Below, one piece after another: positions 1 to 64,000 of a DNA stretch of 64,000 bases (positions within the stretch are counted from its first letter, which is position 1; the number at the start of each line of letters is the position of its first letter). The notes below the pieces were generated by a model that saw only the letters and a program-made list of their open reading frames with translations, did not search any database and had not been told where the DNA came from. The translations under genes and the position numbers were made by a program. This stretch comes from Lentibacillus sp. Marseille-P4043 (GTDB lineage Bacteria > Bacillota > Bacilli > Bacillales > Amphibacillaceae): NCBI RefSeq assembly GCF_900258515.1, contig NZ_LT984884.1:596935-660934 (forward strand). The letters are read 5' to 3'.

Positions 1-128
1 CCATAAATCCACATAAAAAACCCCGTTTATACATCCATATACTGGATACACTCACGGGGCTTTATGCAAACTTTATTCTTCTTATGCAGACTTTTTTCTT
101 ATTCTGCAAACTTTATTTTGTTTTAACA
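1..128 (-). repeat. Tn7-type right end, copy 1 (perfect duplicate of 41393-41520)
   Basis: Every base of 1-128 matches 41393-41520. Read on the minus strand it starts TGTTAAAAC and holds three TnsB-like sites (plus-strand GCAAACTTTATT at 66-77, a variant at 86-97, and 106-117), spaced exactly 20 bp, followed inward by a CCCCGT/ACGGGG hairpin. This compact layout resembles the Tn7 right end. The element interior would lie to the left, outside the window. Confidence 0.8.
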
Positions 129-141
129 TAGTTACAAAAAC
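129..141 (+). repeat. 13-bp inverted repeat, left copy
   Basis: TAGTTACAAAAAC directly abuts the right end at 128 and recurs inverted at 37631-37643, abutting the left end at 37644. Including the adjoining TTAACA of each end, the match is 19 bp. The two copies bracket the whole tns-plus-cargo segment. Confidence 0.6.
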
Positions 142-214
142 GGTTAGGTAATTTAAAAGAAATTAATCTACTAAAATTGTTTAATTCACCGTTTTCTTGA
201 AGCAGGAAATTCTT

Positions 215-637
215 TTAATCGAAAAACTCCATATGTGTTTTTTCTTGCTTATAGTAATCCAATCTATCTTGTAAAGTACCTGTATGGAACTCAAATTTAT
301 GACCGTCTGGGTCAGTAAAGTAAATAGATTTTTTATCTCTGACATCTCTCGGACGACCTGATAAGATGTTTATGTTCAATTCCTTTAGTCTATCGTACAT
401 TTTATCAAACTCAGTGTCTTCAATTGAAAATGCTATATGTGTGTATGATTGGTTTATTTCATTACGAGGTATATCTTTTTCAACATTCAGAGCCAGCCAC
501 ATTCCATTCAAATCAAAATATGCGGTGCTTCTACCTTTAACTAACAATTTAGCATCAAAAACATTTTTGTAAAACTCGATAGAATTATCTAAGTTAGAAA
601 CTGAAAATAAAAAATGATTAAGCCCTTTTATCGACAC
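215..637 (-). CDS. fosB: FosB metallothiol transferase (fosfomycin resistance)
   Basis: 140-residue VOC/glyoxalase-fold enzyme that inactivates fosfomycin in the cytoplasm by opening its epoxide with a thiol (bacillithiol or cysteine in the FosB family). The sequence fits FosB over its full length: N-terminal [20 protein letters not shown] near residue 65 and [18 protein letters not shown] near 110. The metal ligands are expected to be the His of NHF, the His of THIA and the Glu of FEF, all present. The start is GTG at 637, preceded by a GAGGTGAT ribosome binding site. It is the leftmost gene of a same-strand run of small enzyme genes separated by related palindromic spacers, so it is probably mobile cargo. 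Length and motifs are normal for an active enzyme. Confidence 0.93.
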
Positions 638-660
638 TGTATCACCTCAACTTTTTTAAG

Positions 661-708
661 AAATAAGGGAATCCCTATTGTTGAAGATTAGCCCCCGTTA
701 ATTAAATA
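661..708 (-). repeat. cassette-array spacer repeat J1
   Basis: Minus strand reads AATTAACGGGGGC followed by CTTCAACAATAGGGA. It is a shorter relative of the spacers at 1149-1222, 2067-2135 and 2601-2672 and sits exactly between two same-strand genes. Confidence 0.5.
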
Positions 709-715
709 AAACAAT

Positions 716-1084
716 TTACTGTGAGTTTGATTTAGTAACAGTCCCTTGATGAAAAAACATTTGCCATCTACCATCTATATATTTCCAAATTGAACTTCGC
801 AAAGTGTCCTGCTTTCGTGTTTCATCTCTTACTCGGTATGTAGTTAACACAGCCTCCGAGGATAAAGGATGAATTTCAAAATCATGAAGTGACAATTCTC
901 GTACTCCTACTCCACCCTCACCAACACAATCTTTTTTGTATATAACAATACCTGAACTTCCAAATTCAAAAAAATTATCTGCCAACAATCTATATAGTTC
1001 CTCACTTGATGTACGAATTTCAGGATTTAAATGACTTTCCTCCAGTTCTTTCAAATGACTTTTAAGGTTTGGTTCATTTATCAT
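716..1084 (-). CDS. NTF2-like (DUF4440/SnoaL-type) small protein
   Basis: 122 residues with the layout of a DUF4440/SnoaL cone fold: an N-terminal helix ending in EELYRLLADNFFEFGSSG, then alternating strands closing with SIWKYIDGRWQMFFHQGT. The WxxxxGxWxxxFHQGT ending is typical of DUF4440 proteins. Members range from enzymes to non-catalytic domains, so no substrate can be given. It stands alone between spacer repeats in the fosB cassette-like run. Start at 1084; the ribosome binding site (AAAGGTGGCTACTATAAAATG) is moderate. Confidence 0.65.
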   Translation of the reverse strand: MINEPNLKSHLKELEESHLNPEIRTSSEELYRLLADNFFEFGSSGIVIYKKDCVGEGGVGVRELSLHDFEIHPLSSEAVLTTYRVRDETRKQDTLRSSIWKYIDGRWQMFFHQGTVTKSNSQ

Positions 1085-1148
1085 TTTATAGTAGCCACCT
1101 TTCCCTGCAAAATAGAATTAAAGTTAATAATTCACTATAAGTAGTCAA

Positions 1149-1222
1149 TTAACCTTCTTGAAGTAAACTGCTCCAATAGCACAAGAAGCGACTGCCTTGT
1201 TCTGCAATCACCCCTGTTGAAT
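1149..1222 (-). repeat. cassette-array spacer repeat J2 (imperfect palindrome)
   Basis: The minus strand holds ATTCAACAGGGGTG, GATTGCAGAACAAGGC, AGTCGCTTCTTGTGCTA and a terminal CTTCAAGAAGG that can pair with the internal CTTCTTG. Blocks of it recur at 1483-1519, 2067-2135 and 2601-2672, each time in a gene-gene junction. Confidence 0.7.
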
Positions 1223-1256
1223 AAAAGCACTGGTTTGCCTTCCTTTAACTTAATAA

Positions 1257-1439
1257 CTATTTTTTCCCTTGGTGCATTAAGTTCAATTGAAAGAAAATTC
1301 CACTTAATAAAGCAACTATCATTCCTAACATTACAGCATAACCTGTAAATACTTCATTCCCATACAAAACACTACAAATAACTATTCCACCAACTCCACC
1401 AACAACCATTAGTAATAACCAAGCAAATAAAAATGCCAT
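1257..1439 (-). CDS. small two-helix membrane protein
   Basis: 60 residues made of two hydrophobic segments (about residues 2-25 and 31-50) joined by a short loop, ending in a basic tail. Start ATG at 1439 is supported by a strong GGGGGGATAAA ribosome binding site. No family is recognised. It sits as a single-gene unit between spacer repeats of the cassette-like array, on the same strand as its neighbours. It is predicted to be an inner-membrane protein; function unknown. Confidence 0.6.
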   Translation of the reverse strand: MAFLFAWLLLMVVGGVGGIVICSVLYGNEVFTGYAVMLGMIVALLSGIFFQLNLMHQGKK

Positions 1440-1482
1440 TTTATCCCCCCGTACATATATTTATATGTTTTATTTTTATCAT

Positions 1483-1519
1483 TTTAATTAAAGTATCTGC
1501 TTCGATAGCACAAGAAAGT
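1483..1519 (-). repeat. cassette-array spacer repeat J3 (partial)
   Basis: Carries only the second half of the repeat: minus strand TTTCTTGTGCTATCGAAGCA, matching the CTTCTTGTGCTATTGGAGCA block of the spacer at 1149-1222. Confidence 0.55.
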
Positions 1520-1525
1520 TTATGA

Positions 1526-2035
1526 CTATTCTTCTTTCGCTTTTTGCAATACTTTTTTTATAAAAGGGGCTTTATTCTCTGTATAAGCAACTCTGTCAAA
1601 GCGATAATTTCTTGCCAAATCAATTTTTAGTTGGTGGTATTCTCTCATAACATCAGGATTATTTCTTAAATAATCTCTAAACAAAATTTGATTGTTCCAA
1701 TGCTCCCCTTCAAACTGATAAAAATGTAAATGATGTGTACCTGCTCTCCATTTTCCCTTCCTAAAGAAGCGTCTTTCTGGAAACTCTTTATGGTAGACAA
1801 ATTCATATCCTATTTGTTTTAAAGGCTCGATAAATTCGTTAACTACCTCCAAATCATTTACTCCAATAGCAATATCTAAAATCGGTTTAGCCACTAACCC
1901 TTCAATAGAGGTACTTCCTATGTGTTCAATAGATATAACCTTTTCAGATAGTATTTCCTTTAGTTTAAATTTTTCATTTTCATATTGTTTCGACCAATTT
2001 GGGTGCCACTCTTCAATTGTTATTTCCTTATCCAT
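1526..2035 (-). CDS. GrpB family protein (UPF0157, nucleotidyltransferase fold)
   Basis: 169-residue GrpB/UPF0157 protein. The diagnostic core is IEHIGSTSIEGLVAKPILDI (residues about 39-58), the nucleotidyltransferase-like G-S box plus Asp, followed by the conserved GTHHLHFY and the C-terminal YTENKAPFI. Family members are thought to belong to the Pol-beta-like transferase superfamily; the E. coli name does not imply a known reaction. An upstream in-frame ATG exists, but the AGGGGGGAGT ribosome binding site fits the ATG at 2035 (MDKEITI). It is one unit of the cassette-like array. Confidence 0.82.
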   Translation of the reverse strand: MDKEITIEEWHPNWSKQYENEKFKLKEILSEKVISIEHIGSTSIEGLVAKPILDIAIGVNDLEVVNEFIEPLKQIGYEFVYHKEFPERRFFRKGKWRAGTHHLHFYQFEGEHWNNQILFRDYLRNNPDVMREYHQLKIDLARNYRFDRVAYTENKAPFIKKVLQKAKEE

Positions 2036-2066
2036 ACTCCCCCCTAACTTCAATAAAAAAGTTTTT

Positions 2067-2135
2067 ATTGAACAGGCCTACTTCTTTAACATAGGAGTGA
2101 CTGTAGTGTTCTGCAATCTTCACCCGTAGTTCAAC
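2067..2135 (-). repeat. cassette-array spacer repeat J4
   Basis: Minus strand GTTGAACTACGGGTGAAGA, then TTGCAGAAC and a terminal CTGTTCAAT, so the two ends (GTTGAAC / GTTCAAT) are inverted. It shares GATTGCAGAAC with the spacers at 1149-1222 and 2601-2672. Confidence 0.65.
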
Positions 2136-2153
2136 ATCACTATTTAATATTCA

Positions 2154-2561
2154 TTATTTTTGTAATATGTATCTGGCTCCAGATGTTCTAATTAATTTGG
2201 ATACTCCTTCAGGATGATAAGGCATTAATCTATCTGCCTCCTCCAAATCTACCCATTCAACTTTAAGAATATTTTCCTCTGTTGGAATTTCTTCAGGTGA
2301 TTTCAGAACTTGACCCTGAAAGGTAATAAAATACACATGATTTTCATTAATAAATGCTTCATTAACTGCAATAATATCGCTAACTGTAACATCATAACCT
2401 GTTTCTTCTTTAACTTCTCTAATGGCTGCTTCTTTTAGAGTTTCTTTTACTTCAACTGCTCCTCCCGGCAAGGACCAAGTTTTATTCCTATTTAGTACCA
2501 TTAAAACCTTATTAGTATTCTCATCAAATAAAAGTGTATATGCTACATCAACACGCTTCAA
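2154..2561 (-). CDS. Nudix hydrolase
   Basis: 135-residue Nudix-fold phosphohydrolase. The Nudix box is intact around residues 35-57: GAVEVKETLKEAA then REVKEETGYDV, matching G-x5-E-x7-REUxEExGU, so a metal-dependent hydrolase of a nucleoside diphosphate derivative is expected. The start at 2561 encodes MKRVDVAYTLLFDE, the usual first strand of the fold. The substrate cannot be told from sequence; MutT-like sanitation or antibiotic modification are both possible in this context. It lies between spacer repeats in the same-strand array. Confidence 0.88.
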   Translation of the reverse strand: MKRVDVAYTLLFDENTNKVLMVLNRNKTWSLPGGAVEVKETLKEAAIREVKEETGYDVTVSDIIAVNEAFINENHVYFITFQGQVLKSPEEIPTEENILKVEWVDLEEADRLMPYHPEGVSKLIRTSGARYILQK

Positions 2562-2600
2562 ATTTCATACCTCTTTTCTCCAAAGAATTATTTTATTTTT

Positions 2601-2672
2601 TCTTGTTAAACTTTCCTGCCATTAGCGAAAGAAGCGACTGCTCTTGTTCTGCAATCGCCACCATTAGTTGAA
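2601..2672 (-). repeat. cassette-array spacer repeat J5
   Basis: Minus strand ATTCAACTAATGGTGGC, GATTGCAGAACAAGAGC, AGTCGCTTCTTTCGCTAATG. This is the closest relative of the 1149-1222 spacer and again fills a gene-gene junction. Confidence 0.7.
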
Positions 2673-2681
2673 TATCGAAGT

Positions 2682-3245
2682 TTATATTTGATGAATGATT
2701 AACTTACTCCAAGTCGCCTTCCAATCCTTTTTTAAAATACGCTGATTGTAAATAGATGCAAGGTCTTTGTTTTCCAAAAAATATGGAGTCGGTTTAACTA
2801 CCAAATTGACAACATCACTAATCCCATAAGGAGCCGTTAAAATAACTTTATCCCTTTCATCTAACTTTACTCCTAATGCTGTTGCTGTTTCTGGAAATTT
2901 TGAAATAGCATCAACAGAAGAAAAGTATGGTTCAACATTATTCCTGAGGTGCATTCTGGCTTCATTCTTAACCGACCAAGGTATGGTTGGTAAAAGAGAT
3001 TTGAGTTTTTCTTCCAACTTCTTTTCTTCAAATTCATTAAGTTTTGTTGTATCAAAGTAGATCACATCAATATCTGGAATCGGTGTCCTTACACTAAATC
3101 CATGTAAAGCATCCCAAACTTTTGACCTAACAAAACCTGCACAAATCCACCAATCTAGTAAGTTTAATGATTTGGCAGTTTTCAATATTTCCATCATCCA
3201 TTCATCTTCTTCTATAAGAGTAATGATTTCCTCCTCATTAAACAC
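2682..3245 (-). CDS. nucleotidyltransferase family protein (NTP_transf_6 type)
   Basis: 187 residues resembling the NTP_transf_6 (PF06042) group of small Pol-beta-fold proteins: an N-terminal helical lead, then WWICAGFVRSKVWDALHG near residues 33-50 and PIPDIDVIYFD near 57-67, which supplies the paired acidic residues (D-x-D) expected to bind metal. The downstream NEARMHLRN and DVVNLVVKPT are also family-like. The reaction is unproved for most members. The start at 3245 is an ATG; the upstream AAAAAGGAGT is a fair ribosome binding site. One unit of the cassette-like array. Confidence 0.78.
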   Translation of the reverse strand: MFNEEEIITLIEEDEWMMEILKTAKSLNLLDWWICAGFVRSKVWDALHGFSVRTPIPDIDVIYFDTTKLNEFEEKKLEEKLKSLLPTIPWSVKNEARMHLRNNVEPYFSSVDAISKFPETATALGVKLDERDKVILTAPYGISDVVNLVVKPTPYFLENKDLASIYNQRILKKDWKATWSKLIIHQI

Positions 3246-3300
3246 AACAATAAAACTCCTTTTTAGAATAGGTAAGAATAAAATTATTCTTTTTTCAGTT

Positions 3301-3340
3301 TGGATTCTTCTTTAAGGAATGCACCCGTTAACTCAATAAG
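3301..3340 (-). repeat. cassette-array spacer repeat J6 (short)
   Basis: Minus strand GAGTTAACGGGTGCATTCC then TTAAAGAAGAATCC. It shares the GTTAACGGGTGC block with the J1 spacer and is located at the next gene-gene junction. Confidence 0.5.
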
Positions 3341-3825
3341 TTTTTTCTTTCATATACATGAAAATAGTAGTTATACGGATTTTTATCATTCTTTATCCCT
3401 TTTTGGGCAAATACCTCATTCCATTCCTCATAATTCACTTCTGGAAAAAAAGTATCTCCTTCGAATTCATGATGTATTTTTGTGATGTACATTTTCTCAA
3501 CATAAGGGAAAAACAAATTATAAATCTGTTCTCCTCCGAAAATAAAAATTTCTTCTTCGTTTTTACATAACTCAAAAACATCTTCTATTGAATGAACAAT
3601 TTCACAACCATTAAAGGTAAACCCCTTATCTCTCGTCAGAATAATATTTCTTCTGTCAGGTAAGGCTCTTCCGATTGATTCAAGGTTCTTCCTACCTAAT
3701 ATTATCGGATGTCCCTTTGTAGTATTTTTAACATATTCCCAGTCCTTGGGAATCCTCCAAGGAATGTCATTCTCTTTGCCAATCACTCTATTCTTATCCA
3801 TCGCAGCAATCAAAGAAACTTTCAT
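3328..3825 (-). CDS. dihydrofolate reductase
   Basis: 165-residue DHFR, reducing dihydrofolate with NADPH in folate metabolism. Motifs in order: SLIAAMDKNRVIGKENDIPW (residues about 4-23, with the folate-binding acidic loop), GHPIILGRKNLESIG near 38-52, NIILTRD near 60, and IFIFGGEQIYNLFFPYVEKMYIT near 92-114 (GG before the cofactor). A second DHFR carried as mobile cargo beside fosB often acts as a trimethoprim-insensitive substitute; that role is inferred from context, not shown by residues. The gene lacks a strong ribosome binding site (AAGGCTGTGTTATAAATG). Confidence 0.88.
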   Translation of the reverse strand: MKVSLIAAMDKNRVIGKENDIPWRIPKDWEYVKNTTKGHPIILGRKNLESIGRALPDRRNIILTRDKGFTFNGCEIVHSIEDVFELCKNEEEIFIFGGEQIYNLFFPYVEKMYITKIHHEFEGDTFFPEVNYEEWNEVFAQKGIKNDKNPYNYYFHVYERKNLLS

Positions 3826-3895
3826 TTATAACACAGCCTTTTTAACTAATTTACCATCTAATTTCTTATTTCTATCAAAAAACCTTTTCTCATTA

Positions 3896-3954
3896 TCCTG
3901 CCCGTTAGTAAAAAATCGTTCCTCCCTTATTACTGAAACACTACCTGTTAGTTA
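3896..3954 (-). repeat. cassette-array spacer repeat J7
   Basis: Minus strand holds ACTAACAGGTAG, CAGTAATAAGGGAGGAACG and ACTAACGGGCAGG: two direct ACTAAC(A/G)GG blocks around a short core, at the junction between the DHFR gene and the next unit. Confidence 0.45.
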
Positions 3955-4311
3955 CATAAGACCTCCATCTTCTAATCCAGTTAAATATGCATTTTTAAAT
4001 AGTTCATAAAAATAGGAATCCTCACCAAAATAATCTCTGAATCCGTTTAATACTTCTTCTTGGAGTTCTTTGTCAGATTTCCATATAGGCATTGCCCCTA
4101 AATCATCTTCAAACTGTCTTTCAATTAGATCAAGAGTATCATCTGAAAAAAAATTCCTATTTTCATCTATCCACGTTAACCATTCAGTTATTATTTCTTT
4201 CTCTTGTTTTCGAATAGAAGATTTGCCCTTGTGAATAACTTCCTCTATGTCAGATAGTATAAGCGAAACAAATAACTCGATGGTAAATTCACTAAAATCT
4301 CTAATATTCAT
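3952..4311 (-). CDS. hypothetical protein, last unit of the cassette-like array
   Basis: 119 residues, acidic and mostly helical by composition, with no family recognised. The N-terminus MNIRDFSEFTIELFVSLIL starts with a helix; the middle is rich in W, E and K (WLTWIDENRNFF); the end LTGLEDGGLM is unusual. The start at 4311 has a CTGGAGGAAGTTAAT ribosome binding site, so it looks like a genuine gene. Same strand and same spacing habit as the enzyme genes downstream. No catalytic motif is visible. Confidence 0.5.
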   Translation of the reverse strand: MNIRDFSEFTIELFVSLILSDIEEVIHKGKSSIRKQEKEIITEWLTWIDENRNFFSDDTLDLIERQFEDDLGAMPIWKSDKELQEEVLNGFRDYFGEDSYFYELFKNAYLTGLEDGGLM

Positions 4312-4425
4312 TAAGATTAACTTCCTCCAGTTCTATCCTTGTTTAAATGCATCCATTAGCGAAATAACAAATCAACGTTTAAGGCAAAAAAATAAGCATT
4401 ATCCAGTATGACCACAGTTTGAGAT

Positions 4426-4539
4426 AAAAAAGCCCCGTGGCCATAACCATATGCTAGTTACACCCACAAGACTTATGTTACCTTTATTCTTCTTATGTAG
4501 ACTTTTTCATTCTGCTAACTTTTCTTTCTTTTTGACACA
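4426..4539 (-). repeat. decayed Tn7-type right end (third copy)
   Basis: Aligns along its whole length with 1-128: AAAAAAGCCCCGTGG, CATATGCTAGTTACACCCAC, TTTATTCTTCTTATGTAGAC, then TTCTGCTAACTTTTC and TTGACACA at the tip. The TnsB-like sites are mutated and the hairpin is broken, so it is probably inactive. The interior would lie to the left. Confidence 0.65.
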
Positions 4540-4574
4540 GTCTTTCTCTAATGTTCCTATTAGCGGGAGTTATT

Positions 4575-5075
4575 TTAGACGTAAGCATTTGAATCAACCT
4601 CAATTTTAGGTTCAAAGTGTTTAAGGAGTTTCATTATATTCCTCTGAAGACACTTATCAACTTTCCCCTCCTTTATCACTTGTTTGTATGCTTTAATTTT
4701 TTCAATATCATTAAAACAATCTTTGTTTAAATCATAAAAGTCAGTAGGAGTTCTTTCTGTTATTGTACAATATCCTTTATTTAAATAAAGATTTACAACC
4801 ACTATATTGAATTTTCTTTCAATAAAATACCTCATAATATCTTCATCCAAAAGTGTTAATATGTCATGAATGATTACACTTTTAATACCTTCCGATTCCA
4901 ATTCGTTTAAATACTTTCGTAAAGTATGTTTGTGATTACTATACTCAAACTTACTTTTGACAAAAATCCCTTTCATCAACGCAGCATTACACTTTATCGC
5001 ATATTCGTAATCCAACATTTCCTTGTTATCGCTAGGTTGAATATGCATAAAATATCCAGCATTCTTTAATTCCAT
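4575..5075 (-). CDS. hypothetical protein, resolvase-like pattern (paralogue of 8151-8666)
   Basis: 166 residues. N-terminal GYFMHIQ, then a 70-residue alpha/beta stretch ending SEGIKSVIIHDILTLLDEDI and RKFNIVVVNLYLNK. This order (GYxxH, a helix, hydrophobic strand, helix, hydrophobic strand) is repeated in the 171-residue product of 8151-8666 and more weakly in 7625-8059. It recalls the N-terminal domain of serine recombinases (GYxRVS... VVWKLDR... GV-F-SL-E) but the catalytic Ser and Arg residues are not evident, so recombinase activity is not claimed. Start ATG at 5075, after a GAAGGAGGTCGGTAAT ribosome binding site; it follows the 5077-5322 gene almost without a gap. Confidence 0.55.
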   Translation of the reverse strand: MELKNAGYFMHIQPSDNKEMLDYEYAIKCNAALMKGIFVKSKFEYSNHKHTLRKYLNELESEGIKSVIIHDILTLLDEDIMRYFIERKFNIVVVNLYLNKGYCTITERTPTDFYDLNKDCFNDIEKIKAYKQVIKEGKVDKCLQRNIMKLLKHFEPKIEVDSNAYV

Positions 5076-5076
5076 A

Positions 5077-5322
5077 TTACCGACCTCCTTCGGAAAAGAC
5101 TACATATTTCTTTAACACTTCAATTCCTTGTTCAAAATCCTCATCTGTTCTAAGGGGAGATGGTAATTCTCTTATTATTTTTTCTGCTATTCTCTGAAAC
5201 TGAAATTCTACACATAAATTCATAACCCGTTCATTATTTACAATAAATTCAACCATTTTATTTTCATTCGGGATATAATCCAAATAGATTTTACCATCGT
5301 AATTAATATTAAATTTTTCCAT
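5077..5322 (-). CDS. hypothetical small protein
   Basis: 81 residues from the ATG at 5322, chosen over a longer upstream frame because AAAGGAGGCGATCTCTTA stands just before it. Mixed alpha/beta composition with KIYLDYIPNENKMVEF near the start and an acidic helical end (RTDEDFEQGIEVLKKYVVF). No family recognised. It ends 1 bp before the start of the downstream resolvase-like gene, so the two are probably co-translated. Confidence 0.5.
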   Translation of the reverse strand: MEKFNINYDGKIYLDYIPNENKMVEFIVNNERVMNLCVEFQFQRIAEKIIRELPSPLRTDEDFEQGIEVLKKYVVFSEGGR

Positions 5323-5362
5323 TAAGAGATCGCCTCCTTTAAGTATGTTAATGCTTGTTTTC

Positions 5363-5806
5363 TTAAATTCTAAAACGTTTATATCCTTTATAATCTGAAT
5401 CTGCATTATCATAATAGTTCTTTATTTCCTTTTCTAAATCACTAAAATGATACTTCAGGCTCACATAGGTCGGAATTCCAACAAGTAGACCTAATATGGT
5501 TATCAATGCTTCTTCTTCAATATTCATTAGAGTGTTAACTACAAGCATGATGGATAAACATGATAAAAACACAAACCACCTTGTCATTTTTTTGTTTACT
5601 TCCCCATGTAGTTTTATTTTTCCAGATAAAACCCCTGCAGCCATTCCTCCAACGTATAAGAGCCATGTTTCCTGTGTCATTTCAATTTCACTGACAAACA
5701 GTATAAATGGGTAAGTTATCGTTGTTATGATCATCATTGTAACGATCTTTCCAATTAATAAGACAAACTTAGTGGCTTTTTCCTTTTTAAAACGTGGAGT
5801 TTTCAA
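5363..5806 (-). CDS. multi-pass membrane protein, unknown
   Basis: 147 residues with a basic N-terminus (MKTPRFKKEKATK) and about four hydrophobic segments (roughly residues 13-37, 47-62, 71-89 and 97-114), then an acidic soluble tail (FSDLEKEIKNYYDNADSDY). Its start overlaps the end of the upstream membrane protein gene (5803-6021) by 4 bp, a sign of translational coupling. Holin-like or small channel roles are possible, but no family is recognised. Confidence 0.5.
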   Translation of the reverse strand: MKTPRFKKEKATKFVLLIGKIVTMMIITTITYPFILFVSEIEMTQETWLLYVGGMAAGVLSGKIKLHGEVNKKMTRWFVFLSCLSIMLVVNTLMNIEEEALITILGLLVGIPTYVSLKYHFSDLEKEIKNYYDNADSDYKGYKRFRI

Positions 5807-6021
5807 TCTTTCACCTCCCGTTTTTCATTTGCTCTTGTCCAGCGATCTACACTACTGGATACTGAGGATACGATTAACAGAATGAGAAATGTTGTAACAA
5901 GATTGGGTTTACTATTTACTATGTAGACTGATGCTAACCCTAATACTGGACCCATAATGATTGAGGATAATGCCATTCCTTTATAGTTCATTTCGGTTAT
6001 TGTTTTTCGAAGCCAATTCAT
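5803..6021 (-). CDS. small membrane protein, unknown
   Basis: 72 residues from the ATG at 6021 (MNWLRKTI), chosen because GAAGGAGGTAACAAA precedes it; a longer frame begins at 6063 without such a site. Two hydrophobic stretches (MALSSIIMGPVLGLASVYIV and LVTTFLILLIVSSVSSSV) suggest two membrane passes, with a charged tail ending KREVKD. It overlaps the start of the 5363-5806 membrane gene, so the pair probably acts together. No family recognised. Confidence 0.5.
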   Translation of the reverse strand: MNWLRKTITEMNYKGMALSSIIMGPVLGLASVYIVNSKPNLVTTFLILLIVSSVSSSVDRWTRANEKREVKD

Positions 6022-6299
6022 TTTGTTACCTCCTTCTCTTGCCCATTCATTTAATAAAAACAACTACATTGTTATTTGTGAAAGTATAGCGTGAATTTAT
6101 TCACCTTCAAGGAATTGAGGACTAGTATTCAAAATAATAGATATCATACGACTTCCAATAAATCCGTCTGTAACACATTCAAAAAATGCGCCAGAATCCA
6201 CTCCAGTATCATTAATCTTCCCAATGTTCTTCTGTTGGGCATATCGACTTATCATAAAAATTCAATGCCATCTTAAGGCTACCCCAACTTTACCTATGA

Positions 6300-6563
6300 T
6301 TAATTCTCATCGCCATCAAGTTCAGTTCTAAGCGAATAATAGTCATCCATATTCTCAATTGTTACATACTCATTAATTAAAGTAAGAACTTCTTCATAAC
6401 TATTCAAGTTATCATGTTTTAACCGATAATTTAGTTCCTCTAACTTATTAAATTCCTCAATATGTTCAAGAATTGCTTCCGCCTTCCACATAATGTGGTA
6501 CACATTTCCCTCTGGACCAGACCAATCGATCTTCATTACTGCTTTACTGTATTTAGTTCTCAT
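6300..6563 (-). CDS. hypothetical small acidic protein
   Basis: 87 residues from the ATG at 6563 (MRTKYSKAVMKIDW), supported by GAAGGGAGATGACACT. The body is strongly helical and acidic (EAILEHIEEFNKLEELNYRL, ending ELDGDEN). No family recognised. It belongs to a run of short same-strand genes between 4575 and 8666, each with its own good ribosome binding site, typical of mobile-element accessory genes. Confidence 0.45.
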   Translation of the reverse strand: MRTKYSKAVMKIDWSGPEGNVYHIMWKAEAILEHIEEFNKLEELNYRLKHDNLNSYEEVLTLINEYVTIENMDDYYSLRTELDGDEN

Positions 6564-6608
6564 AGTGTCATCTCCCTTCTTATAAATTGGCAAATAAGTT
6601 TTTCAACT

Positions 6609-6806
6609 TTAAAAGTTAGGCTTAGGAGTGTAACCTGTTACCTGATGCTCAAGTATACGTATTTCTTTAACAATTTGGTGCTCAATGTTTGCTAGAAAAT
6701 CTTGTTGTTGTTCAGACATTTCAGGCCAAAATCTTTCATATAAGGAGCGAATGATATCCAACTCCTCTTCTAAGTCTTGTAATCTCATATACTTTGTATT
6801 AATCAT
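6609..6806 (-). CDS. hypothetical small helical protein
   Basis: 65 residues from the ATG at 6806 (MINTKYMRLQDLEEELD), chosen because AAAGGGGGTGGAAGGG lies just upstream; a longer frame upstream overlaps the next gene and lacks a site. It is nearly all amphipathic helix (IIRSLYERFWPEMSEQQQDF), with the length of Spo0E-like or other small regulators, but no signature motif is seen. Function unknown. Confidence 0.4.
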   Translation of the reverse strand: MINTKYMRLQDLEEELDIIRSLYERFWPEMSEQQQDFLANIEHQIVKEIRILEHQVTGYTPKPNF

Positions 6807-6852
6807 CCCTTCCACCCCCTTTAAATTTAACGAAGATCTTTTGAAACCTTCG

Positions 6853-7068
6853 TTATAACTCATCACGAGTAAGGAAATCAAATAGATCTTTAATTTCATC
6901 TTTGTTTGACTTTTGAAGACTAACCCTTTGAGTAGGAATTCTACAATCCTTTTCACTTATAACTTCGATATCTTCTTTACGATAGATTCTTTCTTTTTTT
7001 ATCTCACCGTTAAAAACTCTAGTTACTCTTACGTTACCTCGTTCATCATAATCAATTACCTTTACCAT
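6853..7068 (-). CDS. hypothetical small protein
   Basis: 71 residues, start ATG at 7068 after a perfect TAAGGAGGAGATAAA ribosome binding site. The first half looks like a small beta sheet (VIDYDERGNVRVTRVFNGEI), the second half is charged and helical (KSNKDEIKDLFDFLTRDEL). No family recognised. Same strand and likely same transcript as the neighbours. Confidence 0.45.
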   Translation of the reverse strand: MVKVIDYDERGNVRVTRVFNGEIKKERIYRKEDIEVISEKDCRIPTQRVSLQKSNKDEIKDLFDFLTRDEL

Positions 7069-7220
7069 TTTATCTCCTCCTTAATTTTGCTCTTTCTGCT
7101 GATCGGTACGAAATACTTAAGCAGTATTTATCTTTAAGATTTAGAATTAGGGCATGATAGTCATACTTCATATCAATTTGGCAAATGCATGGTCCTATCC
7201 GCCCCTACTGGACTATAACC

Positions 7221-7571
7221 TTATTTGATACTTTGTCTGTATTTTCTACTTGTTGGCTTCCAACTTACCCTTCTTGCCCATCCATTTTCATAGGCTAAAT
7301 CTAACCTATCTTCAATTGTTTCTATTACGTTATTCCAAGTTTCATCATCAATCTCACTATAATCCCATTTCCATGCTCCAAAAACCTTAAATAATGGCTC
7401 TTTTCCACTAGTAATACCTGTTCCTTTTAAGACCTCTTCAAGAACCAGATTTGGTCTTGGAGCCAGTGGATCGCAGTCAATTAGAATAAATTTGTCCGGT
7501 TCTTTTGTTGTTTCTAACTCCGTCACAATTTGAGCATTTCCTTCTGATATCAATTTTTCAAGTGGATTCAT
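7221..7571 (-). CDS. hypothetical protein
   Basis: 116 residues, start at 7571 preceded by AAAGGAGAGTAAAAA. It has a central strand FILIDCDPLAPRPNLVLEE and a Trp-rich region (FGAWKWDY, ETWNNVIE, GWARRVSW). The IDCDP string could be a metal-binding pair but no known family is recognised. It stands between the 6853-7068 gene and the resolvase-like 7625-8059 gene on the same strand. Confidence 0.45.
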   Translation of the reverse strand: MNPLEKLISEGNAQIVTELETTKEPDKFILIDCDPLAPRPNLVLEEVLKGTGITSGKEPLFKVFGAWKWDYSEIDDETWNNVIETIEDRLDLAYENGWARRVSWKPTSRKYRQSIK

Positions 7572-7624
7572 TTTTTACTCTCCTTTGTTTCTTATTTTTA
7601 TTTTTCTAACAAACTAGATATTTT

Positions 7625-8059
7625 TTATATCGAACTAACTTTTGCCTCTGCTGTTAATAACTCTGCTTTAAACAAATTTTCTACCGCCAGTGGAATTTTT
7701 GTTGTAGTCGCTTCTTCTAACCAGATTTTTTTTAGAAGTTTTGGTTTCATAAGATAATCCCCCTGAATGACTCTAAAGGTGACATCTTTACTTATAAATA
7801 AATCTAGAATATTAGAGTTTGCAACATGTACAGGAGATATTATTAATACAGTTGACTTCTTTTTCAGTCTAGAAAAATACTTATCATTCATACTTTTATC
7901 CTCAAAATTTGAAATTGCGCAACCATTAACAATCTTAAGGTTGTTGTTCTCAGCAAATATATCCACCATCATGGTGTATTCAAAAAATTCCTCAGTAGAA
8001 TTCCTTGTTCTCCCTAGAATTGTCTCCGGTAATAATGTGAAAAATGTTACGTTTTTCAT
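7625..8059 (-). CDS. hypothetical protein, weak third member of the resolvase-like pattern
   Basis: 144 residues. After MKNVTFFTLLPET it shows a helix, the strand LKIVNGCAIS, then RLKKKSTVLIISPVHVANSN and ILDLFISKDVTFRVIQGD. This strand-helix-strand sequence lines up with the products of 4575-5075 and 8151-8666, so a shared fold is suggested, though identity is low. The start at 8059 has a CAAGGAGATGATACTTT ribosome binding site. No catalytic motif is seen; function unknown. Confidence 0.45.
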   Translation of the reverse strand: MKNVTFFTLLPETILGRTRNSTEEFFEYTMMVDIFAENNNLKIVNGCAISNFEDKSMNDKYFSRLKKKSTVLIISPVHVANSNILDLFISKDVTFRVIQGDYLMKPKLLKKIWLEEATTTKIPLAVENLFKAELLTAEAKVSSI

Positions 8060-8150
8060 AAAGTATCATCTCCTTGAATAGTTTTTTTGTTTTTTTGTTT
8101 TTATGTTCACTTATCACTAAATCAAACACTGTATTCCTTCAATAACGAAC

Positions 8151-8666
8151 TTAATAGGCAGAAACGTTAATACCAGTAGTAGATTCGAATTCATCTACTA
8201 AATCATTCGACATCCTTGCAACTCTTTCATAATTGATTAAGGCCTTTCTATAGTCAGAACCTAAGTTTTCCCATTTAACTTTACTGATTCTGGCTACATT
8301 ATGTAGATCTGACCTCAATTGGTTGTTAGTAATTTCCTCAATCCTATATTTTGTCTTGCTACGATTAACTTCAATCAAAATGAAATGAAACCCCTCTTCG
8401 ATAAACAGATTGATTATGTCCTTATTAAAAATTGAACGATCCTGTACAGCAATTGTGTCGATGTCCTGCTTTCTTAATAAACTGATAAAATACTGGGCAA
8501 CTAGTGGATTACTCTTATAAGAATGGTAATTTGCAACACTTATCCCTTTAACATTCTCTAATAACACCTCTAGTACGCGACTTTTCATTTCTAAGTCTAT
8601 GCTGTCATCTCTTTCAGCACTTAAGTGAACCATATAACCAACTTTATTAACTGCATTATTCTTCAT
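8151..8666 (-). CDS. hypothetical protein, resolvase-like pattern (paralogue of 4575-5075)
   Basis: 171 residues: GYMVHLSAERDDSIDLEMKS at the N-terminus, VKGISVANYHSYKSN, then LLRKQDIDTIAVQDRSIFNK, IINLFIEEGFHFILIEV and a helical C-terminal third. It parallels the 166-residue product of 4575-5075 in order and spacing. The pattern resembles a degenerate serine-recombinase N-terminal domain, but the usual GYxRVS catalytic Ser is absent (GYMVHLS), so a non-enzymatic or different role is likely. Start at 8666 after a strong TAGGAGGAGTTTCAT site. Confidence 0.55.
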   Translation of the reverse strand: MKNNAVNKVGYMVHLSAERDDSIDLEMKSRVLEVLLENVKGISVANYHSYKSNPLVAQYFISLLRKQDIDTIAVQDRSIFNKDIINLFIEEGFHFILIEVNRSKTKYRIEEITNNQLRSDLHNVARISKVKWENLGSDYRKALINYERVARMSNDLVDEFESTTGINVSAY

Positions 8667-9272
8667 ATGAAACTCCTCCTAGATATCAGTAATTTGAATT
8701 AAATAGAATGGACTAAGCACTTCACTCAAAATTTTGACTTATAGGTCTTCCTCAATTCAGAATATTCCGTCTTTTATCGCTAGATTAATACTTCAATCGC
8801 ATTTTACTCTCTATTGATTGCTCCAATTTTATTCAATTGTTTTAGTCTAAAAATGCTAAGTTGGGAAAATATGGAAAATTCGCATAAAAAAATCTCCTCC
8901 TTTTTATCACATAACAGAAAGAACAAAAATATACAAATATACTCAAGGTTGCGCATGTCAAACACATCCTTATTAGGCGTGTAAATGCACAGAGATTATG
9001 AGCCCAGATCAATACAGTGAACTAAACTCATCATCTTATTTACTTAGGGTATATTCTGTATATTTTTTGTTCCCTTCCCTTTTAGTGATAAAAAGAAAGA
9101 GATATATATATAATCAAAAACTATTAAAATTAAATTCAAAATAAAATTAAATAATGTATATTACGTTTATTATAATATCACGGAATATTTTGCCTGTAAA
9201 GCACTATTTTGATATTTTTTTAAAATTTTTCTCTAGTACGATAATATCTTCAATCAATTAATTCAGAAACTA
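8667..9272. other. 606-bp AT-rich intergenic region
   Basis: No full gene is seen. A strong ribosome binding site (AAAAGGAGGAG, minus strand, about 8891-8903) precedes only a 9-codon frame at 8856-8885 (MRIFHIFPT), either a leader peptide or the stub of a lost gene. The part around 9060-9190 is long A/T runs with TATATATA, possibly promoter or origin-like DNA. Confidence 0.4.
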
Positions 9273-9536
9273 CTAAATAATTCCGTGTTCCATATTATAC
9301 CTTTCACAAGTCTCTTTAAACTTTTTGTAGTATTCAATGTCTATATGGCTATCATTACTATGTAGCATTATCCGATCTACATGGCCCCTATTAATATTTG
9401 ATAATAGCAATTCTAAGATACTTAAATCAGCCATTAAACATATTATTCCTTGATTATTTTTTAACCCAACTTCTATTGGTAACCCCCACACATTCTCATA
9501 CTCCTGATTTAAATGAATTTCAAAATATCCAAACAC
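9273..9536 (-). CDS. hypothetical small protein
   Basis: 87 residues, MFGYFEIHLNQEYENVWGLP at the start, then LSILELLLSNINRGHVDRIM and a charged helical end (YYKKFKETCERYN). The start at 9536 has a GAGAGGTATTTAG site. No family recognised. It is followed upstream by a small membrane protein gene on the same strand, 15 bp apart, so the two probably form an operon. Confidence 0.4.
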   Translation of the reverse strand: MFGYFEIHLNQEYENVWGLPIEVGLKNNQGIICLMADLSILELLLSNINRGHVDRIMLHSNDSHIDIEYYKKFKETCERYNMEHGII

Positions 9537-9551
9537 CTAAATACCTCTCTC

Positions 9552-9779
9552 TTATACTAACCTCATGTACTCATACAGGTTAAAAAAATGAAATAATGTG
9601 TACCCAAGTGCTAATGATAATGGAATACTCAGTAAAAAGATCCTTTCCTGCAATTTTTCTGTTTTCTCTTTTCCTTTTGTTACTACTAATGGTACATACT
9701 TCCCACAAAGAATCATCAGAAACCATACTAGGCCAACAACGCAAAAGTAACTAGAAATATAATCTAAATAGAACATCAT
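9552..9779 (-). CDS. small two-helix membrane protein
   Basis: 75 residues with hydrophobic segments at about residues 8-28 (FCVVGLVWFLMILCGKYVPL) and 46-63 (IFLLSIPLSLALGYTLFHF), joined by a Lys/Glu-rich loop. Ribosome binding site AGGGGAGGATA precedes the ATG pair at 9779. No family recognised; predicted integral membrane. Confidence 0.45.
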   Translation of the reverse strand: MMFYLDYISSYFCVVGLVWFLMILCGKYVPLVVTKGKEKTEKLQERIFLLSIPLSLALGYTLFHFFNLYEYMRLV

Positions 9780-9934
9780 TATCCTCCCCTGACTTTATAG
9801 GGATATTTTAACGTGTATAAAACATAAATTCCGCAAAATGATTACAGTAGATGGTAACTACTTCCCTATGGCTGCTGCAAGTCAAAGAAGTATTATGCAA
9901 AATGAGAAAGGGCTAATTATTTTGATAACAGTTG

Positions 9935-9969
9935 AAAAGCCAAACAGTTGTACGGACCGTTTGGCTTTT
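9935..9969. terminator. bidirectional rho-independent terminator
   Basis: AAAAGCCAAAC at 9935-9945 pairs with GTTTGGCTTTT at 9959-9969 around a short loop. It lies in a 547-bp gap (9780-10326) that otherwise holds only A/T-rich DNA and no convincing gene. Confidence 0.7.
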
Positions 9970-10326
9970 GTGGTAAGGAAAAGGTTCCTAGGCTACCCTT
10001 TCCCTGCAGTATATTCTATATATTCGATGTATTATATATAAATCATACTACGTTTAAAGAAATTAGTAAATTCCCCAAATTCCGTTGAATTAGGTTATTT
10101 CCCCTTAAAATCAGTCAAAATAATTAAATGTCTACAAATATCTATTTTCTTCTCCAACCAGATTTTTTTCATTTATTTCAGTCATAGTAAACCCTTCTGT
10201 AGCATTTTTTTCATTTTTCTTATCTGAAAAAAATCATTTTTTTCGCCTACAGTGCTTTTTAGATTCTCAGTTAACTACTATTACTAATCATTATAATGAT
10301 TATAATAGTAACAATCATAAAAACTA

Positions 10327-10572
10327 TTAATTTTCATTATAATGATTAAATGTTTCTTCCCAGTGTACTAGGCAATATAAAACACGTATTAAATATTCCT
10401 TGGCTGCTTCTTCAGATTCAAACCTTCCACCATGAATTAGTTCAAACGTCTCATCTTCAAATATTTCTGCAAAAACTGAATAATATAATACTCCGTCTTT
10501 TTCCTGAAAAATTGCAATACGGTATGTATGACCTTGAACTCGTAAATCTTTTTTCAATATATATTCTTCCAT
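10327..10572 (-). CDS. hypothetical small protein
   Basis: 81 residues beginning MEEYILKKDLRVQGHTYRIA; a beta-rich first half (VLYYSVFAEIFEDETFELIH) is followed by a helix (ESEEAAKEYLIRVLYCLVHW). Start at 10572 with a very strong AAAGGAGGGGATTTGTT site. No family recognised. The composition suggests a small globular cytoplasmic protein. Confidence 0.45.
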   Translation of the reverse strand: MEEYILKKDLRVQGHTYRIAIFQEKDGVLYYSVFAEIFEDETFELIHGGRFESEEAAKEYLIRVLYCLVHWEETFNHYNEN

Positions 10573-10664
10573 AACAAATCCCCTCCTTTCTATGTGTAGT
10601 TATAGAAAAGAGGGGGACGTCCCTTGTAAAATATTAATAGTCTTAATAAATACCAATATAAAAT

Positions 10665-11366
10665 TTATTTAGATACTGCTTGGACACTATTTTTATCTAC
10701 TTCAATTATAGTTCCTTTTTCTTTATTTATTGTTAGGAGTTTTCCATCAATATTATATTCTAAATTAGTTCTTAAATTGGGGTCTTCTTCTCTTAACAGT
10801 TCTAAACACTTTAAAGTTGATACAAGTTGACCTTTACAAACTTCTATGAAATTCTCAGTAGACATCCCATTTATTGAATAGATTTTAGAGTGTTCTACCC
10901 CTGTGTAGTAACCTGTTAATTCATGCATTAGATTATTTGAAAAATATTGCGCACATTCAGCATTGATTTCTTTCCAAGTGTCCAATTTAGTATGAGCAAC
11001 TATATGGCCTTTAGAAGTCCTATCGATTGTGGCTCCCCCACTAGTGATATAGTGTCTAAGTTTCTCTTTTAGATTAATCTGTTTACCATTAAGTAAGTAA
11101 TATTGAGAAATTACATAAATAAATGAATTCATATAGATTTCGCTGTTAATTAAATATATCAAATTCTTCTTTATGGTTTCTTCACGTTTCTTTTTCTCGT
11201 TAACTTCATTAATTGTATGTTCAATTGTCTTATTTGAAGTTCTTGAAAGACTTCCTGTTAAAACTACATATATTACAGTGACTATAACCAGCGTTAAATT
11301 TATTAACACTGATAGTGCACCAGTATTATTGTTCAGAAATTCAAATAGACTCACAATACTATTCAT
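10665..11366 (-). CDS. membrane-anchored protein of unknown function
   Basis: 233 residues from the ATG at 11366 (MNSIVSLFEFL); an alternative start at 11402 would add 12 residues, and GGAGG upstream of 11366 is rather far (13 nt), so the start is uncertain. One N-terminal membrane segment (about residues 17-38, LSVLINLTLVIVTVIYVVLT) is followed by a charged coiled-coil-like stretch (EHTINEVNEKKKREETIKKN) and a soluble domain. No family recognised. It lies between the small-gene run and the recombinase gene. Confidence 0.5.
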   Translation of the reverse strand: MNSIVSLFEFLNNNTGALSVLINLTLVIVTVIYVVLTGSLSRTSNKTIEHTINEVNEKKKREETIKKNLIYLINSEIYMNSFIYVISQYYLLNGKQINLKEKLRHYITSGGATIDRTSKGHIVAHTKLDTWKEINAECAQYFSNNLMHELTGYYTGVEHSKIYSINGMSTENFIEVCKGQLVSTLKCLELLREEDPNLRTNLEYNIDGKLLTINKEKGTIIEVDKNSVQAVSK

Positions 11367-11473
11367 GCTAATTTGACTTCCTCCTCTTAAATTAGATTTC
11401 ATAGGCTTTCTTTTATAGTATGATATACGTTTAAATCTACTATAAGGTTCAATTCTTTGGAATACTAAACATT

Positions 11474-11503
11474 AAAAAATAGGGAAAGCGATCTCCCTAT
11501 TTG
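11474..11503 (-). terminator. terminator of the recombinase gene
   Basis: Minus strand AAATAGGGA, loop, TTCCCTATTTTTT, located just after the stop of the 11524-12420 recombinase gene. Confidence 0.7.
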
Positions 11504-11523
11504 GTCAATTGAATATTGAGTTA

Positions 11524-12420
11524 TTAAAACTCTGTTTTCTTCAAAGCATTCTGAAGTTCTTTTATTGATGGTGTAACATAAATACGGGTAGTGTCCATTG
11601 ATGAGTGTCCTGCCAATTCTGCAATACTTTGGAGTCCTACGCCACTATTTGCAAGTTGTTTACAAAAAGTGTGTCTAAGAGAATGGGGAGTAATCTCTAT
11701 TCCAAGTTGATTGCTATACTTTTTCAGAATATGCTGTGCTGCTCTGGTACTTAATTGACTGCTTTTGCTACTAATCAGTATATAATCAGAATCTTTTTCC
11801 CTTTTATCTAGCCAATATTGAATATGTGATTTTGTTTTATCCGTAAAAGGTACAACTCTGTGCTTACCTTTACCAGTTACATTTGCTATATTATTACGAA
11901 AAGAAATTGAAGATTTTGTTAGAGAACATGCCTCCTCAATTCTTAAGCCTAAATTTACTAGAAGAATGATAAGCGTTTCATGCAATAGACCTTTTTGAAA
12001 ATTTTGGTGTTTTGTTATTTCCACAGCATGTAATAACCTGCCTACTTCTTGTCTTGTTAACCAACGAATGGTATTCTGTTTTTGAACCTTTTTAATTGAA
12101 ATCTCTTCACCTAAGTTAACCGGTGAGAAATTAGATTCAAATAAATAATTAGACCACTTCTTTATTGCTACTAATCGCCGATTAACAGTTGTAGCAGATA
12201 AAGATGAATTGACTTTAATTTCACGCTCAAAATCTTTAATGTCAGTTTTCGTGATAGCCTCAACAGTAATTGGATTAGAGGTTATGCTAGACAACCAATT
12301 CTCAAAGAAACGTAAATCTTGTTCATAACTTTTAATGGTATTTGCACTTCTATTCTGCTCGATCAAATAGTTTTTAAATCCTTCGAGCGCTTGAGAAAAA
12401 GTAACTGAAATGATTTCCAA
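11524..12420 (-). CDS. tyrosine recombinase (XerC/D-like integrase)
   Basis: 298-residue site-specific tyrosine recombinase. The N-terminal SAM-like DNA-binding domain is seen in NRSANTIKSYEQDLRFFENW (about residues 23-42). The catalytic domain has LGLRIEEACSL (first Arg), TGKGKHRVVPF (Lys), HSLRHTF (His-x-x-Arg) and GHSSMDTTRIY (His and nucleophile Tyr), so the active site appears complete. The start is TTG at 12420 behind GTAGGAGGGGCTTCC. Directly upstream (12440-12562) lies a cluster of four related TTATRCGAC motifs, likely its binding or recombination sites. It may serve an integrative element or resolve cointegrates. Confidence 0.92.
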   Translation of the reverse strand: MEIISVTFSQALEGFKNYLIEQNRSANTIKSYEQDLRFFENWLSSITSNPITVEAITKTDIKDFEREIKVNSSLSATTVNRRLVAIKKWSNYLFESNFSPVNLGEEISIKKVQKQNTIRWLTRQEVGRLLHAVEITKHQNFQKGLLHETLIILLVNLGLRIEEACSLTKSSISFRNNIANVTGKGKHRVVPFTDKTKSHIQYWLDKREKDSDYILISSKSSQLSTRAAQHILKKYSNQLGIEITPHSLRHTFCKQLANSGVGLQSIAELAGHSSMDTTRIYVTPSIKELQNALKKTEF

Positions 12421-12439
12421 AGGAAGCCCCTCCTACACT

Positions 12440-12562
12440 ATGTTATACGACAAAAATTGAATAATGATTATTTATGTTATGCGACGAAAAGATATAGCCC
12501 AATCCATAGGTTCTGTCGCATAAGACATATTATCTGACAAAACTTATTTGGTCGTATTATAG
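12440..12562. repeat. cluster of four TTATRCGAC motifs, candidate recombination site
   Basis: Copies: TGTTATACGACAAAA at 12441-12455 (+), TGTTATGCGACGAAAA at 12475-12490 (+), TTCTGTCGCATAAGA at 12511-12525 (inverted) and GGTCGTATTATAG at 12550-12562 (inverted). Two direct and two inverted copies lie next to the recombinase start. Confidence 0.65.
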
Positions 12563-12947
12563 CGCGTTTTAAACCCTTTGCCAGCACTTATTACATCTCC
12601 ATATCTAATATATGGATTCTCACCATAAAAGAAAAAAATTCCTCTTCACTAATATTAACTCTTACTCGTCAGAAATCTTTATATCAGCATCGCTTAATCC
12701 CTTTTTAAATAACACAATGTAAATATGTTAAATATAATTAAAAAAAATTGCACACAAGTACTTAATTATTATTTATCAATACTCTTTTAATAGTTTTTTA
12801 TAAGAATATCATGTGTAATAATGATTTTCATATTTTCAAAAAAATCAACCACAATTTTCTCGGAACATACTCACCTCGTCTTTTTCTTTTTATGCTATAA
12901 CAAATGTAAGCCAATTAATTTGGCAAAATGAAAGGAGAGGATGATTA

Positions 12948-13196
12948 ATGACAGACAATATCTATAATCAATTACACCTTGAACTGAACGAGCAACTAGA
13001 TTTAATTAATAAGAAAAAAATGATGATGGGATATATTAGATCAACAAGTAATCAACATGATTTAACAAAAGAAGAAAGCAATAAAATTATTGGGGCTTTG
13101 ATATCAGTGTGTACCTCTAAAAATCACAAAGAATATGAATATTACTCTGAAAATATTCTTGATTACATAAAGGAACTTCTTACACGGAAAATTTAA
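12948..13196 (+). CDS. hypothetical small protein upstream of the primase gene
   Basis: 82 residues, start at 12948 after a strong AAAGGAGAGGATGATTA site. Highly charged and helical (HLELNEQLDLINKKKMMMGY, TKEESNKIIGAL). It is the first gene of a two-gene plus-strand unit with the primase-like gene 77 bp downstream and transcribed away from the recombinase. The 350 bp before it (12600-12947) is A/T-rich with no other gene and probably holds the promoter. No family recognised. Confidence 0.5.
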   Translation: MTDNIYNQLHLELNEQLDLINKKKMMMGYIRSTSNQHDLTKEESNKIIGALISVCTSKNHKEYEYYSENILDYIKELLTRKI

Positions 13197-13272
13197 TTGT
13201 TAATATATTAAAACAATTGAGTTCAGAGAGGAATGAGCAAGTATGACAGATTAAAGAGAAGGGTGTGTTTTT

Positions 13273-14727
13273 ATGAACGATATAAATCAAGTTGTTGAAA
13301 AAATGAAGCAGTTGTTTATAACGGTTAGATACAAATATATCAAACTTAATGAAGATGGTAGTTACCATACATTCAATATTTATAATAATGACAAACATGT
13401 AAGTCTTAATGATGGGTTTTTGAAATCCCATATACTGCAGAAAAGTACTTACGGCATTTTTTGCAGGAAAATACATACAAAATTTATCACCTTTGATGTG
13501 GATGTTCCATTTATACCGGAGGCAAAAAAAGTAGTATTGGCTCTCTATGAGTCATTAAACACTCTCGGAATCCCTACGGATAAAATTTTCACCAGTTGGA
13601 GCGGTACAAAGGGATATCACGTTGACGTTTATTTTTCAGAGGAAATCCCTTACAACTCAATGAAGGTACTTTTTAACGCAGCAGTTTCAATTACATATAA
13701 CTTACTAGATGGAAAAATAAATGGAAAAATCGAACTTCGACCAACACCCACTAAGGGGCTGAAACTTCCCCTCAGTATCAATCACAAAAATCGAGATAAA
13801 AGTAGTAATGTCTGCTGGTATGTTGACGTGCAAAATAATTTTACTACTTTTCAATCCTTTGATTATTTTTTAAGTATTGAACCCATGAACGCTGAAATTG
13901 TGATGGATTTAATATCGGATTTACAGGAAGATGACGAGGAAGTACCAAATATAGAAAGTGAAAGTAAAGAATTAGATAATACTGCTCTGGGGAACTTGGA
14001 TCTTTCAGAAGATACACTGGATTCCTTAGCAGATTTATACAAAAATGGATTAAGGAAGCCGGGCACTAGAAATGCTGTTACTTGTAAAATGGCCGTTTAT
14101 TTAAACACTTTAAAGGAAAGCAAATCTGAATGTGAACAAAAACTAAGGCAATGGATGGAGCGCCAAGATAGAGCATTTTTCAAGACCCCACTTGAAGAAT
14201 GTTTTAAAGAAATAGCGAGAATCGTTAATTTAGTTTATAAAAAAAATGTTGTGTTTTCCAAAGGCTTAACAAAAATTATTGTATCCAGAAGTGAAATGTT
14301 AACACTGTATCAGTACCCAAAAAAATTTCATAAAACACTTTTTGCTTTATTTATTCACTCAAAACGATTTGCAGATAGAAATAATGAGTTTTTTATGACT
14401 TATGAACAAATTGCATTGGGTGCTAAATGCTCTGTCAAAACAGCCATAAACCATATTAAGATACTTGAGCAAGAGAACATTATTAGAATTGCAAGATCAC
14501 CCAAATATTTAAGAGGAAACAAGCCGGAAAGCCATCCAAATTTTTATGAACTTAACCTAAATTGGCTCAATGCAGACAAGGAAGTTTCTATTAGTGTGAG
14601 AGCGGATAATGTAAAATCCTATCATGAAAAAAAGATTAAACTCATTCTGGAGATATTCCCCAATAATGAATGGTGGAATATTAGTGAGTTACTAAATACA
14701 GCACTAGAAAAACAATCTAAAGAATAA
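13273..14727 (+). CDS. archaeo-eukaryotic primase (AEP)-like replication protein with C-terminal HTH
   Basis: 484 residues. The N-terminal half shows an AEP-type core: FITFDVDVP near residue 73 (metal-binding D-x-D), TSWSGTKGYHVDVYF near 105-119 (the S-G-x-K-G-x-H nucleotide-binding box) and ELRPTPTKGLKLPLSINHKN near 152-171, comparable with the TOTE-type primase third block. The C-terminal part has a DNA-binding helix-turn-helix (MTYEQIALGAKCSVKTAINH, about residue 377). Such proteins start plasmid or mobile-element replication by making primers. No helicase is fused. Start at 13273 follows AGAGAAGGGTGTGTTTTT, a moderate site. Confidence 0.75.
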   Translation: MNDINQVVEKMKQLFITVRYKYIKLNEDGSYHTFNIYNNDKHVSLNDGFLKSHILQKSTYGIFCRKIHTKFITFDVDVPFIPEAKKVVLALYESLNTLGIPTDKIFTSWSGTKGYHVDVYFSEEIPYNSMKVLFNAAVSITYNLLDGKINGKIELRPTPTKGLKLPLSINHKNRDKSSNVCWYVDVQNNFTTFQSFDYFLSIEPMNAEIVMDLISDLQEDDEEVPNIESESKELDNTALGNLDLSEDTLDSLADLYKNGLRKPGTRNAVTCKMAVYLNTLKESKSECEQKLRQWMERQDRAFFKTPLEECFKEIARIVNLVYKKNVVFSKGLTKIIVSRSEMLTLYQYPKKFHKTLFALFIHSKRFADRNNEFFMTYEQIALGAKCSVKTAINHIKILEQENIIRIARSPKYLRGNKPESHPNFYELNLNWLNADKEVSISVRADNVKSYHEKKIKLILEIFPNNEWWNISELLNTALEKQSKE

Positions 14728-14806
14728 TAATTAAGTACTTGTATGTAAATTGATTCAGTCATATTTAATCATATCGTTATGTGTAATTGTCTACAAAAAA
14801 AATAAT

Positions 14807-14843
14807 AAAAGCGTGTAAAACTTATGTAGTTCACACGCTTTTG
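14807..14843 (+). terminator. terminator after the primase-like gene
   Basis: AAAAGCGTGTaaaac pairs with gttCACACGCTTTT, followed by TTG-rich DNA. The rest of the 390-bp gap (14728-15117) is A/T-rich with no gene seen. Confidence 0.65.
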
Positions 14844-15117
14844 TTTGTCTTTATTCATTACAAAGAAAGGAATCCCCACAATTTACAGCAAAAGAGAAGG
14901 TTACATCGTGAAAATGCAAACATAATGTACCTTTAAAGAAAAGAGATTATTTATAACATTCCACAGATATTTTCTAATACCTTTATTTTTATCTAAAATC
15001 TTCATTTGTATCTCTTCCATATGTTTTAAACATTGATAACTAACTTAGCAAGTAAAAAACAAATGAAACAAATAAAACCATCAATTATTGGTGACGCTAC
15101 TCACTTCAATTTTCAAT

Positions 15118-15579
15118 CTAGTAGGAACCAACTTTGGTTGTAATTTTTATTTCTGAATCTTTTTCCCTTTCTATCTTCACCTTAATATAGCCCTTCAATA
15201 TACTAAACCAAATCCACCCCCCTATTAAGAGAAATACAGGGATATATATTGCGAGGAAAACATCCCTTTTGAAATAATAAATCGCAATGCCAGTAACTAT
15301 ATATGCAATCATCTTGCCAGCAAACATTGCCGTATAATGTATTTTATTTAATGCTTCGTAGTCATTATCTAAGTCTATATAGAAGTATGTAAATGCCCTT
15401 TCAAAAAACGCTCCTCCTAATGCTAACAAAAACAGAGAAAGCAAGAGATAGTCTGTTGTAGATAATTCTAAGTTCCAAAAAGATAGCGGGTAAAAAATGA
15501 GCGTGAACAAAGACGCATATAACAACCACATAATATAAAAGACTAATTTATGTGAAAATCTCGTAATTACGTATTGCAA
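15118..15579 (-). CDS. four-helix membrane protein, unknown
   Basis: 153 residues with about four membrane segments (residues ~11-32, 42-58, 85-102 and 107-128) and a basic, soluble C-terminus (VKIEREKDSEIKI). The start is TTG at 15579, behind AAAGGGGCCATACA. No family recognised; Asp/Tyr-rich FTYFYIDLDNDYEALN between the second and third helices is a possible signature. It is a single gene between the primase and the defence island. Confidence 0.5.
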   Translation of the reverse strand: MQYVITRFSHKLVFYIMWLLYASLFTLIFYPLSFWNLELSTTDYLLLSLFLLALGGAFFERAFTYFYIDLDNDYEALNKIHYTAMFAGKMIAYIVTGIAIYYFKRDVFLAIYIPVFLLIGGWIWFSILKGYIKVKIEREKDSEIKITTKVGSY

Positions 15580-15678
15580 TGTATGGCCCCTTTCCCCAAA
15601 ATCATTTGGAATAATTTGTATACTATTATACCTGATAATTGCTTAAAAAGCAGCGTAAGAGCGGCTATTTTCACTATT

Positions 15679-15706
15679 AAAAAAACAAGGATTTTACTCC
15701 TTGTTC
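15679..15706 (-). terminator. terminator, similar to the one at 29157-29189
   Basis: Minus strand AACAAGGA, loop GTAAAA, TCCTTGTTTTTTT directly after the 15709-16068 gene. The paralogous gene at 29174 has a related hairpin. Confidence 0.7.
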
Positions 15707-15708
15707 TG

Positions 15709-16068
15709 TCAATTTTTCGGATCAAGTTTTTGAACCTCGTTTAGGCACCTAAAAACTTCATCTTGATTCAATATATATTCCGACAAAATGGAATAGAGGT
15801 TATGAACCATTTCATCAAAGGTATGGTAGCCCTTATTAAAACAGATAATGTTAAAAGTGCCCCTATCCGTATCGCTATTCCGTTTTTTTGCTAACTTATG
15901 CTGTTTGCGGAAGATATAAATTAAATATAAATATTTGGCTTCTTCCCGAACGTTTGTGTCTGTTAAACTAATACGCTCGAACCTTGTGAACAAAATATTG
16001 TGTTCTCGGTGACGAAATTCAACAAATTCTGTGTCCATTCCTTCAACTTTAAAGTGCTCCTTTTTCAT
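15709..16068 (-). CDS. hypothetical protein, paralogue of 29174-29539
   Basis: 119 residues from the ATG at 16068 (MKKEHFKVEG) behind AATGGAGGAGATTACTC. It shares with the product of 29174-29539 the blocks EFVEFRHREHNILFTRFERI / EIVEFHHEDYQFIITRFKKI, a YLYLIYIFRK-like strand, a FDEMVHNLYSILSEYIL-like helix and a KLDPKN/KLNPIY end. The two lie on either side of the defence island. No known family is recognised; a small globular cytoplasmic protein is likely. Confidence 0.6.
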   Translation of the reverse strand: MKKEHFKVEGMDTEFVEFRHREHNILFTRFERISLTDTNVREEAKYLYLIYIFRKQHKLAKKRNSDTDRGTFNIICFNKGYHTFDEMVHNLYSILSEYILNQDEVFRCLNEVQKLDPKN

Positions 16069-16147
16069 GAGTAATCTCCTCCATTGTCTATGCATTATTT
16101 AATATGTATACATGTTAAACACGAATACACGTTTCCCTTTTGGTCAA

Positions 16148-16181
16148 TAAAAAAAAGAGCAGAAACAAATCCACTCTTTTA
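16148..16181 (-). terminator. terminator of the restriction operon
   Basis: Minus strand AAAAGAGTGG, loop, CTGCTCTTTTTTTT just after the AlwI-type endonuclease gene. Confidence 0.65.
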
Positions 16182-16203
16182 ATTCCAAAATTTCCATTTA
16201 ATG

Positions 16204-18078
16204 TTACGCTGATAAAGAAGTACTCCATTGCTCAATTACTTCATCGACACTTGCTAACCAAGCAGTTGAGTCATTTCCTGCATCAATGTTTTTATTAAAT
16301 ATGTTTGCAAGGAGACTCTGTAAATCTTTATGATTTACTCTAACACCTTTCTCATTTAGTTCTTTTACCTTTTTCAAAACATTTATATACTGATTTATTG
16401 TGAGAGGGATAATTTTTTGTACTCTTCCTTCATAGCCTAATTTAACACTCATCCAAAAAGTATTTAACGTGTCACGATGAATGTTAGGAGCAATGAATAA
16501 ACAATAATTATCTAGAGACTTGTTTAAGTCTTTATCTTCAAATTCCCTTAAATGTCTCATTATAGGTTGTCCTTCATTAAACCACTGATCACGGCCTCTA
16601 AGAAGAGTTACCTCACAAATCATGTTAAAAGAAGAATACTTACACTCAATATCTGGATTATTACCCGCAGCAGTAAATAATGGTAAGTTATCATCCCCGA
16701 CTGAGTAATTAGGTGTAATTTCCTTTGCATCATCTAAAGCCATTAAAGATAACGTAGTATAATACTCTAGGTTTAATGGATCTTGGCCACTTATGCTTCT
16801 TTTTCTTGTGGCTAACTCTGTTAACTTTTTAATATATAAATCTATATTTTCTAAACTTCTCTCTCGTAGTATTGATAAATCATTATTTAATGTTTTTATT
16901 ATTTCTCTTAATTTTGCTATTTCTTTGTTATAATCATTTATACTCGAAAGTTCAACTTTGGTCAAAGTGAATTGGTGGAGAGCCTGATCTCGATATTGGT
17001 TGTTTATATCAGTTTGTAAAGACCTCGCTTGTTCTAATAAGTTTTCATAAACAGATTTTAAATCACTTAGGTTCTCCCATGGTAGAGCAGGTTTATCGAT
17101 ATCAGACATATAAGTTAAATAAGCCTCAGCATTTTTAAAACTTATTGCTCGCCCATCAAAGTTTTCTAATAGCCTTTTAATCTCTACTCTTCTAGTAGGG
17201 GCTAAATCGACATATCTACCATTTCCTCTGTAGTAAAATAACTTTGTTTGTCTAAAGTATCTTATTGCAGAGTCTCCATAATCATAGAGGTTATTAACTT
17301 TAGTTTCTACTTTTTTCTTCTCACTAGGTTTTAATTTAAAGACCTCTATTGCAGTTTCAACAAATCTTCTTTCAACATAACGTTGTGCTGCATTTTTATC
17401 TAATGATCTCTTTTCTTTCCTAAATTCAATAATTTTTGACACACGATCTTTGATATCTTTATAATCAATCAAGGTTGTTAAAAATAAGGAAAACTCTTCT
17501 TTTGATACTCCAACAGGTTTATGCCCTAAGTTTTTCCATTCTTTATTTACCTTACTAATAACATGCATAACTGCAATAAAGGGTACGATATCAAAGTCCT
17601 TGTATCCCTTGTCAGTCGGATTTGGTAATTGCCATTTTAAAAAGTATCTAAAGAAAACATTAACTAAGTCTACTTCTTCATTGATTAATTTTTTTCCTAA
17701 ATCGGTTATTCTAACCGCACCCATTGATTCCTTAGCAATTGCCAATCCCATCTTAGTAATATTACTTACTGCTGTTCTTCCTCTCATGGCATATGCCATT
17801 TCTTGATCATTATTGAAACTCTTGTTCTCATAGTGAACTTGACTTAAGATATCTTCTAATTCTTTATTAGTAAACTCTTCAGGATCTTCAAACTTTTGCT
17901 TGTAATAATCTGAAATTCCTGTAGGTGTGTACAATTTTGTTTTAATTAATTCTTTAAAAAATAAGCCTTGTGTTTTATCATTAAAAGGTCTTCCTTCAAA
18001 CCTAGAAAGCACCTTTAAAAAATCAACTATCCGTTCGGGATTTCTCAAAGTTGTACTTATACTCCATGTACCCGGCAT
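16204..18078 (-). CDS. AlwI-family type IIS restriction endonuclease
   Basis: 624 residues. It fits the AlwI/N.BspD6I family: WSISTTLRNPERI at residues 5-17, the LSRFEG string, YFLKWQLPNP near 145 and the catalytic region TAAGNNPDIECKYSSFNMIC followed by EVTLLRGRDQWFNEGQPIMR (residues about 470-510), which carries the PD...ExT nuclease motif; CLFIAPNIHRDTLNTF follows. Type IIS enzymes of this family cut at a short distance from an asymmetric site; AlwI itself reads GGATC, but the specificity here is not known. It is the last gene of a four-gene operon with two adenine methyltransferases. Start at 18078 with an AGGGGGAG site. Confidence 0.88.
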   Translation of the reverse strand: MPGTWSISTTLRNPERIVDFLKVLSRFEGRPFNDKTQGLFFKELIKTKLYTPTGISDYYKQKFEDPEEFTNKELEDILSQVHYENKSFNNDQEMAYAMRGRTAVSNITKMGLAIAKESMGAVRITDLGKKLINEEVDLVNVFFRYFLKWQLPNPTDKGYKDFDIVPFIAVMHVISKVNKEWKNLGHKPVGVSKEEFSLFLTTLIDYKDIKDRVSKIIEFRKEKRSLDKNAAQRYVERRFVETAIEVFKLKPSEKKKVETKVNNLYDYGDSAIRYFRQTKLFYYRGNGRYVDLAPTRRVEIKRLLENFDGRAISFKNAEAYLTYMSDIDKPALPWENLSDLKSVYENLLEQARSLQTDINNQYRDQALHQFTLTKVELSSINDYNKEIAKLREIIKTLNNDLSILRERSLENIDLYIKKLTELATRKRSISGQDPLNLEYYTTLSLMALDDAKEITPNYSVGDDNLPLFTAAGNNPDIECKYSSFNMICEVTLLRGRDQWFNEGQPIMRHLREFEDKDLNKSLDNYCLFIAPNIHRDTLNTFWMSVKLGYEGRVQKIIPLTINQYINVLKKVKELNEKGVRVNHKDLQSLLANIFNKNIDAGNDSTAWLASVDEVIEQWSTSLSA

Positions 18079-18089
18079 ATAAACTCCCC

Positions 18090-19064
18090 CTAGATGAATA
18101 TGTTTGAAAACTCTGAACCATAATTCCTCTTATTTTCATTAAAATTTCCAAAGAATTCTTGGTTATAATGAATCCCTTTAAAATCGGAAAAATAATCTCT
18201 ATTATTAGAATTATAATTCTTCATATCGTGTAACCACCCTAAGAAAATACTTCTACTTATACAATACTTATTCTCAGAAGTAATGCCTCTAGCAGTGTCC
18301 AAACTTAAAACTTCAATTACTGAGATTTTTTCATTAGGATTATCACTATAGTTAATTAAAAATAATCTGCCATTTAACTGCTGTTTTGTATTCCATAATG
18401 ATATATACTTTTGTTTATTATCACTTGAACTACCCGTCCAACAATACCTCATTGGATGGGCTTGTATATTATTTATATGGTGATTTTCCCTTTTAAGAAA
18501 TTCATATATTACATATTCATTTGTTGATGGTATATATTGAAATAAATCTAGATCAAAACCTTTAGTGGTATCACCATTAAGCAAATTTTTGGTTAAGACA
18601 AGACCATTATCATCTTGAAATTGGTTGTCATTATAAATGGATTGTAATAAACCATTTACATAACTATCAATGTTTGTATTTCTAGCAGCCCCTAATCCCT
18701 TTGAATTGCTTTGTCCGTCAATATTATTTACTCCTCTAAACCACTGTTGAAGTTGATCAAAAGTCAGGATATAACCATTTGTTTGATTAATGTAAGGATT
18801 TATCTCAATCAAAACGTACTTATTAATTCCTTGTTGATAAAAAATAAATAATCTTACTGCATGTTGATAACCCCTAAGAAAGTTAATTTTACCAACTTCT
18901 ACATTACTAATCATAGTAAATAATGCTTCCCAAAAATGCCCTTGATTAAGTAACTGATTATTATTTCCTATAAGACCATTAATATTATTTACTTCCATAA
19001 ATTCAAAGAAGTAGTACTGTCCATTGGTATTAGCATACTGAACCCTATCAATTGTGTATAACAA
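18090..19064 (-). CDS. PD-(D/E)xK-like protein, candidate second restriction subunit
   Basis: 324 residues, Asn/Tyr-rich, not a recognised family. Residues about 170-195 read FDLDLFQYIPSTNEYVIYEF then LKRE, which fits a PD-(D/E)xK core (Asp, a strand, then E-x-LK). It stands 11 bp upstream of the AlwI-type gene and 126 bp after the methyltransferase pair, separated by a terminator. Some type IIS enzymes (BtsI, BsrDI) need a separate small nuclease subunit, so this could be the partner that cuts the other strand; that is inference. Start TTG at 19064 with an AAGGAAG site. Confidence 0.55.
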   Translation of the reverse strand: MLYTIDRVQYANTNGQYYFFEFMEVNNINGLIGNNNQLLNQGHFWEALFTMISNVEVGKINFLRGYQHAVRLFIFYQQGINKYVLIEINPYINQTNGYILTFDQLQQWFRGVNNIDGQSNSKGLGAARNTNIDSYVNGLLQSIYNDNQFQDDNGLVLTKNLLNGDTTKGFDLDLFQYIPSTNEYVIYEFLKRENHHINNIQAHPMRYCWTGSSSDNKQKYISLWNTKQQLNGRLFLINYSDNPNEKISVIEVLSLDTARGITSENKYCISRSIFLGWLHDMKNYNSNNRDYFSDFKGIHYNQEFFGNFNENKRNYGSEFSNIFI

Positions 19065-19153
19065 ATAGCATCTTCCTTTTTCTAGAATCTAATATACTAC
19101 TACCATCATAATTCATATTACCTATTTGTTAAATAGTTTCCAGAAATATATAA

Positions 19154-19187
19154 GAAAAAACCTTCCCAACAATGCTGGAAAGGTTTC
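19154..19187 (-). terminator. terminator after the methyltransferase pair
   Basis: Minus strand AAACCTTTCC, loop, GGGAAGGTTTTTT, right after the 19191-20126 gene. Confidence 0.75.
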
Positions 19188-19190
19188 ATA

Positions 19191-20126
19191 TTATTTCTTA
19201 TAATTAGTGATTAGTACTTCAGAGGTCTTTGTTGTCTTTTCTTTAATTTGATAGTTAGAATTATTGTAATTATAGTCTAGATAGTTAATTTCATAATTTT
19301 TAGCCCAATTTATTAGAATTGTATTCTCTTTGCCCTTATGTTCAAGTACATTTGATAATGCAAATTTAACACCTTGTGAATCTAACTTATCTAATAGATT
19401 TAACAGGTCATATTCTTCAGTTTCAGTCCACCCATTTTGTTCATTATATGTTGCAGTTGAAATTAAATAAGGAGGATCTGCATAGAGAAAATCCCCTCTT
19501 AAAAGTTCTATCTCCACTTGACGGAAGTCGTCGCATACAAAATCTATATCCTTATCCTTTATTACCTCAATAAACTTATTTAAGTTTGACTGAATTTTGT
19601 CATTAAAATCTCTTTTACCAACAGGAATATTGTAATGACCTTTTTTATTAAATCTTATCTGATTATTAAAACCATAAACAGTTAACAGATAAAATAGAAG
19701 ATCATAGTAAGTGTTGTCACTTGTCCGACAATTGTAATCCTCTCTTAACTTTAAAAAACGCTCTTTGTTATAAAAAGCAAGTCCATTTCCAGACTCACAA
19801 CCATAATGAGAATATCCATTCTTCTGGGTATCAGTTAACTCATACTTTAATATTATATTAGAAATAATATTAAACACATCTTCTTTACTTGTGTTCTTTA
19901 AAGTATTAAAAAGTCGTAAGACCTCTCTCTGCTTGTCTATGCCAAGCATATTCCCTTTTGCACTAACATTGATAGCAACATTTGCCCCGCCGCAAAATAA
20001 ATCAACAAAATTATTTATTTCTTCGGGGAACAAAGGAACAATTTGCTTTAATAATTTATGCTTTCCACCTGTATAATTTAAACATGATTTGAGATACTTC
20101 GTATCTGTTTGTAACAATTTTATCAC
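19191..20126 (-). CDS. D12-class (Dam-type) adenine-N6 DNA methyltransferase
   Basis: 311 residues. Motif X is NYTGGKHKLL (residue ~17), motif I FVDLFCGGANVA (~42) binds S-adenosylmethionine, and motif IV YADPPYL (~216) is the catalytic DPPY; the order X-I-IV is that of the alpha/D12 class. It methylates adenine within a short site to protect host DNA. The GTG start at 20126 overlaps the TGA of the upstream methyltransferase gene (GTGA), so the two are translationally coupled. Two adenine methyltransferases suit an asymmetric type IIS site, one for each strand. Confidence 0.9.
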   Translation of the reverse strand: MIKLLQTDTKYLKSCLNYTGGKHKLLKQIVPLFPEEINNFVDLFCGGANVAINVSAKGNMLGIDKQREVLRLFNTLKNTSKEDVFNIISNIILKYELTDTQKNGYSHYGCESGNGLAFYNKERFLKLREDYNCRTSDNTYYDLLFYLLTVYGFNNQIRFNKKGHYNIPVGKRDFNDKIQSNLNKFIEVIKDKDIDFVCDDFRQVEIELLRGDFLYADPPYLISTATYNEQNGWTETEEYDLLNLLDKLDSQGVKFALSNVLEHKGKENTILINWAKNYEINYLDYNYNNSNYQIKEKTTKTSEVLITNYKK

Positions 20127-21343
20127 CTGCTTATTTCACAAAGATACAGTATTTCCTTATGATCTTCAATGTTTGTTTTTCCAGTAGTATAGGCTTGGAA
20201 ATCCGTATCAAAAATACTCACCTTACCTCTGGTTTCTAGAATCTCTACTATTTCTTCAGCAGAAATTTTTGCATTTGAACGGCCAACACCTTTTTGTGCC
20301 ATATTGTTATAAGAAACAAGAATATACTTACCAGAGATATTCGAAATTAAGTCTTCAAAAGCCTGAGTAGCCTTCATAGTACAATAATCACTCTTAATAT
20401 GAGAACGGTTTATCATTTTTTTGGCAACTCCTGAAACTTCAGGTTTCTTCCATTCTGCGATATTCTCTAGGAGGTGATAAGCATCTCCATATTGACGTGA
20501 GTTATAAGGAGTGTCTATATAAATCAAGTCTGCACTTATTTTTCTAACTAATTGGTTCGCATCCTCGTTAAATATTCTATTTCCTTTATTATAATGATCA
20601 TTAAATTTTGGTACTAAAAGTTTAATTTCTTTCAAAGAATCTAATTTTCTTCTATAAGCGTCATAATGCCCCACTGTATTAGCAACTTTATCCATAGCAT
20701 AGAGCAATGAAGTAATAAAGGTTGCTTTTTCACGAAAATTAATTTCCTCTGATAATCTCTCAATTTCTTCCCTAATATAGCCTATTTTTTTAGCATTATA
20801 TTCTGAAAAATAAGTACCACCATAATGTTTTGATACATAGTTATCTTCAGTAGGCTCAGCGTCATTAAATTGTTTAATTATACTCTGTATCTTTTTATAA
20901 TCAATTTTTTCGTCACTAAACCATGTCCAATATGCTAAGTGATTTGAGTACAAAATATCATTAACAATTATGTTTTTGCCGGCAATGTTAAATCTATCAG
21001 CAACTACACCTGTTCCACCAAAAATATCTGCCACAGTGTTTACATTTATACAATTCTCATTAACAACCTTCCATATGAATTCTAATAATTTATATTTACT
21101 GCCTAAATATCTACGATTTTTGATATTCAATTTTATATCATTTTCAATTGGTAGAGACAGTTGCTTCTCTTTTTTTCTAATTACATTTGTTATTTCACTT
21201 ACGTGTTGTTCAGTCCACATTCTCCAGCCTCTCCAATCTTTCTTAGGGGCAGAAATATCTCCAATTTTCACCCAATTGTAGAGTGTTTGCCTTGTTAGAT
21301 TAAATTGTTCTAATAATTCTTTAGTACGTATTTGTTGGTTCAT
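20123..21343 (-). CDS. adenine-N6 DNA methyltransferase with N-terminal HTH
   Basis: 406 residues from the ATG at 21343 (MNQQIRTKELLEQF) after GGGGTGGGGAA. The first ~60 residues form a MerR-like helix-turn-helix (LTRQTLYNWVKIGDISAPKK, GWRMWTEQHVSEIT), possibly an autoregulator or target-reading domain. The methyltransferase part has motif X NRRYLGSKYKLLEF, motif I VADIFGGTGVVADRF and motif IV LIYIDTPYNSRQY (DTPY instead of DPPY). It is the first gene of the restriction-modification operon and faces the DUF4365 gene. Confidence 0.85.
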   Translation of the reverse strand: MNQQIRTKELLEQFNLTRQTLYNWVKIGDISAPKKDWRGWRMWTEQHVSEITNVIRKKEKQLSLPIENDIKLNIKNRRYLGSKYKLLEFIWKVVNENCINVNTVADIFGGTGVVADRFNIAGKNIIVNDILYSNHLAYWTWFSDEKIDYKKIQSIIKQFNDAEPTEDNYVSKHYGGTYFSEYNAKKIGYIREEIERLSEEINFREKATFITSLLYAMDKVANTVGHYDAYRRKLDSLKEIKLLVPKFNDHYNKGNRIFNEDANQLVRKISADLIYIDTPYNSRQYGDAYHLLENIAEWKKPEVSGVAKKMINRSHIKSDYCTMKATQAFEDLISNISGKYILVSYNNMAQKGVGRSNAKISAEEIVEILETRGKVSIFDTDFQAYTTGKTNIEDHKEILYLCEISR

Positions 21344-21537
21344 TTCCCCACCCCATTTACGCATCACCGCATCGTTCTATTTTTACTATTTCGATTATAT
21401 CATCAACTAGAAGGCAATTAAACGTTTTTTTCTGTCGAATTTTAGAGAATGTTAATGGCATGCTTCATAAAAGCCATGATGTTATACTTTTAAAAAGATG
21501 AATCCTTTTTTGATATAAAGAACTTATGGAGGTAGTC

Positions 21538-22536
21538 ATGGGATTTCCAAGGTTTGATGGTAATAAAGGAAGCAAAGGAGTAAATTTAGTAGAGAGAAAG
21601 GTTATAGAGGAGTTGGGCTGGATATTTAGAGAGCAGCCTACACAAGATTATGGAATTGACGGTCATATGGAAATCGTTGACGATGAATATGTAACTGGAA
21701 GACTTGTCGCTATTCAGATAAAAGCAGGAAAAAGTTATTTGAAAGAGGAAATAAGTACAGGGTTTGTATTTAGAGGTAAAATAGAACATTACAACTATTG
21801 GAACAACCATTCATTACCTGTTATTTTGATATTGTGTGACCTTGAAAATGATACTTGCTATTGGGAACAAATTAATAAAGATACTGTAGAATTAATCTCA
21901 GACACTAGTTGGAAAGTCACTGTTCCAAAGGAACAAATAATAAATCAAGAGTCCTTATCTAGTCTAAAATATATTGCCGAGAATACCACAGATTATGAAA
22001 GACGCTTAAATTCATTAGTTCTATCAAGAACTTGGATGGAGGAACTAATGAATGGAAATAAAGTAATTTTGGAATCAGACGAATGGATAAACAAAACATC
22101 TGGGAGAGGATCCTTAGTTTTGAAAGTTATAGAATCAGATACGGAATATGAGAAAGTTGTCCTGAACTGGCCAATGGTATTCTTCCCTTTCGAAAGTTAT
22201 GAAGATGTATTTCCAGAATTGTTTCCTTGGGCAAATTTCTCAGTTGATGAAGATTTTTATGAAGAATATGATGAAGCAGAATTACTTGCCGATAATGCTG
22301 TTTGGGATAAGGAAGAAGGAGAGTACATAGTATTTGGAGATATACAAGAGTGGAAACAGGAACGCACTGATATTAGACCTTATGCTATTCTTTCTGGGGA
22401 AGTAGCATCTTATCGACTATACTTAAGTCTCAATGAACTTGGGAGTTCGTTTTTACTCTTAGACAACTATCTAAGAAATGGGTTTGAGAAAAGGGACTCT
22501 GAAAAAAACAATAATAAACACGATAATTGGTTTTAA
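21538..22536 (+). CDS. DUF4365 (PD-(D/E)xK-like) domain protein
   Basis: 332 residues from the ATG at 21538 (MGFPRFDGNKG) directly behind TGGAGGTAGTC. Residues about 28-75 read FREQPTQDYGIDGHMEI and GRLVAIQIKAGKSY, the DUF4365 layout with Asp and Q-x-K of a nuclease fold. The second half is acidic with many aromatic residues and unrecognised. DUF4365 proteins occur often in defence islands. It is transcribed divergently from the methyltransferase operon and appears intact; target unknown. Confidence 0.75.
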   Translation: MGFPRFDGNKGSKGVNLVERKVIEELGWIFREQPTQDYGIDGHMEIVDDEYVTGRLVAIQIKAGKSYLKEEISTGFVFRGKIEHYNYWNNHSLPVILILCDLENDTCYWEQINKDTVELISDTSWKVTVPKEQIINQESLSSLKYIAENTTDYERRLNSLVLSRTWMEELMNGNKVILESDEWINKTSGRGSLVLKVIESDTEYEKVVLNWPMVFFPFESYEDVFPELFPWANFSVDEDFYEEYDEAELLADNAVWDKEEGEYIVFGDIQEWKQERTDIRPYAILSGEVASYRLYLSLNELGSSFLLLDNYLRNGFEKRDSEKNNNKHDNWF

Positions 22537-22854
22537 TAAATGACTATTCTCTGTTCTGGGAATAGTCTTAATTTCTTTTTGATACTGAGATCCCATAGTT
22601 CATAACCTATTTTAAACCTACCTAAAGGCTCTATTTTGCAAAGTTTTATTAAGCCAGCACCTAAATGTGTGTTATGTAATTTAAAATTGATTCTAGGGCT
22701 ATTTTAAAGCCCATTTTATGCATATTCGGGACAGGCTTCGTCTTTTGTTAATTCTCTTTCCAAAAATTAAATAAAAAAAGACAAAGCCCTCACAAAAAAG
22801 GCTTTTAATTAAAGTTCTAAAATAGAAGGAAATCTAATTGTGAAATAAAACATT
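22537..22854. other. 318-bp intergenic region
   Basis: No gene seen. It holds ATTCTCTGTTCTGGGAATAG-type short hairpin DNA near 22543 (candidate terminator of the DUF4365 gene) and AAAAAAAGACAAAGCCCTC near 22772. A short block (GATTCTAGGGCTATTTTAAA, 22688-22707) resembles DNA near 28446. Confidence 0.35.
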
Positions 22855-23448
22855 TTACCAATCACCTATTTTATCTAATTTTGAAAATGCCTCAGAATTT
22901 ACTACAAGTTTTCCTTCACTCTTATTAATTAAGTTAAAACCAACAAGATATACATTAATTCTACTCATTTGAACTCTATTTGTATGTTTTGCTCTCTTTC
23001 CATATCTTTCTTCATATAGGGCTACCCATTCATTAAATAAATCTTTATTATATTTTGGCGCATTCTTATGAATTAGGTATAAAAGTTCTAAAAATCCAAA
23101 GTAACTATAAATAAAACCTTTAGATAAATAACTTATATCTTTAGTTTGCAGGTAATTTTCACTCATATTAGTCAATTTAACTATCTTATTACTTTGCCTT
23201 AGTAGATTTGCTCTTTCTAATATAGGTCTAACGTTAAATGCTGTATTAAAGGAAACTCCAAAAGTTTCCATTATTATAGTTGTTAATTGTTCATGATTAA
23301 TTTCTTCATGCTCTTTTACTATTAGTAAGATTGCCTCTATATCCTCAACTAAAGTGTCATTCTTTCTTGGAATTGCTAATATTGATTTATACCTATCAAC
23401 AGATTCTTCTATATCATTTTTTATTTTAGTTAGTATTAAATTTGTCAT
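22855..23448 (-). CDS. hypothetical protein with winged-helix-like region, divergent from TrlF
   Basis: 197 residues. Residues about 30-85 (IEAILLIVKEHEEINHEQLT, GVSFNTAFNVRPILERANLL, KIVKLTNMSENYL) have the order of a winged helix, with LLRQSNKIVKLT as the wing. The C-terminal half has a second helical region (VQMSRINVYLVGFNLINKSE). No family recognised. It faces the TrlF-type ATPase gene across a 308-bp gap, so it could be its regulator or a partner. No nuclease motif visible. Confidence 0.5.
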   Translation of the reverse strand: MTNLILTKIKNDIEESVDRYKSILAIPRKNDTLVEDIEAILLIVKEHEEINHEQLTTIIMETFGVSFNTAFNVRPILERANLLRQSNKIVKLTNMSENYLQTKDISYLSKGFIYSYFGFLELLYLIHKNAPKYNKDLFNEWVALYEERYGKRAKHTNRVQMSRINVYLVGFNLINKSEGKLVVNSEAFSKLDKIGDW

Positions 23449-23756
23449 TATTCCCCACCCTCACGTACTTACTAAAATCCATACTATCCTGATTAATATT
23501 TCAAATTTTTGTACAATTTTTAGCAGTCAAAATTCTGCATAGACCACTAATGACAAAAGCAATCCAAGTTATAAATATGTGATATTCAAATATAGTTATC
23601 ACTAATCAATGTAAAAAGCATAATAGACATATATTTATACTCGAATTTATTATTCTTTAACTGTACTATATATCCTTTTTAATTATCAATATAATAATGT
23701 CGAATATAGTCGGTGCCTGTTATAATTTTCCTATAAGTCTATTAGGAGGGTTTTAT

Positions 23757-26372
23757 GTGAATAGTTATTTTGCGAAATTTTACAAGTGTGCATTACAAGT
23801 AAATCCTTTTGATTATATTAAATATAGAGGGAAAGAACATTCCTTTACTGAAGAAGAATATAATCACAGTATTTACGAAAATTGTATTAAAGAAGGCATT
23901 AAGGTTGTTGGACTTGCTAATCACGGTGATGTTCAAAATTCAAAGTCTCTCAGAAATTACCTACAAGAAAGAGATATTGTCGTTTTTCCCGGTTTTGAAA
24001 TCTCCACTTCAGAGAGAGTACATATTGTATGCCTGTTTGATGAAAGTACGAATGAACTCCAATTAGAAAGGTATCTTGGCTCCTTAGAACTTACTGATAC
24101 AAACGACGGTATTTCACCAAGTAAATTAAGTTTTATCCAAATTGCACAAAAGATAGAAGAATTGGGTGGTTTTTGGTATGCCGCCCATGTAACACAAGAT
24201 AATGGCGTATTGAAACTTCATCAATACCCTATTTGGCAATCTAGATTTTTAAAAGCGGCACAAATTCCAGCAAAACGTCATGAAGTAGAAGACAAATTTA
24301 TTAATATTTTAAAGAATAAAGACCCCAACTACAAAAAAGACACATCCTTTGCTTTGATAAATGCAAAAGACGTAAGTAAACCTGAAGATATATTAATAGA
24401 GACTGCAAGTTGTCTGGTTAAAATGTCTGAACCAAATTTCAAATCTTTTAAATTAGCCTTTCAAGATCCTGAAGCAAGAGTAAGACTTACTTCTGATTTA
24501 AATGAGGTTCATCAAACTTCAATTGATCAAATAAATATTTTTGGGGGTTATCTCGATGATTTTGAGATAAAATTATCACCTAATTTAAATACCATTATTG
24601 GTGGACGCGGTACTGGTAAATCCACATTGATTGAATTAATTAGATACGCACTAGACCAAAAACCTAAAGGAAAAGACGCCAAAAAGACATTTGATAATAT
24701 TATAGAGGCAAATCTTGGTGCGGGTGGTAGAGTAGAACTTTTGGTAACCTCACATAAGCAATTTGGTAAACAGTTTAAAATAATTAAACGGTTCAACAGT
24801 CCTATCGCTATTATGAATCTTGATGGTACAAAGTCAAAACTAGAAATACATGACATTCTTCCTAACATTGAGATATATAGCCAAAACGAAGTTGTTGAGA
24901 TAACTGACAGTGAAAATGCAAAATTACAAATTTTAAATCGCTTTTTGGGTAAGCATAACAGTTTTGAACAGGCTAAAGAGGAGAAAAAAGGTAGTTTAAG
25001 GAAAAATGCATCTCTCCTTTTAGAAAAATTAGAACGATTTGATGAACTATCTTCCAAGATAAATAAACTACCGAGTTTAAAGGAAAAACAAAGAACCTAC
25101 GACGAACTTGGTATATCACAAAAATTGAATATTCAAGGACAAATAACAACTGAAGAGAGATATATCCTAACTTGTAAAGAAAATATAAAAAAACATTCTC
25201 TTCAGATTCAAAAAGCAGCAATCCCTTTTAATGATGAGTTTATTGAAAAGACCAAAAATGGTAGTATTTTTAAAGATTTGAAGCGGGAAATTAATGATTT
25301 CAACGAGCGGATTGAGCACCTTCTAGCCCAATACACTGACATAAAATTATCTACTTTAACTGCCCTTGATTCTTTAAGTGAGAAATGGCTAGTTGAAAAA
25401 CAAGGTGCTGAAGTTGAAATTAAAAAAGCAATAAAATCATTAGGGGATCTAAATGGACAGAATGGTCAAGATATTGCGAAAGAATATTCCAATACTTTGG
25501 AACAAATAGCGAGCATAGAACCTCTTACTCAAGAACTCTCGCTATTAGAACAGGAAATTAGTGATTTAGAATATGAAAGGGATAACTTAAGAGAACAATT
25601 AAATGTTATAAAAGATACAGAACTTGACACGCTTAGAAAAGCAGTAAAAAAAATCAACAATAAAAAGTTACAGGGTAAAGTTAAAATAGAAATATATCCT
25701 AAGAAAAATCGAGATTTTTTAATAAACTTCTTAGCACAAGAAAAAGGTCTCGGAGTTCAGGGGCTGAAGTGGCTTGAAGAGATAGAAACTTTTGATATAA
25801 CTAGTTTTATAGAAAATGTCAAAAATGGTAAAGATGCTTTATATAACGCTTACAAGTCATATGGTTTACAGCAAAATAGAGCAGAAATTATATCAGCAAT
25901 GAGCAAAGAACGGATTTTAGAATTGGAGATTATTGATTTACCAAATATTATTGACATACAACTCAATGTATCCTCAGGTAAAGAGGAAAAATATAAGTCT
26001 TTAGATAAATTATCAAAAGGACAACAATGTACAGCAGTGTTAAATATACTTATGTTAGAAAATGAAGATCCTTTAATTGTAGACCAACCAGAAGATAATC
26101 TGGATAATGCATATATTGCAAATAATTTAGTAAAAGGTTTAAGGGAACTAAAAATTAATAGACAATTTTTATTTGCAACTCATAATGCTAATCTTCCTGT
26201 TTTTGGAGATGCGGAACTAATTGGTGTAATGGAAGAAAACGAAGGTACAGGCTGCGTCAATGAAGAGTGTTTAGGTTCAGTTGATAATAACTACGTAAAA
26301 GAAGCAGTTGTAAATACATTAGAAGGCGGAAGTATGGCCTTTATCATGCGGAAAGAAAAATATAACATATAA
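23757..26372 (+). CDS. TrlF-type PHP-domain/SMC-like ATPase
   Basis: 871 residues. GTG at 23757 is chosen because AGGAGGGTTTTAT precedes it; an ATG 60 bp upstream has no site. The N-terminal ~270 residues are PHP-like (VVGLANHGDVQNS near 50, FPGFEISTSERVHIVCLF near 77, FWYAAHV near 139), a metal-dependent phosphoesterase fold. Then an ABC/SMC-type ATPase: Walker A GGRGTGKSTLIE near 281, a long coiled coil (about 395-650), Walker B LIVDQPEDNLD near 772 and ATHNANLPVFGDAE after it. Such PHP-ATPase fusions are listed as TrlF-like and are found in defence islands. A nucleic-acid-triggered nuclease is a reasonable inference. Confidence 0.82.
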   Translation: MNSYFAKFYKCALQVNPFDYIKYRGKEHSFTEEEYNHSIYENCIKEGIKVVGLANHGDVQNSKSLRNYLQERDIVVFPGFEISTSERVHIVCLFDESTNELQLERYLGSLELTDTNDGISPSKLSFIQIAQKIEELGGFWYAAHVTQDNGVLKLHQYPIWQSRFLKAAQIPAKRHEVEDKFINILKNKDPNYKKDTSFALINAKDVSKPEDILIETASCLVKMSEPNFKSFKLAFQDPEARVRLTSDLNEVHQTSIDQINIFGGYLDDFEIKLSPNLNTIIGGRGTGKSTLIELIRYALDQKPKGKDAKKTFDNIIEANLGAGGRVELLVTSHKQFGKQFKIIKRFNSPIAIMNLDGTKSKLEIHDILPNIEIYSQNEVVEITDSENAKLQILNRFLGKHNSFEQAKEEKKGSLRKNASLLLEKLERFDELSSKINKLPSLKEKQRTYDELGISQKLNIQGQITTEERYILTCKENIKKHSLQIQKAAIPFNDEFIEKTKNGSIFKDLKREINDFNERIEHLLAQYTDIKLSTLTALDSLSEKWLVEKQGAEVEIKKAIKSLGDLNGQNGQDIAKEYSNTLEQIASIEPLTQELSLLEQEISDLEYERDNLREQLNVIKDTELDTLRKAVKKINNKKLQGKVKIEIYPKKNRDFLINFLAQEKGLGVQGLKWLEEIETFDITSFIENVKNGKDALYNAYKSYGLQQNRAEIISAMSKERILELEIIDLPNIIDIQLNVSSGKEEKYKSLDKLSKGQQCTAVLNILMLENEDPLIVDQPEDNLDNAYIANNLVKGLRELKINRQFLFATHNANLPVFGDAELIGVMEENEGTGCVNEECLGSVDNNYVKEAVVNTLEGGSMAFIMRKEKYNI

Positions 26373-26378
26373 TACTAT

Positions 26379-26406
26379 AATCCCTCTAAATCTAATTAGA
26401 GGGATT
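26379..26406. terminator. bidirectional terminator between convergent genes
   Basis: AATCCCTCTAA at 26379 pairs with TTAGAGGGATT ending at 26406, between the TrlF-type gene and the convergent 26406-27383 gene. Confidence 0.7.
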
Positions 26407-27383
26407 CATTCTCTATATTTATATGCAAGATTAATGTATGGCTCAATTTGACAGAAGTTCTTTACCCACTCAAGACGTATATATGCTTCATGTGGATACT
26501 TTGTATATTCATAATCCTTTCTTGGATATTTAATACCTATTTCTTTATCTATCTTGTCTTGAATTTCTAAACCTAACCTTAAATCCTTCTCTCCAATATG
26601 GAGTATTAAACATCTTTGTCTTGCAGTTGTTAGAGTAGCAAACTTTGTTTTCCCCACCCTTTTGTAGCCTATTCCATTACTTGTCCCTGCATCTACAACA
26701 TTAAATTCTTCATTAGCCCAAATATAAGCATCTATTTTTCTTGCAAGTTCTCTTGCTTTTGATTTCTCAAACTTCAAAAAAAAATATTCTTTTGACTTTT
26801 GCTTGTCACCTATACTATTAATGTTACAAAACTCCTCAAACTGAAATAATAAAAAGCAGGTAACTAAATCATTTTTCCTTTCAAAGCATTGACTTTGCTT
26901 CTTAAAGAAGTTCCTAATTTCTTTCCACGTTATGATTATTGGTTTATTTTTTACTATTTGTTCATTTGCAAAGTTCTTTTTATGCCTATTTAATTGCTCT
27001 TGTTCTAAATATGAGTTAAAACCTATTTTGTTTTCAATCAATAGAGAAACACTATCAGAGATTATTGCTCCATCAGGTATACCATATTTCTTAGACGCTC
27101 CTGCCTTTAATATGTTACTTTCTGCAATTCCGACTACTGCAGCAATTGATGAAACATTTGAGAGTGCTGAACTTAATTGATAACGGTATTCATAATTCTC
27201 CATATAAGCGCCTTCAATCCCTAACATCTTTATAAAAGATGTAGTCAACTCAGGAGATGAATGTTGTAATACATTTAAAAATGCTTTTGTTACATTATTT
27301 TCAACCTGAAGTATATGTGTCTCTTCGGAACTGTTTTTAGTCTGTCCCCTATAGTAATGAAATATATTTTGGTAAATAGACAT
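26406..27383 (-). CDS. PD-(D/E)xK-like nuclease, unknown family
   Basis: 325 residues. Near residues 98-120 the sequence YGIPDGAIISDSVSLLIENK fits a PD-(D/E)xK core: Asp, a strand and E-x-K (here ENK), with a preceding acidic helix. The rest shows basic patches (KARELARKIDAYIW, TTARQRCLILHIG) consistent with nucleic-acid binding. No known restriction family is recognised and no methyltransferase is next to it. It is the second of two minus-strand genes converging on TrlF; the upstream one also has a nuclease-like core. Ribosome binding site weak (GAAAGAGTG). Confidence 0.55.
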   Translation of the reverse strand: MSIYQNIFHYYRGQTKNSSEETHILQVENNVTKAFLNVLQHSSPELTTSFIKMLGIEGAYMENYEYRYQLSSALSNVSSIAAVVGIAESNILKAGASKKYGIPDGAIISDSVSLLIENKIGFNSYLEQEQLNRHKKNFANEQIVKNKPIIITWKEIRNFFKKQSQCFERKNDLVTCFLLFQFEEFCNINSIGDKQKSKEYFFLKFEKSKARELARKIDAYIWANEEFNVVDAGTSNGIGYKRVGKTKFATLTTARQRCLILHIGEKDLRLGLEIQDKIDKEIGIKYPRKDYEYTKYPHEAYIRLEWVKNFCQIEPYINLAYKYRE

Positions 27384-27475
27384 ATTTTCACTCTTTCTTC
27401 GAATCTTTAATCTGCTTTATACCTTTTCTAGATATGAAAGGTATTGAAATACAGTTTAGTTCTTTACATTAGAGT

Positions 27476-28120
27476 TTAGGTTCCAATTAGTTCAGTAAAC
27501 CAATAGTCACCATATGAATCCCAGTTGAAAAAGTAATCTTTATTAAGGGTAAAATCAATACCATACCCTCCAACAGGCGTTGAAAAGTTGGCACCTGAAT
27601 TTATTCTTGTGCCATCAGATATATCATAAGCCCAACACTTTGCATTCTTATTTAAAGGATAAACTGATGTTCTGTAATTAGACATAACTAAACTTATACC
27701 TATATCAGCAATATTTTGACTGCAATATTGTTCAAGTAAAAATAGATCATAATAAACATCTTTCATAAAAATATCATGTGCTCCTCTTGGTCTTCCTGAA
27801 GAGGCAAATTCTTTGTAGCATTTCAACTCTATTGCAATTGTATACGTTGACAAATCCAAATCAGTACCTTTTATTAATATATCTATTTCTTTTGTTTTAC
27901 CATTAACAAAGCATGTTGACTCCAATTCTATTTCTATTTTCTGTCTTTCATTAAAAATAATTAGCGGTATGAATTGTTGCAGAATATATGCATACTTTAA
28001 TTGCATTGATGCCTCTTTATTAATTTTTATTAACCCACTTCCAACTTTTTGAGAAAATATTTTCCATGAGTAACTAACAATACCCCTTAACCGTTCAAAA
28101 AAGTTCTCGCTTAATACCAT
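27476..28120 (-). CDS. PD-(D/E)xK-like protein, unknown family
   Basis: 214 residues. The region near residues 78-105 reads KEIDILIKGTDLDLSTYTIA followed by IELKCYKEF, the spacing of a nuclease core (D...E-x-K with strands on both sides), followed by GRPRGAHDIFMKDVYYDLFL. This type of core is frequent in small restriction or Mrr-like proteins. The C-terminus is aromatic and unrecognised. Start at 28120, AAAAAAGGTGATTATAAA site. It lies 93 bp upstream of 26406-27383 and is probably transcribed with it. Confidence 0.55.
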   Translation of the reverse strand: MVLSENFFERLRGIVSYSWKIFSQKVGSGLIKINKEASMQLKYAYILQQFIPLIIFNERQKIEIELESTCFVNGKTKEIDILIKGTDLDLSTYTIAIELKCYKEFASSGRPRGAHDIFMKDVYYDLFLLEQYCSQNIADIGISLVMSNYRTSVYPLNKNAKCWAYDISDGTRINSGANFSTPVGGYGIDFTLNKDYFFNWDSYGDYWFTELIGT

Positions 28121-28275
28121 TTTATAATCACCTTTTTTAGTAGGATGTTTCCATAATATAACAGGAAATATTATTAATTTGAAGTATAAACAATAACCTA
28201 ATTAGAAGTCACAACTAAAATTTTACTTTATAATTAAATAAAAATCTTTTTATAACCTCGAAAAGGAGAATTTTT

Positions 28276-28377
28276 ATGACTCAGCGAAGAGACCACATAA
28301 TAAATATTCTGGCAAAAAAATATTATGAATTTCTTTGTTGTCTTAAATATAATGAATCAGTGAATTTTAATTTCTAA
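28276..28377 (+). CDS. possible 33-residue peptide or gene stub
   Basis: Frame MTQRRDHIINILAKKYYEFL... of 33 codons starting 8 bp after a perfect AAAAGGAG site. It is the only plus-strand frame in this gap (28121-28687). The first 20 residues are amphipathic and basic; it could be a real small protein or the 5' stub of a deleted gene. No match recognised. DNA after it (28380-28500) shows nothing else. Confidence 0.35.
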   Translation: MTQRRDHIINILAKKYYEFLCCLKYNESVNFNF

Positions 28378-28506
28378 AGGAAAAAATATCAATCATTTTA
28401 AGCGTTTTATTTAGGAGCAAATATCCATCACTTAATCATGTTCAAAAGTGATTCTAGAGCCATTTAAAAGAATAATTTTTAAAGGATTATATTCCTAATA
28501 TAACGC

Positions 28507-28538
28507 AAAAAAGACAGGTTATTTACCTATCTTTTTTT
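28507..28538. terminator. rho-independent terminator
   Basis: AAAAAAGACAGGT, loop TATTT, ACCTATCTTTTTTT; lies between the 28276 frame and the 28688-29059 gene and can serve both strands. Confidence 0.65.
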
Positions 28539-28687
28539 ACGATAATAGTATTTAGTAATTTGTAGTATAAGGTTGATACCAGAGGAGCGGGATCTTTTAG
28601 TCAACTATGTTTATAGATATTTCTCCCATGAGATCATTCTAATCTGTCTTTAGTTCATCATTTATATCTACAATTTTTGCTATTCAC

Positions 28688-29059
28688 CTAATATTTACTT
28701 AACATTTCTTTTTGGTAATCAATTATGCTGTAGATATAATTAAGTTCCTCTAAATTACAGTAATACTTATGTCCATCTTCAACAGAGATTTGCACAGGAT
28801 AGTGTTCACTTGACTTATCTACTTTTACATCAATAAAACCATAAACTCCTGAATGGACAATGTCACAAATATCCTCAACGTAAAAGTTTCTAAGAACCAT
28901 TATCAAATCCCTCCTGTTAAGAATGAATTCTTCTAAATCACCACCAGTATGAAGTTCTAATAGCACCGTATTGCCTGTTGCATATGTTATAGTTACCCTT
29001 GATGCACTATTATAAAAATCATTAATTTCTACTAATTCTTCTACACTTAATTTAAGCAA
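28688..29059 (-). CDS. hypothetical protein
   Basis: 123 residues if started at TTG 29059 (TTGCTTAAATTAAGTG), seven bases after AAAGGAGGTGG; a GTG at 29068 overlaps that site and is less likely. Beta-rich middle (RVTITYATGNTVLLELHTGG) and an acidic end with ISVEDGHKYYCNLEELNYIY. No family recognised. It is the last gene before the second paralogue flanking the defence island. Confidence 0.5.
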   Translation of the reverse strand: MLKLSVEELVEINDFYNSASRVTITYATGNTVLLELHTGGDLEEFILNRRDLIMVLRNFYVEDICDIVHSGVYGFIDVKVDKSSEHYPVQISVEDGHKYYCNLEELNYIYSIIDYQKEMLSKY

Positions 29060-29156
29060 TATTACCACCTCCTTTACCCTTTACTTCAAGATTAAGTCGA
29101 TTATTACTGCATTTTTAGAACAAGAATTTTATCAACACATTCGGGAATTTAATCAA

Positions 29157-29189
29157 TTAAAAAGACAAGGATTTCACTCCTCGTCTTCT
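29157..29189 (-). terminator. terminator related to that at 15679-15706
   Basis: Minus strand AGACGAGGAGTGAAATCCTTG then TCTTTTT, overlapping the end of the 29174-29539 gene. Confidence 0.55.
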
Positions 29190-29539
29190 TTCAAATAAAT
29201 AGGATTCAATTTTTCAGCCAGTTTTAGACACTCGAAAATCGCATCATCAACTAGAATGTACTCGCTCAAAATGGCATCTATATTTTGCTTAAGACCTTCA
29301 AAGGTTGCAAAAACATTGTCTCTAATCTCTGTATTGAAAACTTCGGTTAAAGAATTCTCTTTATTAACCTTTGCTAGCCTTTTGTCGAACACAAATAAAA
29401 AGTACTGATATTGAGCGAACCCCTTGTACTGCTTCCAGTTGATTTTTTTAAAGCGTGTAATAATAAATTGATAATCTTCGTGATGGAATTCAACAATTTC
29501 ATTTTCCATTGGTTTTCTTGAGTGATTTGTTTGCTGCAA
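29174..29539 (-). CDS. hypothetical protein, paralogue of 15709-16068
   Basis: 121 residues from a TTG at 29539 (MQQTNHSRKPMENEIV). This start is chosen because AATGGAGGAGATACAC matches the AATGGAGGAGATTACTC before the paralogue; longer in-frame starts exist. Shared blocks with 15709-16068 include EIVEFHHEDYQFIITRFKKI, the FLFVFDKRL strand and the QNIDAILSEYILVDDAIFEC helix. Together the two genes bracket the 16.1-29.1 kb defence island. Function unknown. Confidence 0.55.
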   Translation of the reverse strand: MQQTNHSRKPMENEIVEFHHEDYQFIITRFKKINWKQYKGFAQYQYFLFVFDKRLAKVNKENSLTEVFNTEIRDNVFATFEGLKQNIDAILSEYILVDDAIFECLKLAEKLNPIYLKEDEE

Positions 29540-29781
29540 GTGTATCTCCTCCATTATCTTATGAAAATTTATACATGACGACTCTTCCAGATAATGAAGG
29601 AAAAACCTTGATTTTTGAAATGAATTTACAAATTGCTTAAAATTGATTTTCCAGCAATATTTCAACCCTTTAAGACCTTTATGCCGGGTTTATTTTTTAG
29701 TTATTTCTAGCAGAAAAGAAATAGGTATTTATACCTATCCATCGTTCTAAACCATTTTTACTTTCTAGTATTCTTAGCAAA

Positions 29782-30297
29782 TTAAATAACGAGCATGAAA
29801 TTATCAATTTTATCTTCAATATCATATTTATCATTTAGGTCTGTATAGTTTTTTAATAGTTTCTGGATTTCTTCTTTACTCAAAGCATCTAATAAAACAT
29901 CTTTGAAATCCTGATATTCTTCCTCATCATCTTCCTCAATGTATGTATATTCATCTACATAATCAACTAAATCCCATTTTATATACTTTAAAAGTTCCTC
30001 TTCGTTATCAAATAAATCCCTGAATCCTACTTTTTCTGCTTGAATTAAAATGTCACCCTCGTTTTCATCAAAAATAGTTATGGAAAAACCATTATCTTCA
30101 AGGTGTTTATATAGTTGGAACGGGGACAGTTCATTGAATTGATTTAATGGGAAATCATATTCATCTACTCCTGAAACAGTATTCAAACCTACCCGATAGC
30201 ATCTTCCCTCCTCAGTAATTACAATTTTTTGTCCATGGACTCCATGAATGTATTCTAAAATGAAATCTTTACTATCCTTTATTTTAATTTCTTTCAT
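29782..30297 (-). CDS. hypothetical acidic protein
   Basis: 171 residues, strongly acidic (a run with EEDDEEEYQDFKD near residue 120). The start at 30297 has an AAAAGGAGGATGATATATT site and overlaps the stop of a coding-like 34-codon frame (30294-30398) by the ATGA arrangement. A beta-rich N-terminal third (KIVITEEGRCYRVGLNTVSG) is followed by helices. No family recognised. Confidence 0.5.
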   Translation of the reverse strand: MKEIKIKDSKDFILEYIHGVHGQKIVITEEGRCYRVGLNTVSGVDEYDFPLNQFNELSPFQLYKHLEDNGFSITIFDENEGDILIQAEKVGFRDLFDNEEELLKYIKWDLVDYVDEYTYIEEDDEEEYQDFKDVLLDALSKEEIQKLLKNYTDLNDKYDIEDKIDNFMLVI

Positions 30298-30398
30298 AAT
30301 ATATCATCCTCCTTTTCTGGCCGTTTACACGGGTGTTCACCTTCCCATCGTGTAACTGTACGTTCGTTCCCGTATTCCCCTAATGTACAATTAAACGT
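30294..30398 (-). CDS. possible small upstream frame without clear start
   Basis: A 34-codon frame with very protein-like content (CTLGEYGNERTVTRWEGE, HPCKRPEKEDDIL) ends in TGA overlapping the ATG of the next gene. It lies behind AAAGGAGGTGGAGG but no ATG, GTG or TTG in this frame is found after the site, so it may use a rare start or be a remnant. In another frame the same site leads a 17-codon TTG frame. Confidence 0.35.
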   Translation of the reverse strand, partial: TFNCTLGEYGNERTVTRWEGEHPCKRPEKEDDIL

Positions 30399-30910
30399 CC
30401 TCCACCTCCTTTTTTTAATGTGGAAAATAACTCCGTATTAGGAACGGAACTGGTTACTTTTTTTATCAATTTGTTCACTAAGTTAGTTGTATCATAAATT
30501 CCAAAAGACAATATCGATATAAATAGAAATTCTTGATGGGATATTTTCATTTGGCTATTATATTAAATCGTGAAAATAGTGAAATTAAATATCTTATTAT
30601 CAATATCTATTTTTATCAGGAAACGCCATTTAAAAGGGGGTTATTTTTAATCCTATACAATCATATAAGGAAACCCTTAACTAAAATTATAGAGCCAATT
30701 CCCCCTACATTTTTCAGTGATTTAATACTAAATAGACTATTGCAATAAGATATTTAGAATTACTATATATCAGAACGGATGAAGTAATTTTTGATTAACT
30801 AATAATAAAAAAGAGCAAGATAGAAAATTACTTCCTAGTCTTACTCTTCTTTCTTACTGTTATAAAATTTACTAACCTAACCATGAAAAATTAAAGCGAT
30901 ATATACCTAT
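30399..30910. other. intergenic region between cargo and tns operon
   Basis: 512 bp with no convincing gene. The 71-codon plus-strand frame at 30533-30748 has no ribosome binding site. A hairpin at 30807-30855 (see terminator entry) marks the end of the tns operon. Confidence 0.4.
30807..30855. terminator. terminator downstream of the tns operon
   Basis: AAAAAAGAGCAAGATAG pairs with CTAGTCTTACTCTTCTTTCTT; imperfect but long, 55 bp after the tniQ stop. Confidence 0.5.
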
Positions 30911-32818
30911 TTAACGAACCCATAGGCACAAGTTATTCTTCTCAATAATTAATTTTATTGCTTCTTCCTGAAGGTCTTTCTGGAAGTTTTCCCTAATCCC
31001 CGCCTTTCGATATATTCTCCATAAAGATAAATCCTGACCGTCTTTCTCTAACTCTTGTACTGCCCATTGTAACCTTCTAATTTGAAAATCCTTAATACTC
31101 TCAGTTTTGTCATTCAAATACGCTTTTGTCATTGGTAGTTTATCAAGGTGTTTTTCCAATAATGGTCTAATTCCAATTCTACTACCTACTGAACTTATCG
31201 TAATACGTACGGGCTTCCCGACAGTCAACATATCATTGACTGCAATTCTTACATTTTCGTAAATTTCCTCGTCCCGTTGCTCCCAGTCAACCCTATGATT
31301 ATCGTTGACTGTTGATTTTATTTTAGGGGAGTTTCGATTCAACCAGTTCCTATCATTTCGGTACAGCCATGTAAACACTCTATTGTTAAGTTGGCGTAAT
31401 TCTGTTTTACTGCTGTGCGGATACTGTTTTATTAAATTCAGCCATTCTCTTCTGAAACTTTCTTTCTTCTCAACAGAAGAATCTTCCTCATTGATATTTA
31501 CAATTTTTTGATCTTCCCCACCTCTTTTTAACCAGTATGTTTTCAAATCTAATTTCTTCGCATATTTTTTGACTGTGGCTGGGTCTACAGCCAATTGCCT
31601 TGCCGTTTCCCTTAAACTTAGTCTTTGATTAGTAAGTTTCTTTAATTTGTTTTCCCATACAGAGCCAAAATGCTTAATCTTTGTTATTTTATATCTGTCT
31701 TTTTCTTCACGATCAGGGCCCGTTCTGAGGTAAACAAAGCCGCAATCACATATAAAAACACCAATAGGACTTTTACTATCTGCACCATACTTTAATTCCA
31801 TATCGTTAATCACAGGTTTTAAATAATGGCTAGCAGCAGAATTCAAACATGGCCATGGTCTCTCTCCAAAGGGCTTGTACTCAATTTTTTTATTAAAAAT
31901 ATGTGAAGGAGAAATCCCCAAAAAATGTGTAAATAAAAGATGTCTGATAGGATGGCTTGATTTATTGTTTCTCCGAATCATTTCATATAGCCAATTACTA
32001 TTACTATTGAAATCAATGTCGGATTGAACCATTTTTAAAAATCTATGACCATAGAAATTCACGAATGATTCTAACAACTCCTTTTGTTTTATCCTACCGT
32101 TTATATTTGCAATCCCAAGTTCTTTTAGCCTATTGATATACTGTCCTTTAAACCACTTTAATGATTTATTTTCCATTTTGTTATTTAACAGATAATCAAT
32201 ATCCTGTGCAATATTGATTGCCTTATCCATGATATTGTCAGGGTAATTTAACTTAGGGTAATTTATTTTGCAAGTTTCTGGAGTGGCTAATCTATAATCA
32301 TGTTTGTTATAACCCCTAACAGGGACTTGGCTATCATAAAGCGGGGTGTTATGCTCTGGACAAACAAGAACTCCCGGTATTTGATGAATTCTATGCCAAT
32401 ACATTTCTCCAAGATTATACATCTCCTCATCGGCACATTTGGGGCAAAATTTAAAGTACTGATTAAACTTAACTGAACTTGCCATCAAACCAATTCTATT
32501 GTAAATACTGCCCCCCTTGTCCCCAATCATAGATTCCTTAACTTTAGCAGCATGTTCAGAAGACAGGAAAGCAGCGTAGAATGGATACAGTGTATGATTT
32601 GCAATTAAGTATTCTGGCGTATAATGATGGCCAACAGGAAGGTTTTCCATAATACGATAGATATGAGAAGGCAAGTCCATTATTGCTGTAATACTGTCCG
32701 TACCGTATATATCCTTTTGTGTGGCTTTAATACTGACGTTTCCACTACGAACGTGGTATCTCGCCAAAACGCTATATAAAAGTTCATCTTTATACGGTAC
32801 TGGAAAGAAGGTCATCAT
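30911..32818 (-). CDS. tniQ: TniQ/TnsD family target-selection protein
   Basis: 635 residues. The N-terminal TniQ part starts MMTFFPVPYKDELLYSVLAR and has the zinc-binding FCPKCADEEM (~124) and VCPEHNTPLYDSQV (~152) motifs, matching TnsD. TnsD-type proteins bind the 3' end of glmS and guide insertion just downstream; the element's position beside glmS agrees with that. The C-terminal half contains a helix-turn-helix-like LSLRETARQLAVDPATVKKY near 405. Gap of 6 bp after tnsC. No TnsE gene is seen. A 66-bp fragment of a related tniQ lies at 41111-41176. Confidence 0.92.
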   Translation of the reverse strand: MMTFFPVPYKDELLYSVLARYHVRSGNVSIKATQKDIYGTDSITAIMDLPSHIYRIMENLPVGHHYTPEYLIANHTLYPFYAAFLSSEHAAKVKESMIGDKGGSIYNRIGLMASSVKFNQYFKFCPKCADEEMYNLGEMYWHRIHQIPGVLVCPEHNTPLYDSQVPVRGYNKHDYRLATPETCKINYPKLNYPDNIMDKAINIAQDIDYLLNNKMENKSLKWFKGQYINRLKELGIANINGRIKQKELLESFVNFYGHRFLKMVQSDIDFNSNSNWLYEMIRRNNKSSHPIRHLLFTHFLGISPSHIFNKKIEYKPFGERPWPCLNSAASHYLKPVINDMELKYGADSKSPIGVFICDCGFVYLRTGPDREEKDRYKITKIKHFGSVWENKLKKLTNQRLSLRETARQLAVDPATVKKYAKKLDLKTYWLKRGGEDQKIVNINEEDSSVEKKESFRREWLNLIKQYPHSSKTELRQLNNRVFTWLYRNDRNWLNRNSPKIKSTVNDNHRVDWEQRDEEIYENVRIAVNDMLTVGKPVRITISSVGSRIGIRPLLEKHLDKLPMTKAYLNDKTESIKDFQIRRLQWAVQELEKDGQDLSLWRIYRKAGIRENFQKDLQEEAIKLIIEKNNLCLWVR

Positions 32819-32824
32819 TTCACA

Positions 32825-34477
32825 TCACCCTGTCTGACCGAAATCGTATTCATAACTCTTGATAAAACCCCCATTACCAAGACCTTCATAGGCTGTTTTG
32901 TTTTCCTTACGACATTCAACAACTAAGGTCCTTATATCATTCTCTACAGAAGATTCTTCTTTCTTTCGTTTTTTATTTCGTTTAGTTGAAGCGGATATAC
33001 CCTGTATGGTCTTAACAACCAGTTCGTTGATATCCAAATTCGCCTCTTTTTCAGTAATTTCTTCTACAACCTTTTGAACCTCGGTAGGTTCAAAATCCAA
33101 TTCTATAAGTTTCAAAATTGCCTTTTCTTTTATTGAAATACTCATTTCTTGTTCTTTTTTCTTTTGTGTTCTTTTTATTGCCTCCATCTTCATTTGCAAA
33201 TCAACAGAAGCCCTTTCTTTTTCCATAAATCCTAAAAAATCTACGTCCACTGTACTGATATCTTCAAACTTTGCAATCTTACTAATGTTGCCCGACTTCA
33301 AAGCCTGAATCATTGGCCTAACAAGTTGCAAATGCTTACTAGCCACCTGACTAATTGTTTCTGGCATTATTTCTTCTCTTTCCATCATAATGGCCTCAAT
33401 TTGAGCCATGGCATAAAGTTTTACAGCGATATCAATAATACCTTGGCTTTCCTCATACAGGATATTTTTAAAATCATCCGTTAAAGGAATCTGTTTTCTT
33501 GTCCATTGATAGCCCCAAAGAGCATTAATCAATAAATCCCAGTTTTGGTCGTTTTTCAACCTATCCCAAATCATATCCCCTTGACCACTTCCCCGTCTTG
33601 CCTGTCTAAATTCGCTTTGCAAAATAGACAATCCAGCGGGTGTTCCTACTAAAATAACTGGAACTCCAATTGTATTAACTAGTGTTACAAAAAAGTTCAG
33701 CATCTTCTGATCCCCACCACTTTTGGCTTTACTTAAATGCTGAATCTCGTCTATAACTAAAACGCCCAGCCCTGTGTTTCTCGCTATTTGAGACATAATC
33801 ACCAACATATCATTTATAGTTTTTCTACCTAGGCCAAATTTTTTATGATACTCTGTTCCTAATAAATCGTCTACCTTACGGAAAAATTCCAAGGCTAGTC
33901 CTCTCAAGGAAGAATCAAATGGGCAATCAAGTTTAAGCCATACAAGTTGATACATACTGAAATTTACTCCATTATAGTCTTTATGAACAATGACTTGAGG
34001 GTATAAAGATAAAATCCTATTTAAAGCCGTTGTTTTTCCCATGCCACTTACACCGATTATCGTAAATCCTGCTGCTGTTGTTCTAAAAACACTATTATTG
34101 CTTAATTCACTTTGCAATCCGTTGATATTTCGATGCCCTTCCTGCAAGCCCTGTGCATATCCGGTTCGAAAAGGATTTCTTGCCAAATATCCCTGCCGAA
34201 TAACTCTGGAAATTCTACTTTCCAAATCCAAGTGTATCCATAACGGCTGAAAACATTGGAATAATCTTTGTACCAAATGAATGCGATAATGTTTATCTAG
34301 CATTCTTGCTTTTGAATTGTATTCGGCATATATAGCCATTTTTTCAATGGCTTCCTCTGTAGAAAGGATAGAGGGAAGTGCTTCAATGAAGGGATTCCCT
34401 CTATATTCCTCAATAACCTGTTCCCCGTATTCAGCGACAACAGCATCACAACCATTTGGAATGATGACTCTATTCAT
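32825..34477 (-). CDS. tnsC: TnsC transposition AAA+ ATPase
   Basis: 550 residues. Walker A IIGVSGMGKTTALNRIL (~138) and Walker B GVLVIDEIQHLSK (~236) are intact; VPVILVGTPAG follows as sensor 1. TnsC assembles on target DNA, links the target selector to the TnsAB transposase and gives target immunity. The start at 34477 overlaps the end of tnsB by 8 bp. The C-terminal 150 residues are charged and helical (KRTQKKKEQEMSISIKEK), the region where Tn7 TnsC contacts TnsA/TnsB. Confidence 0.93.
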   Translation of the reverse strand: MNRVIIPNGCDAVVAEYGEQVIEEYRGNPFIEALPSILSTEEAIEKMAIYAEYNSKARMLDKHYRIHLVQRLFQCFQPLWIHLDLESRISRVIRQGYLARNPFRTGYAQGLQEGHRNINGLQSELSNNSVFRTTAAGFTIIGVSGMGKTTALNRILSLYPQVIVHKDYNGVNFSMYQLVWLKLDCPFDSSLRGLALEFFRKVDDLLGTEYHKKFGLGRKTINDMLVIMSQIARNTGLGVLVIDEIQHLSKAKSGGDQKMLNFFVTLVNTIGVPVILVGTPAGLSILQSEFRQARRGSGQGDMIWDRLKNDQNWDLLINALWGYQWTRKQIPLTDDFKNILYEESQGIIDIAVKLYAMAQIEAIMMEREEIMPETISQVASKHLQLVRPMIQALKSGNISKIAKFEDISTVDVDFLGFMEKERASVDLQMKMEAIKRTQKKKEQEMSISIKEKAILKLIELDFEPTEVQKVVEEITEKEANLDINELVVKTIQGISASTKRNKKRKKEESSVENDIRTLVVECRKENKTAYEGLGNGGFIKSYEYDFGQTG

Positions 34478-36620
34478 CTTTTTTATTTAAAGCCTCCTTC
34501 TGCTTTCTCAACAACAAATCATACCCTGTATCCCTCATACTTTCAGATTGATTAAAAGGAACAACCTCTGAGTTTTCTATATTACTTTTATTTAATTCAA
34601 AGGCCTCTTCTTCACGTTGAATCATTTTTTCAACAGTACGGTTTTCTCGTATGCTTCCAATCTTGCTTCTATTACTGGTTTGATTCGTTTGATTTTGAGA
34701 TGTTTTCTGTTTAGCCTGATTTACAATTTCCTCGATTTCAGTATTTAAATCAACTTTTGACTGTATTGTCTTCTCCTTGTGTTGCCTTTCTTTCAGTTTC
34801 TCGTATTCTAGCAAATAATCGACTTCTTCAACTACCTTGCCCTTATAACGTTGTTGATGTTCCAATAAAAAACATTTATCAAAACTCAAACCATCTTCAG
34901 CCCGTAAATATATATAATCCATATTTCTTGGATCATAACTTATTTCAATTTTCCAAGTCCCCCGATTCCGTGCTTTTTCAAACCACCTTTCCTTTAAGGA
35001 CTGTTTTGAACCATATAGTAACCCTTTATACGCAATCCCTTTTGCAGTTACAGTAGCCTTGCCCGTTGGCATGAGATTAAGTTTTACAATATCTTCTGAA
35101 GCATGACGTAACTTTCCAGATTTGTTGTTTATCCCCCATTCCCAAAGTTGTATTGGAATAGACTCTATGCCGTCCTCCACCATCATTTCTTCACGCTGAT
35201 AGTTTGTAAGATAATGTTGATTATTATGATATAAAACACATTTAATAATCACTTGAGTAAACTGGTAAATATCCAATTGTGCTTCCAAACGGTAATCACG
35301 ATCCCCACGTTCTTTAACAGGCTTTACTGAACCCGGCAGAAAAGCCTTCGTTCTTGTATTGGTCACTCGGAAATGCTGTTCAATTATTCCCTTTAAATCA
35401 GCCCTGTAAGAGGGTGTATTTAGAATTTTTATTCCGAAGTTATTAATTAGGGGCTCAACTTTACTTCCCTCTAATTCTCCTCGGTCAGCCAAAATAGATT
35501 CTGGAAGATGTGCTGCAGGCCACTCATGTTTTTCAATCTCAATTCCGAAGTCCCGACAAAAACTAACTTTATCAGAGGCAGCATTAGCCAAAGCCATCAT
35601 TGCACCAGCCCAAGATGGACCTTCCAATCCAATATATAGACCTACGATCATTCTGCTATAAACATCCATTACAGAATAAATTACAGGTCGTCCAATTATC
35701 CAATCACGATTAAATCTTGATAACAGGTACAAGTCGCCTACCGTTGCATCAATCTGATAAACTGCACCGGGACCTAATGCTTCGGTTGTAGACTCCCCAA
35801 TAATTGCTCTATGATTTTGGTCATAGTTTTTTCGACCTTTTCTTTGGCTGATTTCCTTTTTTATGTCTCTTTCCTTTTCAAACCAATATCTAAATTGATT
35901 TAGTGAAGGTAACTCTCCATAGGATTTTATTACGGGTATTTCTACTTTTCCTTTCACTTTACTGTCCATGCTAAAATAATCTTTTAACATTAATTCGTAG
36001 GTAAGAGTTAGTGATTTTTCAGCAGAGGAGTAATAATGCTTGTTTATAGCAGACCTAAATATTTTTTTAATATTTTCATCAATATTTATTCCTTCTCCTG
36101 TAACCTGTCCATGCTTTCTAGGCCTTCCTCTTTTTATTTCACTTGCCCTCTTTTCCTTACCCTTACCCCCACAGAGATAATAATCAGGTAAAAGGGCATT
36201 TTTGGTTTTACCGCGTTGCCAATACTTCTTTAAGTAGCGAATAACTGTACTTTCATGAACATTGTGGACTTCACATATTTTTAGAATTAATTTTCTCCTT
36301 TCTGCTGAGTGGTAAACAAATGGTTCTAACTTCACGATATCCTTTATGATCTCCCAAGCATTGTCACGTAAGGACAGATGCTTTTCAGGAATATCATTTT
36401 CATTTATCAACCGTCTGAAAGGGTCTTTTTCAACAATAACCATGCTACCCTTGTTAAGTCCGTCTTCTACTTCTGAAATATTCATTTCATAGGGCAGAGA
36501 GATGGAATGAATATTAAAAAAGTACCCATAATCATGTGCTTTATTAAGCCATAATACCCTTTCAACTACTTTCTCGTTTTCTGACGTAGTAAAGGAAATA
36601 AGATTATTCACTACAAGCAT
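34470..36620 (-). CDS. tnsB: TnsB DDE transposase
   Basis: 716 residues of the Mu/TnsB integrase-fold group. The catalytic triad looks intact: YQIDATVGDLYL (~D289), ESILADRGELEG (~D376) and GIIEQHF (~E413), about 36 residues between the last two. N-terminal HTH-type domains bind the ends (HESTVIRYLKKYWQRG, ~118). TnsB cuts and joins the 3' ends. It overlaps tnsA by 10 bp and tnsC by 8 bp, so the operon is tightly coupled. A C-terminal Lys/Asn-rich tail contacts TnsC in Tn7; a similar tail is seen here. Confidence 0.93.
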   Translation of the reverse strand: MLVVNNLISFTTSENEKVVERVLWLNKAHDYGYFFNIHSISLPYEMNISEVEDGLNKGSMVIVEKDPFRRLINENDIPEKHLSLRDNAWEIIKDIVKLEPFVYHSAERRKLILKICEVHNVHESTVIRYLKKYWQRGKTKNALLPDYYLCGGKGKEKRASEIKRGRPRKHGQVTGEGINIDENIKKIFRSAINKHYYSSAEKSLTLTYELMLKDYFSMDSKVKGKVEIPVIKSYGELPSLNQFRYWFEKERDIKKEISQRKGRKNYDQNHRAIIGESTTEALGPGAVYQIDATVGDLYLLSRFNRDWIIGRPVIYSVMDVYSRMIVGLYIGLEGPSWAGAMMALANAASDKVSFCRDFGIEIEKHEWPAAHLPESILADRGELEGSKVEPLINNFGIKILNTPSYRADLKGIIEQHFRVTNTRTKAFLPGSVKPVKERGDRDYRLEAQLDIYQFTQVIIKCVLYHNNQHYLTNYQREEMMVEDGIESIPIQLWEWGINNKSGKLRHASEDIVKLNLMPTGKATVTAKGIAYKGLLYGSKQSLKERWFEKARNRGTWKIEISYDPRNMDYIYLRAEDGLSFDKCFLLEHQQRYKGKVVEEVDYLLEYEKLKERQHKEKTIQSKVDLNTEIEEIVNQAKQKTSQNQTNQTSNRSKIGSIRENRTVEKMIQREEEAFELNKSNIENSEVVPFNQSESMRDTGYDLLLRKQKEALNKKDE

Positions 36621-37462
36621 TTTCTTTTTGCCTCCTCATGCGTAATTCGTGGCTTTACTTCAATTATTGGGTTGGATAGATTTACATTAATTTGATTAGT
36701 CATATCTATTCCAATCTGTTTTGAAGCAATTAAGAACTTGAACACAAATAACCCTGTACCCGAATCGTTATTAAACTCCTTGTCAAAATCAGCAGTTATC
36801 TTTCTAACTGAATGCTTGGCATCTATTAATCTTTCTATTAAAGCGTTACCTAAATAAATCAGTTCATCCTGTGTAAAGCCTCTTTCAGCATATGAAAATA
36901 AGGAAGAATGCACCCATTCAATATTTTTTGCAACCACATTAGAAATTTCTTTTTGCGTAACAACTCCCCAGTCTATTCCTTTTTCCGTCCAATATCGGCG
37001 TTCAATTTCTAATCTTTCTAATGTCATTTTCTTCTCAAGTTCCGAAGCCATTTTTATGCTTCTTGCTAAATACAAATTAACTCCATCGGCTCTATTTATT
37101 GTTATTAAGAAATTAGTACTTAGTGTATATGGGTATCCACTTTCCTTATCTGTAAAAAGTTTAAAATTCAAATCTGATTTCTGTTGTATAGTATCTTCAA
37201 GATCCAATAGGGGAAAATGTTCTCGTATGTCCACAACTGCATCTTCCCACTCCAACATATAAAAGTATCGAGCCTGCAAATCCGAAAATAAATGATGTAC
37301 CCTACCACTCTTCCACCCAAGTATTCTTGATACCCGCCCCATAGAAGGAAAATCCTGAATAGTCAACCACGGTTTATATTCCTTACCTGCTCCTTGTCCT
37401 CGTCCTTCTTTAACAAACCGATTATATTTATTCTCATTCCAAGATTGATTACGTTTTGTCAT
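36611..37462 (-). CDS. tnsA: TnsA endonuclease-like subunit with altered active site
   Basis: 283 residues, clearly TnsA: GRGQGAGKEYKPWLTIQDFP (21-40), SGRVHHLFSDL (52-62), EWEDAVVDIREHFPL (71-85), LERLEIERRYW and the C-terminal domain. In Tn7 TnsA the nuclease residues are E63, D114 and K132. Here residue 63 is Gln (codon CAG) and the Asp of STDFL is Asn (STNFL, residue 117, codon AAT); the Lys (137) remains. Loss of both acids would abolish 5'-strand cutting and favour replicative transposition. The gene heads the operon; the 180 bp upstream has no recognisable TnsB sites. Confidence 0.92.
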   Translation of the reverse strand: MTKRNQSWNENKYNRFVKEGRGQGAGKEYKPWLTIQDFPSMGRVSRILGWKSGRVHHLFSDLQARYFYMLEWEDAVVDIREHFPLLDLEDTIQQKSDLNFKLFTDKESGYPYTLSTNFLITINRADGVNLYLARSIKMASELEKKMTLERLEIERRYWTEKGIDWGVVTQKEISNVVAKNIEWVHSSLFSYAERGFTQDELIYLGNALIERLIDAKHSVRKITADFDKEFNNDSGTGLFVFKFLIASKQIGIDMTNQINVNLSNPIIEVKPRITHEEAKRKCL

Positions 37463-37630
37463 ACTCCACTTCCTCTACTGCATTATGTATCTAGTACTCT
37501 AGTGAATTTTTAGTAACTCGATTCTAACGGGCCGGTTAGACACATTCAATATCCCCCAGCAATCTTTTTTATGATTTTAAGAGAACATTATTATCATTCT
37601 TCTAACACCTAAGATATTTACTGCAAATAA

Positions 37631-37643
37631 GTTTTTGTAACTA
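37631..37643 (-). repeat. 13-bp inverted repeat, right copy
   Basis: Minus strand TAGTTACAAAAAC, pairing with 129-141. It abuts the left end at 37644. The next bases inward (CTTATTTGCAG) loosely resemble a TnsB site. Confidence 0.6.
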
Positions 37644-37819
37644 TGTTAAATTAGAATAAAGTTTGCAGAAACGAGTAAATACGTCCATCCCTTGCCATAT
37701 ATAGCCTCAAAGGCATTACCCAACTTATTTCATGAGAATAAAGTTTGCACAAAGATTTGCTCGTTTTAAGTCAGAAATGAAATCAATAAATAATAAAGAT
37801 AAGAATAAAGTTTGCTTAA
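37644..37819 (+). repeat. Tn7-type left end with three spaced TnsB-like sites
   Basis: Begins TGTTAAATTAG. Three copies of AATAAAGTTTGC start at 37655, 37737 and 37804, 82 and 67 bp apart, as in the Tn7 left end. The interior is to the right, so it pairs by orientation with the right end at 41520, not with the tns operon to its left. Confidence 0.8.
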
Positions 37820-37999
37820 ACATAGAGGAGAGATCACCAAACAAAGAGAGTAACCTAAACCTCATGAAGGCACCTTACGGTGACACCTGAACCAAAACCG
37901 ATTCTTGACTTCTGATTGTTATAGGGTAATGCAGTTCTTTACTACCCTTGGAATACGGTATAATTGCCATGTTAATTAGTTATCAAGGGTGGGCATTAA

Positions 38000-38326
38000 A
38001 TGATTTACACAATTGTATTGTTTATATTTGCTGGATTTGCAGAGATTGGTGGAGGTTATCTTATCTGGCTATGGTTAAGAGAAGGTAAGCCATTTTATTG
38101 GGGTGCTTTCGGAGGACTAGCCTTAGCGTTATATGGTATTATTGCCACATTTCAAACATTCCCATCATTCGGCAGAGTATATGCTGCCTATGGAGGAGTA
38201 TTTATTGTTCTTTCTGTATTGTGGGGATGGGGGATTGATAAAAGAACACCTGATTTATACGATTGGATAGGTGCTGGTATATGTTTAGTGGGTGTTTCAG
38301 TAATGTTATTTGCACCTCGCCAATAA
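38000..38326 (+). CDS. YnfA-family (UPF0060) membrane protein
   Basis: 108 residues with four membrane helices, the size of small multidrug resistance relatives. Diagnostic strings: [20 protein letters not shown] (10-29, with the buried Glu), [15 protein letters not shown] (39-53), [24 protein letters not shown] (57-80) and [20 protein letters not shown] at the end. YnfA/UPF0060 proteins are SMR-like and some export cationic drugs. Ribosome binding site AAGGGTGGGCATTAA. It is cargo of the 37644-41520 element, with an IS inserted right behind its stop. Confidence 0.88.
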
Positions 38327-38385
38327 ATGTATTTCGCAAGTGAAAATTGAGCCACATCGCAATTTAATTTTGAGCCACTTACTTT

Positions 38386-39132
38386 TTAGTTATTTTTAAT
38401 CCAATCTTCTGTTTCTCTCATTCGATAAGAAGTACCATTCATATTTAAAACGTGTGACTTATGAGTTAAACGATCCGTTAATGCTGCTGTTAATACGGCA
38501 TCGTGGAAGATCTCTTGCCACTTTAAAAATGACAAATTACTGGTGATGATCGTTGACTTTCGATCTGCCCTTAAGGATAGATGGGAAAACAGTAATTCAG
38601 CTCCTTCTTTATCAAATGAGATATATCCTAATTCATCCAATATTACGAGATCATACTTTTCAAATTTTAATTCAAATGATCGTAATGTGCGTTCCGAGCG
38701 ATGTTCCTTCAATTGATTAATAAAAGAAGGCACTGTCGCAAAGAAAACACGATATCCGGCTAAACATGCTTCCATTCCTAACCCAATAGCTAGATGCGTT
38801 TTACCGGTTCCAGGAGGGCCTGTCAAAATGACATTCCGGCCCTCTTTAATAAAGTATAGGGTTTTTAGGTCTGGTAGTTTTTGTTGCGCTGGCTTTGGTA
38901 ATGCTTCTTCTACTAATTCATCTAACAATTTCTTTTGTGGAAAATTCGCAGCCCTAATTCGGTTTTGCTTTGCGCGAATTAATCGATCTGCTTTTTCCTG
39001 TGTTAATACTTGAAGTAATACATCATATGCCCGTTCTGGATGTTTAAAATTGCTAGAATCCTGAACCATTTTTCGAATGCTTGGTAGTCTTAAATCCTTA
39101 CATAACTCAATTAGCTTTGTTTGTTGTTCCAT
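38386..39132 (-). CDS. istB: IstB transposition helper ATPase (IS21)
   Basis: 248 residues, AAA+ ATPase of the IstB/DnaC group: Walker A ILTGPPGTGKTHLAIGLGME (~101), Walker B YDLVILDELGYIS (~158), then STIITSNLSFLKW (sensor) and DRLTHKSHVLNMNG at the end. It remodels target DNA and activates the IstA transposase. Directly behind istA (1 bp), same strand. Appears full-length. Confidence 0.95.
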   Translation of the reverse strand: MEQQTKLIELCKDLRLPSIRKMVQDSSNFKHPERAYDVLLQVLTQEKADRLIRAKQNRIRAANFPQKKLLDELVEEALPKPAQQKLPDLKTLYFIKEGRNVILTGPPGTGKTHLAIGLGMEACLAGYRVFFATVPSFINQLKEHRSERTLRSFELKFEKYDLVILDELGYISFDKEGAELLFSHLSLRADRKSTIITSNLSFLKWQEIFHDAVLTAALTDRLTHKSHVLNMNGTSYRMRETEDWIKNN

Positions 39133-39133
39133 T

Positions 39134-40672
39134 TCACACTACTCCTTCTGTTGTATAAAAAAGATCCTGATAAGCTCGTAGATTCGATTCAGCTTGTTTT
39201 GCTATATCATCATTTTCTTCGATCATTGGAGATCCGTCTGATTGCTCACATATAAACTGAATTCGCTCTGTTGAAATATAATCGAATCGGACTTGTTTCA
39301 ATTGCTCAATGGCCTTTAATACTTCCTCAAGATTATCTTTTTCCTTTATAAAATGGAGTAGCTCTAGAAAATCTTTCTCTTTTCCGATATAATACTGTTG
39401 ATAGATATTTTTAATATGGGTTGGTGCCTGCTTCATACATTGACTTTGATTCAGGGCACCTTTTTTCTTTTCAAATGTTTTCAAATAGTGATAGATATCC
39501 ATTTCCCACTGATGAATCCCCCAATTTCGAGGATGGGCCGCCACAAATTCACCATCAATAAATATTCGAATATGCTCTGCCCCTACCTTGGCACGGATAT
39601 ATTTCCCCACATGTCCCTCAGGGACAGAATAGTGATTTTGTTTAATCACAATGGTACTGTATTTATCTACTCGGCATTCAACCAATTCTGCTGCGTCAAA
39701 TGGGTGAATTGTATTCTTTTTCACTGTCTTTTTCTCTTTTTTCAACAGGTCGATATGCTTTTCCTTATATTCATGATGCAGTCGCTGGTTCAATGTTTGT
39801 AATACAGTAATTAAATGTTGATTAGCTTCTGTTATGTTTTCGAACTTGTATATGGATGAAAATGCCTTCCGCCGTATAAACTCGACACTTCGTTCTACAT
39901 GCCCTTTTTCATTTCCTTTTCTCGCTTCACATAATCGGATACGAAATTGATAATAGTTCGAGATCTGGATCATTGGGTCCGTGATCGTTTTTGCGTTACC
40001 AATAAATGATTTCACCACTGTTCGCATGTTGTCGTAAGTAAAGACTGCTGGTATAAAATCCAAGTGTTCGATCAGTTTCGCATGTACGTCCAATACACAT
40101 ATTTGAGTTTCCGATTCATATAATCTCGCAAACCGATAATTACTATATGGCAACGTAAAAACAGCTAGCGAATAACTTCCTATCTTTCCATCTATCTCTA
40201 ATTTCACTTCTCCCCAATCAAATTCAACCTCTGCACCTGGTTCACAATACTTGCGAATAAACACTTCTCTCTTCTTCTCCGTTTCTTCATTCACATAATT
40301 TCTAACCGTTGTATAGCCGATGTTATACCCTTCGTCTCGTAATGCTTCATACATATCAATCATTTTCATTTGTTGTTTAGCCATGTAATGTTGTTTTTTC
40401 CATTCATTTTCAGCAATGAATTGTTGTAACTTCGCTTGTATTTCCTCTGTAAGGACGCGTTTTTTACTGATTCTTGGTTTATACGTTGGTGCGCTCATAA
40501 TGTCTTCAGGAATCGGCAACTGTCGAATATCCTGCTGTTTGCTTTCTTCAAACTTCGCAATGTATTTCTTTATCGTATTCCTTGCGACTTTAGTTGCTTT
40601 TGAAATGCTTCTTTGGCTCTCTCCATTTAGATATCTTTTAATAATTTCTTGTTTCATGTTCAATGTCACCAC
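39134..40672 (-). CDS. istA: IstA transposase (IS21)
   Basis: 512 residues. N-terminal HTH (RSISKATKVARNTIKKYIAK, ~18), an rve-type DDE core with EVEFDWGEVKL (~151, Asp), FTYDNMRTVV (~210, Asp) and KGHVERSVEF (~260, Glu), and a C-terminal domain with YSVPEGHVGKYIRAKVGAEH. It performs cut-and-join of IS21 ends together with IstB. Complete frame with start ATG at 40672, so the IS may still be active. Confidence 0.95.
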   Translation of the reverse strand: MVTLNMKQEIIKRYLNGESQRSISKATKVARNTIKKYIAKFEESKQQDIRQLPIPEDIMSAPTYKPRISKKRVLTEEIQAKLQQFIAENEWKKQHYMAKQQMKMIDMYEALRDEGYNIGYTTVRNYVNEETEKKREVFIRKYCEPGAEVEFDWGEVKLEIDGKIGSYSLAVFTLPYSNYRFARLYESETQICVLDVHAKLIEHLDFIPAVFTYDNMRTVVKSFIGNAKTITDPMIQISNYYQFRIRLCEARKGNEKGHVERSVEFIRRKAFSSIYKFENITEANQHLITVLQTLNQRLHHEYKEKHIDLLKKEKKTVKKNTIHPFDAAELVECRVDKYSTIVIKQNHYSVPEGHVGKYIRAKVGAEHIRIFIDGEFVAAHPRNWGIHQWEMDIYHYLKTFEKKKGALNQSQCMKQAPTHIKNIYQQYYIGKEKDFLELLHFIKEKDNLEEVLKAIEQLKQVRFDYISTERIQFICEQSDGSPMIEENDDIAKQAESNLRAYQDLFYTTEGVV

Positions 40673-40776
40673 TCCCGAAACTCCCCCAATATTAAATTGT
40701 AATACTAGGGTATTTTCTAATAAGGTGGCTCAATTTTCAATTGTCATTGTGGTTCAATTTTAAGTTACCATATACA

Positions 40777-41392
40777 ACACCCACATATAATGAACACATT
40801 TTAAAAGCAATACCACAATCAACATGCATCCTTATCCATTATTTTCACCTTTGGCTGTGAAAGTAATTCTAAAACCTTCTCCAAATAAAAAAACCGAGAA
40901 AAGATATCCTAGATACGTTCCCGATTCGATAGTCTATATATCAGACTCATACATAGACTGGCTCCCACTTCCCTTTTTTGAAAAATCATTTTCAGATTGT
41001 AAGTGGGGGATAAGTGAGACTGACACTTTATTAACAGAAGTTACATAGGAGACAATAAGAAACCTTACGGTTCACCAATACCACCCAGTTCCCTTGTGAT
41101 ATCCCCGTATAGACTTGGCTGTCATACAGTGGTATCCCATGCTCTGGACAAACAAGAACCCCCGATACCTGATGACTCCTCTTACATGACCAATCCCTTA
41201 TTATTTATATATATTTATTTCATAGGAGAAACCACTTGAAGCATTTTACACGTTACAGGGTGTGGGCATTCGTTCATTGAATTAGTTTCGGGTCTGTATA
41301 CCTTTAGAGAGACATAGGGACATTCCTTTCACCCTACTTACTCAAGGGTTACTCTTCCCGTAAGGGAATTCCCTACAGATACCTCATTATGG
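40777..41392. other. remnant DNA between IS21 and the right end
   Basis: Holds a 66-bp tniQ remnant (41111-41176) and otherwise no intact gene. A 74-codon frame (40824-41048) has no ribosome binding site. The likely origin is the interior of a decayed Tn7-like element. Confidence 0.5.
41111..41176 (-). pseudogene. tniQ/tnsD fragment
   Basis: About 66 bp align with 32324-32386 inside the intact tniQ: GACTTGGCTGTCATACAGTG and CATGCTCTGGACAAACAAGA against GACTTGGCTATCATAAAGCG and TATGCTCTGGACAAACAAGA. It encodes the zinc-ligand region SGVLVCPEHGIPLYDSQV. Same strand as the intact gene. Remains of a second tns operon. Confidence 0.75.
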
Positions 41393-41520
41393 CCATAAAT
41401 CCACATAAAAAACCCCGTTTATACATCCATATACTGGATACACTCACGGGGCTTTATGCAAACTTTATTCTTCTTATGCAGACTTTTTTCTTATTCTGCA
41501 AACTTTATTTTGTTTTAACA
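41393..41520 (-). repeat. Tn7-type right end next to glmS
   Basis: Perfect copy of 1-128. Minus strand begins TGTTAAAACAAAATAAAG at 41520, 35 bp beyond the glmS stop, where Tn7-like elements insert. The 5 bp outside (CAAAG on plus) do not match those outside the left end at 37644 (AACTA), so no target duplication links these two ends. Confidence 0.85.
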
Positions 41521-41555
41521 CAAAGCCACAAAAATCTAACTAACTAAAATAATCC

Positions 41556-43358
41556 CTATTCCACCGTCACACTCTTCGCTAAATTCCGTGGCTTATCGAC
41601 ATCGCAGTCACGATGTAGCGCCGCATAATATGCCAATAACTGTAACGGAACAACCGTAATAAGTGGTGTTAATAGTTCATGCACATGCGGTAAAACAAAT
41701 GCATCACTATCTTGTTCCAAACCTTTCATACTAACAACCATCGCATTTGCACCGCGAGCGACTACTTCTTGCACATTGCTGCGAACTGCATAGTTGACAT
41801 CTTCCTGTGTTGCTAGTGCAATAACTGGAGTTCCTTCTTCAATTAACGCAATGGTTCCATGTTTCAATTCCCCACCAGCAAATCCTTCTGCCTGTATATA
41901 GGAGATTTCTTTAAGTTTTAGTGCACCCTCCAGACAAACAAAGTAATCACTGCTACGTCCGATAAAGAAGGCGTTACGTGTTGTTTCTAAATAATTTTTA
42001 ACAAGATCTTCAATTGCTTCCTTCTGATCCGTTAAAACTTCCATTGCATTTGCCGCAATCGCTAACTCCTGCATTGGATCAAAATCTAACTCAAGACCTT
42101 TTGCCTGGGCTGTATCAACTGCTAAAATTGCTAATACGGCAATTTGTGCAGTATATGCCTTTGTTGATGCTACGGCAATTTCTGGCCCTGCATAAAGGTT
42201 TAACGTATAATCTGCTTCACGAGAAAGGGTGGATCCTGGCACATTTGTAATCGTTAGTGCTGGATGTCCCATTTCTTTAATTTTTACTAATACTGCACGG
42301 CTATCGGCTGTTTCCCCACTTTGTGAAATAAACACAAACAATGGTTTTTCCGATAGAAGTGGCATATTATATGAAAATTCACTTGCTACATGGACTTCAA
42401 CTGGAATATTTGCTAATTTCTCAATGAACTGTTTTCCAACTAATCCCGCGTGGTAACTTGTGCCACAAGCAATAATATAAACACGATCACATGCCTTCAT
42501 TGCCCCGCGTACATCAGCATCAAGCTTCAATTCATTGGTTTCATTTTGGTATTCATTGATAATTTTTCGCATTACAAATGGCTGTTCATCGATTTCCTTC
42601 AGCATAAAGTGCGGGTATGTTCCTTTTTCAATATCACTCGCATCAATTTGTGCTGTGTATGGCTTACGATCAACGACAGTGCCATTTAGTTTTTGAACCT
42701 CAACAAAGCTGCGATTCACCAATACAATTTCCTGGTCAAAAATCTCCAAGTATTGATCAGTTACGCTTAATGTTGCCATTGCATCACTTGCCACAACATT
42801 GAACCCTTCGCCTAAACCTACTAATAATGGGCTTTTGTTTTTTGCAACATATAGCGTATCCTGATCCTCTTTATCAATCATGCCAATTGCGTAAGAACCT
42901 TTTAACAGACCCATTGTTTGGCGAAATGCTTCAGCAGTATCTTGATATTTTTCAAAAAGTTTTTCAATTAGTTGAACAACTACTTCTGTATCTGTTTCAC
43001 TAATGAAGCTGACATCGCTAAGATATTCCTTTTTTAAGTCTTGGTAGTTTTCAATAACCCCATTATGAACGAGTGTGAATCTGCCAGACTTGCTTTGATG
43101 CGGATGTGCATTCTCTTCACTCGGTACACCATGTGTCGCCCAGCGCGTATGGCCGATTCCCATTGTTGCATGAACGGAGCTATCTACGCGATCTCTTAGT
43201 GTTGCAATACGGCCTTTTACTTTAAAAAGATTCATCCCATTATCATTTAACATCGCAATTCCGGCTGAATCATAGCCGCGGTATTCTAATTTTTCCAGTC
43301 CATTTAATAAAATTTCCTTTGTATCATTTTGTCCGATATATCCTACAATTCCACACAT
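41556..43358 (-). CDS. glmS: glucosamine-6-phosphate synthase (isomerising glutamine transaminase)
   Basis: 600 residues. Makes glucosamine-6-phosphate from fructose-6-phosphate and glutamine, the first step to UDP-GlcNAc and the cell wall. N-terminal glutaminase with catalytic Cys1 of [18 protein letters not shown] near 72; two SIS isomerase domains with [10 protein letters not shown] (~296), SQSGETADS (~344) and the C-terminal [14 protein letters not shown] glmS ribozyme and GAGGAGGAAACAACGAT precede it. Its 3' end is the recognition site of TnsD-type proteins and the Tn7-like island lies right after it. Confidence 0.98.
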
Positions 43359-43380
43359 ATCGTTGTTTCCTCCTCGTATT

Positions 43381-43541
43381 AAAGGGGCAACAAACGACCT
43401 TTCTCTGAGAAAAATGCCAAAACATCTTTCTAGAAGTCAAAGGTCAGAAGGGGAAGAAATCGGTTGAGTTAGCCGATTTTATAGATTCTGACTTCCGACA
43501 TCTTGCCTTTAACTTCTGCACGGGGCGTTTTGCTGCCCCTT
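43381..43541. repeat. MITE-like palindromic element in the glmS leader
   Basis: Outer arms AAAGGGGCAACAAACG (43381-43396) and CGTTTTGCTGCCCCTTT (43525-43541) are inverted. Inside, AGAAGTCAAAGGTCAGAAG faces TTCTGACTTCC and AACTTCT, and AAATCGGT faces GCCGATTTT. The whole 161 bp can fold on itself. Confidence 0.65.
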
Positions 43542-43557
43542 TCTCGTGATTGTTTAT

Positions 43558-43720
43558 CTAGTCATCCTGCCTTTTCTTTTGTACAACAAGTTACCTCATT
43601 GGTTTATAGAAAACGCATAACGATTGAGATGTGCAATCGGGAGGAATCCGCCGAATAAATTCGATTAACCTCCACCTCGTCAACTATTTTCTTTACCGGT
43701 CTGAAAATAGTTCTGGCGCT
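43558..43720 (-). ncRNA. glmS ribozyme (glucosamine-6-phosphate-activated)
   Basis: Minus strand begins AGCGCCAGAACTATTTTC (cleavage lies 5' of GCGCC), continues with GTTGACGAGGTGGAGGTTAA, TCGGCGGATTCCTCCCGATT and ends near GGATGAC. These are the conserved core segments of the Bacillus ribozyme. It self-cleaves when glucosamine-6-phosphate is plentiful and so lowers glmS expression. Confidence 0.92.
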
Positions 43721-43952
43721 TTTTTTAATCCTAAATTTCTGCCCACCTTTCTATGTTTGAATAAAATCCACCCTTCGCATTCAAGAGCGTACAATCCATT
43801 TTAACCGACAATAGAGAAAATGGTCAATCCTTTATTTTGGGGGTGGTGTTATTTAGTGTATGAAGATATGCAGAACATGTTCTTTTTTTTCTTTTTGCTG
43901 GATGTCTTTTGGGATATTGATACTGTCCAAAAATCGACCTTATCTGCCATTT

Positions 43953-43994
43953 AAAAAAGCAGGTAGGACCGCACCTGAGCGGGTTCTACCTGCT
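43953..43994 (-). terminator. terminator of the S9 peptidase gene
   Basis: Arms AAGCAGGTAGGACC and GGTTCTACCTGCTT; on the minus strand a T run (TTTTTT) follows. It separates the peptidase gene from the glmS promoter region. Confidence 0.7.
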
Positions 43995-44010
43995 TCCTCC
44001 ATCTTACAAT

Positions 44011-45819
44011 CTATACGTGTTGCTCTTTACCCTGATGCTTCGCCAAAAAATCTAGCATCAAATTATAAACTTTAATCTCATTTTCCTTTTTCGAAAAACC
44101 ATGTCCCTCATCTTCCATGACAAAATAGTCAACATCCCGACCTTTATCTCTTAACTTCTCAACAATTTGATCCGATTCCTCTTTCACAACGCGCGGATCT
44201 TTAGCCCCCTGGATCACGAGCATCGGCTTTACCATACCGTCTAAATACGTAACAGGTGAATCTTTCACAAAGCGTTCTTTGTCACGTTCCGGGTCACCTA
44301 TCCAGCGTTCCATAATTGGTTTCCAATGTGGTGGGACAGAATTAACGAATGTAAATAAATCACTTGGACCGAAAATATCAACGACAGCTTTGAAATATTC
44401 TGGATGTCGTCCATGCAATAGCAGGGCCATGTAACCACCAAAGCTGCCACCAACCAAAAATAATTTGTCACGATCAGAAATATTATTAGCAAACAGCCAC
44501 TCTATACCAGCCACACAATCAAGTCTTGGTCCTTCTCCCCAGTCTTGTTCTACCAGTTTTACAAATGAAGACCCATAACCGGTGCTCCCACGGAAGTTTG
44601 GTGCAAAAATACTATAACCCCGATTGAGAAAACACTGAAACATCGAACGAAAGGTTTTGCGTTCTGCAGCCTGTGGACCCCCGTGTGGCCAAAAAATGGT
44701 ATGACCGTTATCTAATTCCGGATCTGCTTTAAACAACAATGATTCAATCTCCATCCCATCATATGATTTGTACGAGATTACTTCCGGTTCAACCATATCG
44801 TCATTACCAACACCCAGCACAGAGTTGCTCGTTAGCTTTGTCCAGCTATCGCCATCAACTGAATGAAAGATATTCATCGGTTCCGTTGCATTAATACCCA
44901 ATACATATAATGCCCCAGATTGTGCCACATGAATTTGACCAATCACATCAACAGGTAGTGATAACTTTTCCACCTTTTCATTTACAAGATCATAACGATA
45001 CAAATGGTCAACTACACCATCCTCTGTCACAAGATAGAACATATTCTGCTTTTTATTGAATGTTAATGATGTCATACTTTCTTGATCAACACGAACTACA
45101 GAAGAAAACTCGTTTGTTTGCAAATCAAATTTTGCAAGATAACTATACTCACTTTCATAATCTGTTACAAAATATACAGTAGAATCATCAACAAAAACTG
45201 GATCAAATGTCACATGAACTTTTTCAGAATCAGGTGTAAGGCTAAACTCTTGACCGTTTGTTTTAACAATACCTGTTACGTATGTATTCGCAAATGCTCG
45301 CAAATAAACGAATGACTTCTCATCGTCTGATACAGCAGCTAATTCAGTCGGTGATCGTTCCCCTGTATTGATTAACGCATCAGCGTCATCCACTAGATTT
45401 CGAACACGTGCATTTAGAAATGATGGATTCCCCTCCGAAGTCATATAATAAATCCGCTCACCATCATCACTCAAATGTGAAAAGAAATACTTCTCCTCTG
45501 CGTCACCAGTAATAAGTGGCTGCGGTAGACCGCCATCATATGGAATGGCATATACTTGATGATTTTCATCGCCGTCTCTATCAAAGCCAGCTAACACATA
45601 CCGTTGCTTTGGATCGAATTTAATAAAACTGCATGACTCGTCTTGATGAGCAAATAGGTATGGGTAGTTATCAGGTAAGTCTATTGCCCATAGGTTCATT
45701 TTGCCATTTAAATTTGTGCTGAAAACTAGCCGCTTCTCGTCTTTACTTACTGCAAAGTCCGTGATTGCATACGTTCTAAAAAATTGCTCGACAGTTGGTT
45801 TTGGAAACTGAATCATCAT
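44011..45819 (-). CDS. S9-family serine peptidase (prolyl oligopeptidase type)
   Basis: 602 residues. The first ~360 form a beta-propeller with repeated DSSxVYFVTDYE/LVTEDG-like blades; the C-terminal alpha/beta-hydrolase has nucleophile GGSFGGYMALLLHG (Ser ~447), Asp in VIQGAKDPRV (~531) and His in DEGHGFSKKEN (~563). It cleaves peptides in the cytoplasm; no signal peptide is present. Start at 45819 behind CTAGGAGGTAATA. The 296 bp upstream (45820-46115) hold no gene. Confidence 0.92.
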   Translation of the reverse strand: MMIQFPKPTVEQFFRTYAITDFAVSKDEKRLVFSTNLNGKMNLWAIDLPDNYPYLFAHQDESCSFIKFDPKQRYVLAGFDRDGDENHQVYAIPYDGGLPQPLITGDAEEKYFFSHLSDDGERIYYMTSEGNPSFLNARVRNLVDDADALINTGERSPTELAAVSDDEKSFVYLRAFANTYVTGIVKTNGQEFSLTPDSEKVHVTFDPVFVDDSTVYFVTDYESEYSYLAKFDLQTNEFSSVVRVDQESMTSLTFNKKQNMFYLVTEDGVVDHLYRYDLVNEKVEKLSLPVDVIGQIHVAQSGALYVLGINATEPMNIFHSVDGDSWTKLTSNSVLGVGNDDMVEPEVISYKSYDGMEIESLLFKADPELDNGHTIFWPHGGPQAAERKTFRSMFQCFLNRGYSIFAPNFRGSTGYGSSFVKLVEQDWGEGPRLDCVAGIEWLFANNISDRDKLFLVGGSFGGYMALLLHGRHPEYFKAVVDIFGPSDLFTFVNSVPPHWKPIMERWIGDPERDKERFVKDSPVTYLDGMVKPMLVIQGAKDPRVVKEESDQIVEKLRDKGRDVDYFVMEDEGHGFSKKENEIKVYNLMLDFLAKHQGKEQHV

Positions 45820-46115
45820 TATTACCTCCTAGAATTTTTAATATGTGAATTCTAAGATGTTTGAATAGTTACTATATATAAAAAATTTAATAGTGTTATT
45901 ATATAATACTTTGTACTGCTTTAATAGGGGGGTATTTAACTAACCATAATATTTTTTAGATTCACTTATGCTCATCATGCGCGAAATGAATACTAGCTCT
46001 TTAGCTCTATTCTTGCTACTTCTTGTCGATAAAAAGTAATTTATTCGGGGTTTAAATCGCGTTCTATATTCGATAAAATTCATCGTTATTCTTCTTATTT
46101 CCCGGGAAATATCAA

Positions 46116-47495
46116 CTACTGTTTTGACAAAAGCACAATAAAGGTAGTTCCTTCACCTAGCTCACTCTCAACCATAATTGTCCCTTCTTGCAATTCAATA
46201 ATCTTTTTAACAATAGATAAGCCGAGCCCTGTGCTGGCAACCGTTCGATTTCGTGCTTTATCTACTTTATAAAAACGATCAAATAAATTTGGAATGTCTT
46301 CCTTAGCGATCCCAATACCCGTGTCTGAAAATAGTACTTGAACTCCTGCCTTTTCGACACTTGTCTTAATTGTTATCGTTCCCCCTGAATGGGTATAGCG
46401 TATTGCATTCGTAAGCAGGTTCATCCATACCTGATGCAACAGCTTTTGGTCACCAAAAATAGTAATGTCATCCATTTCCATGTCAATTGCCAATTCCTTT
46501 TCCTGCCACTGCCATCGTGTTGTCGAAACAACTTCTTTTATTTGTTCAGCTAAATTGTAGGTAATCTTTTCATCGAGTTTTGTCTCCTTATCTAACATGG
46601 ACAGTGTTAATAACTGCTTGCTTAACATGGATAGACGCTTTGCTTCATTTTCGATTATTTCCAAGTAATGATTTCGTTCAACAGCTGTCAGATCCTCTAA
46701 TCGAAGTGTTTTCGAGAAGCCTCGAATTGATGTTAATGGTGATTGAATTTCATGGGACACATTTGACACAAACTCCTGACGCTTCTCTTCTACGTTCTCT
46801 AGACTTGTACTCATCTGGGAAAAGTGTTTAGCAAGGTCACCTATCTCATCACGACGTTTAACAGGAAGTTTTAAATGATAATTCCCACCGGCAACTTTTT
46901 TGGTAGCCTCTGTTAACGCATGGACAGGCTTAACGATATAACGGGTACTTAGTAACACAAGTAAGAAGCTAATTAAAAGAACTAACACAAGTAACACTGC
47001 AAGAAATACACGCATTTCACCAAATTGTCGCTCTGTATTTGCACGAACAAATAACGCAACATTCTTCCCATCAACTTTAACAGGTACGCCAACTGTATTT
47101 CTTAATTCATTACTAAAAAAGCCAGTAATAAACAAATTCCATGGATAATTGGCAATCCCGTGATAGGTGGCACCTTCTAGTACGTTGTTTATTTTATCCG
47201 AGGACAATTCCGTGTCATCAAACGCAATGCCAATATGCGTTCTATTTCCATCCTCATCAACTACATAAAAGGTATAACCTAATTCCGCCATGTTTTCTAA
47301 ATAATTGCGGATATCACCATCATGACTCTCCTTGTATACAGAAACAATGTCATTGGCAATTTGCGTCACCTTTTGATCGTTTTTTGGTTTCAAAAATTGG
47401 TGATAGTATACGTTTGTTGCAACAAAAGCAATAATCGAGCTGCTAATCATAATCAACATAGTCACAACAATAATCCGTACATACAACGTTCGCAT
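46116..47495 (-). CDS. hssS: HssS-like heme-sensing histidine kinase
   Basis: 459 residues. Two membrane helices (about 8-29 and 162-184) enclose an extracellular sensor with HGIANYPWNLFITGFFSNEL and DGKNVALFVRANTE, close to staphylococcal HssS. Then HAMP (IVKPVHALTEATKKVAGGNY), HisKA with FVSNVSHEIQSPLTSIRGFS (His ~251) and HATPase with NLLTNAIRYT, FSDTGIGI and TGLGLSIVKK. Pairs with the HssR-like regulator at 48102-48776 to answer heme excess. Normally the two genes are adjacent; here 606 bp of repeats lie between. No hrtAB exporter is in the window. Confidence 0.82.
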   Translation of the reverse strand: MRTLYVRIIVVTMLIMISSSIIAFVATNVYYHQFLKPKNDQKVTQIANDIVSVYKESHDGDIRNYLENMAELGYTFYVVDEDGNRTHIGIAFDDTELSSDKINNVLEGATYHGIANYPWNLFITGFFSNELRNTVGVPVKVDGKNVALFVRANTERQFGEMRVFLAVLLVLVLLISFLLVLLSTRYIVKPVHALTEATKKVAGGNYHLKLPVKRRDEIGDLAKHFSQMSTSLENVEEKRQEFVSNVSHEIQSPLTSIRGFSKTLRLEDLTAVERNHYLEIIENEAKRLSMLSKQLLTLSMLDKETKLDEKITYNLAEQIKEVVSTTRWQWQEKELAIDMEMDDITIFGDQKLLHQVWMNLLTNAIRYTHSGGTITIKTSVEKAGVQVLFSDTGIGIAKEDIPNLFDRFYKVDKARNRTVASTGLGLSIVKKIIELQEGTIMVESELGEGTTFIVLLSKQ

Positions 47496-47559
47496 AACTT
47501 ACACCCTCACTTTTTCTTTATAGCTGTCTTCTAAAAGACTAGTACTGCGATTACTCGCC

Positions 47560-47726
47560 CCATCGAAAACCATTGTTCCCGCAGGACAAGGAATGCTTCG
47601 ACAGCACTACATCGCACGCAGAAAATCGGTCTGTATTTTCAAGGAGTCACCACCCTCCACTCACCCGGACTAGTGAAGTTGTAGGATAATTATGGAATAC
47701 TTACCGCTATTGTAGTAAATGCAGTA
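47560..47726. other. GC-rich intergenic DNA after hssR
   Basis: Contains TTCCCGCAGGACAAGGAATG and TCGACAGCACTACATCGCAC, GC-rich repeat-like DNA unlike the A/T-rich flanks, but no gene. It probably is part of the same repeat block as 47730-47926. Confidence 0.4.
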
Positions 47727-47729
47727 CCA

Positions 47730-47926
47730 GCGGAGGAAATACACGTAGACTCCGGCGGGAAGAAAGGCCTAGGTGAGACCCCGCAGAGCGACGAGCAAAA
47801 CTTCTACCGAGTAGGCTTCAAGTTGCGAGGAGCGCTACTTCACCGAATTACTTGCAACGCGACGAGCACCCAGCTCGAGGAGGCTCAGCAGCCGCCCGCG
47901 GAAAGCGTAGTGTATTTCCGGAGCGG
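47730..47926. repeat. GC-rich repeat element between hssR and hssS
   Basis: Ends are inverted: GCGGAGGAAATACAC at 47730 and GTGTATTTCCGGAGC at 47926. Internal strings TAGACTCCGGCGGGA and CCGCCCGCGGAAAGCG are typical of a repeat seen widely in Bacillaceae intergenic DNA. A second repeat (47823-47869) is nested inside it. Confidence 0.65.
47823..47869 (-). repeat. dispersed 50-bp repeat, copy 1 (nested)
   Basis: Minus strand GTGCTCGTCGCGTTGCAAG then GTAGCGCTCCTCGCAA. Same as the repeats at 60376-60424 and 63797-63844. Confidence 0.7.
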
Positions 47927-48101
47927 GTAAACGCACCAACCATCATTTCAAGTTGTGTCGCATTTTATATCAACTACGAAATAAAAACAACAAACATTAC
48001 ATAAAAAGCCTTCTTTATCTTACAAGTCCATTCGCAATTCATCCCATTTCGATTCTGATCTGATGATACAACTTCAAGATGAACAGAAGATGAACACACG
48101 A

Positions 48102-48776
48102 TTACATCTTAGTCTCCAACTTATACCCTAATCCACGTACTGTTTGAATGGAGAAATCATGCGACGTTTTAGCAAACCGCTCGCGTAATCGTTTTATATG
48201 AACATCAACAGTGCGATCATTTCCCTCATAGTCACTGCCCCACACCAACTCAATTAACTGTTCTCTTGAAAAAATGCGATTTGGATAACTTGCTAATTGT
48301 GCAAGCAATTCAAATTCCTTCAGTGGAAGAATCATTGTCTTCCCTTGGGATTGAACCTCGTAGCTTTTCCGGTTAATGACTGTACTACCCAATGTAATTA
48401 CTTCTTCACTTGTCATTTGGAATCGTCTAAGCAGTGCTTTGATCCGAAACAAAATCTCTTTTGGTTCAAATGGTTTCACAACATAATCATCTGTTCCTGC
48501 CAGATAAGCCTTTTCCTTATCGGCGACTTCTCCCTTGGCAGTAAGCATGATAACGGGAATATCATACACGTTACGGACTTCTTCACACAGCTGATAACCA
48601 TCAATATTTGGCATCATCACATCAACAATTGCTAGATGAATATTTTCTGTTTCCAGTTTGTCCAACGCCTCTTTCCCATCCACCGCTTCTATTGTTTGAT
48701 AACCTTCCCGTTGTAAATAAAATCGTAGCAATTCCCGTATATGTGGGTCATCATCAACTACTAAAATGGTAATCAA
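48102..48776 (-). CDS. hssR: HssR-like OmpR-family response regulator
   Basis: 225 residues from a TTG at 48776 (MITILVVDDDPHIREL) after CGGAGGAGTCAAC; a longer frame from 48794 puts that site inside the gene. The receiver has the phosphorylation Asp in AIVDVMMPNIDGYQLC (~52) and Lys in DDYVVKPFEP (~102). The C-terminal winged helix has SREQLIELVWG and RTVDVHIKRLRERF, recognising DNA. Partner of the HssS-like kinase. Upstream terminator at 48837-48868 separates it from glmM. Confidence 0.85.
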   Translation of the reverse strand: MITILVVDDDPHIRELLRFYLQREGYQTIEAVDGKEALDKLETENIHLAIVDVMMPNIDGYQLCEEVRNVYDIPVIMLTAKGEVADKEKAYLAGTDDYVVKPFEPKEILFRIKALLRRFQMTSEEVITLGSTVINRKSYEVQSQGKTMILPLKEFELLAQLASYPNRIFSREQLIELVWGSDYEGNDRTVDVHIKRLRERFAKTSHDFSIQTVRGLGYKLETKM

Positions 48777-48836
48777 GTTGACTCCTCCGATCAATGTTTA
48801 ATTTTATTAATCGTACCATAAAATCTTCAGCATTAT

Positions 48837-48868
48837 AAAAAACTGCCCTATAATAAGAGCAGTTTTTT
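48837..48868 (-). terminator. terminator of glmM
   Basis: Minus strand AAAACTGCTCTTATTATAGGGC then AGTTTTTT, immediately after the glmM stop. Confidence 0.75.
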
Positions 48869-48879
48869 GTCAGTAAATT

Positions 48880-50223
48880 CTATTCCATCCCCAACAAGTC
48901 ATCAATCACTTTCACGACCTGATCTACATAACGTTCACAATCCTCTTTTGTTGAAGCTTCCACCATTACTCTAACAAGTGGCTCTGTCCCTGATGGGCGC
49001 ACAAGAACACGTCCTTCACCAGCCATTTCCTGTTCAACGTTATTGATCGCTTCCTGTATCTTCGGATTGGTTAATGCATTTTTCTTATCGGTTACCTTAA
49101 CATTTTTCAATACTTGCGGATATATTTCCATTTCGCCAGCAAGTTCTGATAGTTTTTTTCCTGTTTCTTTCATCACATTTACTAACTGAAGCGCGGATAG
49201 CATTCCATCACCAGTTGTATTGTAATCAAGGAAGATAACATGACCAGACTGCTCACCACCAAGATTGTATCCACCTTTACGCATCTCTTCCATCACGTAA
49301 CGATCACCTACGGCTGTTTTATCACTGCGCATACCATGTTCTTCTAATGCCTTATAAAAGCCTAGGTTACTCATAACTGTAGAAACAACCGTGCTGTGGC
49401 GTAAAAAGCCTTTCTCGTTCATATACTTCCCACAAATATACATAATTTTATCACCATCAACGATATTTCCTTTTTCGTCAACAGCAATTAAGCGGTCGCC
49501 ATCACCATCAAATGCTAGACCGACATCTGCACCTTTTTCCGTGACAAAAGCCTGCAATGTTTCTGGATGAGTAGAGCCGACCCCTTCATTAATATTTAGC
49601 CCATCAGGTGAGGATCCAATCGTAAAAATATCTGCCTCAAGGTCAGCAAATAAATGTGTCGCTAATCCGGATGTAGCACCATGCGCGCAGTCCAAAGCAA
49701 TTTTAAGCCCTTCAAAATCGTTATCAATGGATTCCTTTAAGAAGGAGAGATATTTTTGCCCACCTTCAAAGTAATCATTAACAACTCCTAAATCTGCACC
49801 AATAGGTCGAGGAAGGTTATCTTCGCCATCCATTAGTGCCTCAATTTCGTTTTCTTGTTCGTCTGATAACTTAAAGCCATCTGGCCCAAAGAATTTAATC
49901 CCATTATCTTCAACAGGGTTGTGTGATGCTGAAATCATGACACCCGCTTGTGCACTGGTAGCCTTCGTTAAATAAGCAACACCTGGTGTAGAAATAACGC
50001 CTAATCGCATTACTTCAGCACCAATTGATAACATTCCTGCCACAAGCGCACCTTCGAGCATATGACCAGAAATACGCGTATCCCGTCCGATTAACACTCT
50101 TGGCTTCTCTGTTTCCTTTGTTAAAATATAGCCACCGAAACGACCTATTTTAAATGCTAATTCAGGTGTTAGACCTTGATTTGCTACTCCTCTAACACCA
50201 TCTGTTCCAAAATAATTTCCCAT
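48880..50223 (-). CDS. glmM: phosphoglucosamine mutase
   Basis: 447 residues, converting glucosamine-6-phosphate to glucosamine-1-phosphate, the step after GlmS. Family motifs: [20 protein letters not shown], phosphoserine loop [15 protein letters not shown] (Ser ~101), metal loop [14 protein letters not shown] (~240), GEQSGHVIF (~324) and [12 protein letters not shown] (~411). Ribosome binding site AAGGAGAGGTACAGC. It is the third gene of the cdaA-cdaR-glmM unit, an arrangement conserved in Firmicutes. Confidence 0.98.
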
Positions 50224-50345
50224 GCTGTACCTCTCCTTTTCTCCATTTCAACCAACTCTTGAAGTGAGAGCAATATGTTAGTCTTTTGGAAAGCAAATCG
50301 TAAATTCACTTTCTCTTCAGCTTGATTCCCTACCCTTTTCTTATG

Positions 50346-51560
50346 TTATGTGATTTCAATCGTTATCTGTTCAAATTCACTTGTTAACTTGGCTCCATCC
50401 GGTCCATCTATTGTGACAGAAGCTTCATGCTCCCCCTCGTTTAAACCATCCGCGTTGACCGTTAACGTAATATCTTCTGCAGTGAGTTTATCCACATCTT
50501 CGGCTTTGCCACTAGCCGTTACATCCATCATTGAGTTATCTGGCTTAAGAAATGTAACCTTTTGTCCATCTTCTAGATTTTCAACATCAATCGGCACATC
50601 TTTAATTGTCTTTGTTTGCTCAAGTTCAAGATTCACCTTGATAGACTTCTTATCAGGGACTTGTACACCATCTGGCAATGCAAAATCAACGTCAATTGTA
50701 CCTGGCTCCGTTATTTCTGATAAATCTATCTCCTCCGTTGTAGCCTTTTCTATACCTTCCAGTACACTACTTGTCCCATAAACCTTTACCTCTTTTGTCT
50801 CAGGGGAGATAGATGTAAGTGAATAGCCATCTGGTAACTTTCCAGTAGTTGCAACACTCACAGGCACCGTTTTACTTGGGTTATTTACTTCTGCCGACAC
50901 TTCCACATTTTCTGGATTAAGTGTCACGTTTAACTCATTGCCTTGACTATCGTATACATTAATTGGAACTTCCCGATTATCAATGGATTCCTTCTGTCCC
51001 CCAATATCAACAAACACCTTGACAATCGCAATCTGATCAATGACACTCTTTGAACTTGTTATTTTTACTGTTTTCGGATTTACTTCCGTTTTTCCAAGTT
51101 CATAGCCTTCAGGAAGGTTGTTTATAAAATCAACATTCACATTAAATTCCTTGGATGATCGTTCTTCAATCACGACATCAACTGTTTTTGGCTCGATATA
51201 CACCTTTAAATCATCTGAAATATTGGCATACTTAATTTCAACTTTATGCTCTCCCTCATCCAACCCACGCAAATCAACAAATATATCAAAGTTTCGTTGT
51301 TTGATTGCTGGTGTTAAAATACTCTTTGCACCTTCAAGGGAAACTCTTACATGTTCAGGAACACCACTCACAACAAAATTTTCATCAATACGAATATCTA
51401 CTGGTACATTCTCAATTGTCTGCATTTCTTTAGAAGTACCGAAAAAGCGATTTTCATTTTCGGAATCGTTTATTTCGACATTCACAAAGACAAATAGTAA
51501 TACTGCAAATGCTAAAGAGACGGCTCTAACAAACCATTTGCTTTTAAACCAGTTATCCAT
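50346..51560 (-). CDS. cdaR: CdaR (YbbR) regulator of diadenylate cyclase
   Basis: 404 residues. A single N-terminal membrane helix (about 11-27, AVSLAFAVLLFVFVNVEI) anchors an extracytoplasmic chain of YbbR repeats (VDIRIDENFVVSGVPEHVRV, then units near 130, 215 and 310). CdaR binds and regulates CdaA. It is somewhat shorter than B. subtilis YbbR, probably with three to four repeats. The start overlaps the cdaA end by 8 bp. Confidence 0.92.
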   Translation of the reverse strand: MDNWFKSKWFVRAVSLAFAVLLFVFVNVEINDSENENRFFGTSKEMQTIENVPVDIRIDENFVVSGVPEHVRVSLEGAKSILTPAIKQRNFDIFVDLRGLDEGEHKVEIKYANISDDLKVYIEPKTVDVVIEERSSKEFNVNVDFINNLPEGYELGKTEVNPKTVKITSSKSVIDQIAIVKVFVDIGGQKESIDNREVPINVYDSQGNELNVTLNPENVEVSAEVNNPSKTVPVSVATTGKLPDGYSLTSISPETKEVKVYGTSSVLEGIEKATTEEIDLSEITEPGTIDVDFALPDGVQVPDKKSIKVNLELEQTKTIKDVPIDVENLEDGQKVTFLKPDNSMMDVTASGKAEDVDKLTAEDITLTVNADGLNEGEHEASVTIDGPDGAKLTSEFEQITIEIT

Positions 51561-52374
51561 TTCGCTTCCCCCTTCTGATCCACGACTTCGTTTCAGGGGA
51601 TTTCAATGTTAGCGATAAATTTTCCCGTAAAAATTCCCGCAATCCATCTTGATCTAAATTCCTATGTAGCTCGCCATTTCTCGTACAGGAAATATAGCCA
51701 GTTTCCTCAGAGACAACTATTGTGAGAGCGTCTGTTACCTCACTAATTCCCATTGCAGCTCTGTGCCTCGTTCCTAATTCCTTCGATATAAAAGGACTTT
51801 CGGAGAGGGGTAAATAACAGGCAGCCGCTACAATCTCATCATCCTTTATAATAACAGCACCATCATGTAATGGTGTATTTGGGGTAAATATATTTGTTAA
51901 CAACTGATGTGTCAGCTTTCCATTAATCTGAATCCCTGTTTCCGCATAGTCACCCATTCCTGTTTCACGAGCAAGGGAAACAAGTGCACCAATCCGACGC
52001 TTTGCCATATAATTTGCCGATTGAACAATGGCTTCTATTGTTTGTTCAATCATATCCTCCTCTGACTTTGCGCCTCTAGAAAATATATTACCTCGTCCCA
52101 GCTGTTCGAGTGCTCTTCTAAGTTCCGGTTGAAATAAAATCACAGAAACTAAGAAACCCCATGTTATGGCATAGTTCGTGATCCATTGAACGGTTTGCAA
52201 ATTAAACACAATACTTAACAGCCAAACAACTAGGACCACAGCAATTCCTTTTAAGAGCTGGATTGCTTTCGTTCCTCTTATTAACATGATTAATTTATAT
52301 AAAACATACCAGACAAGAGCAATGTCTACGCCAATTCGAAGCAGGTCTAAAACGTCAAATCCCCCATCAAGCAT
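51553..52374 (-). CDS. cdaA: diadenylate cyclase CdaA
   Basis: 273 residues from the ATG at 52374, with AAAGGAAG seven bases before it; GTG at 52380 would add two residues. Three N-terminal membrane helices are followed by the DAC domain: LHDGAVIIKDDEIVAAACYL (~166, the DGA motif) and GTRHRAAMGISEVTDA (~203, the RHR motif), both needed to make c-di-AMP from two ATP. c-di-AMP is the potassium and cell-wall signal. First gene of cdaA-cdaR-glmM. Confidence 0.96.
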   Translation of the reverse strand: MLDGGFDVLDLLRIGVDIALVWYVLYKLIMLIRGTKAIQLLKGIAVVLVVWLLSIVFNLQTVQWITNYAITWGFLVSVILFQPELRRALEQLGRGNIFSRGAKSEEDMIEQTIEAIVQSANYMAKRRIGALVSLARETGMGDYAETGIQINGKLTHQLLTNIFTPNTPLHDGAVIIKDDEIVAAACYLPLSESPFISKELGTRHRAAMGISEVTDALTIVVSEETGYISCTRNGELHRNLDQDGLREFLRENLSLTLKSPETKSWIRRGKRNG

Positions 52375-52472
52375 GCTCACACTTCCTTTTGTTCATAAAA
52401 TTCCATCCATTCTACACATAATAACAGTATATATTATATCATATTTTCTTATGTAAGATGGAATGATAACAA

Positions 52473-52496
52473 TAAAAAAACCTGGGATACCCCAGG
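52473..52496 (-). terminator. terminator of the sigW-rsiW operon
   Basis: Minus strand CCTGGGGTATCCCAGG followed by TTTTTTT. Confidence 0.85.
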
Positions 52497-52516
52497 CCGA
52501 AGTAATAAATCACCAG

Positions 52517-53167
52517 TTATGATTGTCCTAATGAAAAAATACTTTCGATTATATTTTTTAAATGGTACCAAATCCATTCAAATACTTGATCAACTTGTTG
52601 GAACTCACCATTAACTTCTCCCACGGAGGCCATGAGTCTCTCCCCATCAATTGTACTATCTAGAAGTTTTCCATTGATCAACGTAACATTCCCATCAACA
52701 GTCCCATCAATTTTCAGATCACCATTTTTGACAACCAGATCCCCAGTGACTGTTACACCTTCTGGAACGATAACTGTATCCCCTTCTATTACCAAATTTT
52801 CTTGTTTAGAGACAATTAATTGACTATCCTGATTCCACGCTGAGAATACACCAGTAAACATAAAAATAAAAAATATTGCTGCAGCAGTTATAACTGGATG
52901 TGCCTTAAACCAGCGTGAGTAACTGATCCGCCTTTTTTCCTTTGGCAACTTTTCCATTACACTTTTTGTAAAGTTGGGTGGTGCCTCTATCCGTTCAGCA
53001 CTTTGAACCCATGTAATTGTTCGTTTTAACTCATGAAAATGCTGTTGGCAGCTCTCGCAACTTTCTAGATGCCCGCGTAAGCTTTCTTCTTCTAACTTTG
53101 TTAAATCACCATCTAAATATTTATGCATAAGCTCGATCGCCTTATGATTACATTCCAAACTGTCCAA
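52517..53167 (-). CDS. rsiW: RsiW-type anti-sigma factor
   Basis: 216 residues. N-terminal zinc-binding anti-sigma domain with HLESCESCQQHF (the H-x3-C-x2-C motif, ~30-41), a membrane helix (about 91-110, VITAAAIFFIFMFTGVFSAW) and an outer part built of short beta repeats (VTVTGDLVVKNGDLKIDGTV), like bactofilin-type strands. It holds SigW inactive until the outer part is cleaved under envelope stress. Gap of 5 bp from sigW. Confidence 0.92.
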   Translation of the reverse strand: MDSLECNHKAIELMHKYLDGDLTKLEEESLRGHLESCESCQQHFHELKRTITWVQSAERIEAPPNFTKSVMEKLPKEKRRISYSRWFKAHPVITAAAIFFIFMFTGVFSAWNQDSQLIVSKQENLVIEGDTVIVPEGVTVTGDLVVKNGDLKIDGTVDGNVTLINGKLLDSTIDGERLMASVGEVNGEFQQVDQVFEWIWYHLKNIIESIFSLGQS

Positions 53168-53172
53168 CTCCT

Positions 53173-53736
53173 TTACACGTGACGAAGCTTCTTACGTAAT
53201 GCTTCCCGTCCTCGGTGAATCCGAGTTTTTACTGTCCCCAGTGGAATATCTAGGATTTCACTAATTTCCTTTAATGAAAATTCCTCTAAATACCTTAAAA
53301 TAATTATGGTACGATATTTAGGTGGCAACTCGGAAATTTCCTGATGAATATAGCTCTTTAATTCTAAACTTTCCACCTCTTCTTCTGGCAAACGATTATC
53401 TGCTTCAAGCTGTGAGTACATATTCAACCCTTCCGTACCTTTTATCTCAGCATCAAGATAATAATCTGGTTTTCGCTTTCGTATCCGATCGATCGTTAAA
53501 TTTGTGGCTATTCGGTAAAGCCACGTAGAAAATTTCCGTCGATCATCGTACGAATGGATATTAATATATGCCCGAATAAAAGCCTCTTGTGCTATATCCT
53601 CCGCCTCGTGCGCATTACCAAGCATTCGGTAACAGTGCTGGTAAATTTTATTTTGAAAAAAGGCCACGATATCTTCAAATGCTGATTGATCGCCTTTTTT
53701 AACTTGTTTTATTTTGTCTTTGATCATAAATTCCAT
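53173..53736 (-). CDS. sigW: ECF sigma factor SigW
   Basis: 187 residues from the ATG at 53736 (MEFMIKDKIKQVKKGDQSAF), behind GGAGGTACTTGATA. Strongly similar to B. subtilis SigW: region 2 GNAHEAEDIAQEAFIRAYINI and RKFSTWLYRIATNLTIDRIR, region 4 LPPKYRTIIILRYLEEFSLK and IPLGTVKTRIHRGREALRKK. It directs the envelope-stress regulon (antibiotics, bacteriocins, alkali). An own-type promoter lies upstream at 53773-53799. Confidence 0.97.
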   Translation of the reverse strand: MEFMIKDKIKQVKKGDQSAFEDIVAFFQNKIYQHCYRMLGNAHEAEDIAQEAFIRAYINIHSYDDRRKFSTWLYRIATNLTIDRIRKRKPDYYLDAEIKGTEGLNMYSQLEADNRLPEEEVESLELKSYIHQEISELPPKYRTIIILRYLEEFSLKEISEILDIPLGTVKTRIHRGREALRKKLRHV

Positions 53737-53772
53737 TATCAAGTACCTCCGCCAACTGTGCGGTATTTATGT

Positions 53773-53799
53773 TACGAATTGCAGTTTAAAAAGGTTTCA
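53773..53799 (-). promoter_or_regulatory. SigW-dependent autoregulatory promoter
   Basis: Minus strand TGAAAC (-35, 53794-53799), 17-bp spacer starting CTTTTT, CGTA (-10, 53773-53776). This matches the ECF SigW consensus TGAAAC-N16/17-CGTA upstream of sigW itself. Confidence 0.85.
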
Positions 53800-53885
53800 C
53801 TTTTATTTTTAAATTTTTTTCCGTTTATTATTGCAAAGATATGGGTAATTTCATAATATAGTATACTAGATAGGAGGCAAGTTTT

Positions 53886-54047
53886 GTGGATAATTCTATA
53901 TTATTAAAAAAAATTGAGCAATGTCGTGATGAAATGATTACGTTAAGTTGTTCTCATGGATTAACTTCTGAAATTGTCGTGCAGTCTAGTAAACAATTGG
54001 ACAAGCTATTAAACGAATACCAAAATAATGCAGTAGCGAGCGCTTAA
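53886..54047 (+). CDS. Spo0E-like aspartyl-phosphate phosphatase
   Basis: 53 residues from a GTG at 53886 after TAGGAGGCAAGTTTT. Sequence: LLKKIEQCRDEMITLSCSHG then SSKQLDKLLNEYQNN, the two-helix Spo0E-family pattern (SxxLDxLLNxY). These small proteins dephosphorylate Spo0A-P and delay sporulation. It is divergent from sigW and too short for many gene callers. Good length and motif fit. Confidence 0.85.
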   Translation: MDNSILLKKIEQCRDEMITLSCSHGLTSEIVVQSSKQLDKLLNEYQNNAVASA

Positions 54048-54123
54048 CCTATATTTTCACATTTCTACTGACCTCCGAGATAACGCATATCATAACGAAA
54101 ATGAAAATAGAGAAAAATCAGGG

Positions 54124-54169
54124 TAAAAAAAGACATCAAATTTCTTTTTGAAATTCAATGTCTTTTTTG
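54124..54169 (-). terminator. terminator of the arginase gene
   Basis: AAAAAAAGACAT, internal ATTTC/GAAAT pairing, ATGTCTTTTTT; can act on both strands. Confidence 0.75.
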
Positions 54170-54182
54170 TTTTTTGACTTTT

Positions 54183-55085
54183 TTATTTTAGCTTTTCCCC
54201 AAATAAGGAACCCATTAATCCAACAGCTACCGTAGCTGTTTTATTTTGGTCATCTAAGATTGGATTGACTTCGACAAATTCTGCAGATGTTAGAATTTCT
54301 GATTCCGCAAGCATTTCCATCGCTAAATGACTTTCACGATAGCTTAATCCACCAAGTACCGGTGTCCCTACTCCAGGAGCTTCAGATGGATCCAACCCGT
54401 CAAGGTCAAGACTAAGGTGAACACCATCAGTCCGCTCTTTTAAATAATCTATCGCTTCGGCCATTACTTTAGGCATGCCCATTCGATCCACTTCATGCAT
54501 TGTATAGACCTTTATTCCCTTATCTTGAATTAGCTTTCTTTCCCCAGGGTCAAGCGAGCGTGCCCCAACAATAACAATATTTTCAGGCTTGATTTTAGGT
54601 TGATAATCTAGCATATTCGTTAACTTTTCGTGACCAATACCTAAGCTGACTGCTAATGGCATCCCGTGAATATTCCCAGATGGTGAGGTTTCCCCGGAAT
54701 TCAAGTCCCCATGCGCATCATACCAAATAACGCCAAGATTATCATAGTGTTTGGCAATTCCCGCTAAACTACCGATTGCAATACTATGGTCACCCCCTAG
54801 TACTAGAGGGAAGCGATTGTTATTAATTTCTTGATCAACCATTTCCGCTAATGTTTGATTGGCTCCTGCAACCTGTTCCAAATTACGTAGGTTTCCTTCC
54901 CGTTTATCATGTTTACTATCAGGACGGTTGATCGGGATATCACCTAGATCACGCACGTCATATTGCAAGCGCTCTAACGTTTCGACAACACCCGCATAAC
55001 GGATTGCACTAGGACCCATGTCAACTCCACGTCGATTTTGTCCTAAATCCATTGGTACTCCAATAATAGACATCTCTTTTTTCAT
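54183..55085 (-). CDS. rocF: arginase
   Basis: 300 residues from the ATG at 55085 (MKKEMSIIGVPMDLGQNRRG), behind AAAGGGGGCAAAGACG. Ureohydrolase motifs that bind two Mn ions: LVLGGDHSIAIGS (~100), IWYDAHGDLNSGE (~124) and LSLDLDGLDPSEAPGVGTPV (~227). It turns arginine into ornithine and urea in the arginine-degrading (Roc) pathway. It is adjacent to sigW as in other Bacillaceae. Length normal. Confidence 0.95.
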   Translation of the reverse strand: MKKEMSIIGVPMDLGQNRRGVDMGPSAIRYAGVVETLERLQYDVRDLGDIPINRPDSKHDKREGNLRNLEQVAGANQTLAEMVDQEINNNRFPLVLGGDHSIAIGSLAGIAKHYDNLGVIWYDAHGDLNSGETSPSGNIHGMPLAVSLGIGHEKLTNMLDYQPKIKPENIVIVGARSLDPGERKLIQDKGIKVYTMHEVDRMGMPKVMAEAIDYLKERTDGVHLSLDLDGLDPSEAPGVGTPVLGGLSYRESHLAMEMLAESEILTSAEFVEVNPILDDQNKTATVAVGLMGSLFGEKLK

Positions 55086-55296
55086 CGTCTTTGCCCCCTT
55101 TAGTCTTATTTTAGCCAAAATTAAGGCAATGACTCAACTCAACATTTTAGTGTATATATATACAGAAGCAAATGTGCCAATCTTGACGGAAAATATCTAA
55201 TTCTATTCCTCAAGAGCTTGCTGGCGCTCGCGGTTTTTTGACCTTTTATGAGCAATTTCGCATGGAACATGGATTGGTAAACCGAAAACGCCTTTT

Positions 55297-55340
55297 TAAA
55301 AAAAACCAGGCGCTTTCCTAAATCGGAAAACACCTGGCTT
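55297..55340 (-). terminator. terminator of the mevalonate operon
   Basis: Minus strand AAGCCAGGTG, inner TTTTCCGAT, then GCGCCTGG and TTTTTTTT, right after the mvaK2 stop. Confidence 0.8.
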
Positions 55341-55351
55341 ATTATCTAATA

Positions 55352-56467
55352 TTAAAGTGTCTCAATTACTTTTGCACCTTCTAAATTAGGGCTGATTGTT
55401 AATGGTTTGATTCCGGCTTCTTGCCAAGCCTGCATTAGTTGCTGAGCGCTTTCCTTATCTGGTAGAAATGCAATACCGCAATCTCCACCACCAGCCCCTG
55501 AAGGTTTACCCGCACCGCCATGTTGCTCAGCTAAGTCACACAATGTTTTCAATAACGGTGTCTCAACATCAACCCCAGCATTTTCTCCAACTGTAGCAAG
55601 TGCGTGTCTATTTTGCTTTACTCCCTTTAATAGGAGATCCAAGTCACCTTTTTCAAAACCTGCTAAAAAAGTAGTGACCGCCTGCTCACTCTCCTGCAAA
55701 AACTGCTCATAAAGACTTGGGCTCTCATCATTAAGCTTGCGTATTTTCGGAATTAATTTTGAGGTTGACGCAGGATTACCTGTCCAACCAATACATAGGT
55801 ACACATCTTTCGGAAGCTCAATTGGTTTAATAGAGAAATAGCGCCAATCCTCCTCCAACAGTTCCGTTAGCGACTTCGCTTTCAAGTAGTGCTCAAGTAA
55901 CCATTCCGCTTGAAATGAACTATAACGAAGAAAACCACCATATAATGACGCAGCAACATCAGCACCAGAACCGCTTCCTTGTGTTTTAACATGAGCTATT
56001 GCTGCAAGCTTGAAAACTAATTCCGCTGATGGCTTGGTAGGTAAATATTTATGGAGGACAGCAGCAATGACAGAGGTCACAACCGCTGCACTTGATCCTA
56101 GTCCGTACTTTACGCCGGATTCATCATCTAATTCACTTTTAATCGACAAGTGAAAACCAGTTGGCATAATTGCACGTTCTTGTAAATAGGTGATTGCTAT
56201 TGTCATAGCATCCTCAACAAATTGGACACGATTATCACTCGTATTAACTTGAACTTTATTCGCTTTATATTGCCACTCCAAATTTGTCAATTCGAAGTCC
56301 AGTAAAGATAAATAATTTTCATTGCTTTCAACTATTGTTCCATAGACATAACGGTCAACCGCCATAACAACTAATTGGTGAAATGGCTCAAGAACTGCAA
56401 ATTCACCTGTCACCATTAATTTACCTGGTACCCGGATCGTCATTGATGTATTCGACAAATTTTTCAT
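55352..56467 (-). CDS. mvaK2: phosphomevalonate kinase
   Basis: 371-residue GHMP kinase making mevalonate diphosphate from phosphomevalonate. VPGKLMVTGEFAVLEPFHQL (~14) opens the fold, KYGLGSSAAVVTSVIAAV (~127) is the ATP loop, and KPSGAGGGDCGIAF (~332) the C-terminal GHMP motif. The start overlaps the end of mvaD by 4 bp. Last gene of mvaA-mvaK1-mvaD-mvaK2; product goes to mvaD-made isopentenyl diphosphate. Confidence 0.95.
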   Translation of the reverse strand: MKNLSNTSMTIRVPGKLMVTGEFAVLEPFHQLVVMAVDRYVYGTIVESNENYLSLLDFELTNLEWQYKANKVQVNTSDNRVQFVEDAMTIAITYLQERAIMPTGFHLSIKSELDDESGVKYGLGSSAAVVTSVIAAVLHKYLPTKPSAELVFKLAAIAHVKTQGSGSGADVAASLYGGFLRYSSFQAEWLLEHYLKAKSLTELLEEDWRYFSIKPIELPKDVYLCIGWTGNPASTSKLIPKIRKLNDESPSLYEQFLQESEQAVTTFLAGFEKGDLDLLLKGVKQNRHALATVGENAGVDVETPLLKTLCDLAEQHGGAGKPSGAGGGDCGIAFLPDKESAQQLMQAWQEAGIKPLTISPNLEGAKVIETL

Positions 56468-57441
56468 AAATAAGTTACTCCCTGTCCTGATCGACTTACA
56501 ATTACGTCATGAACACCAGGTATATCAAGGAGTGCCTTTTTCACTGTTGCTTCATCTTTGGGCAAATAAAGAACTTTAACATTTGGTCCTGCATCAATTG
56601 TAAAAAACGCAGGAATTCCACGCTCTCTCATTGTTTGTACTTCCTGCATAACCGCAAGTGTTGTAGCATGCCAATACGTAAATGGAGGATTAGCACCAAG
56701 CGTCGTAGCATGCATTTTTAAACAATTTGCTTCTGCAATATTCCCAACCTTTTCAAAGTCACGATCTTTGATACCCTGTTTGATCAGTTCAAGGTCGTAT
56801 GGGATACTGTTCACCCATCCTGAAAAAAATGGAGATGTATTAACAGTTCGCTTCATACCTTCACGACTAGATACTTTTTTCATCGTATCCGATAAGACGA
56901 CAGCAGCAACTCGTACATCCCAATGTTCAGCAGGTTGTACTTGTACTGCAAAGGAATCAGATCCATCTGGTTTTGTTCCCTGACGCCATTCAACAAATCC
57001 GCCATATATCGATCGACATGCGGACCCTGAACCTTGTCTAGTTAGGCGTGAAAGATCTTGATCACTAATTGATAAGTCCAGGGCTCGAGTTGTTGCTGCT
57101 GCAAGTGCCGCAAAACCCGATGCTGATGAAGCAAAGCCCGCAGCTGTTGGGACATGATTGGTTGAACGGACCTCAGCATACAAGTTGGTTGCCTGTGTCT
57201 CACTTCTTATAAGATCAAGAAACGTTGACACGCGATTAAATTGTTCGCCAGTTATAGCCTGATCATTCAAAAAAAATGTATCACTAGAGAGATCATCACG
57301 AAATGTAACCGTAGTTGTTGTGTAAAATCCATCTAAAGTTAATGACAGACTATTGTTTGTCGGTAGGATCAATGTTTCATCTCGTTTTCCCCAGTATTTT
57401 ATTAAGGCAATATTTGTATGTGCTTTTGCTGTAGCCTTCAT
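56464..57441 (-). CDS. mvaD: diphosphomevalonate decarboxylase
   Basis: 325 residues from the ATG at 57441 (MKATAKAHTNIALIKYWGKR); GAGGATAATG just before fits this or the adjacent ATG. Motifs: NIALIKYWGKRD (~10), NSLSLTLDGFYT, and the ATP loop PTAAGFASSASGFAALAAA (~98), with the catalytic Asp expected near TIDAGPNVKVLY (~285). It decarboxylates mevalonate diphosphate to isopentenyl diphosphate. Third gene of the operon. Confidence 0.95.
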   Translation of the reverse strand: MKATAKAHTNIALIKYWGKRDETLILPTNNSLSLTLDGFYTTTTVTFRDDLSSDTFFLNDQAITGEQFNRVSTFLDLIRSETQATNLYAEVRSTNHVPTAAGFASSASGFAALAAATTRALDLSISDQDLSRLTRQGSGSACRSIYGGFVEWRQGTKPDGSDSFAVQVQPAEHWDVRVAAVVLSDTMKKVSSREGMKRTVNTSPFFSGWVNSIPYDLELIKQGIKDRDFEKVGNIAEANCLKMHATTLGANPPFTYWHATTLAVMQEVQTMRERGIPAFFTIDAGPNVKVLYLPKDEATVKKALLDIPGVHDVIVSRSGQGVTYL

Positions 57442-57479
57442 CATTATCCTCATTTCAATCGTTAATCCTATATGGTCAA

Positions 57480-58442
57480 TTATTTTTGTTTACGTAATAC
57501 AAAAGGCCATACTGCATGCGCGCCAAATTTCCTCAATTTTTCAGAGAGTTGATGTGAATGGGCCTCATTACGAGCCAAAGCAATAATACAGCCACCATTT
57601 CCGCCACCAGTTAGCTTTGCGCCTAATGCTCCTTCACTCCGTGCTAAATAAATTAGCCTATTTAAGCCTGCATCGCTAACACCAAGTGCTTCTAATTCCT
57701 TTTGCGCCTCATTGAGTGTCTTTCCTAACAGATGCTTACTCGCTTTCTCTAGTGCCCTTCTAGCCTGATGTGTGATTTCTCCAATTCGATCAAGGCTAGC
57801 CTGGATTTTTCTTGGTGCGGATTTAAACAATTCCGCAACAGACTCCACCGCAGACCTTGTGTCACCCATTCTGCCCGAGTCAGCAACAACGAAGTGAAAA
57901 TCTGTGTTTGGCTGAATAAAACAAAATGGCCGACCTTTTTCATACCAAACAGGGGAGCCAGAGGTAATTGTTAATGTATCAATTCCACTAGGAGCCCCGT
58001 GAGCATACGTCTCCGAAATATTGGCCAATCTTAATAATTCTTCTTCCGTATAGTCCTCATCCGCATAGGCAAATAGGGATCGTATCACAGCAATAGCCAC
58101 CGAGGCACTAGAACCTAAGCCTTTGCCAGGTGGTATGGATGATTTAATACGAATTAATAAGTCTTTACATGGTAAACCGAGTTGTTCCAATGCCGCCTTG
58201 ATACAATTCACAACTCCATCCAATGCCTCTGGTGCTGAATCAAGTGGGCCATGATAAAAGGCACTATCCATTTTAACCGCCCCAGGAACATTTTCAATTA
58301 CCGATTCTACTTCAACTAATGGAAAAGGGATAGCGATTGCTGGTTGTCCGTGTACAACTGCATGTTCCCCAATTAAAATTAATTTACTATGAGCTATACC
58401 TATAGCTGTTTGTTCTGAAGTTGTTGCCTTTTCTGCACTCAT
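57480..58442 (-). CDS. mvaK1: mevalonate kinase
   Basis: 320 residues, GHMP family. IGIAHSKLILIGEHAVVHGQ (~14-33), PPGKGLGSSASVAIAVIRSL (~107, ATP loop), HGAPSGIDTLTI (~147, catalytic Asp) and LGAKLTGGGNGGCIIALA (~280). It phosphorylates mevalonate. The start at 58442 overlaps the end of mvaA by 4 bp. Confidence 0.95.
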   Translation of the reverse strand: MSAEKATTSEQTAIGIAHSKLILIGEHAVVHGQPAIAIPFPLVEVESVIENVPGAVKMDSAFYHGPLDSAPEALDGVVNCIKAALEQLGLPCKDLLIRIKSSIPPGKGLGSSASVAIAVIRSLFAYADEDYTEEELLRLANISETYAHGAPSGIDTLTITSGSPVWYEKGRPFCFIQPNTDFHFVVADSGRMGDTRSAVESVAELFKSAPRKIQASLDRIGEITHQARRALEKASKHLLGKTLNEAQKELEALGVSDAGLNRLIYLARSEGALGAKLTGGGNGGCIIALARNEAHSHQLSEKLRKFGAHAVWPFVLRKQK

Positions 58443-59728
58443 TTTATATATTCTTCCACCAATTCTTTAGCTTTTCCAACACGGATTTCTTTTTGCTTTA
58501 TTAATTGTTCAGCAATAATATCAATCATCTCCCCAGTAGCACCTGCAGCCATTGCAACAGATCGAGAATGTAAGGCCATATGACCTTTTTGGATTCCATC
58601 GGTTACCAAGGCTTTTAGTGCACCAAGATTTTGTGCGAGCCCAACCGAAACAATTACTTGAGCCAGTTCTTCTGCGGACTCTACATTTAACATGTTATGA
58701 GCAACTTGGGCCATAGGGTGAACACGGATTGATCCGCCAACAGTTCCCACGGACATTGGTAATTCAAGTTCTCCTATCAAATTACCCGTATCATCCGTAG
58801 ACCACGTCGTCATTGAGCTATATTTTCCATGACGCGCTGCATACGCATGTGCCCCTGCCTCAACTGCTCTCCAATCATTTCCGGTCGCAATCACAATCGG
58901 GTCAATTCCATTCATTATCCCTTTATTATGGGTAACTGCTCGATACGGATCAGAGGCGGCAAATTCATAAGCATGAACTACACCATCACGTACCTCTTCC
59001 CCAGTAAAATCTCCAGTTGCTAATAACTCAGGAGGTATAACACATTTTGCCTTTGCAAGACACCGATCAGCATAATTAGACAGGATGCGTAAAAACACTT
59101 TCCCTTTTGTTAATTGCTCAATCGTTGGTGCTAATGATTCGACCATCGTATTGATAATATTTGCACCCATTGCGTCACACGTATTTATATAGACGTGGAC
59201 TACTAACATTTTACCATATTTCGAGTCCGAGTTTTCATTTAAAAGTCGTACTTCTAGATCCTCTGCACCGCCACCTCTAGCAACCAAGCTAGGATATGCA
59301 GCATTCGCGTCATTGATTAAGGCATCTTTTTCCGCTAATAAAGTTTTTTTGGCAGCTTCCATATCTGGACAACCAACAACTTGTATTTGCCCAATCATGA
59401 CTCTTCCCGTGGCTTCTGTCGTAAAACCACCAGCATTCCGGACAATTTTGGCTATATGACTAGCTGAAGCAACAACAGAAGGTTCCTCAATTGCCATTGG
59501 TACAATATAGTCTTTTCCATTGATTAAAAAGTTCAGTCCTAATCCAAGTGGTAATGGATAAGTTCCAATAACATTCTCAATCATGTTATCTGCTGTCGTA
59601 ACTGGTAAGGCATCCTGTTCAAGTGAATGCCCCTTTTTTTCGTCATCAAATACGTGCTTGGATGCCAATAATTCTCTTCGTTCTTCAACAGTCATATTAT
59701 AAAAACCAGGGATTCTAGAAGTTATCAT
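58439..59728 (-). CDS. mvaA: class II hydroxymethylglutaryl-CoA reductase
   Basis: 429 residues. Reduces HMG-CoA to mevalonate. ENVIGTYPLPLGLGLNFLIN (~51), catalytic Glu in MAIEEPSVVASASH (~81), cofactor DAMGANIINTM (~186), THNKGIMNG with the catalytic Lys (~262), and the HxxRS-type His in MALHSRSVAMAAGA near 390. The DAMGxN motif and length mark the bacterial class II. First gene of the operon; HMG-CoA synthase is not in the window. Most Bacillus species use the MEP route instead. Confidence 0.95.
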   Translation of the reverse strand: MITSRIPGFYNMTVEERRELLASKHVFDDEKKGHSLEQDALPVTTADNMIENVIGTYPLPLGLGLNFLINGKDYIVPMAIEEPSVVASASHIAKIVRNAGGFTTEATGRVMIGQIQVVGCPDMEAAKKTLLAEKDALINDANAAYPSLVARGGGAEDLEVRLLNENSDSKYGKMLVVHVYINTCDAMGANIINTMVESLAPTIEQLTKGKVFLRILSNYADRCLAKAKCVIPPELLATGDFTGEEVRDGVVHAYEFAASDPYRAVTHNKGIMNGIDPIVIATGNDWRAVEAGAHAYAARHGKYSSMTTWSTDDTGNLIGELELPMSVGTVGGSIRVHPMAQVAHNMLNVESAEELAQVIVSVGLAQNLGALKALVTDGIQKGHMALHSRSVAMAAGATGEMIDIIAEQLIKQKEIRVGKAKELVEEYIK

Positions 59729-59837
59729 ACCAATTCATCCTTTTGCAATTCAATATAATATATTTTTGCATTTAAAATTTGTTATTTTGGTAAAAAAAAT
59801 TACTGTTTCTATTATGTAAAAAAACAGTATAAAATGC

Positions 59838-59880
59838 AAATAAACAAGGTTGTTGACAAACATAACGACCTTGTTTATTT
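59838..59880. terminator. terminator of the tRNA cluster
   Basis: AAATAAACAAGGTTGTT pairs with AACGACCTTGTTTATTT; it ends the minus-strand tRNA transcript before the mva operon. Confidence 0.8.
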
Positions 59881-59931
59881 CTAATTATACTATGTATTTT
59901 ATATCTATGCTAGTGTTCTTCGTTTGTTTAG

Positions 59932-60007
59932 TGGTGAGCCATGGAGGATTCGAACCTCCGACCCTCTGATTAAAAGTCAGATGCTCTACCGACTGAGCTA
60001 ATGGCTC
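59932..60007 (-). tRNA. tRNA-Lys (TTT)
   Basis: 76 nt with encoded CCA. Acceptor GAGCCAT/ATGGCTC, anticodon loop CTTTTAA (TTT), T-loop GGTTCGAATCC. Confidence 0.95.
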
Positions 60008-60044
60008 GGTAAGTTTAAGTTGTTATGTATATAAAAATGAAAAA

Positions 60045-60119
60045 TGGCTGGGCTACCAGGATTCGAACCTGGGAATGACGGGATCAAAACCCGCTGCCTT
60101 ACCGCTTGGCTATAGCCCA
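60045..60119 (-). tRNA. tRNA-Gln (TTG)
   Basis: 75 nt with CCA. Acceptor TGGGCTA/TAGCCCA, anticodon loop TTTTGAT (TTG), T-loop GGTTCGAATCC. Confidence 0.95.
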
Positions 60120-60131
60120 ACAAAATAATTA

Positions 60132-60216
60132 TGGTGGAGGGGGGCAGATTCGAACTGCCGAACCCTGAGGGAGCGGATTTACAGTCCGCCGCGTTTAGCC
60201 ACTTCGCTACCCCTCC
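60132..60216 (-). tRNA. tRNA-Tyr (GTA)
   Basis: 85 nt, with the long variable arm of tRNA-Tyr, CCA encoded; acceptor GGAGGGG/CCCCTCC and anticodon GTA in CTGTAAA. Confidence 0.95.
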
Positions 60217-60255
60217 GTATTGTTAACAATATCTTAAGTTTTATACGTGAAAAAG

Positions 60256-60331
<76 letters not shown>

Positions 60332-60375
60332 TTATTAATTAAAGGCTTTTCTATCTTACAAGTATGTTCATCAAG

Positions 60376-60424
60376 TGTGCTCGTCGTGTTGCAAGTCCGT
60401 TCAGTGATGTTGCACTCCTCGCAA
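60376..60424 (+). repeat. dispersed 50-bp repeat, copy 2
   Basis: TGTGCTCGTCGTGTTGCAAG then GATGTTGCACTCCTCGCAA. Lies in the tRNA-Thr to tRNA-Val gap (60332-60660), which has no gene. Same unit at 47823-47869 and 63797-63844. Confidence 0.75.
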
Positions 60425-60546
60425 GCGTGCACATAGCAGAAAATTCATTAAGGTTAACGGCTATATTACCCCTACTTCTACAAGACTATTCGCAGATGTG
60501 AATGCATCGGGGTTACTCGCAGTTTATTCGGTAGAAGTGTCGCTCG

Positions 60547-60576
60547 TTGCTCTACCAATTGAGTTAGGCCGGCTTA
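60547..60576 (-). repeat. duplicated 5' fragment of tRNA-Thr (TGT)
   Basis: 30 bp TTGCTCTACCAATTGAGTTA then GGCCGGCTTA match 60305-60334 with one change. Only the D-arm and acceptor strand are present, so it is not a gene. Confidence 0.75.
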
Positions 60577-60660
60577 TGAGATCTAATCTAAGTATATACA
60601 TATTCTAGCTATGTTATTCGACAAAGATCCTTCGTTTGTTGATTTCAGTTATTTATCAAA

Positions 60661-60736
60661 TGGTGGAGGATGCAGGGCTCGAACCTGCGACCCCCTGCTT
60701 GTAAGGCAGGTGCTCTCCCAGCTGAGCTAATCCTCC
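60661..60736 (-). tRNA. tRNA-Val (TAC)
   Basis: 76 nt with CCA; acceptor GGAGGAT/ATCCTCC, anticodon loop CTTACAA (TAC). Confidence 0.95.
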
Positions 60737-60818
60737 AACACACAGGATGATTAACGACATAAATTGACGATTGTTTTCGTGAATTTAACTTGCCTTCATT
60801 ACTATCCTTTAAGTTAAA

Positions 60819-60893
60819 TGGTGACCCGTACGGGATTCGAACCCGTGTTACCGCCGTGAAAGGGCGGTGTCTTAACCACTTGACCAACGGGCC
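60819..60893 (-). tRNA. tRNA-Glu (TTC)
   Basis: 75 nt with CCA; acceptor GGCCCGT with one G-T pair, anticodon loop CTTTCAC (TTC). Confidence 0.95.
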
Positions 60894-61119
60894 ATTTTAA
60901 AAGGTGTCATATTTTTGCATAATCCTGTCGTAAACCAACGAATCTTATTATAAACAGATTAGCTATTTTTGTAAAGGGGAAAAGTAGTTTTCTTAATCTT
61001 TTTATTTTAGACGTGTTAAAGCCTTTCTTCATGCAATAACTAAAGAGAATAATCCATGGTTCTTTAACTAGATTATTTAGGTTATAATATTTACAGAAAT
61101 CTTTATGGGAGGTACACAA

Positions 61120-61896
61120 ATGTCTGATTTATTAAATGGAAAAAATATAGTTGTAATGGGTGTGGCGAATCAACGGAGTATTGCCTGGGGAATTACCAAA
61201 TCATTACATAATGCGGGGGCGAATCTAATTTTCACCAATCGGCAAGAACGTTCCCAAAAAAAGCTTGTTAAACTACTTGAAGAAAACGGTATTCAGCCAA
61301 AATTGATTGTTTCATGTGACGTTGCAAGCGATGAAAGCATTCATTCGGCATTTAGTGAAATCAAAGAAAATGTTGGCGTTATTCATGGATTAATTCACTC
61401 GGTTGCTTTTGCTAATAAGGAAGAATTAAAAGGGGAGTATGCTGATACTTCACGAGAGGGCTTTCTATTAGCGCAGGAAATTAGTGCATATTCATTAGCA
61501 GCTGTTACAAAAGCAGCGAAGGAACTAATGACAGAGGGCGGAAGTATTGTTACACAGACATATTTAGGTGCAGAACGAGTCATTAAAAACTACAATGTCA
61601 TGGGAGTAGCGAAAGCATCATTAGAAGCCAGTGTAAGGTATCTAGCAGAAGACGTGGGTAAATATGGAATACGAGTGAACGCTGTTTCTGCAGGGCCAAT
61701 TCGGACGCTATCAGCAAAGGGTGTTTCAGGATTCAATGAGAAATCATCTGTAATTGAGGAAAAGGCACCTTTACGACGCAATATTGATCAGGATCAAGTA
61801 GGAGATGCAACATTATTCTTCATGAGTGAATTATCAAGAGGTATTACAGGTGAAGTGCTTCATGTCGATTCCGGTTATCACATAATTGGGGAATAA
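61120..61896 (+). CDS. fabI: enoyl-ACP reductase (NADH)
   Basis: 258 residues from the ATG at 61120 (MSDLLNGKNIVVMGVANQRS), behind GGGAGGTACACAA; a frame from 61105 would include that site. Short-chain reductase fold of FabI: VANQRSIAWGITKSLHNAGA (~14), TQTYLGAERVIKNYNVMGVA (~145-164, with the Tyr-x6-Lys catalytic pair) and ITGEVLHVDSGYHIIG at the end. It completes each fatty-acid elongation cycle and is the triclosan target. It stands alone between tRNA clusters with its own terminator. Confidence 0.96.
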   Translation: MSDLLNGKNIVVMGVANQRSIAWGITKSLHNAGANLIFTNRQERSQKKLVKLLEENGIQPKLIVSCDVASDESIHSAFSEIKENVGVIHGLIHSVAFANKEELKGEYADTSREGFLLAQEISAYSLAAVTKAAKELMTEGGSIVTQTYLGAERVIKNYNVMGVAKASLEASVRYLAEDVGKYGIRVNAVSAGPIRTLSAKGVSGFNEKSSVIEEKAPLRRNIDQDQVGDATLFFMSELSRGITGEVLHVDSGYHIIGE

Positions 61897-61903
61897 ATTA
61901 ACG

Positions 61904-61935
61904 GACGCTTATCTAAAATGTTAAGCGTCTTTTTT
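61904..61935 (+). terminator. terminator of fabI
   Basis: GACGCTTA, loop, TTAAGCGTC, TTTTTT. Confidence 0.85.
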
Positions 61936-61994
61936 CTGCATTAGTTTCATATAATTAGGTATATATCACTAGCTCATTTAGCGGGGGATAACTT

Positions 61995-62732
61995 ATGAGA
62001 GGATGGTTTGTAAGTATCGAGGGGGATCCGTTTATAGCTTTTGGTTCATCTCACCTTTTCATGTTGCTAATCTATTTAATAGGACTATTATTTTTACTTA
62101 CAGGTTATAATGTACTTCAGAAAAATAGTGTTCTATTCAATATGATACGTTGGATTTTGTTCAGTTTGTTAGTTTTATCGGAATTAGCGTATCAAACCTG
62201 GACCATCGCTAATGGGGTTTGGAGTGTGAATGAGCATTTACCACTTCATCTTTGTGGTATCGCAAGTATTATTGCAGCCATTGCATTGATCAACTATAAC
62301 AGAAGGTTAATTATCACAGCTTATTTTATTGGTTTCATTCCAGCACTCTTGGCACTAATCACACCTGAACTCCCTTATGACTTTCCACATTTTCGTTATT
62401 GGAAGTTTTTCATTCATCATATTGTGATCTCCTGGGCGAGTATTTTCCTTGTGTTCACAGGTAGTATAAAAATCACGTTTAAATCAATGCTAGGAGCATA
62501 CTTCTTGTTAATCCTGTATGCTATCTTTATCGGCTTTGTGATAAATCCGGTATTTGATGCTAACTATCTTTATCTTGCTAATACACCATCCGCAAGCACA
62601 CCACTTGATTTACTTGGTAGTGGTAGCTGGTATTACGTGAATCTTTGCCTATTAGGTTTTGTGGTATTTATACTTCTTCTTGGTTTTTCCAGAGTGCTTG
62701 ATACAATTAAATCTTTCAAGGATTCCCTATAA
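61995..62732 (+). CDS. YwaF/TIGR02206 family membrane protein
   Basis: 245 residues with about seven membrane helices. Signatures: FGSSHLFMLLIYLIGLLFLL (16-35), ELAYQTWTIANGVWSVNEHL and PLHLCGIASIIAAIALI (~62-97), HHIVISWASIFLVFTGS (~138) and LGSGSWYYVNLC near 207. This pattern is typical of the YwaF group (TIGR02206), whose function is unknown. RBS GCGGGGGATAACTT. Downstream hairpin terminator at 62764-62805. Confidence 0.85.
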   Translation: MRGWFVSIEGDPFIAFGSSHLFMLLIYLIGLLFLLTGYNVLQKNSVLFNMIRWILFSLLVLSELAYQTWTIANGVWSVNEHLPLHLCGIASIIAAIALINYNRRLIITAYFIGFIPALLALITPELPYDFPHFRYWKFFIHHIVISWASIFLVFTGSIKITFKSMLGAYFLLILYAIFIGFVINPVFDANYLYLANTPSASTPLDLLGSGSWYYVNLCLLGFVVFILLLGFSRVLDTIKSFKDSL

Positions 62733-62763
62733 CCCACACATTTTAAAATGTTTACTCCAAACT

Positions 62764-62805
62764 AAAAAGCATCTAAATCTTTGATACAAAGACTTAGATG
62801 CTTTT
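62764..62805. terminator. bidirectional terminator
   Basis: AAAAAGCATCTAAATCTTTG pairs with CAAAGACTTAGATGCTTTT. Confidence 0.8.
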
Positions 62806-62817
62806 CCAGAGTAAAAG

Positions 62818-62866
62818 AGCTTCCAAACAGATTCGAACTACTAACCCCTTCCTACCAAGGAAATCT
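62818..62866 (-). pseudogene. degenerate 3' half of tRNA-Thr (GGT)
   Basis: About 49 bp (AGCTTCCAAACAGATTCGAA then CTACTAACCCCTTCCTACCA) match the 3' half of the tRNA at 63600-63672 with several changes. It marks the far border of the integrase remnant, as an old att site would. Confidence 0.75.
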
Positions 62867-63049
62867 GTAAAAATATAAGCATCTTATACAACTAAAAGCG
62901 AGCATAATCAATACTAAAGAAAGCAACCAATTCATTTTCTTTTGTCACAGCAAACATTAAATTCCCTCGTTCTTCTGGATTTAAAAATTCGTCTAATGAC
63001 AGGATATTGATTTTGATAATAATAAGTTACGTACTATGCGGGTCATATA

Positions 63050-63525
63050 GTAAAACAGGATTCAGCAAGGGAAAATGTAATAAAGCGAGGCGTGTTATTG
63101 ATATTGATGGGGATATGAAGGATGAATTATTAAAGCGCAAAAAAGTTATTGCAGCTAATATATTAAAGTGAGGAAAGAATTATGATGATCAAAACCTGGT
63201 CAATTGCAGCGCTGACGGATCCCTGTTAGTGTTCGGAATGTTAATAGGCGATTTGATAAATTGATAAAGAGGTATAATGATAAGATTGACGAAGATAAAA
63301 ACAAATTAAAAAAAGATTCGCTTACATAATTTAAGACACACGCACGTAACACTAATGTTTGGAATGGGTGTACCAGTTAAAATAGTGTCTGAACGATTAG
63401 GTCACGAAAAAGTGGAATTAACATTAAATACTTATGCTCATTTATTACCATCGATGCAGATTGAAGCTGTAAAAACATTTAATGAAAACATGCAAAAGCA
63501 TAAGAACGAACATTCGGTAAAATGA
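63050..63525 (+). pseudogene. decayed phage/ICE integrase gene
   Basis: The C-terminal fragment (63313-63525) translates as IRLHNLRHTHVTLMFGMGVP then KIVSERLGHEKVELTLNTYA and HLLPS: tyrosine recombinase motifs H-x-x-R, GH and catalytic Tyr. Upstream, other frames give KARRVIDIDGDMKDELLKRK (63080-63150) and FDKLIKRYNDKIDEDKNKLK (63250-63310). Internal deletions and frameshifts separate the parts, so it is dead. It lies beside the intact tRNA-Thr(GGT). Confidence 0.85.
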
Positions 63526-63555
63526 CGCTCGTTAGAAGTTTGTTAGAAGAAAAGG

Positions 63556-63590
63556 AAAAGGCTCTTGCCCTAAAGTGGGCAAAAGCCTTT
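63556..63590. terminator. bidirectional terminator
   Basis: AAAAGGCTCTTGCCC pairs with GGGCAAAAGCCTTT, between the integrase remnant and tRNA-Thr. Confidence 0.75.
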
Positions 63591-63599
63591 CATACCAAG

Positions 63600-63672
<73 letters not shown>

Positions 63673-63680
63673 ATAAAAAA

Positions 63681-63755
63681 TGGCTCCACAGGTAGGATTC
63701 GAACCTACGACCGATCGGTTAACAGCCGATAGCTCTACCACTGAGCTACTGTGGA
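63681..63755 (-). tRNA. tRNA-Asn (GTT)
   Basis: 75 nt with CCA; acceptor TCCACAG/CTGTGGA, anticodon loop CTGTTAA (GTT). Confidence 0.95.
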
Positions 63756-63796
63756 ACAATAAAAAGTATTTATCATTGTACTACAATCAAACAAGT

Positions 63797-63844
63797 TGTG
63801 CTCGTCGTGTTGCAAGAGTTTTCGATGGAGCTACACTCCTCGCA
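63797..63844 (+). repeat. dispersed 50-bp repeat, copy 3
   Basis: TGTGCTCGTCGTGTTGCAAG then GAGCTACACTCCTCGCA; same unit as 60376-60424. Lies between the tRNA-Asn gene and a copied piece of its 5' end. Confidence 0.75.
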
Positions 63845-63883
63845 TGACCTACTATGAAGTTACTCACAGGGTGTTTACGGTCA

Positions 63884-63910
63884 AGCTACTGTGGAACAAT
63901 AAAAAGTATT
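63884..63910 (-). repeat. duplicated 5' fragment of tRNA-Asn and flank
   Basis: AGCTACTGTGGAACAATAAA then AAGTATT repeats 63744-63770 exactly, placed after the 50-bp repeat, as with tRNA-Thr at 60547. Confidence 0.75.
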
Positions 63911-63958
63911 AACATAAATGTAACATTAAATTAAATCTAATACAAATACAAAAAACAA

Positions 63959-64000
63959 GCCTGGCGGCGTCCTACTCTTGCAGGGGCAAGGCCCCAACTA
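63959..64000 (-). rRNA. 5S rRNA, 3' end only (runs off the window)
   Basis: Minus strand TAGTTGGGGCCTTGCCCCTG then CAAGAGTAGGACGCCGCCAG and GC, the conserved 3' end of Firmicute 5S rRNA. The rest of the rrn operon lies to the right. Confidence 0.9.

What the first reader, a model, noticed from the sequence alone, without database searches (positions are those of the whole stretch)
36611..37462. TnsA with both catalytic acids changed to amides (Q63, N117) in an otherwise intact tnsABC-tniQ operon
Aligned by hand with Tn7 TnsA, the nuclease residues E63 and D114 are Gln (CAG codon at 37274-37276) and Asn (AAT codon at 37112-37114), while the Lys and the rest of the fold are kept, and TnsB keeps its DDE triad. 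In Tn7, TnsA active-site mutants shift transposition from cut-and-paste to replicative cointegrates. An element built this way would copy itself and need a resolvase, which could explain repeated ends around it. Alternatively this TnsA is simply dead in a decaying island.
Basis: partly seen in the sequence, partly recalled or inferred. Interest (0 to 1): 0.82.

Follow-up and report, generated by a model that had tools for sequence, protein, structure and literature searches.

The report
Tn7-like element inserting as a cointegrate
A family of Tn7-like jumping elements keeps a TnsA protein that has lost its DNA-cutting residues, and most of its fully readable members sit in the chromosome as copied-in DNA flanked by two copies of a small transposon, the product that geneticists otherwise obtained by mutating TnsA.

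Summary
In detail: window TnsA has Q63 and N117 where Tn7 has E63 and D114; Lys137 and the fold are kept. It is not decay. None of the 120 listed homologues of 664 has the Asp; 13 of 13 close elements have Q, N and K; tnsA is under purifying selection like tnsB and tnsC.

The unexpected part is the anatomy. The tns operon lies outside its nearest transposon ends. A small element 'a' (L end, short cargo, R end) occurs twice, in direct repeat, on both sides of a 30-62 kb backbone B carrying tnsABC-tniQ. This holds in 7 of 8 close elements readable on both sides; 6 of those 7 have a perfect 5-bp duplication at the outer ends only. The copies are identical or nearly so within a genome, and mostly 79-90% alike between genomes. 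That is a replicative cointegrate. Solo 'a' copies with their own duplications occur in 3 genomes. None of 10 elements with an E/D TnsA shows the pattern.

Best reading: a natural nuclease-dead TnsA clade that inserts circles, mostly at attTn7, by cointegrate formation. Activity, the circle and resolution are untested.

The parts
36611..37462 (-). tnsA, 283 aa, PD-(D/E)xK fold with the acids replaced: Q63 (codon 37274-37276), N117 (37112-37114); K137 kept (37052-37054)
34470..36620 (-). tnsB, DDE transposase, triad kept
   Evidence: alignment to Tn7 TnsB 7PIK
32825..34477 (-). tnsC (AAA ATPase, TniB family)
   Evidence: Pfam
30911..32818 (-). tniQ/tnsD target selector
   Evidence: Pfam TnsD 427 bits plus TniQ
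37644..41520 (.). right copy of small element 'a' (L end, ynfA, IS21 insertion, R end), between tnsA and glmS
37644..37815 (+). L-type end: TGTTAAAT terminus and three spaced TnsB-like sites, 181 bp upstream of the tnsA start, so tns lies outside this L-R pair
   Evidence: same arrangement in relatives
41393..41520 (+). R-type end: three packed TnsB-like sites at 20-bp period, terminus TTTTAACA, 35 bp from the end of glmS
41521..41525 (.). outer 5-bp target duplication CAAAG; its partner lies just left of the left copy of 'a', outside the window (C1:594723-594727)
1..128 (+). R-type end of the left copy of 'a' (rest of that copy lies left of the window, C1:594728-596924)
   Evidence: 100% identical to 41393-41520
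129..37643 (.). backbone B between the two 'a' copies, carrying the tns operon and cargo; starts TAGTTACAAAAAC and ends GTTTTTGTAACTA, with no direct duplication at these inner junctions
13273..14727 (+). 484-aa protein resembling plasmid replication initiators
   Evidence: 29 PLSDB plasmid records by tblastn, no match in the phage collection; weak PHROG replication hits
11524..12420 (-). Xer-like tyrosine recombinase, possible resolvase
   Evidence: Pfam/NCBIfam
38000..38326 (+). ynfA (UPF0060), cargo of 'a'
   Evidence: Pfam
38386..40672 (-). IstB/IstA-like pair of an IS21-type insertion present in the right 'a' copy only
   Evidence: IstB named by eye
41556..43358 (-). glmS, attachment-site gene
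   Evidence: named by eye from the sequence; used as query

Best explanation
This is a Tn7-like element whose TnsA is a catalytically dead but selected partner of TnsB and TnsC, and whose normal way into the chromosome is replicative. The transposon proper is the small element 'a', bounded by L and R ends. tnsABC-tniQ lie outside it on backbone B. The mobile form is inferred to be a circle of B plus one 'a', sometimes with a plasmid-type replication gene. TniQ/TnsC choose the site, mostly just downstream of glmS. TnsB nicks the 3' ends of 'a' and joins them to the target. With no TnsA cut at the 5' ends, replication through 'a' gives a cointegrate, [L-a-R]-B-[L-a-R], with a 5-bp duplication outside only. 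Recombination between the two 'a' copies can later free B plus 'a' and leave a solo 'a'. Shown: residues, conservation, anatomy, duplications, copy identity, solo copies, absence from E/D controls. Inferred: lack of nuclease activity, the circle, the resolution route.
For: Both acids are replaced in an intact fold. Q63, N117 and K137 occur in 13 of 13 close elements, Q63 in 39 of 39 rows of the clade (SH-aLRT 96), and tnsA dN/dS is 0.065-0.134 in 10 of 10 pairs. Two direct 'a' copies bracket tns in 7 of 8 close elements readable on both sides (13 seen in all), and diverged copies do so in one Clostridia element of the same clade. Outer 5-bp duplications are perfect in 6 of 7 (CAAAG twice, ATTTT, CTATT, ATTAT, ACCAG), with no direct duplication at the inner junctions. 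Copies within a genome: 2197/2197, 1334/1334, 3181/3181, 2805/2805, 2206 of 2209 bp identical; 99.86% in the window's genome. Between five genomes aligned parts are 79-90% identical. Between the two elements with identical TnsA (left copies differ at 4 of 2197 bp), 2 of 2 sites readable in all four copies group by genome, not by side. Solo 'a' with its own duplication: G905 TGAAT, G911 TATAC, G981 TTTAA. Controls: 0 of 10 E/D elements have bracketing repeats; 7 of 10 lie at glmS. A TnsA D90A laboratory mutant of Tn6677 gave over 95% cointegrates, the donor backbone flanked by two transposon copies (PMC8188705, passages).
Against: G1008 (87% TnsA identity, 5.23-Mb contig) has only one 'a'. G065 lacks matching outer duplications. 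G905's unit lies 762 bp from glmS, not adjacent, and the G911 solo copy has no glmS within 1.5 kb. Five of the 13 close elements could not be read on both sides, and one of these (L013) has a broken tnsA. Several assemblies are fragmented or scaffolded and cannot alone tell an integrated cointegrate from a plasmid B plus 'a' with a chromosomal solo 'a'; both 'a' copies of G066 hold N runs, and one undetermined base with a 137-bp repeat sits at the left junction in the window's genome. Loss of the Asp, and even of both acids, is wider than the architecture: relatives outside the clade show no such duplicates. No free circle was found: best identity in PLSDB 42.5% in the rows listed.
Confidence: 0.8

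Rival explanations
1. Circles of B plus 'a' enter by homologous (Campbell-type) recombination into a solo 'a' already sitting in the chromosome; the duplications date from that earlier solo insertion.
For: It gives the same topology; solo 'a' copies with their own duplications exist.
Against: In G905 a solo 'a' (TGAAT) was available, yet the B-bearing unit beside it has its own duplication ACCAG. Full identity of both copies needs a resident of exactly the same sequence. Solo copies themselves need a source, and with a dead TnsA that source is again a cointegrate.
Confidence: 0.09
2. The whole unit from outer L to outer R moves as one composite transposon, and gene conversion keeps its two terminal copies alike.
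For: The outer duplications fit; two direct copies can recombine.
Against: Needs near-perfect homogenisation in every lineage while copies differ by 10-21% between most lineages. The IS21 in one copy of the window element has not been homogenised.
Confidence: 0.06
3. TnsA is still an active nuclease with an altered metal site, and two-copy products come from cut-and-paste out of dimeric circles.
For: K137 is invariant; E141 is Glu in 78-100% of rows of the three non-D groups but in 28% of D rows; 2 of 121 rows (P0030, P0033) have an acid at column 135; PMC8188705 (passages) names dimeric donors as a possible source of rare cointegrates.
Against: No acid has come back at columns 63 or 117 of the clade. 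The single D90A change in Tn6677 TnsA suffices for over 95% cointegrates. Dimer products should be rare, not 7 of 8.
Confidence: 0.05
4. TnsA is simply dead in a decaying island; the repeats are unrelated insertions.
For: A broken second tnsA and a tnsE-like gene lie just left of the unit; the relative L013 has a broken tnsA.
Against: Q63/N117 in 13 of 13 close elements, dN/dS near 0.1, open operon, and an element with identical TnsA beside another, 73% identical glmS. The broken tnsA belongs to an E/D-type remnant, not to this element.
Confidence: 0.02

Closest known systems
Tn7 (E. coli)
   Same: tnsABC-tniQ/tnsD, TnsB DDE, arrays of end sites, 5-bp duplication, insertion beside glmS
   Different: Tn7 TnsA has E63/D114 and its genes lie between the ends (recalled); here both acids are amides and the tns genes lie outside the nearest L-R pair, on a backbone
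Laboratory TnsA-D90A mutant of Tn6677 (PMC8188705, passages read); Tn7 TnsA active-site mutants of May and Craig 1996 (recalled, not seen)
   Same: Product is the donor backbone flanked by two transposon copies
   Different: Those are engineered mutants; this is a natural, conserved clade
[quoted passage not shown]
   Same: Cointegrate route for want of TnsA cutting
   Different: They have no tnsA; Tn5053 has a site-specific recombinase; here tnsA is kept and selected
Tn6022 (PMC10293859, passages)
   Same: Part of the insertions (39.1%) are cointegrates
   Different: There it is a minority product in an assay; here it is the standing genomic form
Tn7-like groups predicted to be replicative because tnsA is lost and a resolvase gained (PMC8649781, passages)
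   Same: Replicative pathway inferred from loss of TnsA function
   Different: Here function is lost by active-site substitution, and the genomic products are seen

Membership tests
Tn7-like transposons | TnsB with DDE triad | tested here: met
   Alignment to 7PIK
Tn7-like transposons | TnsC ATPase and TniQ/TnsD in one operon | tested here: met
   Pfam
Tn7-like transposons | Ends with arrays of repeated sites and a 5-bp duplication | tested here: met
   duplications in 6 of 7
Tn7-like transposons | Insertion downstream of glmS (attTn7) | tested here: met
   R end 35 bp from glmS in the window; 24-81 bp in five relatives, 762 bp in G905
Tn7-like transposons | tns genes between the mobile ends | tested here: not met
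   An L-type end lies just upstream of tnsA in 14 of 14 contexts seen; tns is inside only if the outermost ends are taken
Cut-and-paste Tn7 with nuclease TnsA | Catalytic Glu and Asp of the PD-(D/E)xK site | tested here: not met
   Q63 and N117
Cut-and-paste Tn7 with nuclease TnsA | 5'-strand cleavage activity | not testable with these tools
   Needs an assay
Cointegrate product of replicative transposition | Two direct transposon copies bracketing the donor backbone, target duplication outside only | tested here: met
   7 of 8 close elements readable on both sides, duplications 6 of 7
Cointegrate product of replicative transposition | Donor backbone existed as a circle | tested here: inconclusive
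   Plasmid-type initiator in three of five backbones, no close TnsA in PLSDB
Tn5053 type (tnsA-less with resolvase) | tnsA absent, resolvase present | tested here: not met
   tnsA present and under selection; Xer-like gene in four of five backbones

The most novel reading that the evidence does not exclude
A distinct lifestyle within the Tn7 superfamily: circular elements that use Tn7-type target selection plus a nuclease-dead TnsA as an integrase. The small 'a' acts both as the transposon copied at entry and as the homology for exit, so that each integration is a site-specific cointegrate and each loss leaves a solo 'a', much as solo LTRs mark retrotransposons. The tns genes ride outside the transposon and spread only because TnsA cannot cut.
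Probability: 0.7. Interest if true: 0.88.

Novelty: new variant of a known kind. Interest (0 to 1): 0.82.

Why it matters
[quoted passage not shown] Here a natural clade carries the mutant-like state and its genomes hold the predicted product. It makes testable why a dead TnsA is kept (for instance as activator of TnsB or contact for TnsC), how a site-specific transposon can work as an integrase for large circles (30-62 kb backbones seen), and how cointegrates are resolved without an obvious dedicated resolvase. It also warns that an annotated TnsA does not imply simple insertions, and that element boundaries drawn from the nearest end can be wrong.

Tried and rejected
Decay was rejected. The idea that a second, active TnsA in the genome supplies the cut was rejected: the only other match in the own genome (C1:593821-594585) is interrupted by a stop and belongs to a different, E/D-type remnant. 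That all non-D TnsA elements share the cointegrate form was tested and not supported: 0 of 15 non-D Bacilli elements show bracketing repeats (at least 80 bp, at least 90% identity; 11 of these 15 were read over only 26-60 kb), and of 10 non-D Clostridia elements only G734b shows the arrangement; G510 had under 0.3 kb readable upstream of tnsA, G538 about 3 kb. The 2-kb bracketing repeat of G734b is a transposase-like gene by eye, not 'a'; the 434-bp, 93% repeat of G734a was not resolved. A plasmid or phage carrier was sought: no close TnsA among the PLSDB rows listed (505 records matched, all under 60% identity); the 484-aa protein matched 29 plasmid records and no phage record. An inverted-repeat search upstream of tnsA gave little for most controls. 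Seven literature searches listed no paper that I recognised as reporting a natural dead-TnsA clade; this library misses most subscription papers, and I read passages only, of five papers (the last, PMC3401170, proved not relevant).
Full report

Is it shared? Of 664 homologues the best 120 were listed. With the window that makes 121 rows: 0 have Asp at column 117, 73 have Gln and 48 have Glu at column 63, 33 have Asn at column 117, and 121 have Lys at column 137; two rows (P0030, P0033) have an acid at column 135. Read from DNA, 13 of 13 close elements (70-100% identity) have Q63, N117 and K137; in one, L013, the gene is broken. With Bacilli and Clostridia loci added (171 rows; only matches whose loci had been fetched, longer than 230 aa for the Bacilli set) the groups are clean: 21 rows with E63 and D117, 62 with E63 and S/T, 51 with Q63 and T/S, 37 with Q63 and N117; Lys is 98-100% in each. 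On a quick tree without the trait columns the E/D rows form one side of a branch (SH-aLRT 99), and the window lies in a 39-row set in which all rows have Q63 (32 with N, 7 with T/S; SH-aLRT 96). The 54 rows next to it are mixed: 42 with E63, 12 with Q63. If the root lies with the E/D rows, where I put it, the Asp went first in a large group and the Glu later, more than once. Inner forks of the clade are weakly supported.

Selection. NG86 dN/dS among five elements is 0.065-0.134 for tnsA, 0.093-0.184 for tnsB and 0.070-0.192 for tnsC, 10 pairs each. TnsA is maintained as well as its partners.

Anatomy in the window. Sites like GCAAACTTTATTCT form an R-type array (three sites, 20-bp period) at 41458-41520, 35 bp from glmS, and an L-type array (three spaced sites) at 37653-37815 upstream of tnsA. 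Identical copies of both lie further left: L at C1:594728 and R ending at C1:596924, the latter again at window 1-128 across a one-base assembly gap with a 137-bp repeat. The unit is therefore [L-a-R]-B-[L-a-R]. Its outer flanks are CAAAG and CAAAG; the inner flanks are AACTA before L and TAGTT after R, not a direct duplication. The right copy holds an IS21-type insertion where the left keeps about 0.77 kb of other DNA, so the two copies can be told apart, which favours a truly integrated unit. The shared arms are 99.86% identical over 688 and 744 bp.

Relatives. Thirteen close elements were seen in all (and the window's own). Both sides could be read or searched in eight: G000 (the window's genome), G065 (Evansella halocellulosilytica), G066 (Cytobacillus massiliigabonensis), G064 (Bacillus sp. 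B1-b2), G067 (Filobacillus milosensis), G853 and G905 (unnamed handles; G905's contig length equals that of the contig listed for P0006, Bacillus sp. DTU_2020_1000418_1_SI_GHA_) and G1008. G853 and G905 were read as pieces around their ends; the left side of G1008 was only searched. Two direct copies bracket tns in all but G1008: 7 of 8. Perfect outer duplications: G000 CAAAG, G853 CAAAG, G066 ATTTT, G064 CTATT, G067 ATTAT, G905 ACCAG; not G065: 6 of 7. The R end lies 24-81 bp from glmS in six of the seven and 762 bp from it in G905. Copy identity within a genome: G853 2197/2197, G905 1334/1334, G064 3181/3181, G067 2805/2805, G065 2206 of 2209, G066 1021 and 1027 bp readable at 100%; also G062 1229/1229 on two contigs, one leading into B-like flank and one into glmS. 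Between five genomes the aligned parts of 'a' are 79-90% identical. G853, whose TnsA is 100% identical to the window's, lies beside a glmS only 73% identical; the left flanks of the two are alike, because both seem to abut the end of an older element. Their left copies differ at 4 of 2197 bp. At the two of these sites that are readable in all four copies, the copies agree within each genome; a third falls in the IS21-replaced block and the fourth is private to one copy (part of that printout was cut, but it holds all four differences counted). So the copies were made, or made alike, after the two lineages parted. An L-type end lies directly upstream of tnsA in 14 of 14 contexts of the clade (the 13 and G734b), one of them (L008) cut within that end by the contig end. 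The Clostridia element G734b, at the edge of the clade, has the same plan with copies 86.9% alike over 449 bp; its outer duplication is not clear.

Solo copies. G905 has a third 'a' outside the unit, identical over 1334 bp, with its own duplication TGAAT. Among 193 genomes of one family, 12 hold an R end. Four of these had no TnsA match at E<=1e-90; two of the four, G911 and G981, hold a solo 'a' of about 1.2 and 1.0 kb with duplications TATAC and TTTAA (the R terminus of G981 set by eye), G981 40 bp from glmS, G911 with no glmS within 1.5 kb. The other two (G929, G963) and the glmS-side R of G1008 show an R end at glmS with no L within the 1.5 kb read.

Controls. Ten elements with E/D TnsA were read over 80 kb: 0 of 10 have bracketing direct repeats (at least 80 bp at 90%); 7 of 10 are at a glmS homologue, six with the tnsA match 166-175 bp from it, leaving no room for an 'a'. 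Fifteen non-D Bacilli elements outside the clade: 0 of 15, but 11 were read over only 26-60 kb. Eleven Clostridia elements (one of them E/D): G734b as above, G734a an unresolved 434-bp repeat, the other nine none, of which G510 had under 0.3 kb upstream.

Backbone. B in the window holds a 484-aa protein with relatives in 29 plasmid records (Staphylococcus, Mammaliicoccus, Macrococcoides; one of 6.45 kb with seven genes), none in the phage collection, and weak replication-initiator profile hits, an Xer-like recombinase, an AlwI-type nicking or restriction endonuclease with two methyltransferases, and a TrlF/Ppl-like ATPase. The initiator has relatives in G067 (92%) and G064 (43%) but none was seen in G065 and G066, so B need not be a replicon; the recombinase has relatives in G067 (57%), G064 (46%) and G066 (29%), none seen in G065. 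B is 30-62 kb long in the five elements measured.

Mechanism. The product seen is the one reported when TnsA is inactivated: with TnsA D90A in Tn6677 the donor backbone is integrated between two transposon copies in over 95% of informative reads (PMC8188705, passages). A review states that elements without TnsA cutting pass through cointegrates, resolved by a site-specific recombinase or host recombination (PMC11406308, passages). The reading of best fit is that this clade lives by that route. Because tns lies outside L-R, cut-and-paste would move 'a' without its transposase; only the cointegrate carries tns along, which may be why the nuclease was lost (inference). Retention of TnsA suggests it is still needed to activate TnsB or to bind TnsC (inference from Tn7, recalled).

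Limits. No activity was measured; no free circle was seen; some assemblies cannot separate an integrated unit from plasmid plus solo copy. The strongest against that doubt are G905 and G853, on contigs of 4.47 and 4.37 Mb, and the distinguishable copies in the window's own genome.

Noticed in passing
150 of 171 TnsA rows, e.g. L046-L059, L154-L161: Loss of the catalytic Asp (to S, T or N) marks a very large group of Firmicute Tn7-like TnsA proteins, many still with Glu63 and without the two-copy plan; whether these nucleases work is open.
   Followed up: partly
left of the window, L004 15173-17671: Remnant of an older E/D-type element: tnsA split by a stop and a TnsE-like gene, apparently pushed outward from glmS by the later insertion.
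   Followed up: partly
41112-41175 and 32324-32387: A 64-bp stretch in 'a' matches tniQ codons (81%), also in G853 and partly in G065; 'a' may descend from a deleted full element.
   Followed up: partly
4424-4539; around 40777; 37540-37640: Degenerate R-like ends inside B, inside 'a' and upstream of tnsA, suggesting layered older insertions.
   Followed up: no
16204-21367: AlwI-family endonuclease with a full-length match to a PADLOC nicking-endonuclease model, and two D12 methyltransferases.
   Followed up: no
23697-26372: TrlF/Ppl-like AAA ATPase, probable anti-phage cargo.
   Followed up: no
215-3825: Small enzyme cargo at the left of B: glyoxalase-like, DUF4440, GrpB, NUDIX, nucleotidyltransferase and dihydrofolate reductase families.
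   Followed up: no
L227, L228 (G905): Its 'a' holds a degraded ynfA (by eye) and repeats spaced about 165 bp apart of unknown role.
   Followed up: no
P0030, P0033: Two homologues have Asp or Glu at the column of Tn7 Q130, two residues before the Lys, while lacking the other two acids.
   Followed up: no
L239, L252 (G963): Two R ends about 7.5 kb apart, one at glmS and one followed by TAGTA like the inner junctions of this clade, in a genome without a close TnsA match.
   Followed up: no
L184-L187 (G804): A short sequence upstream of tnsA recurs three times in inverted orientation 8-14 kb downstream, within a set of local direct repeats.
   Followed up: no
G1008, L229 and L230: Exception: a single 'a' not beside glmS, and a different R end at glmS about 57 kb away.
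   Followed up: partly
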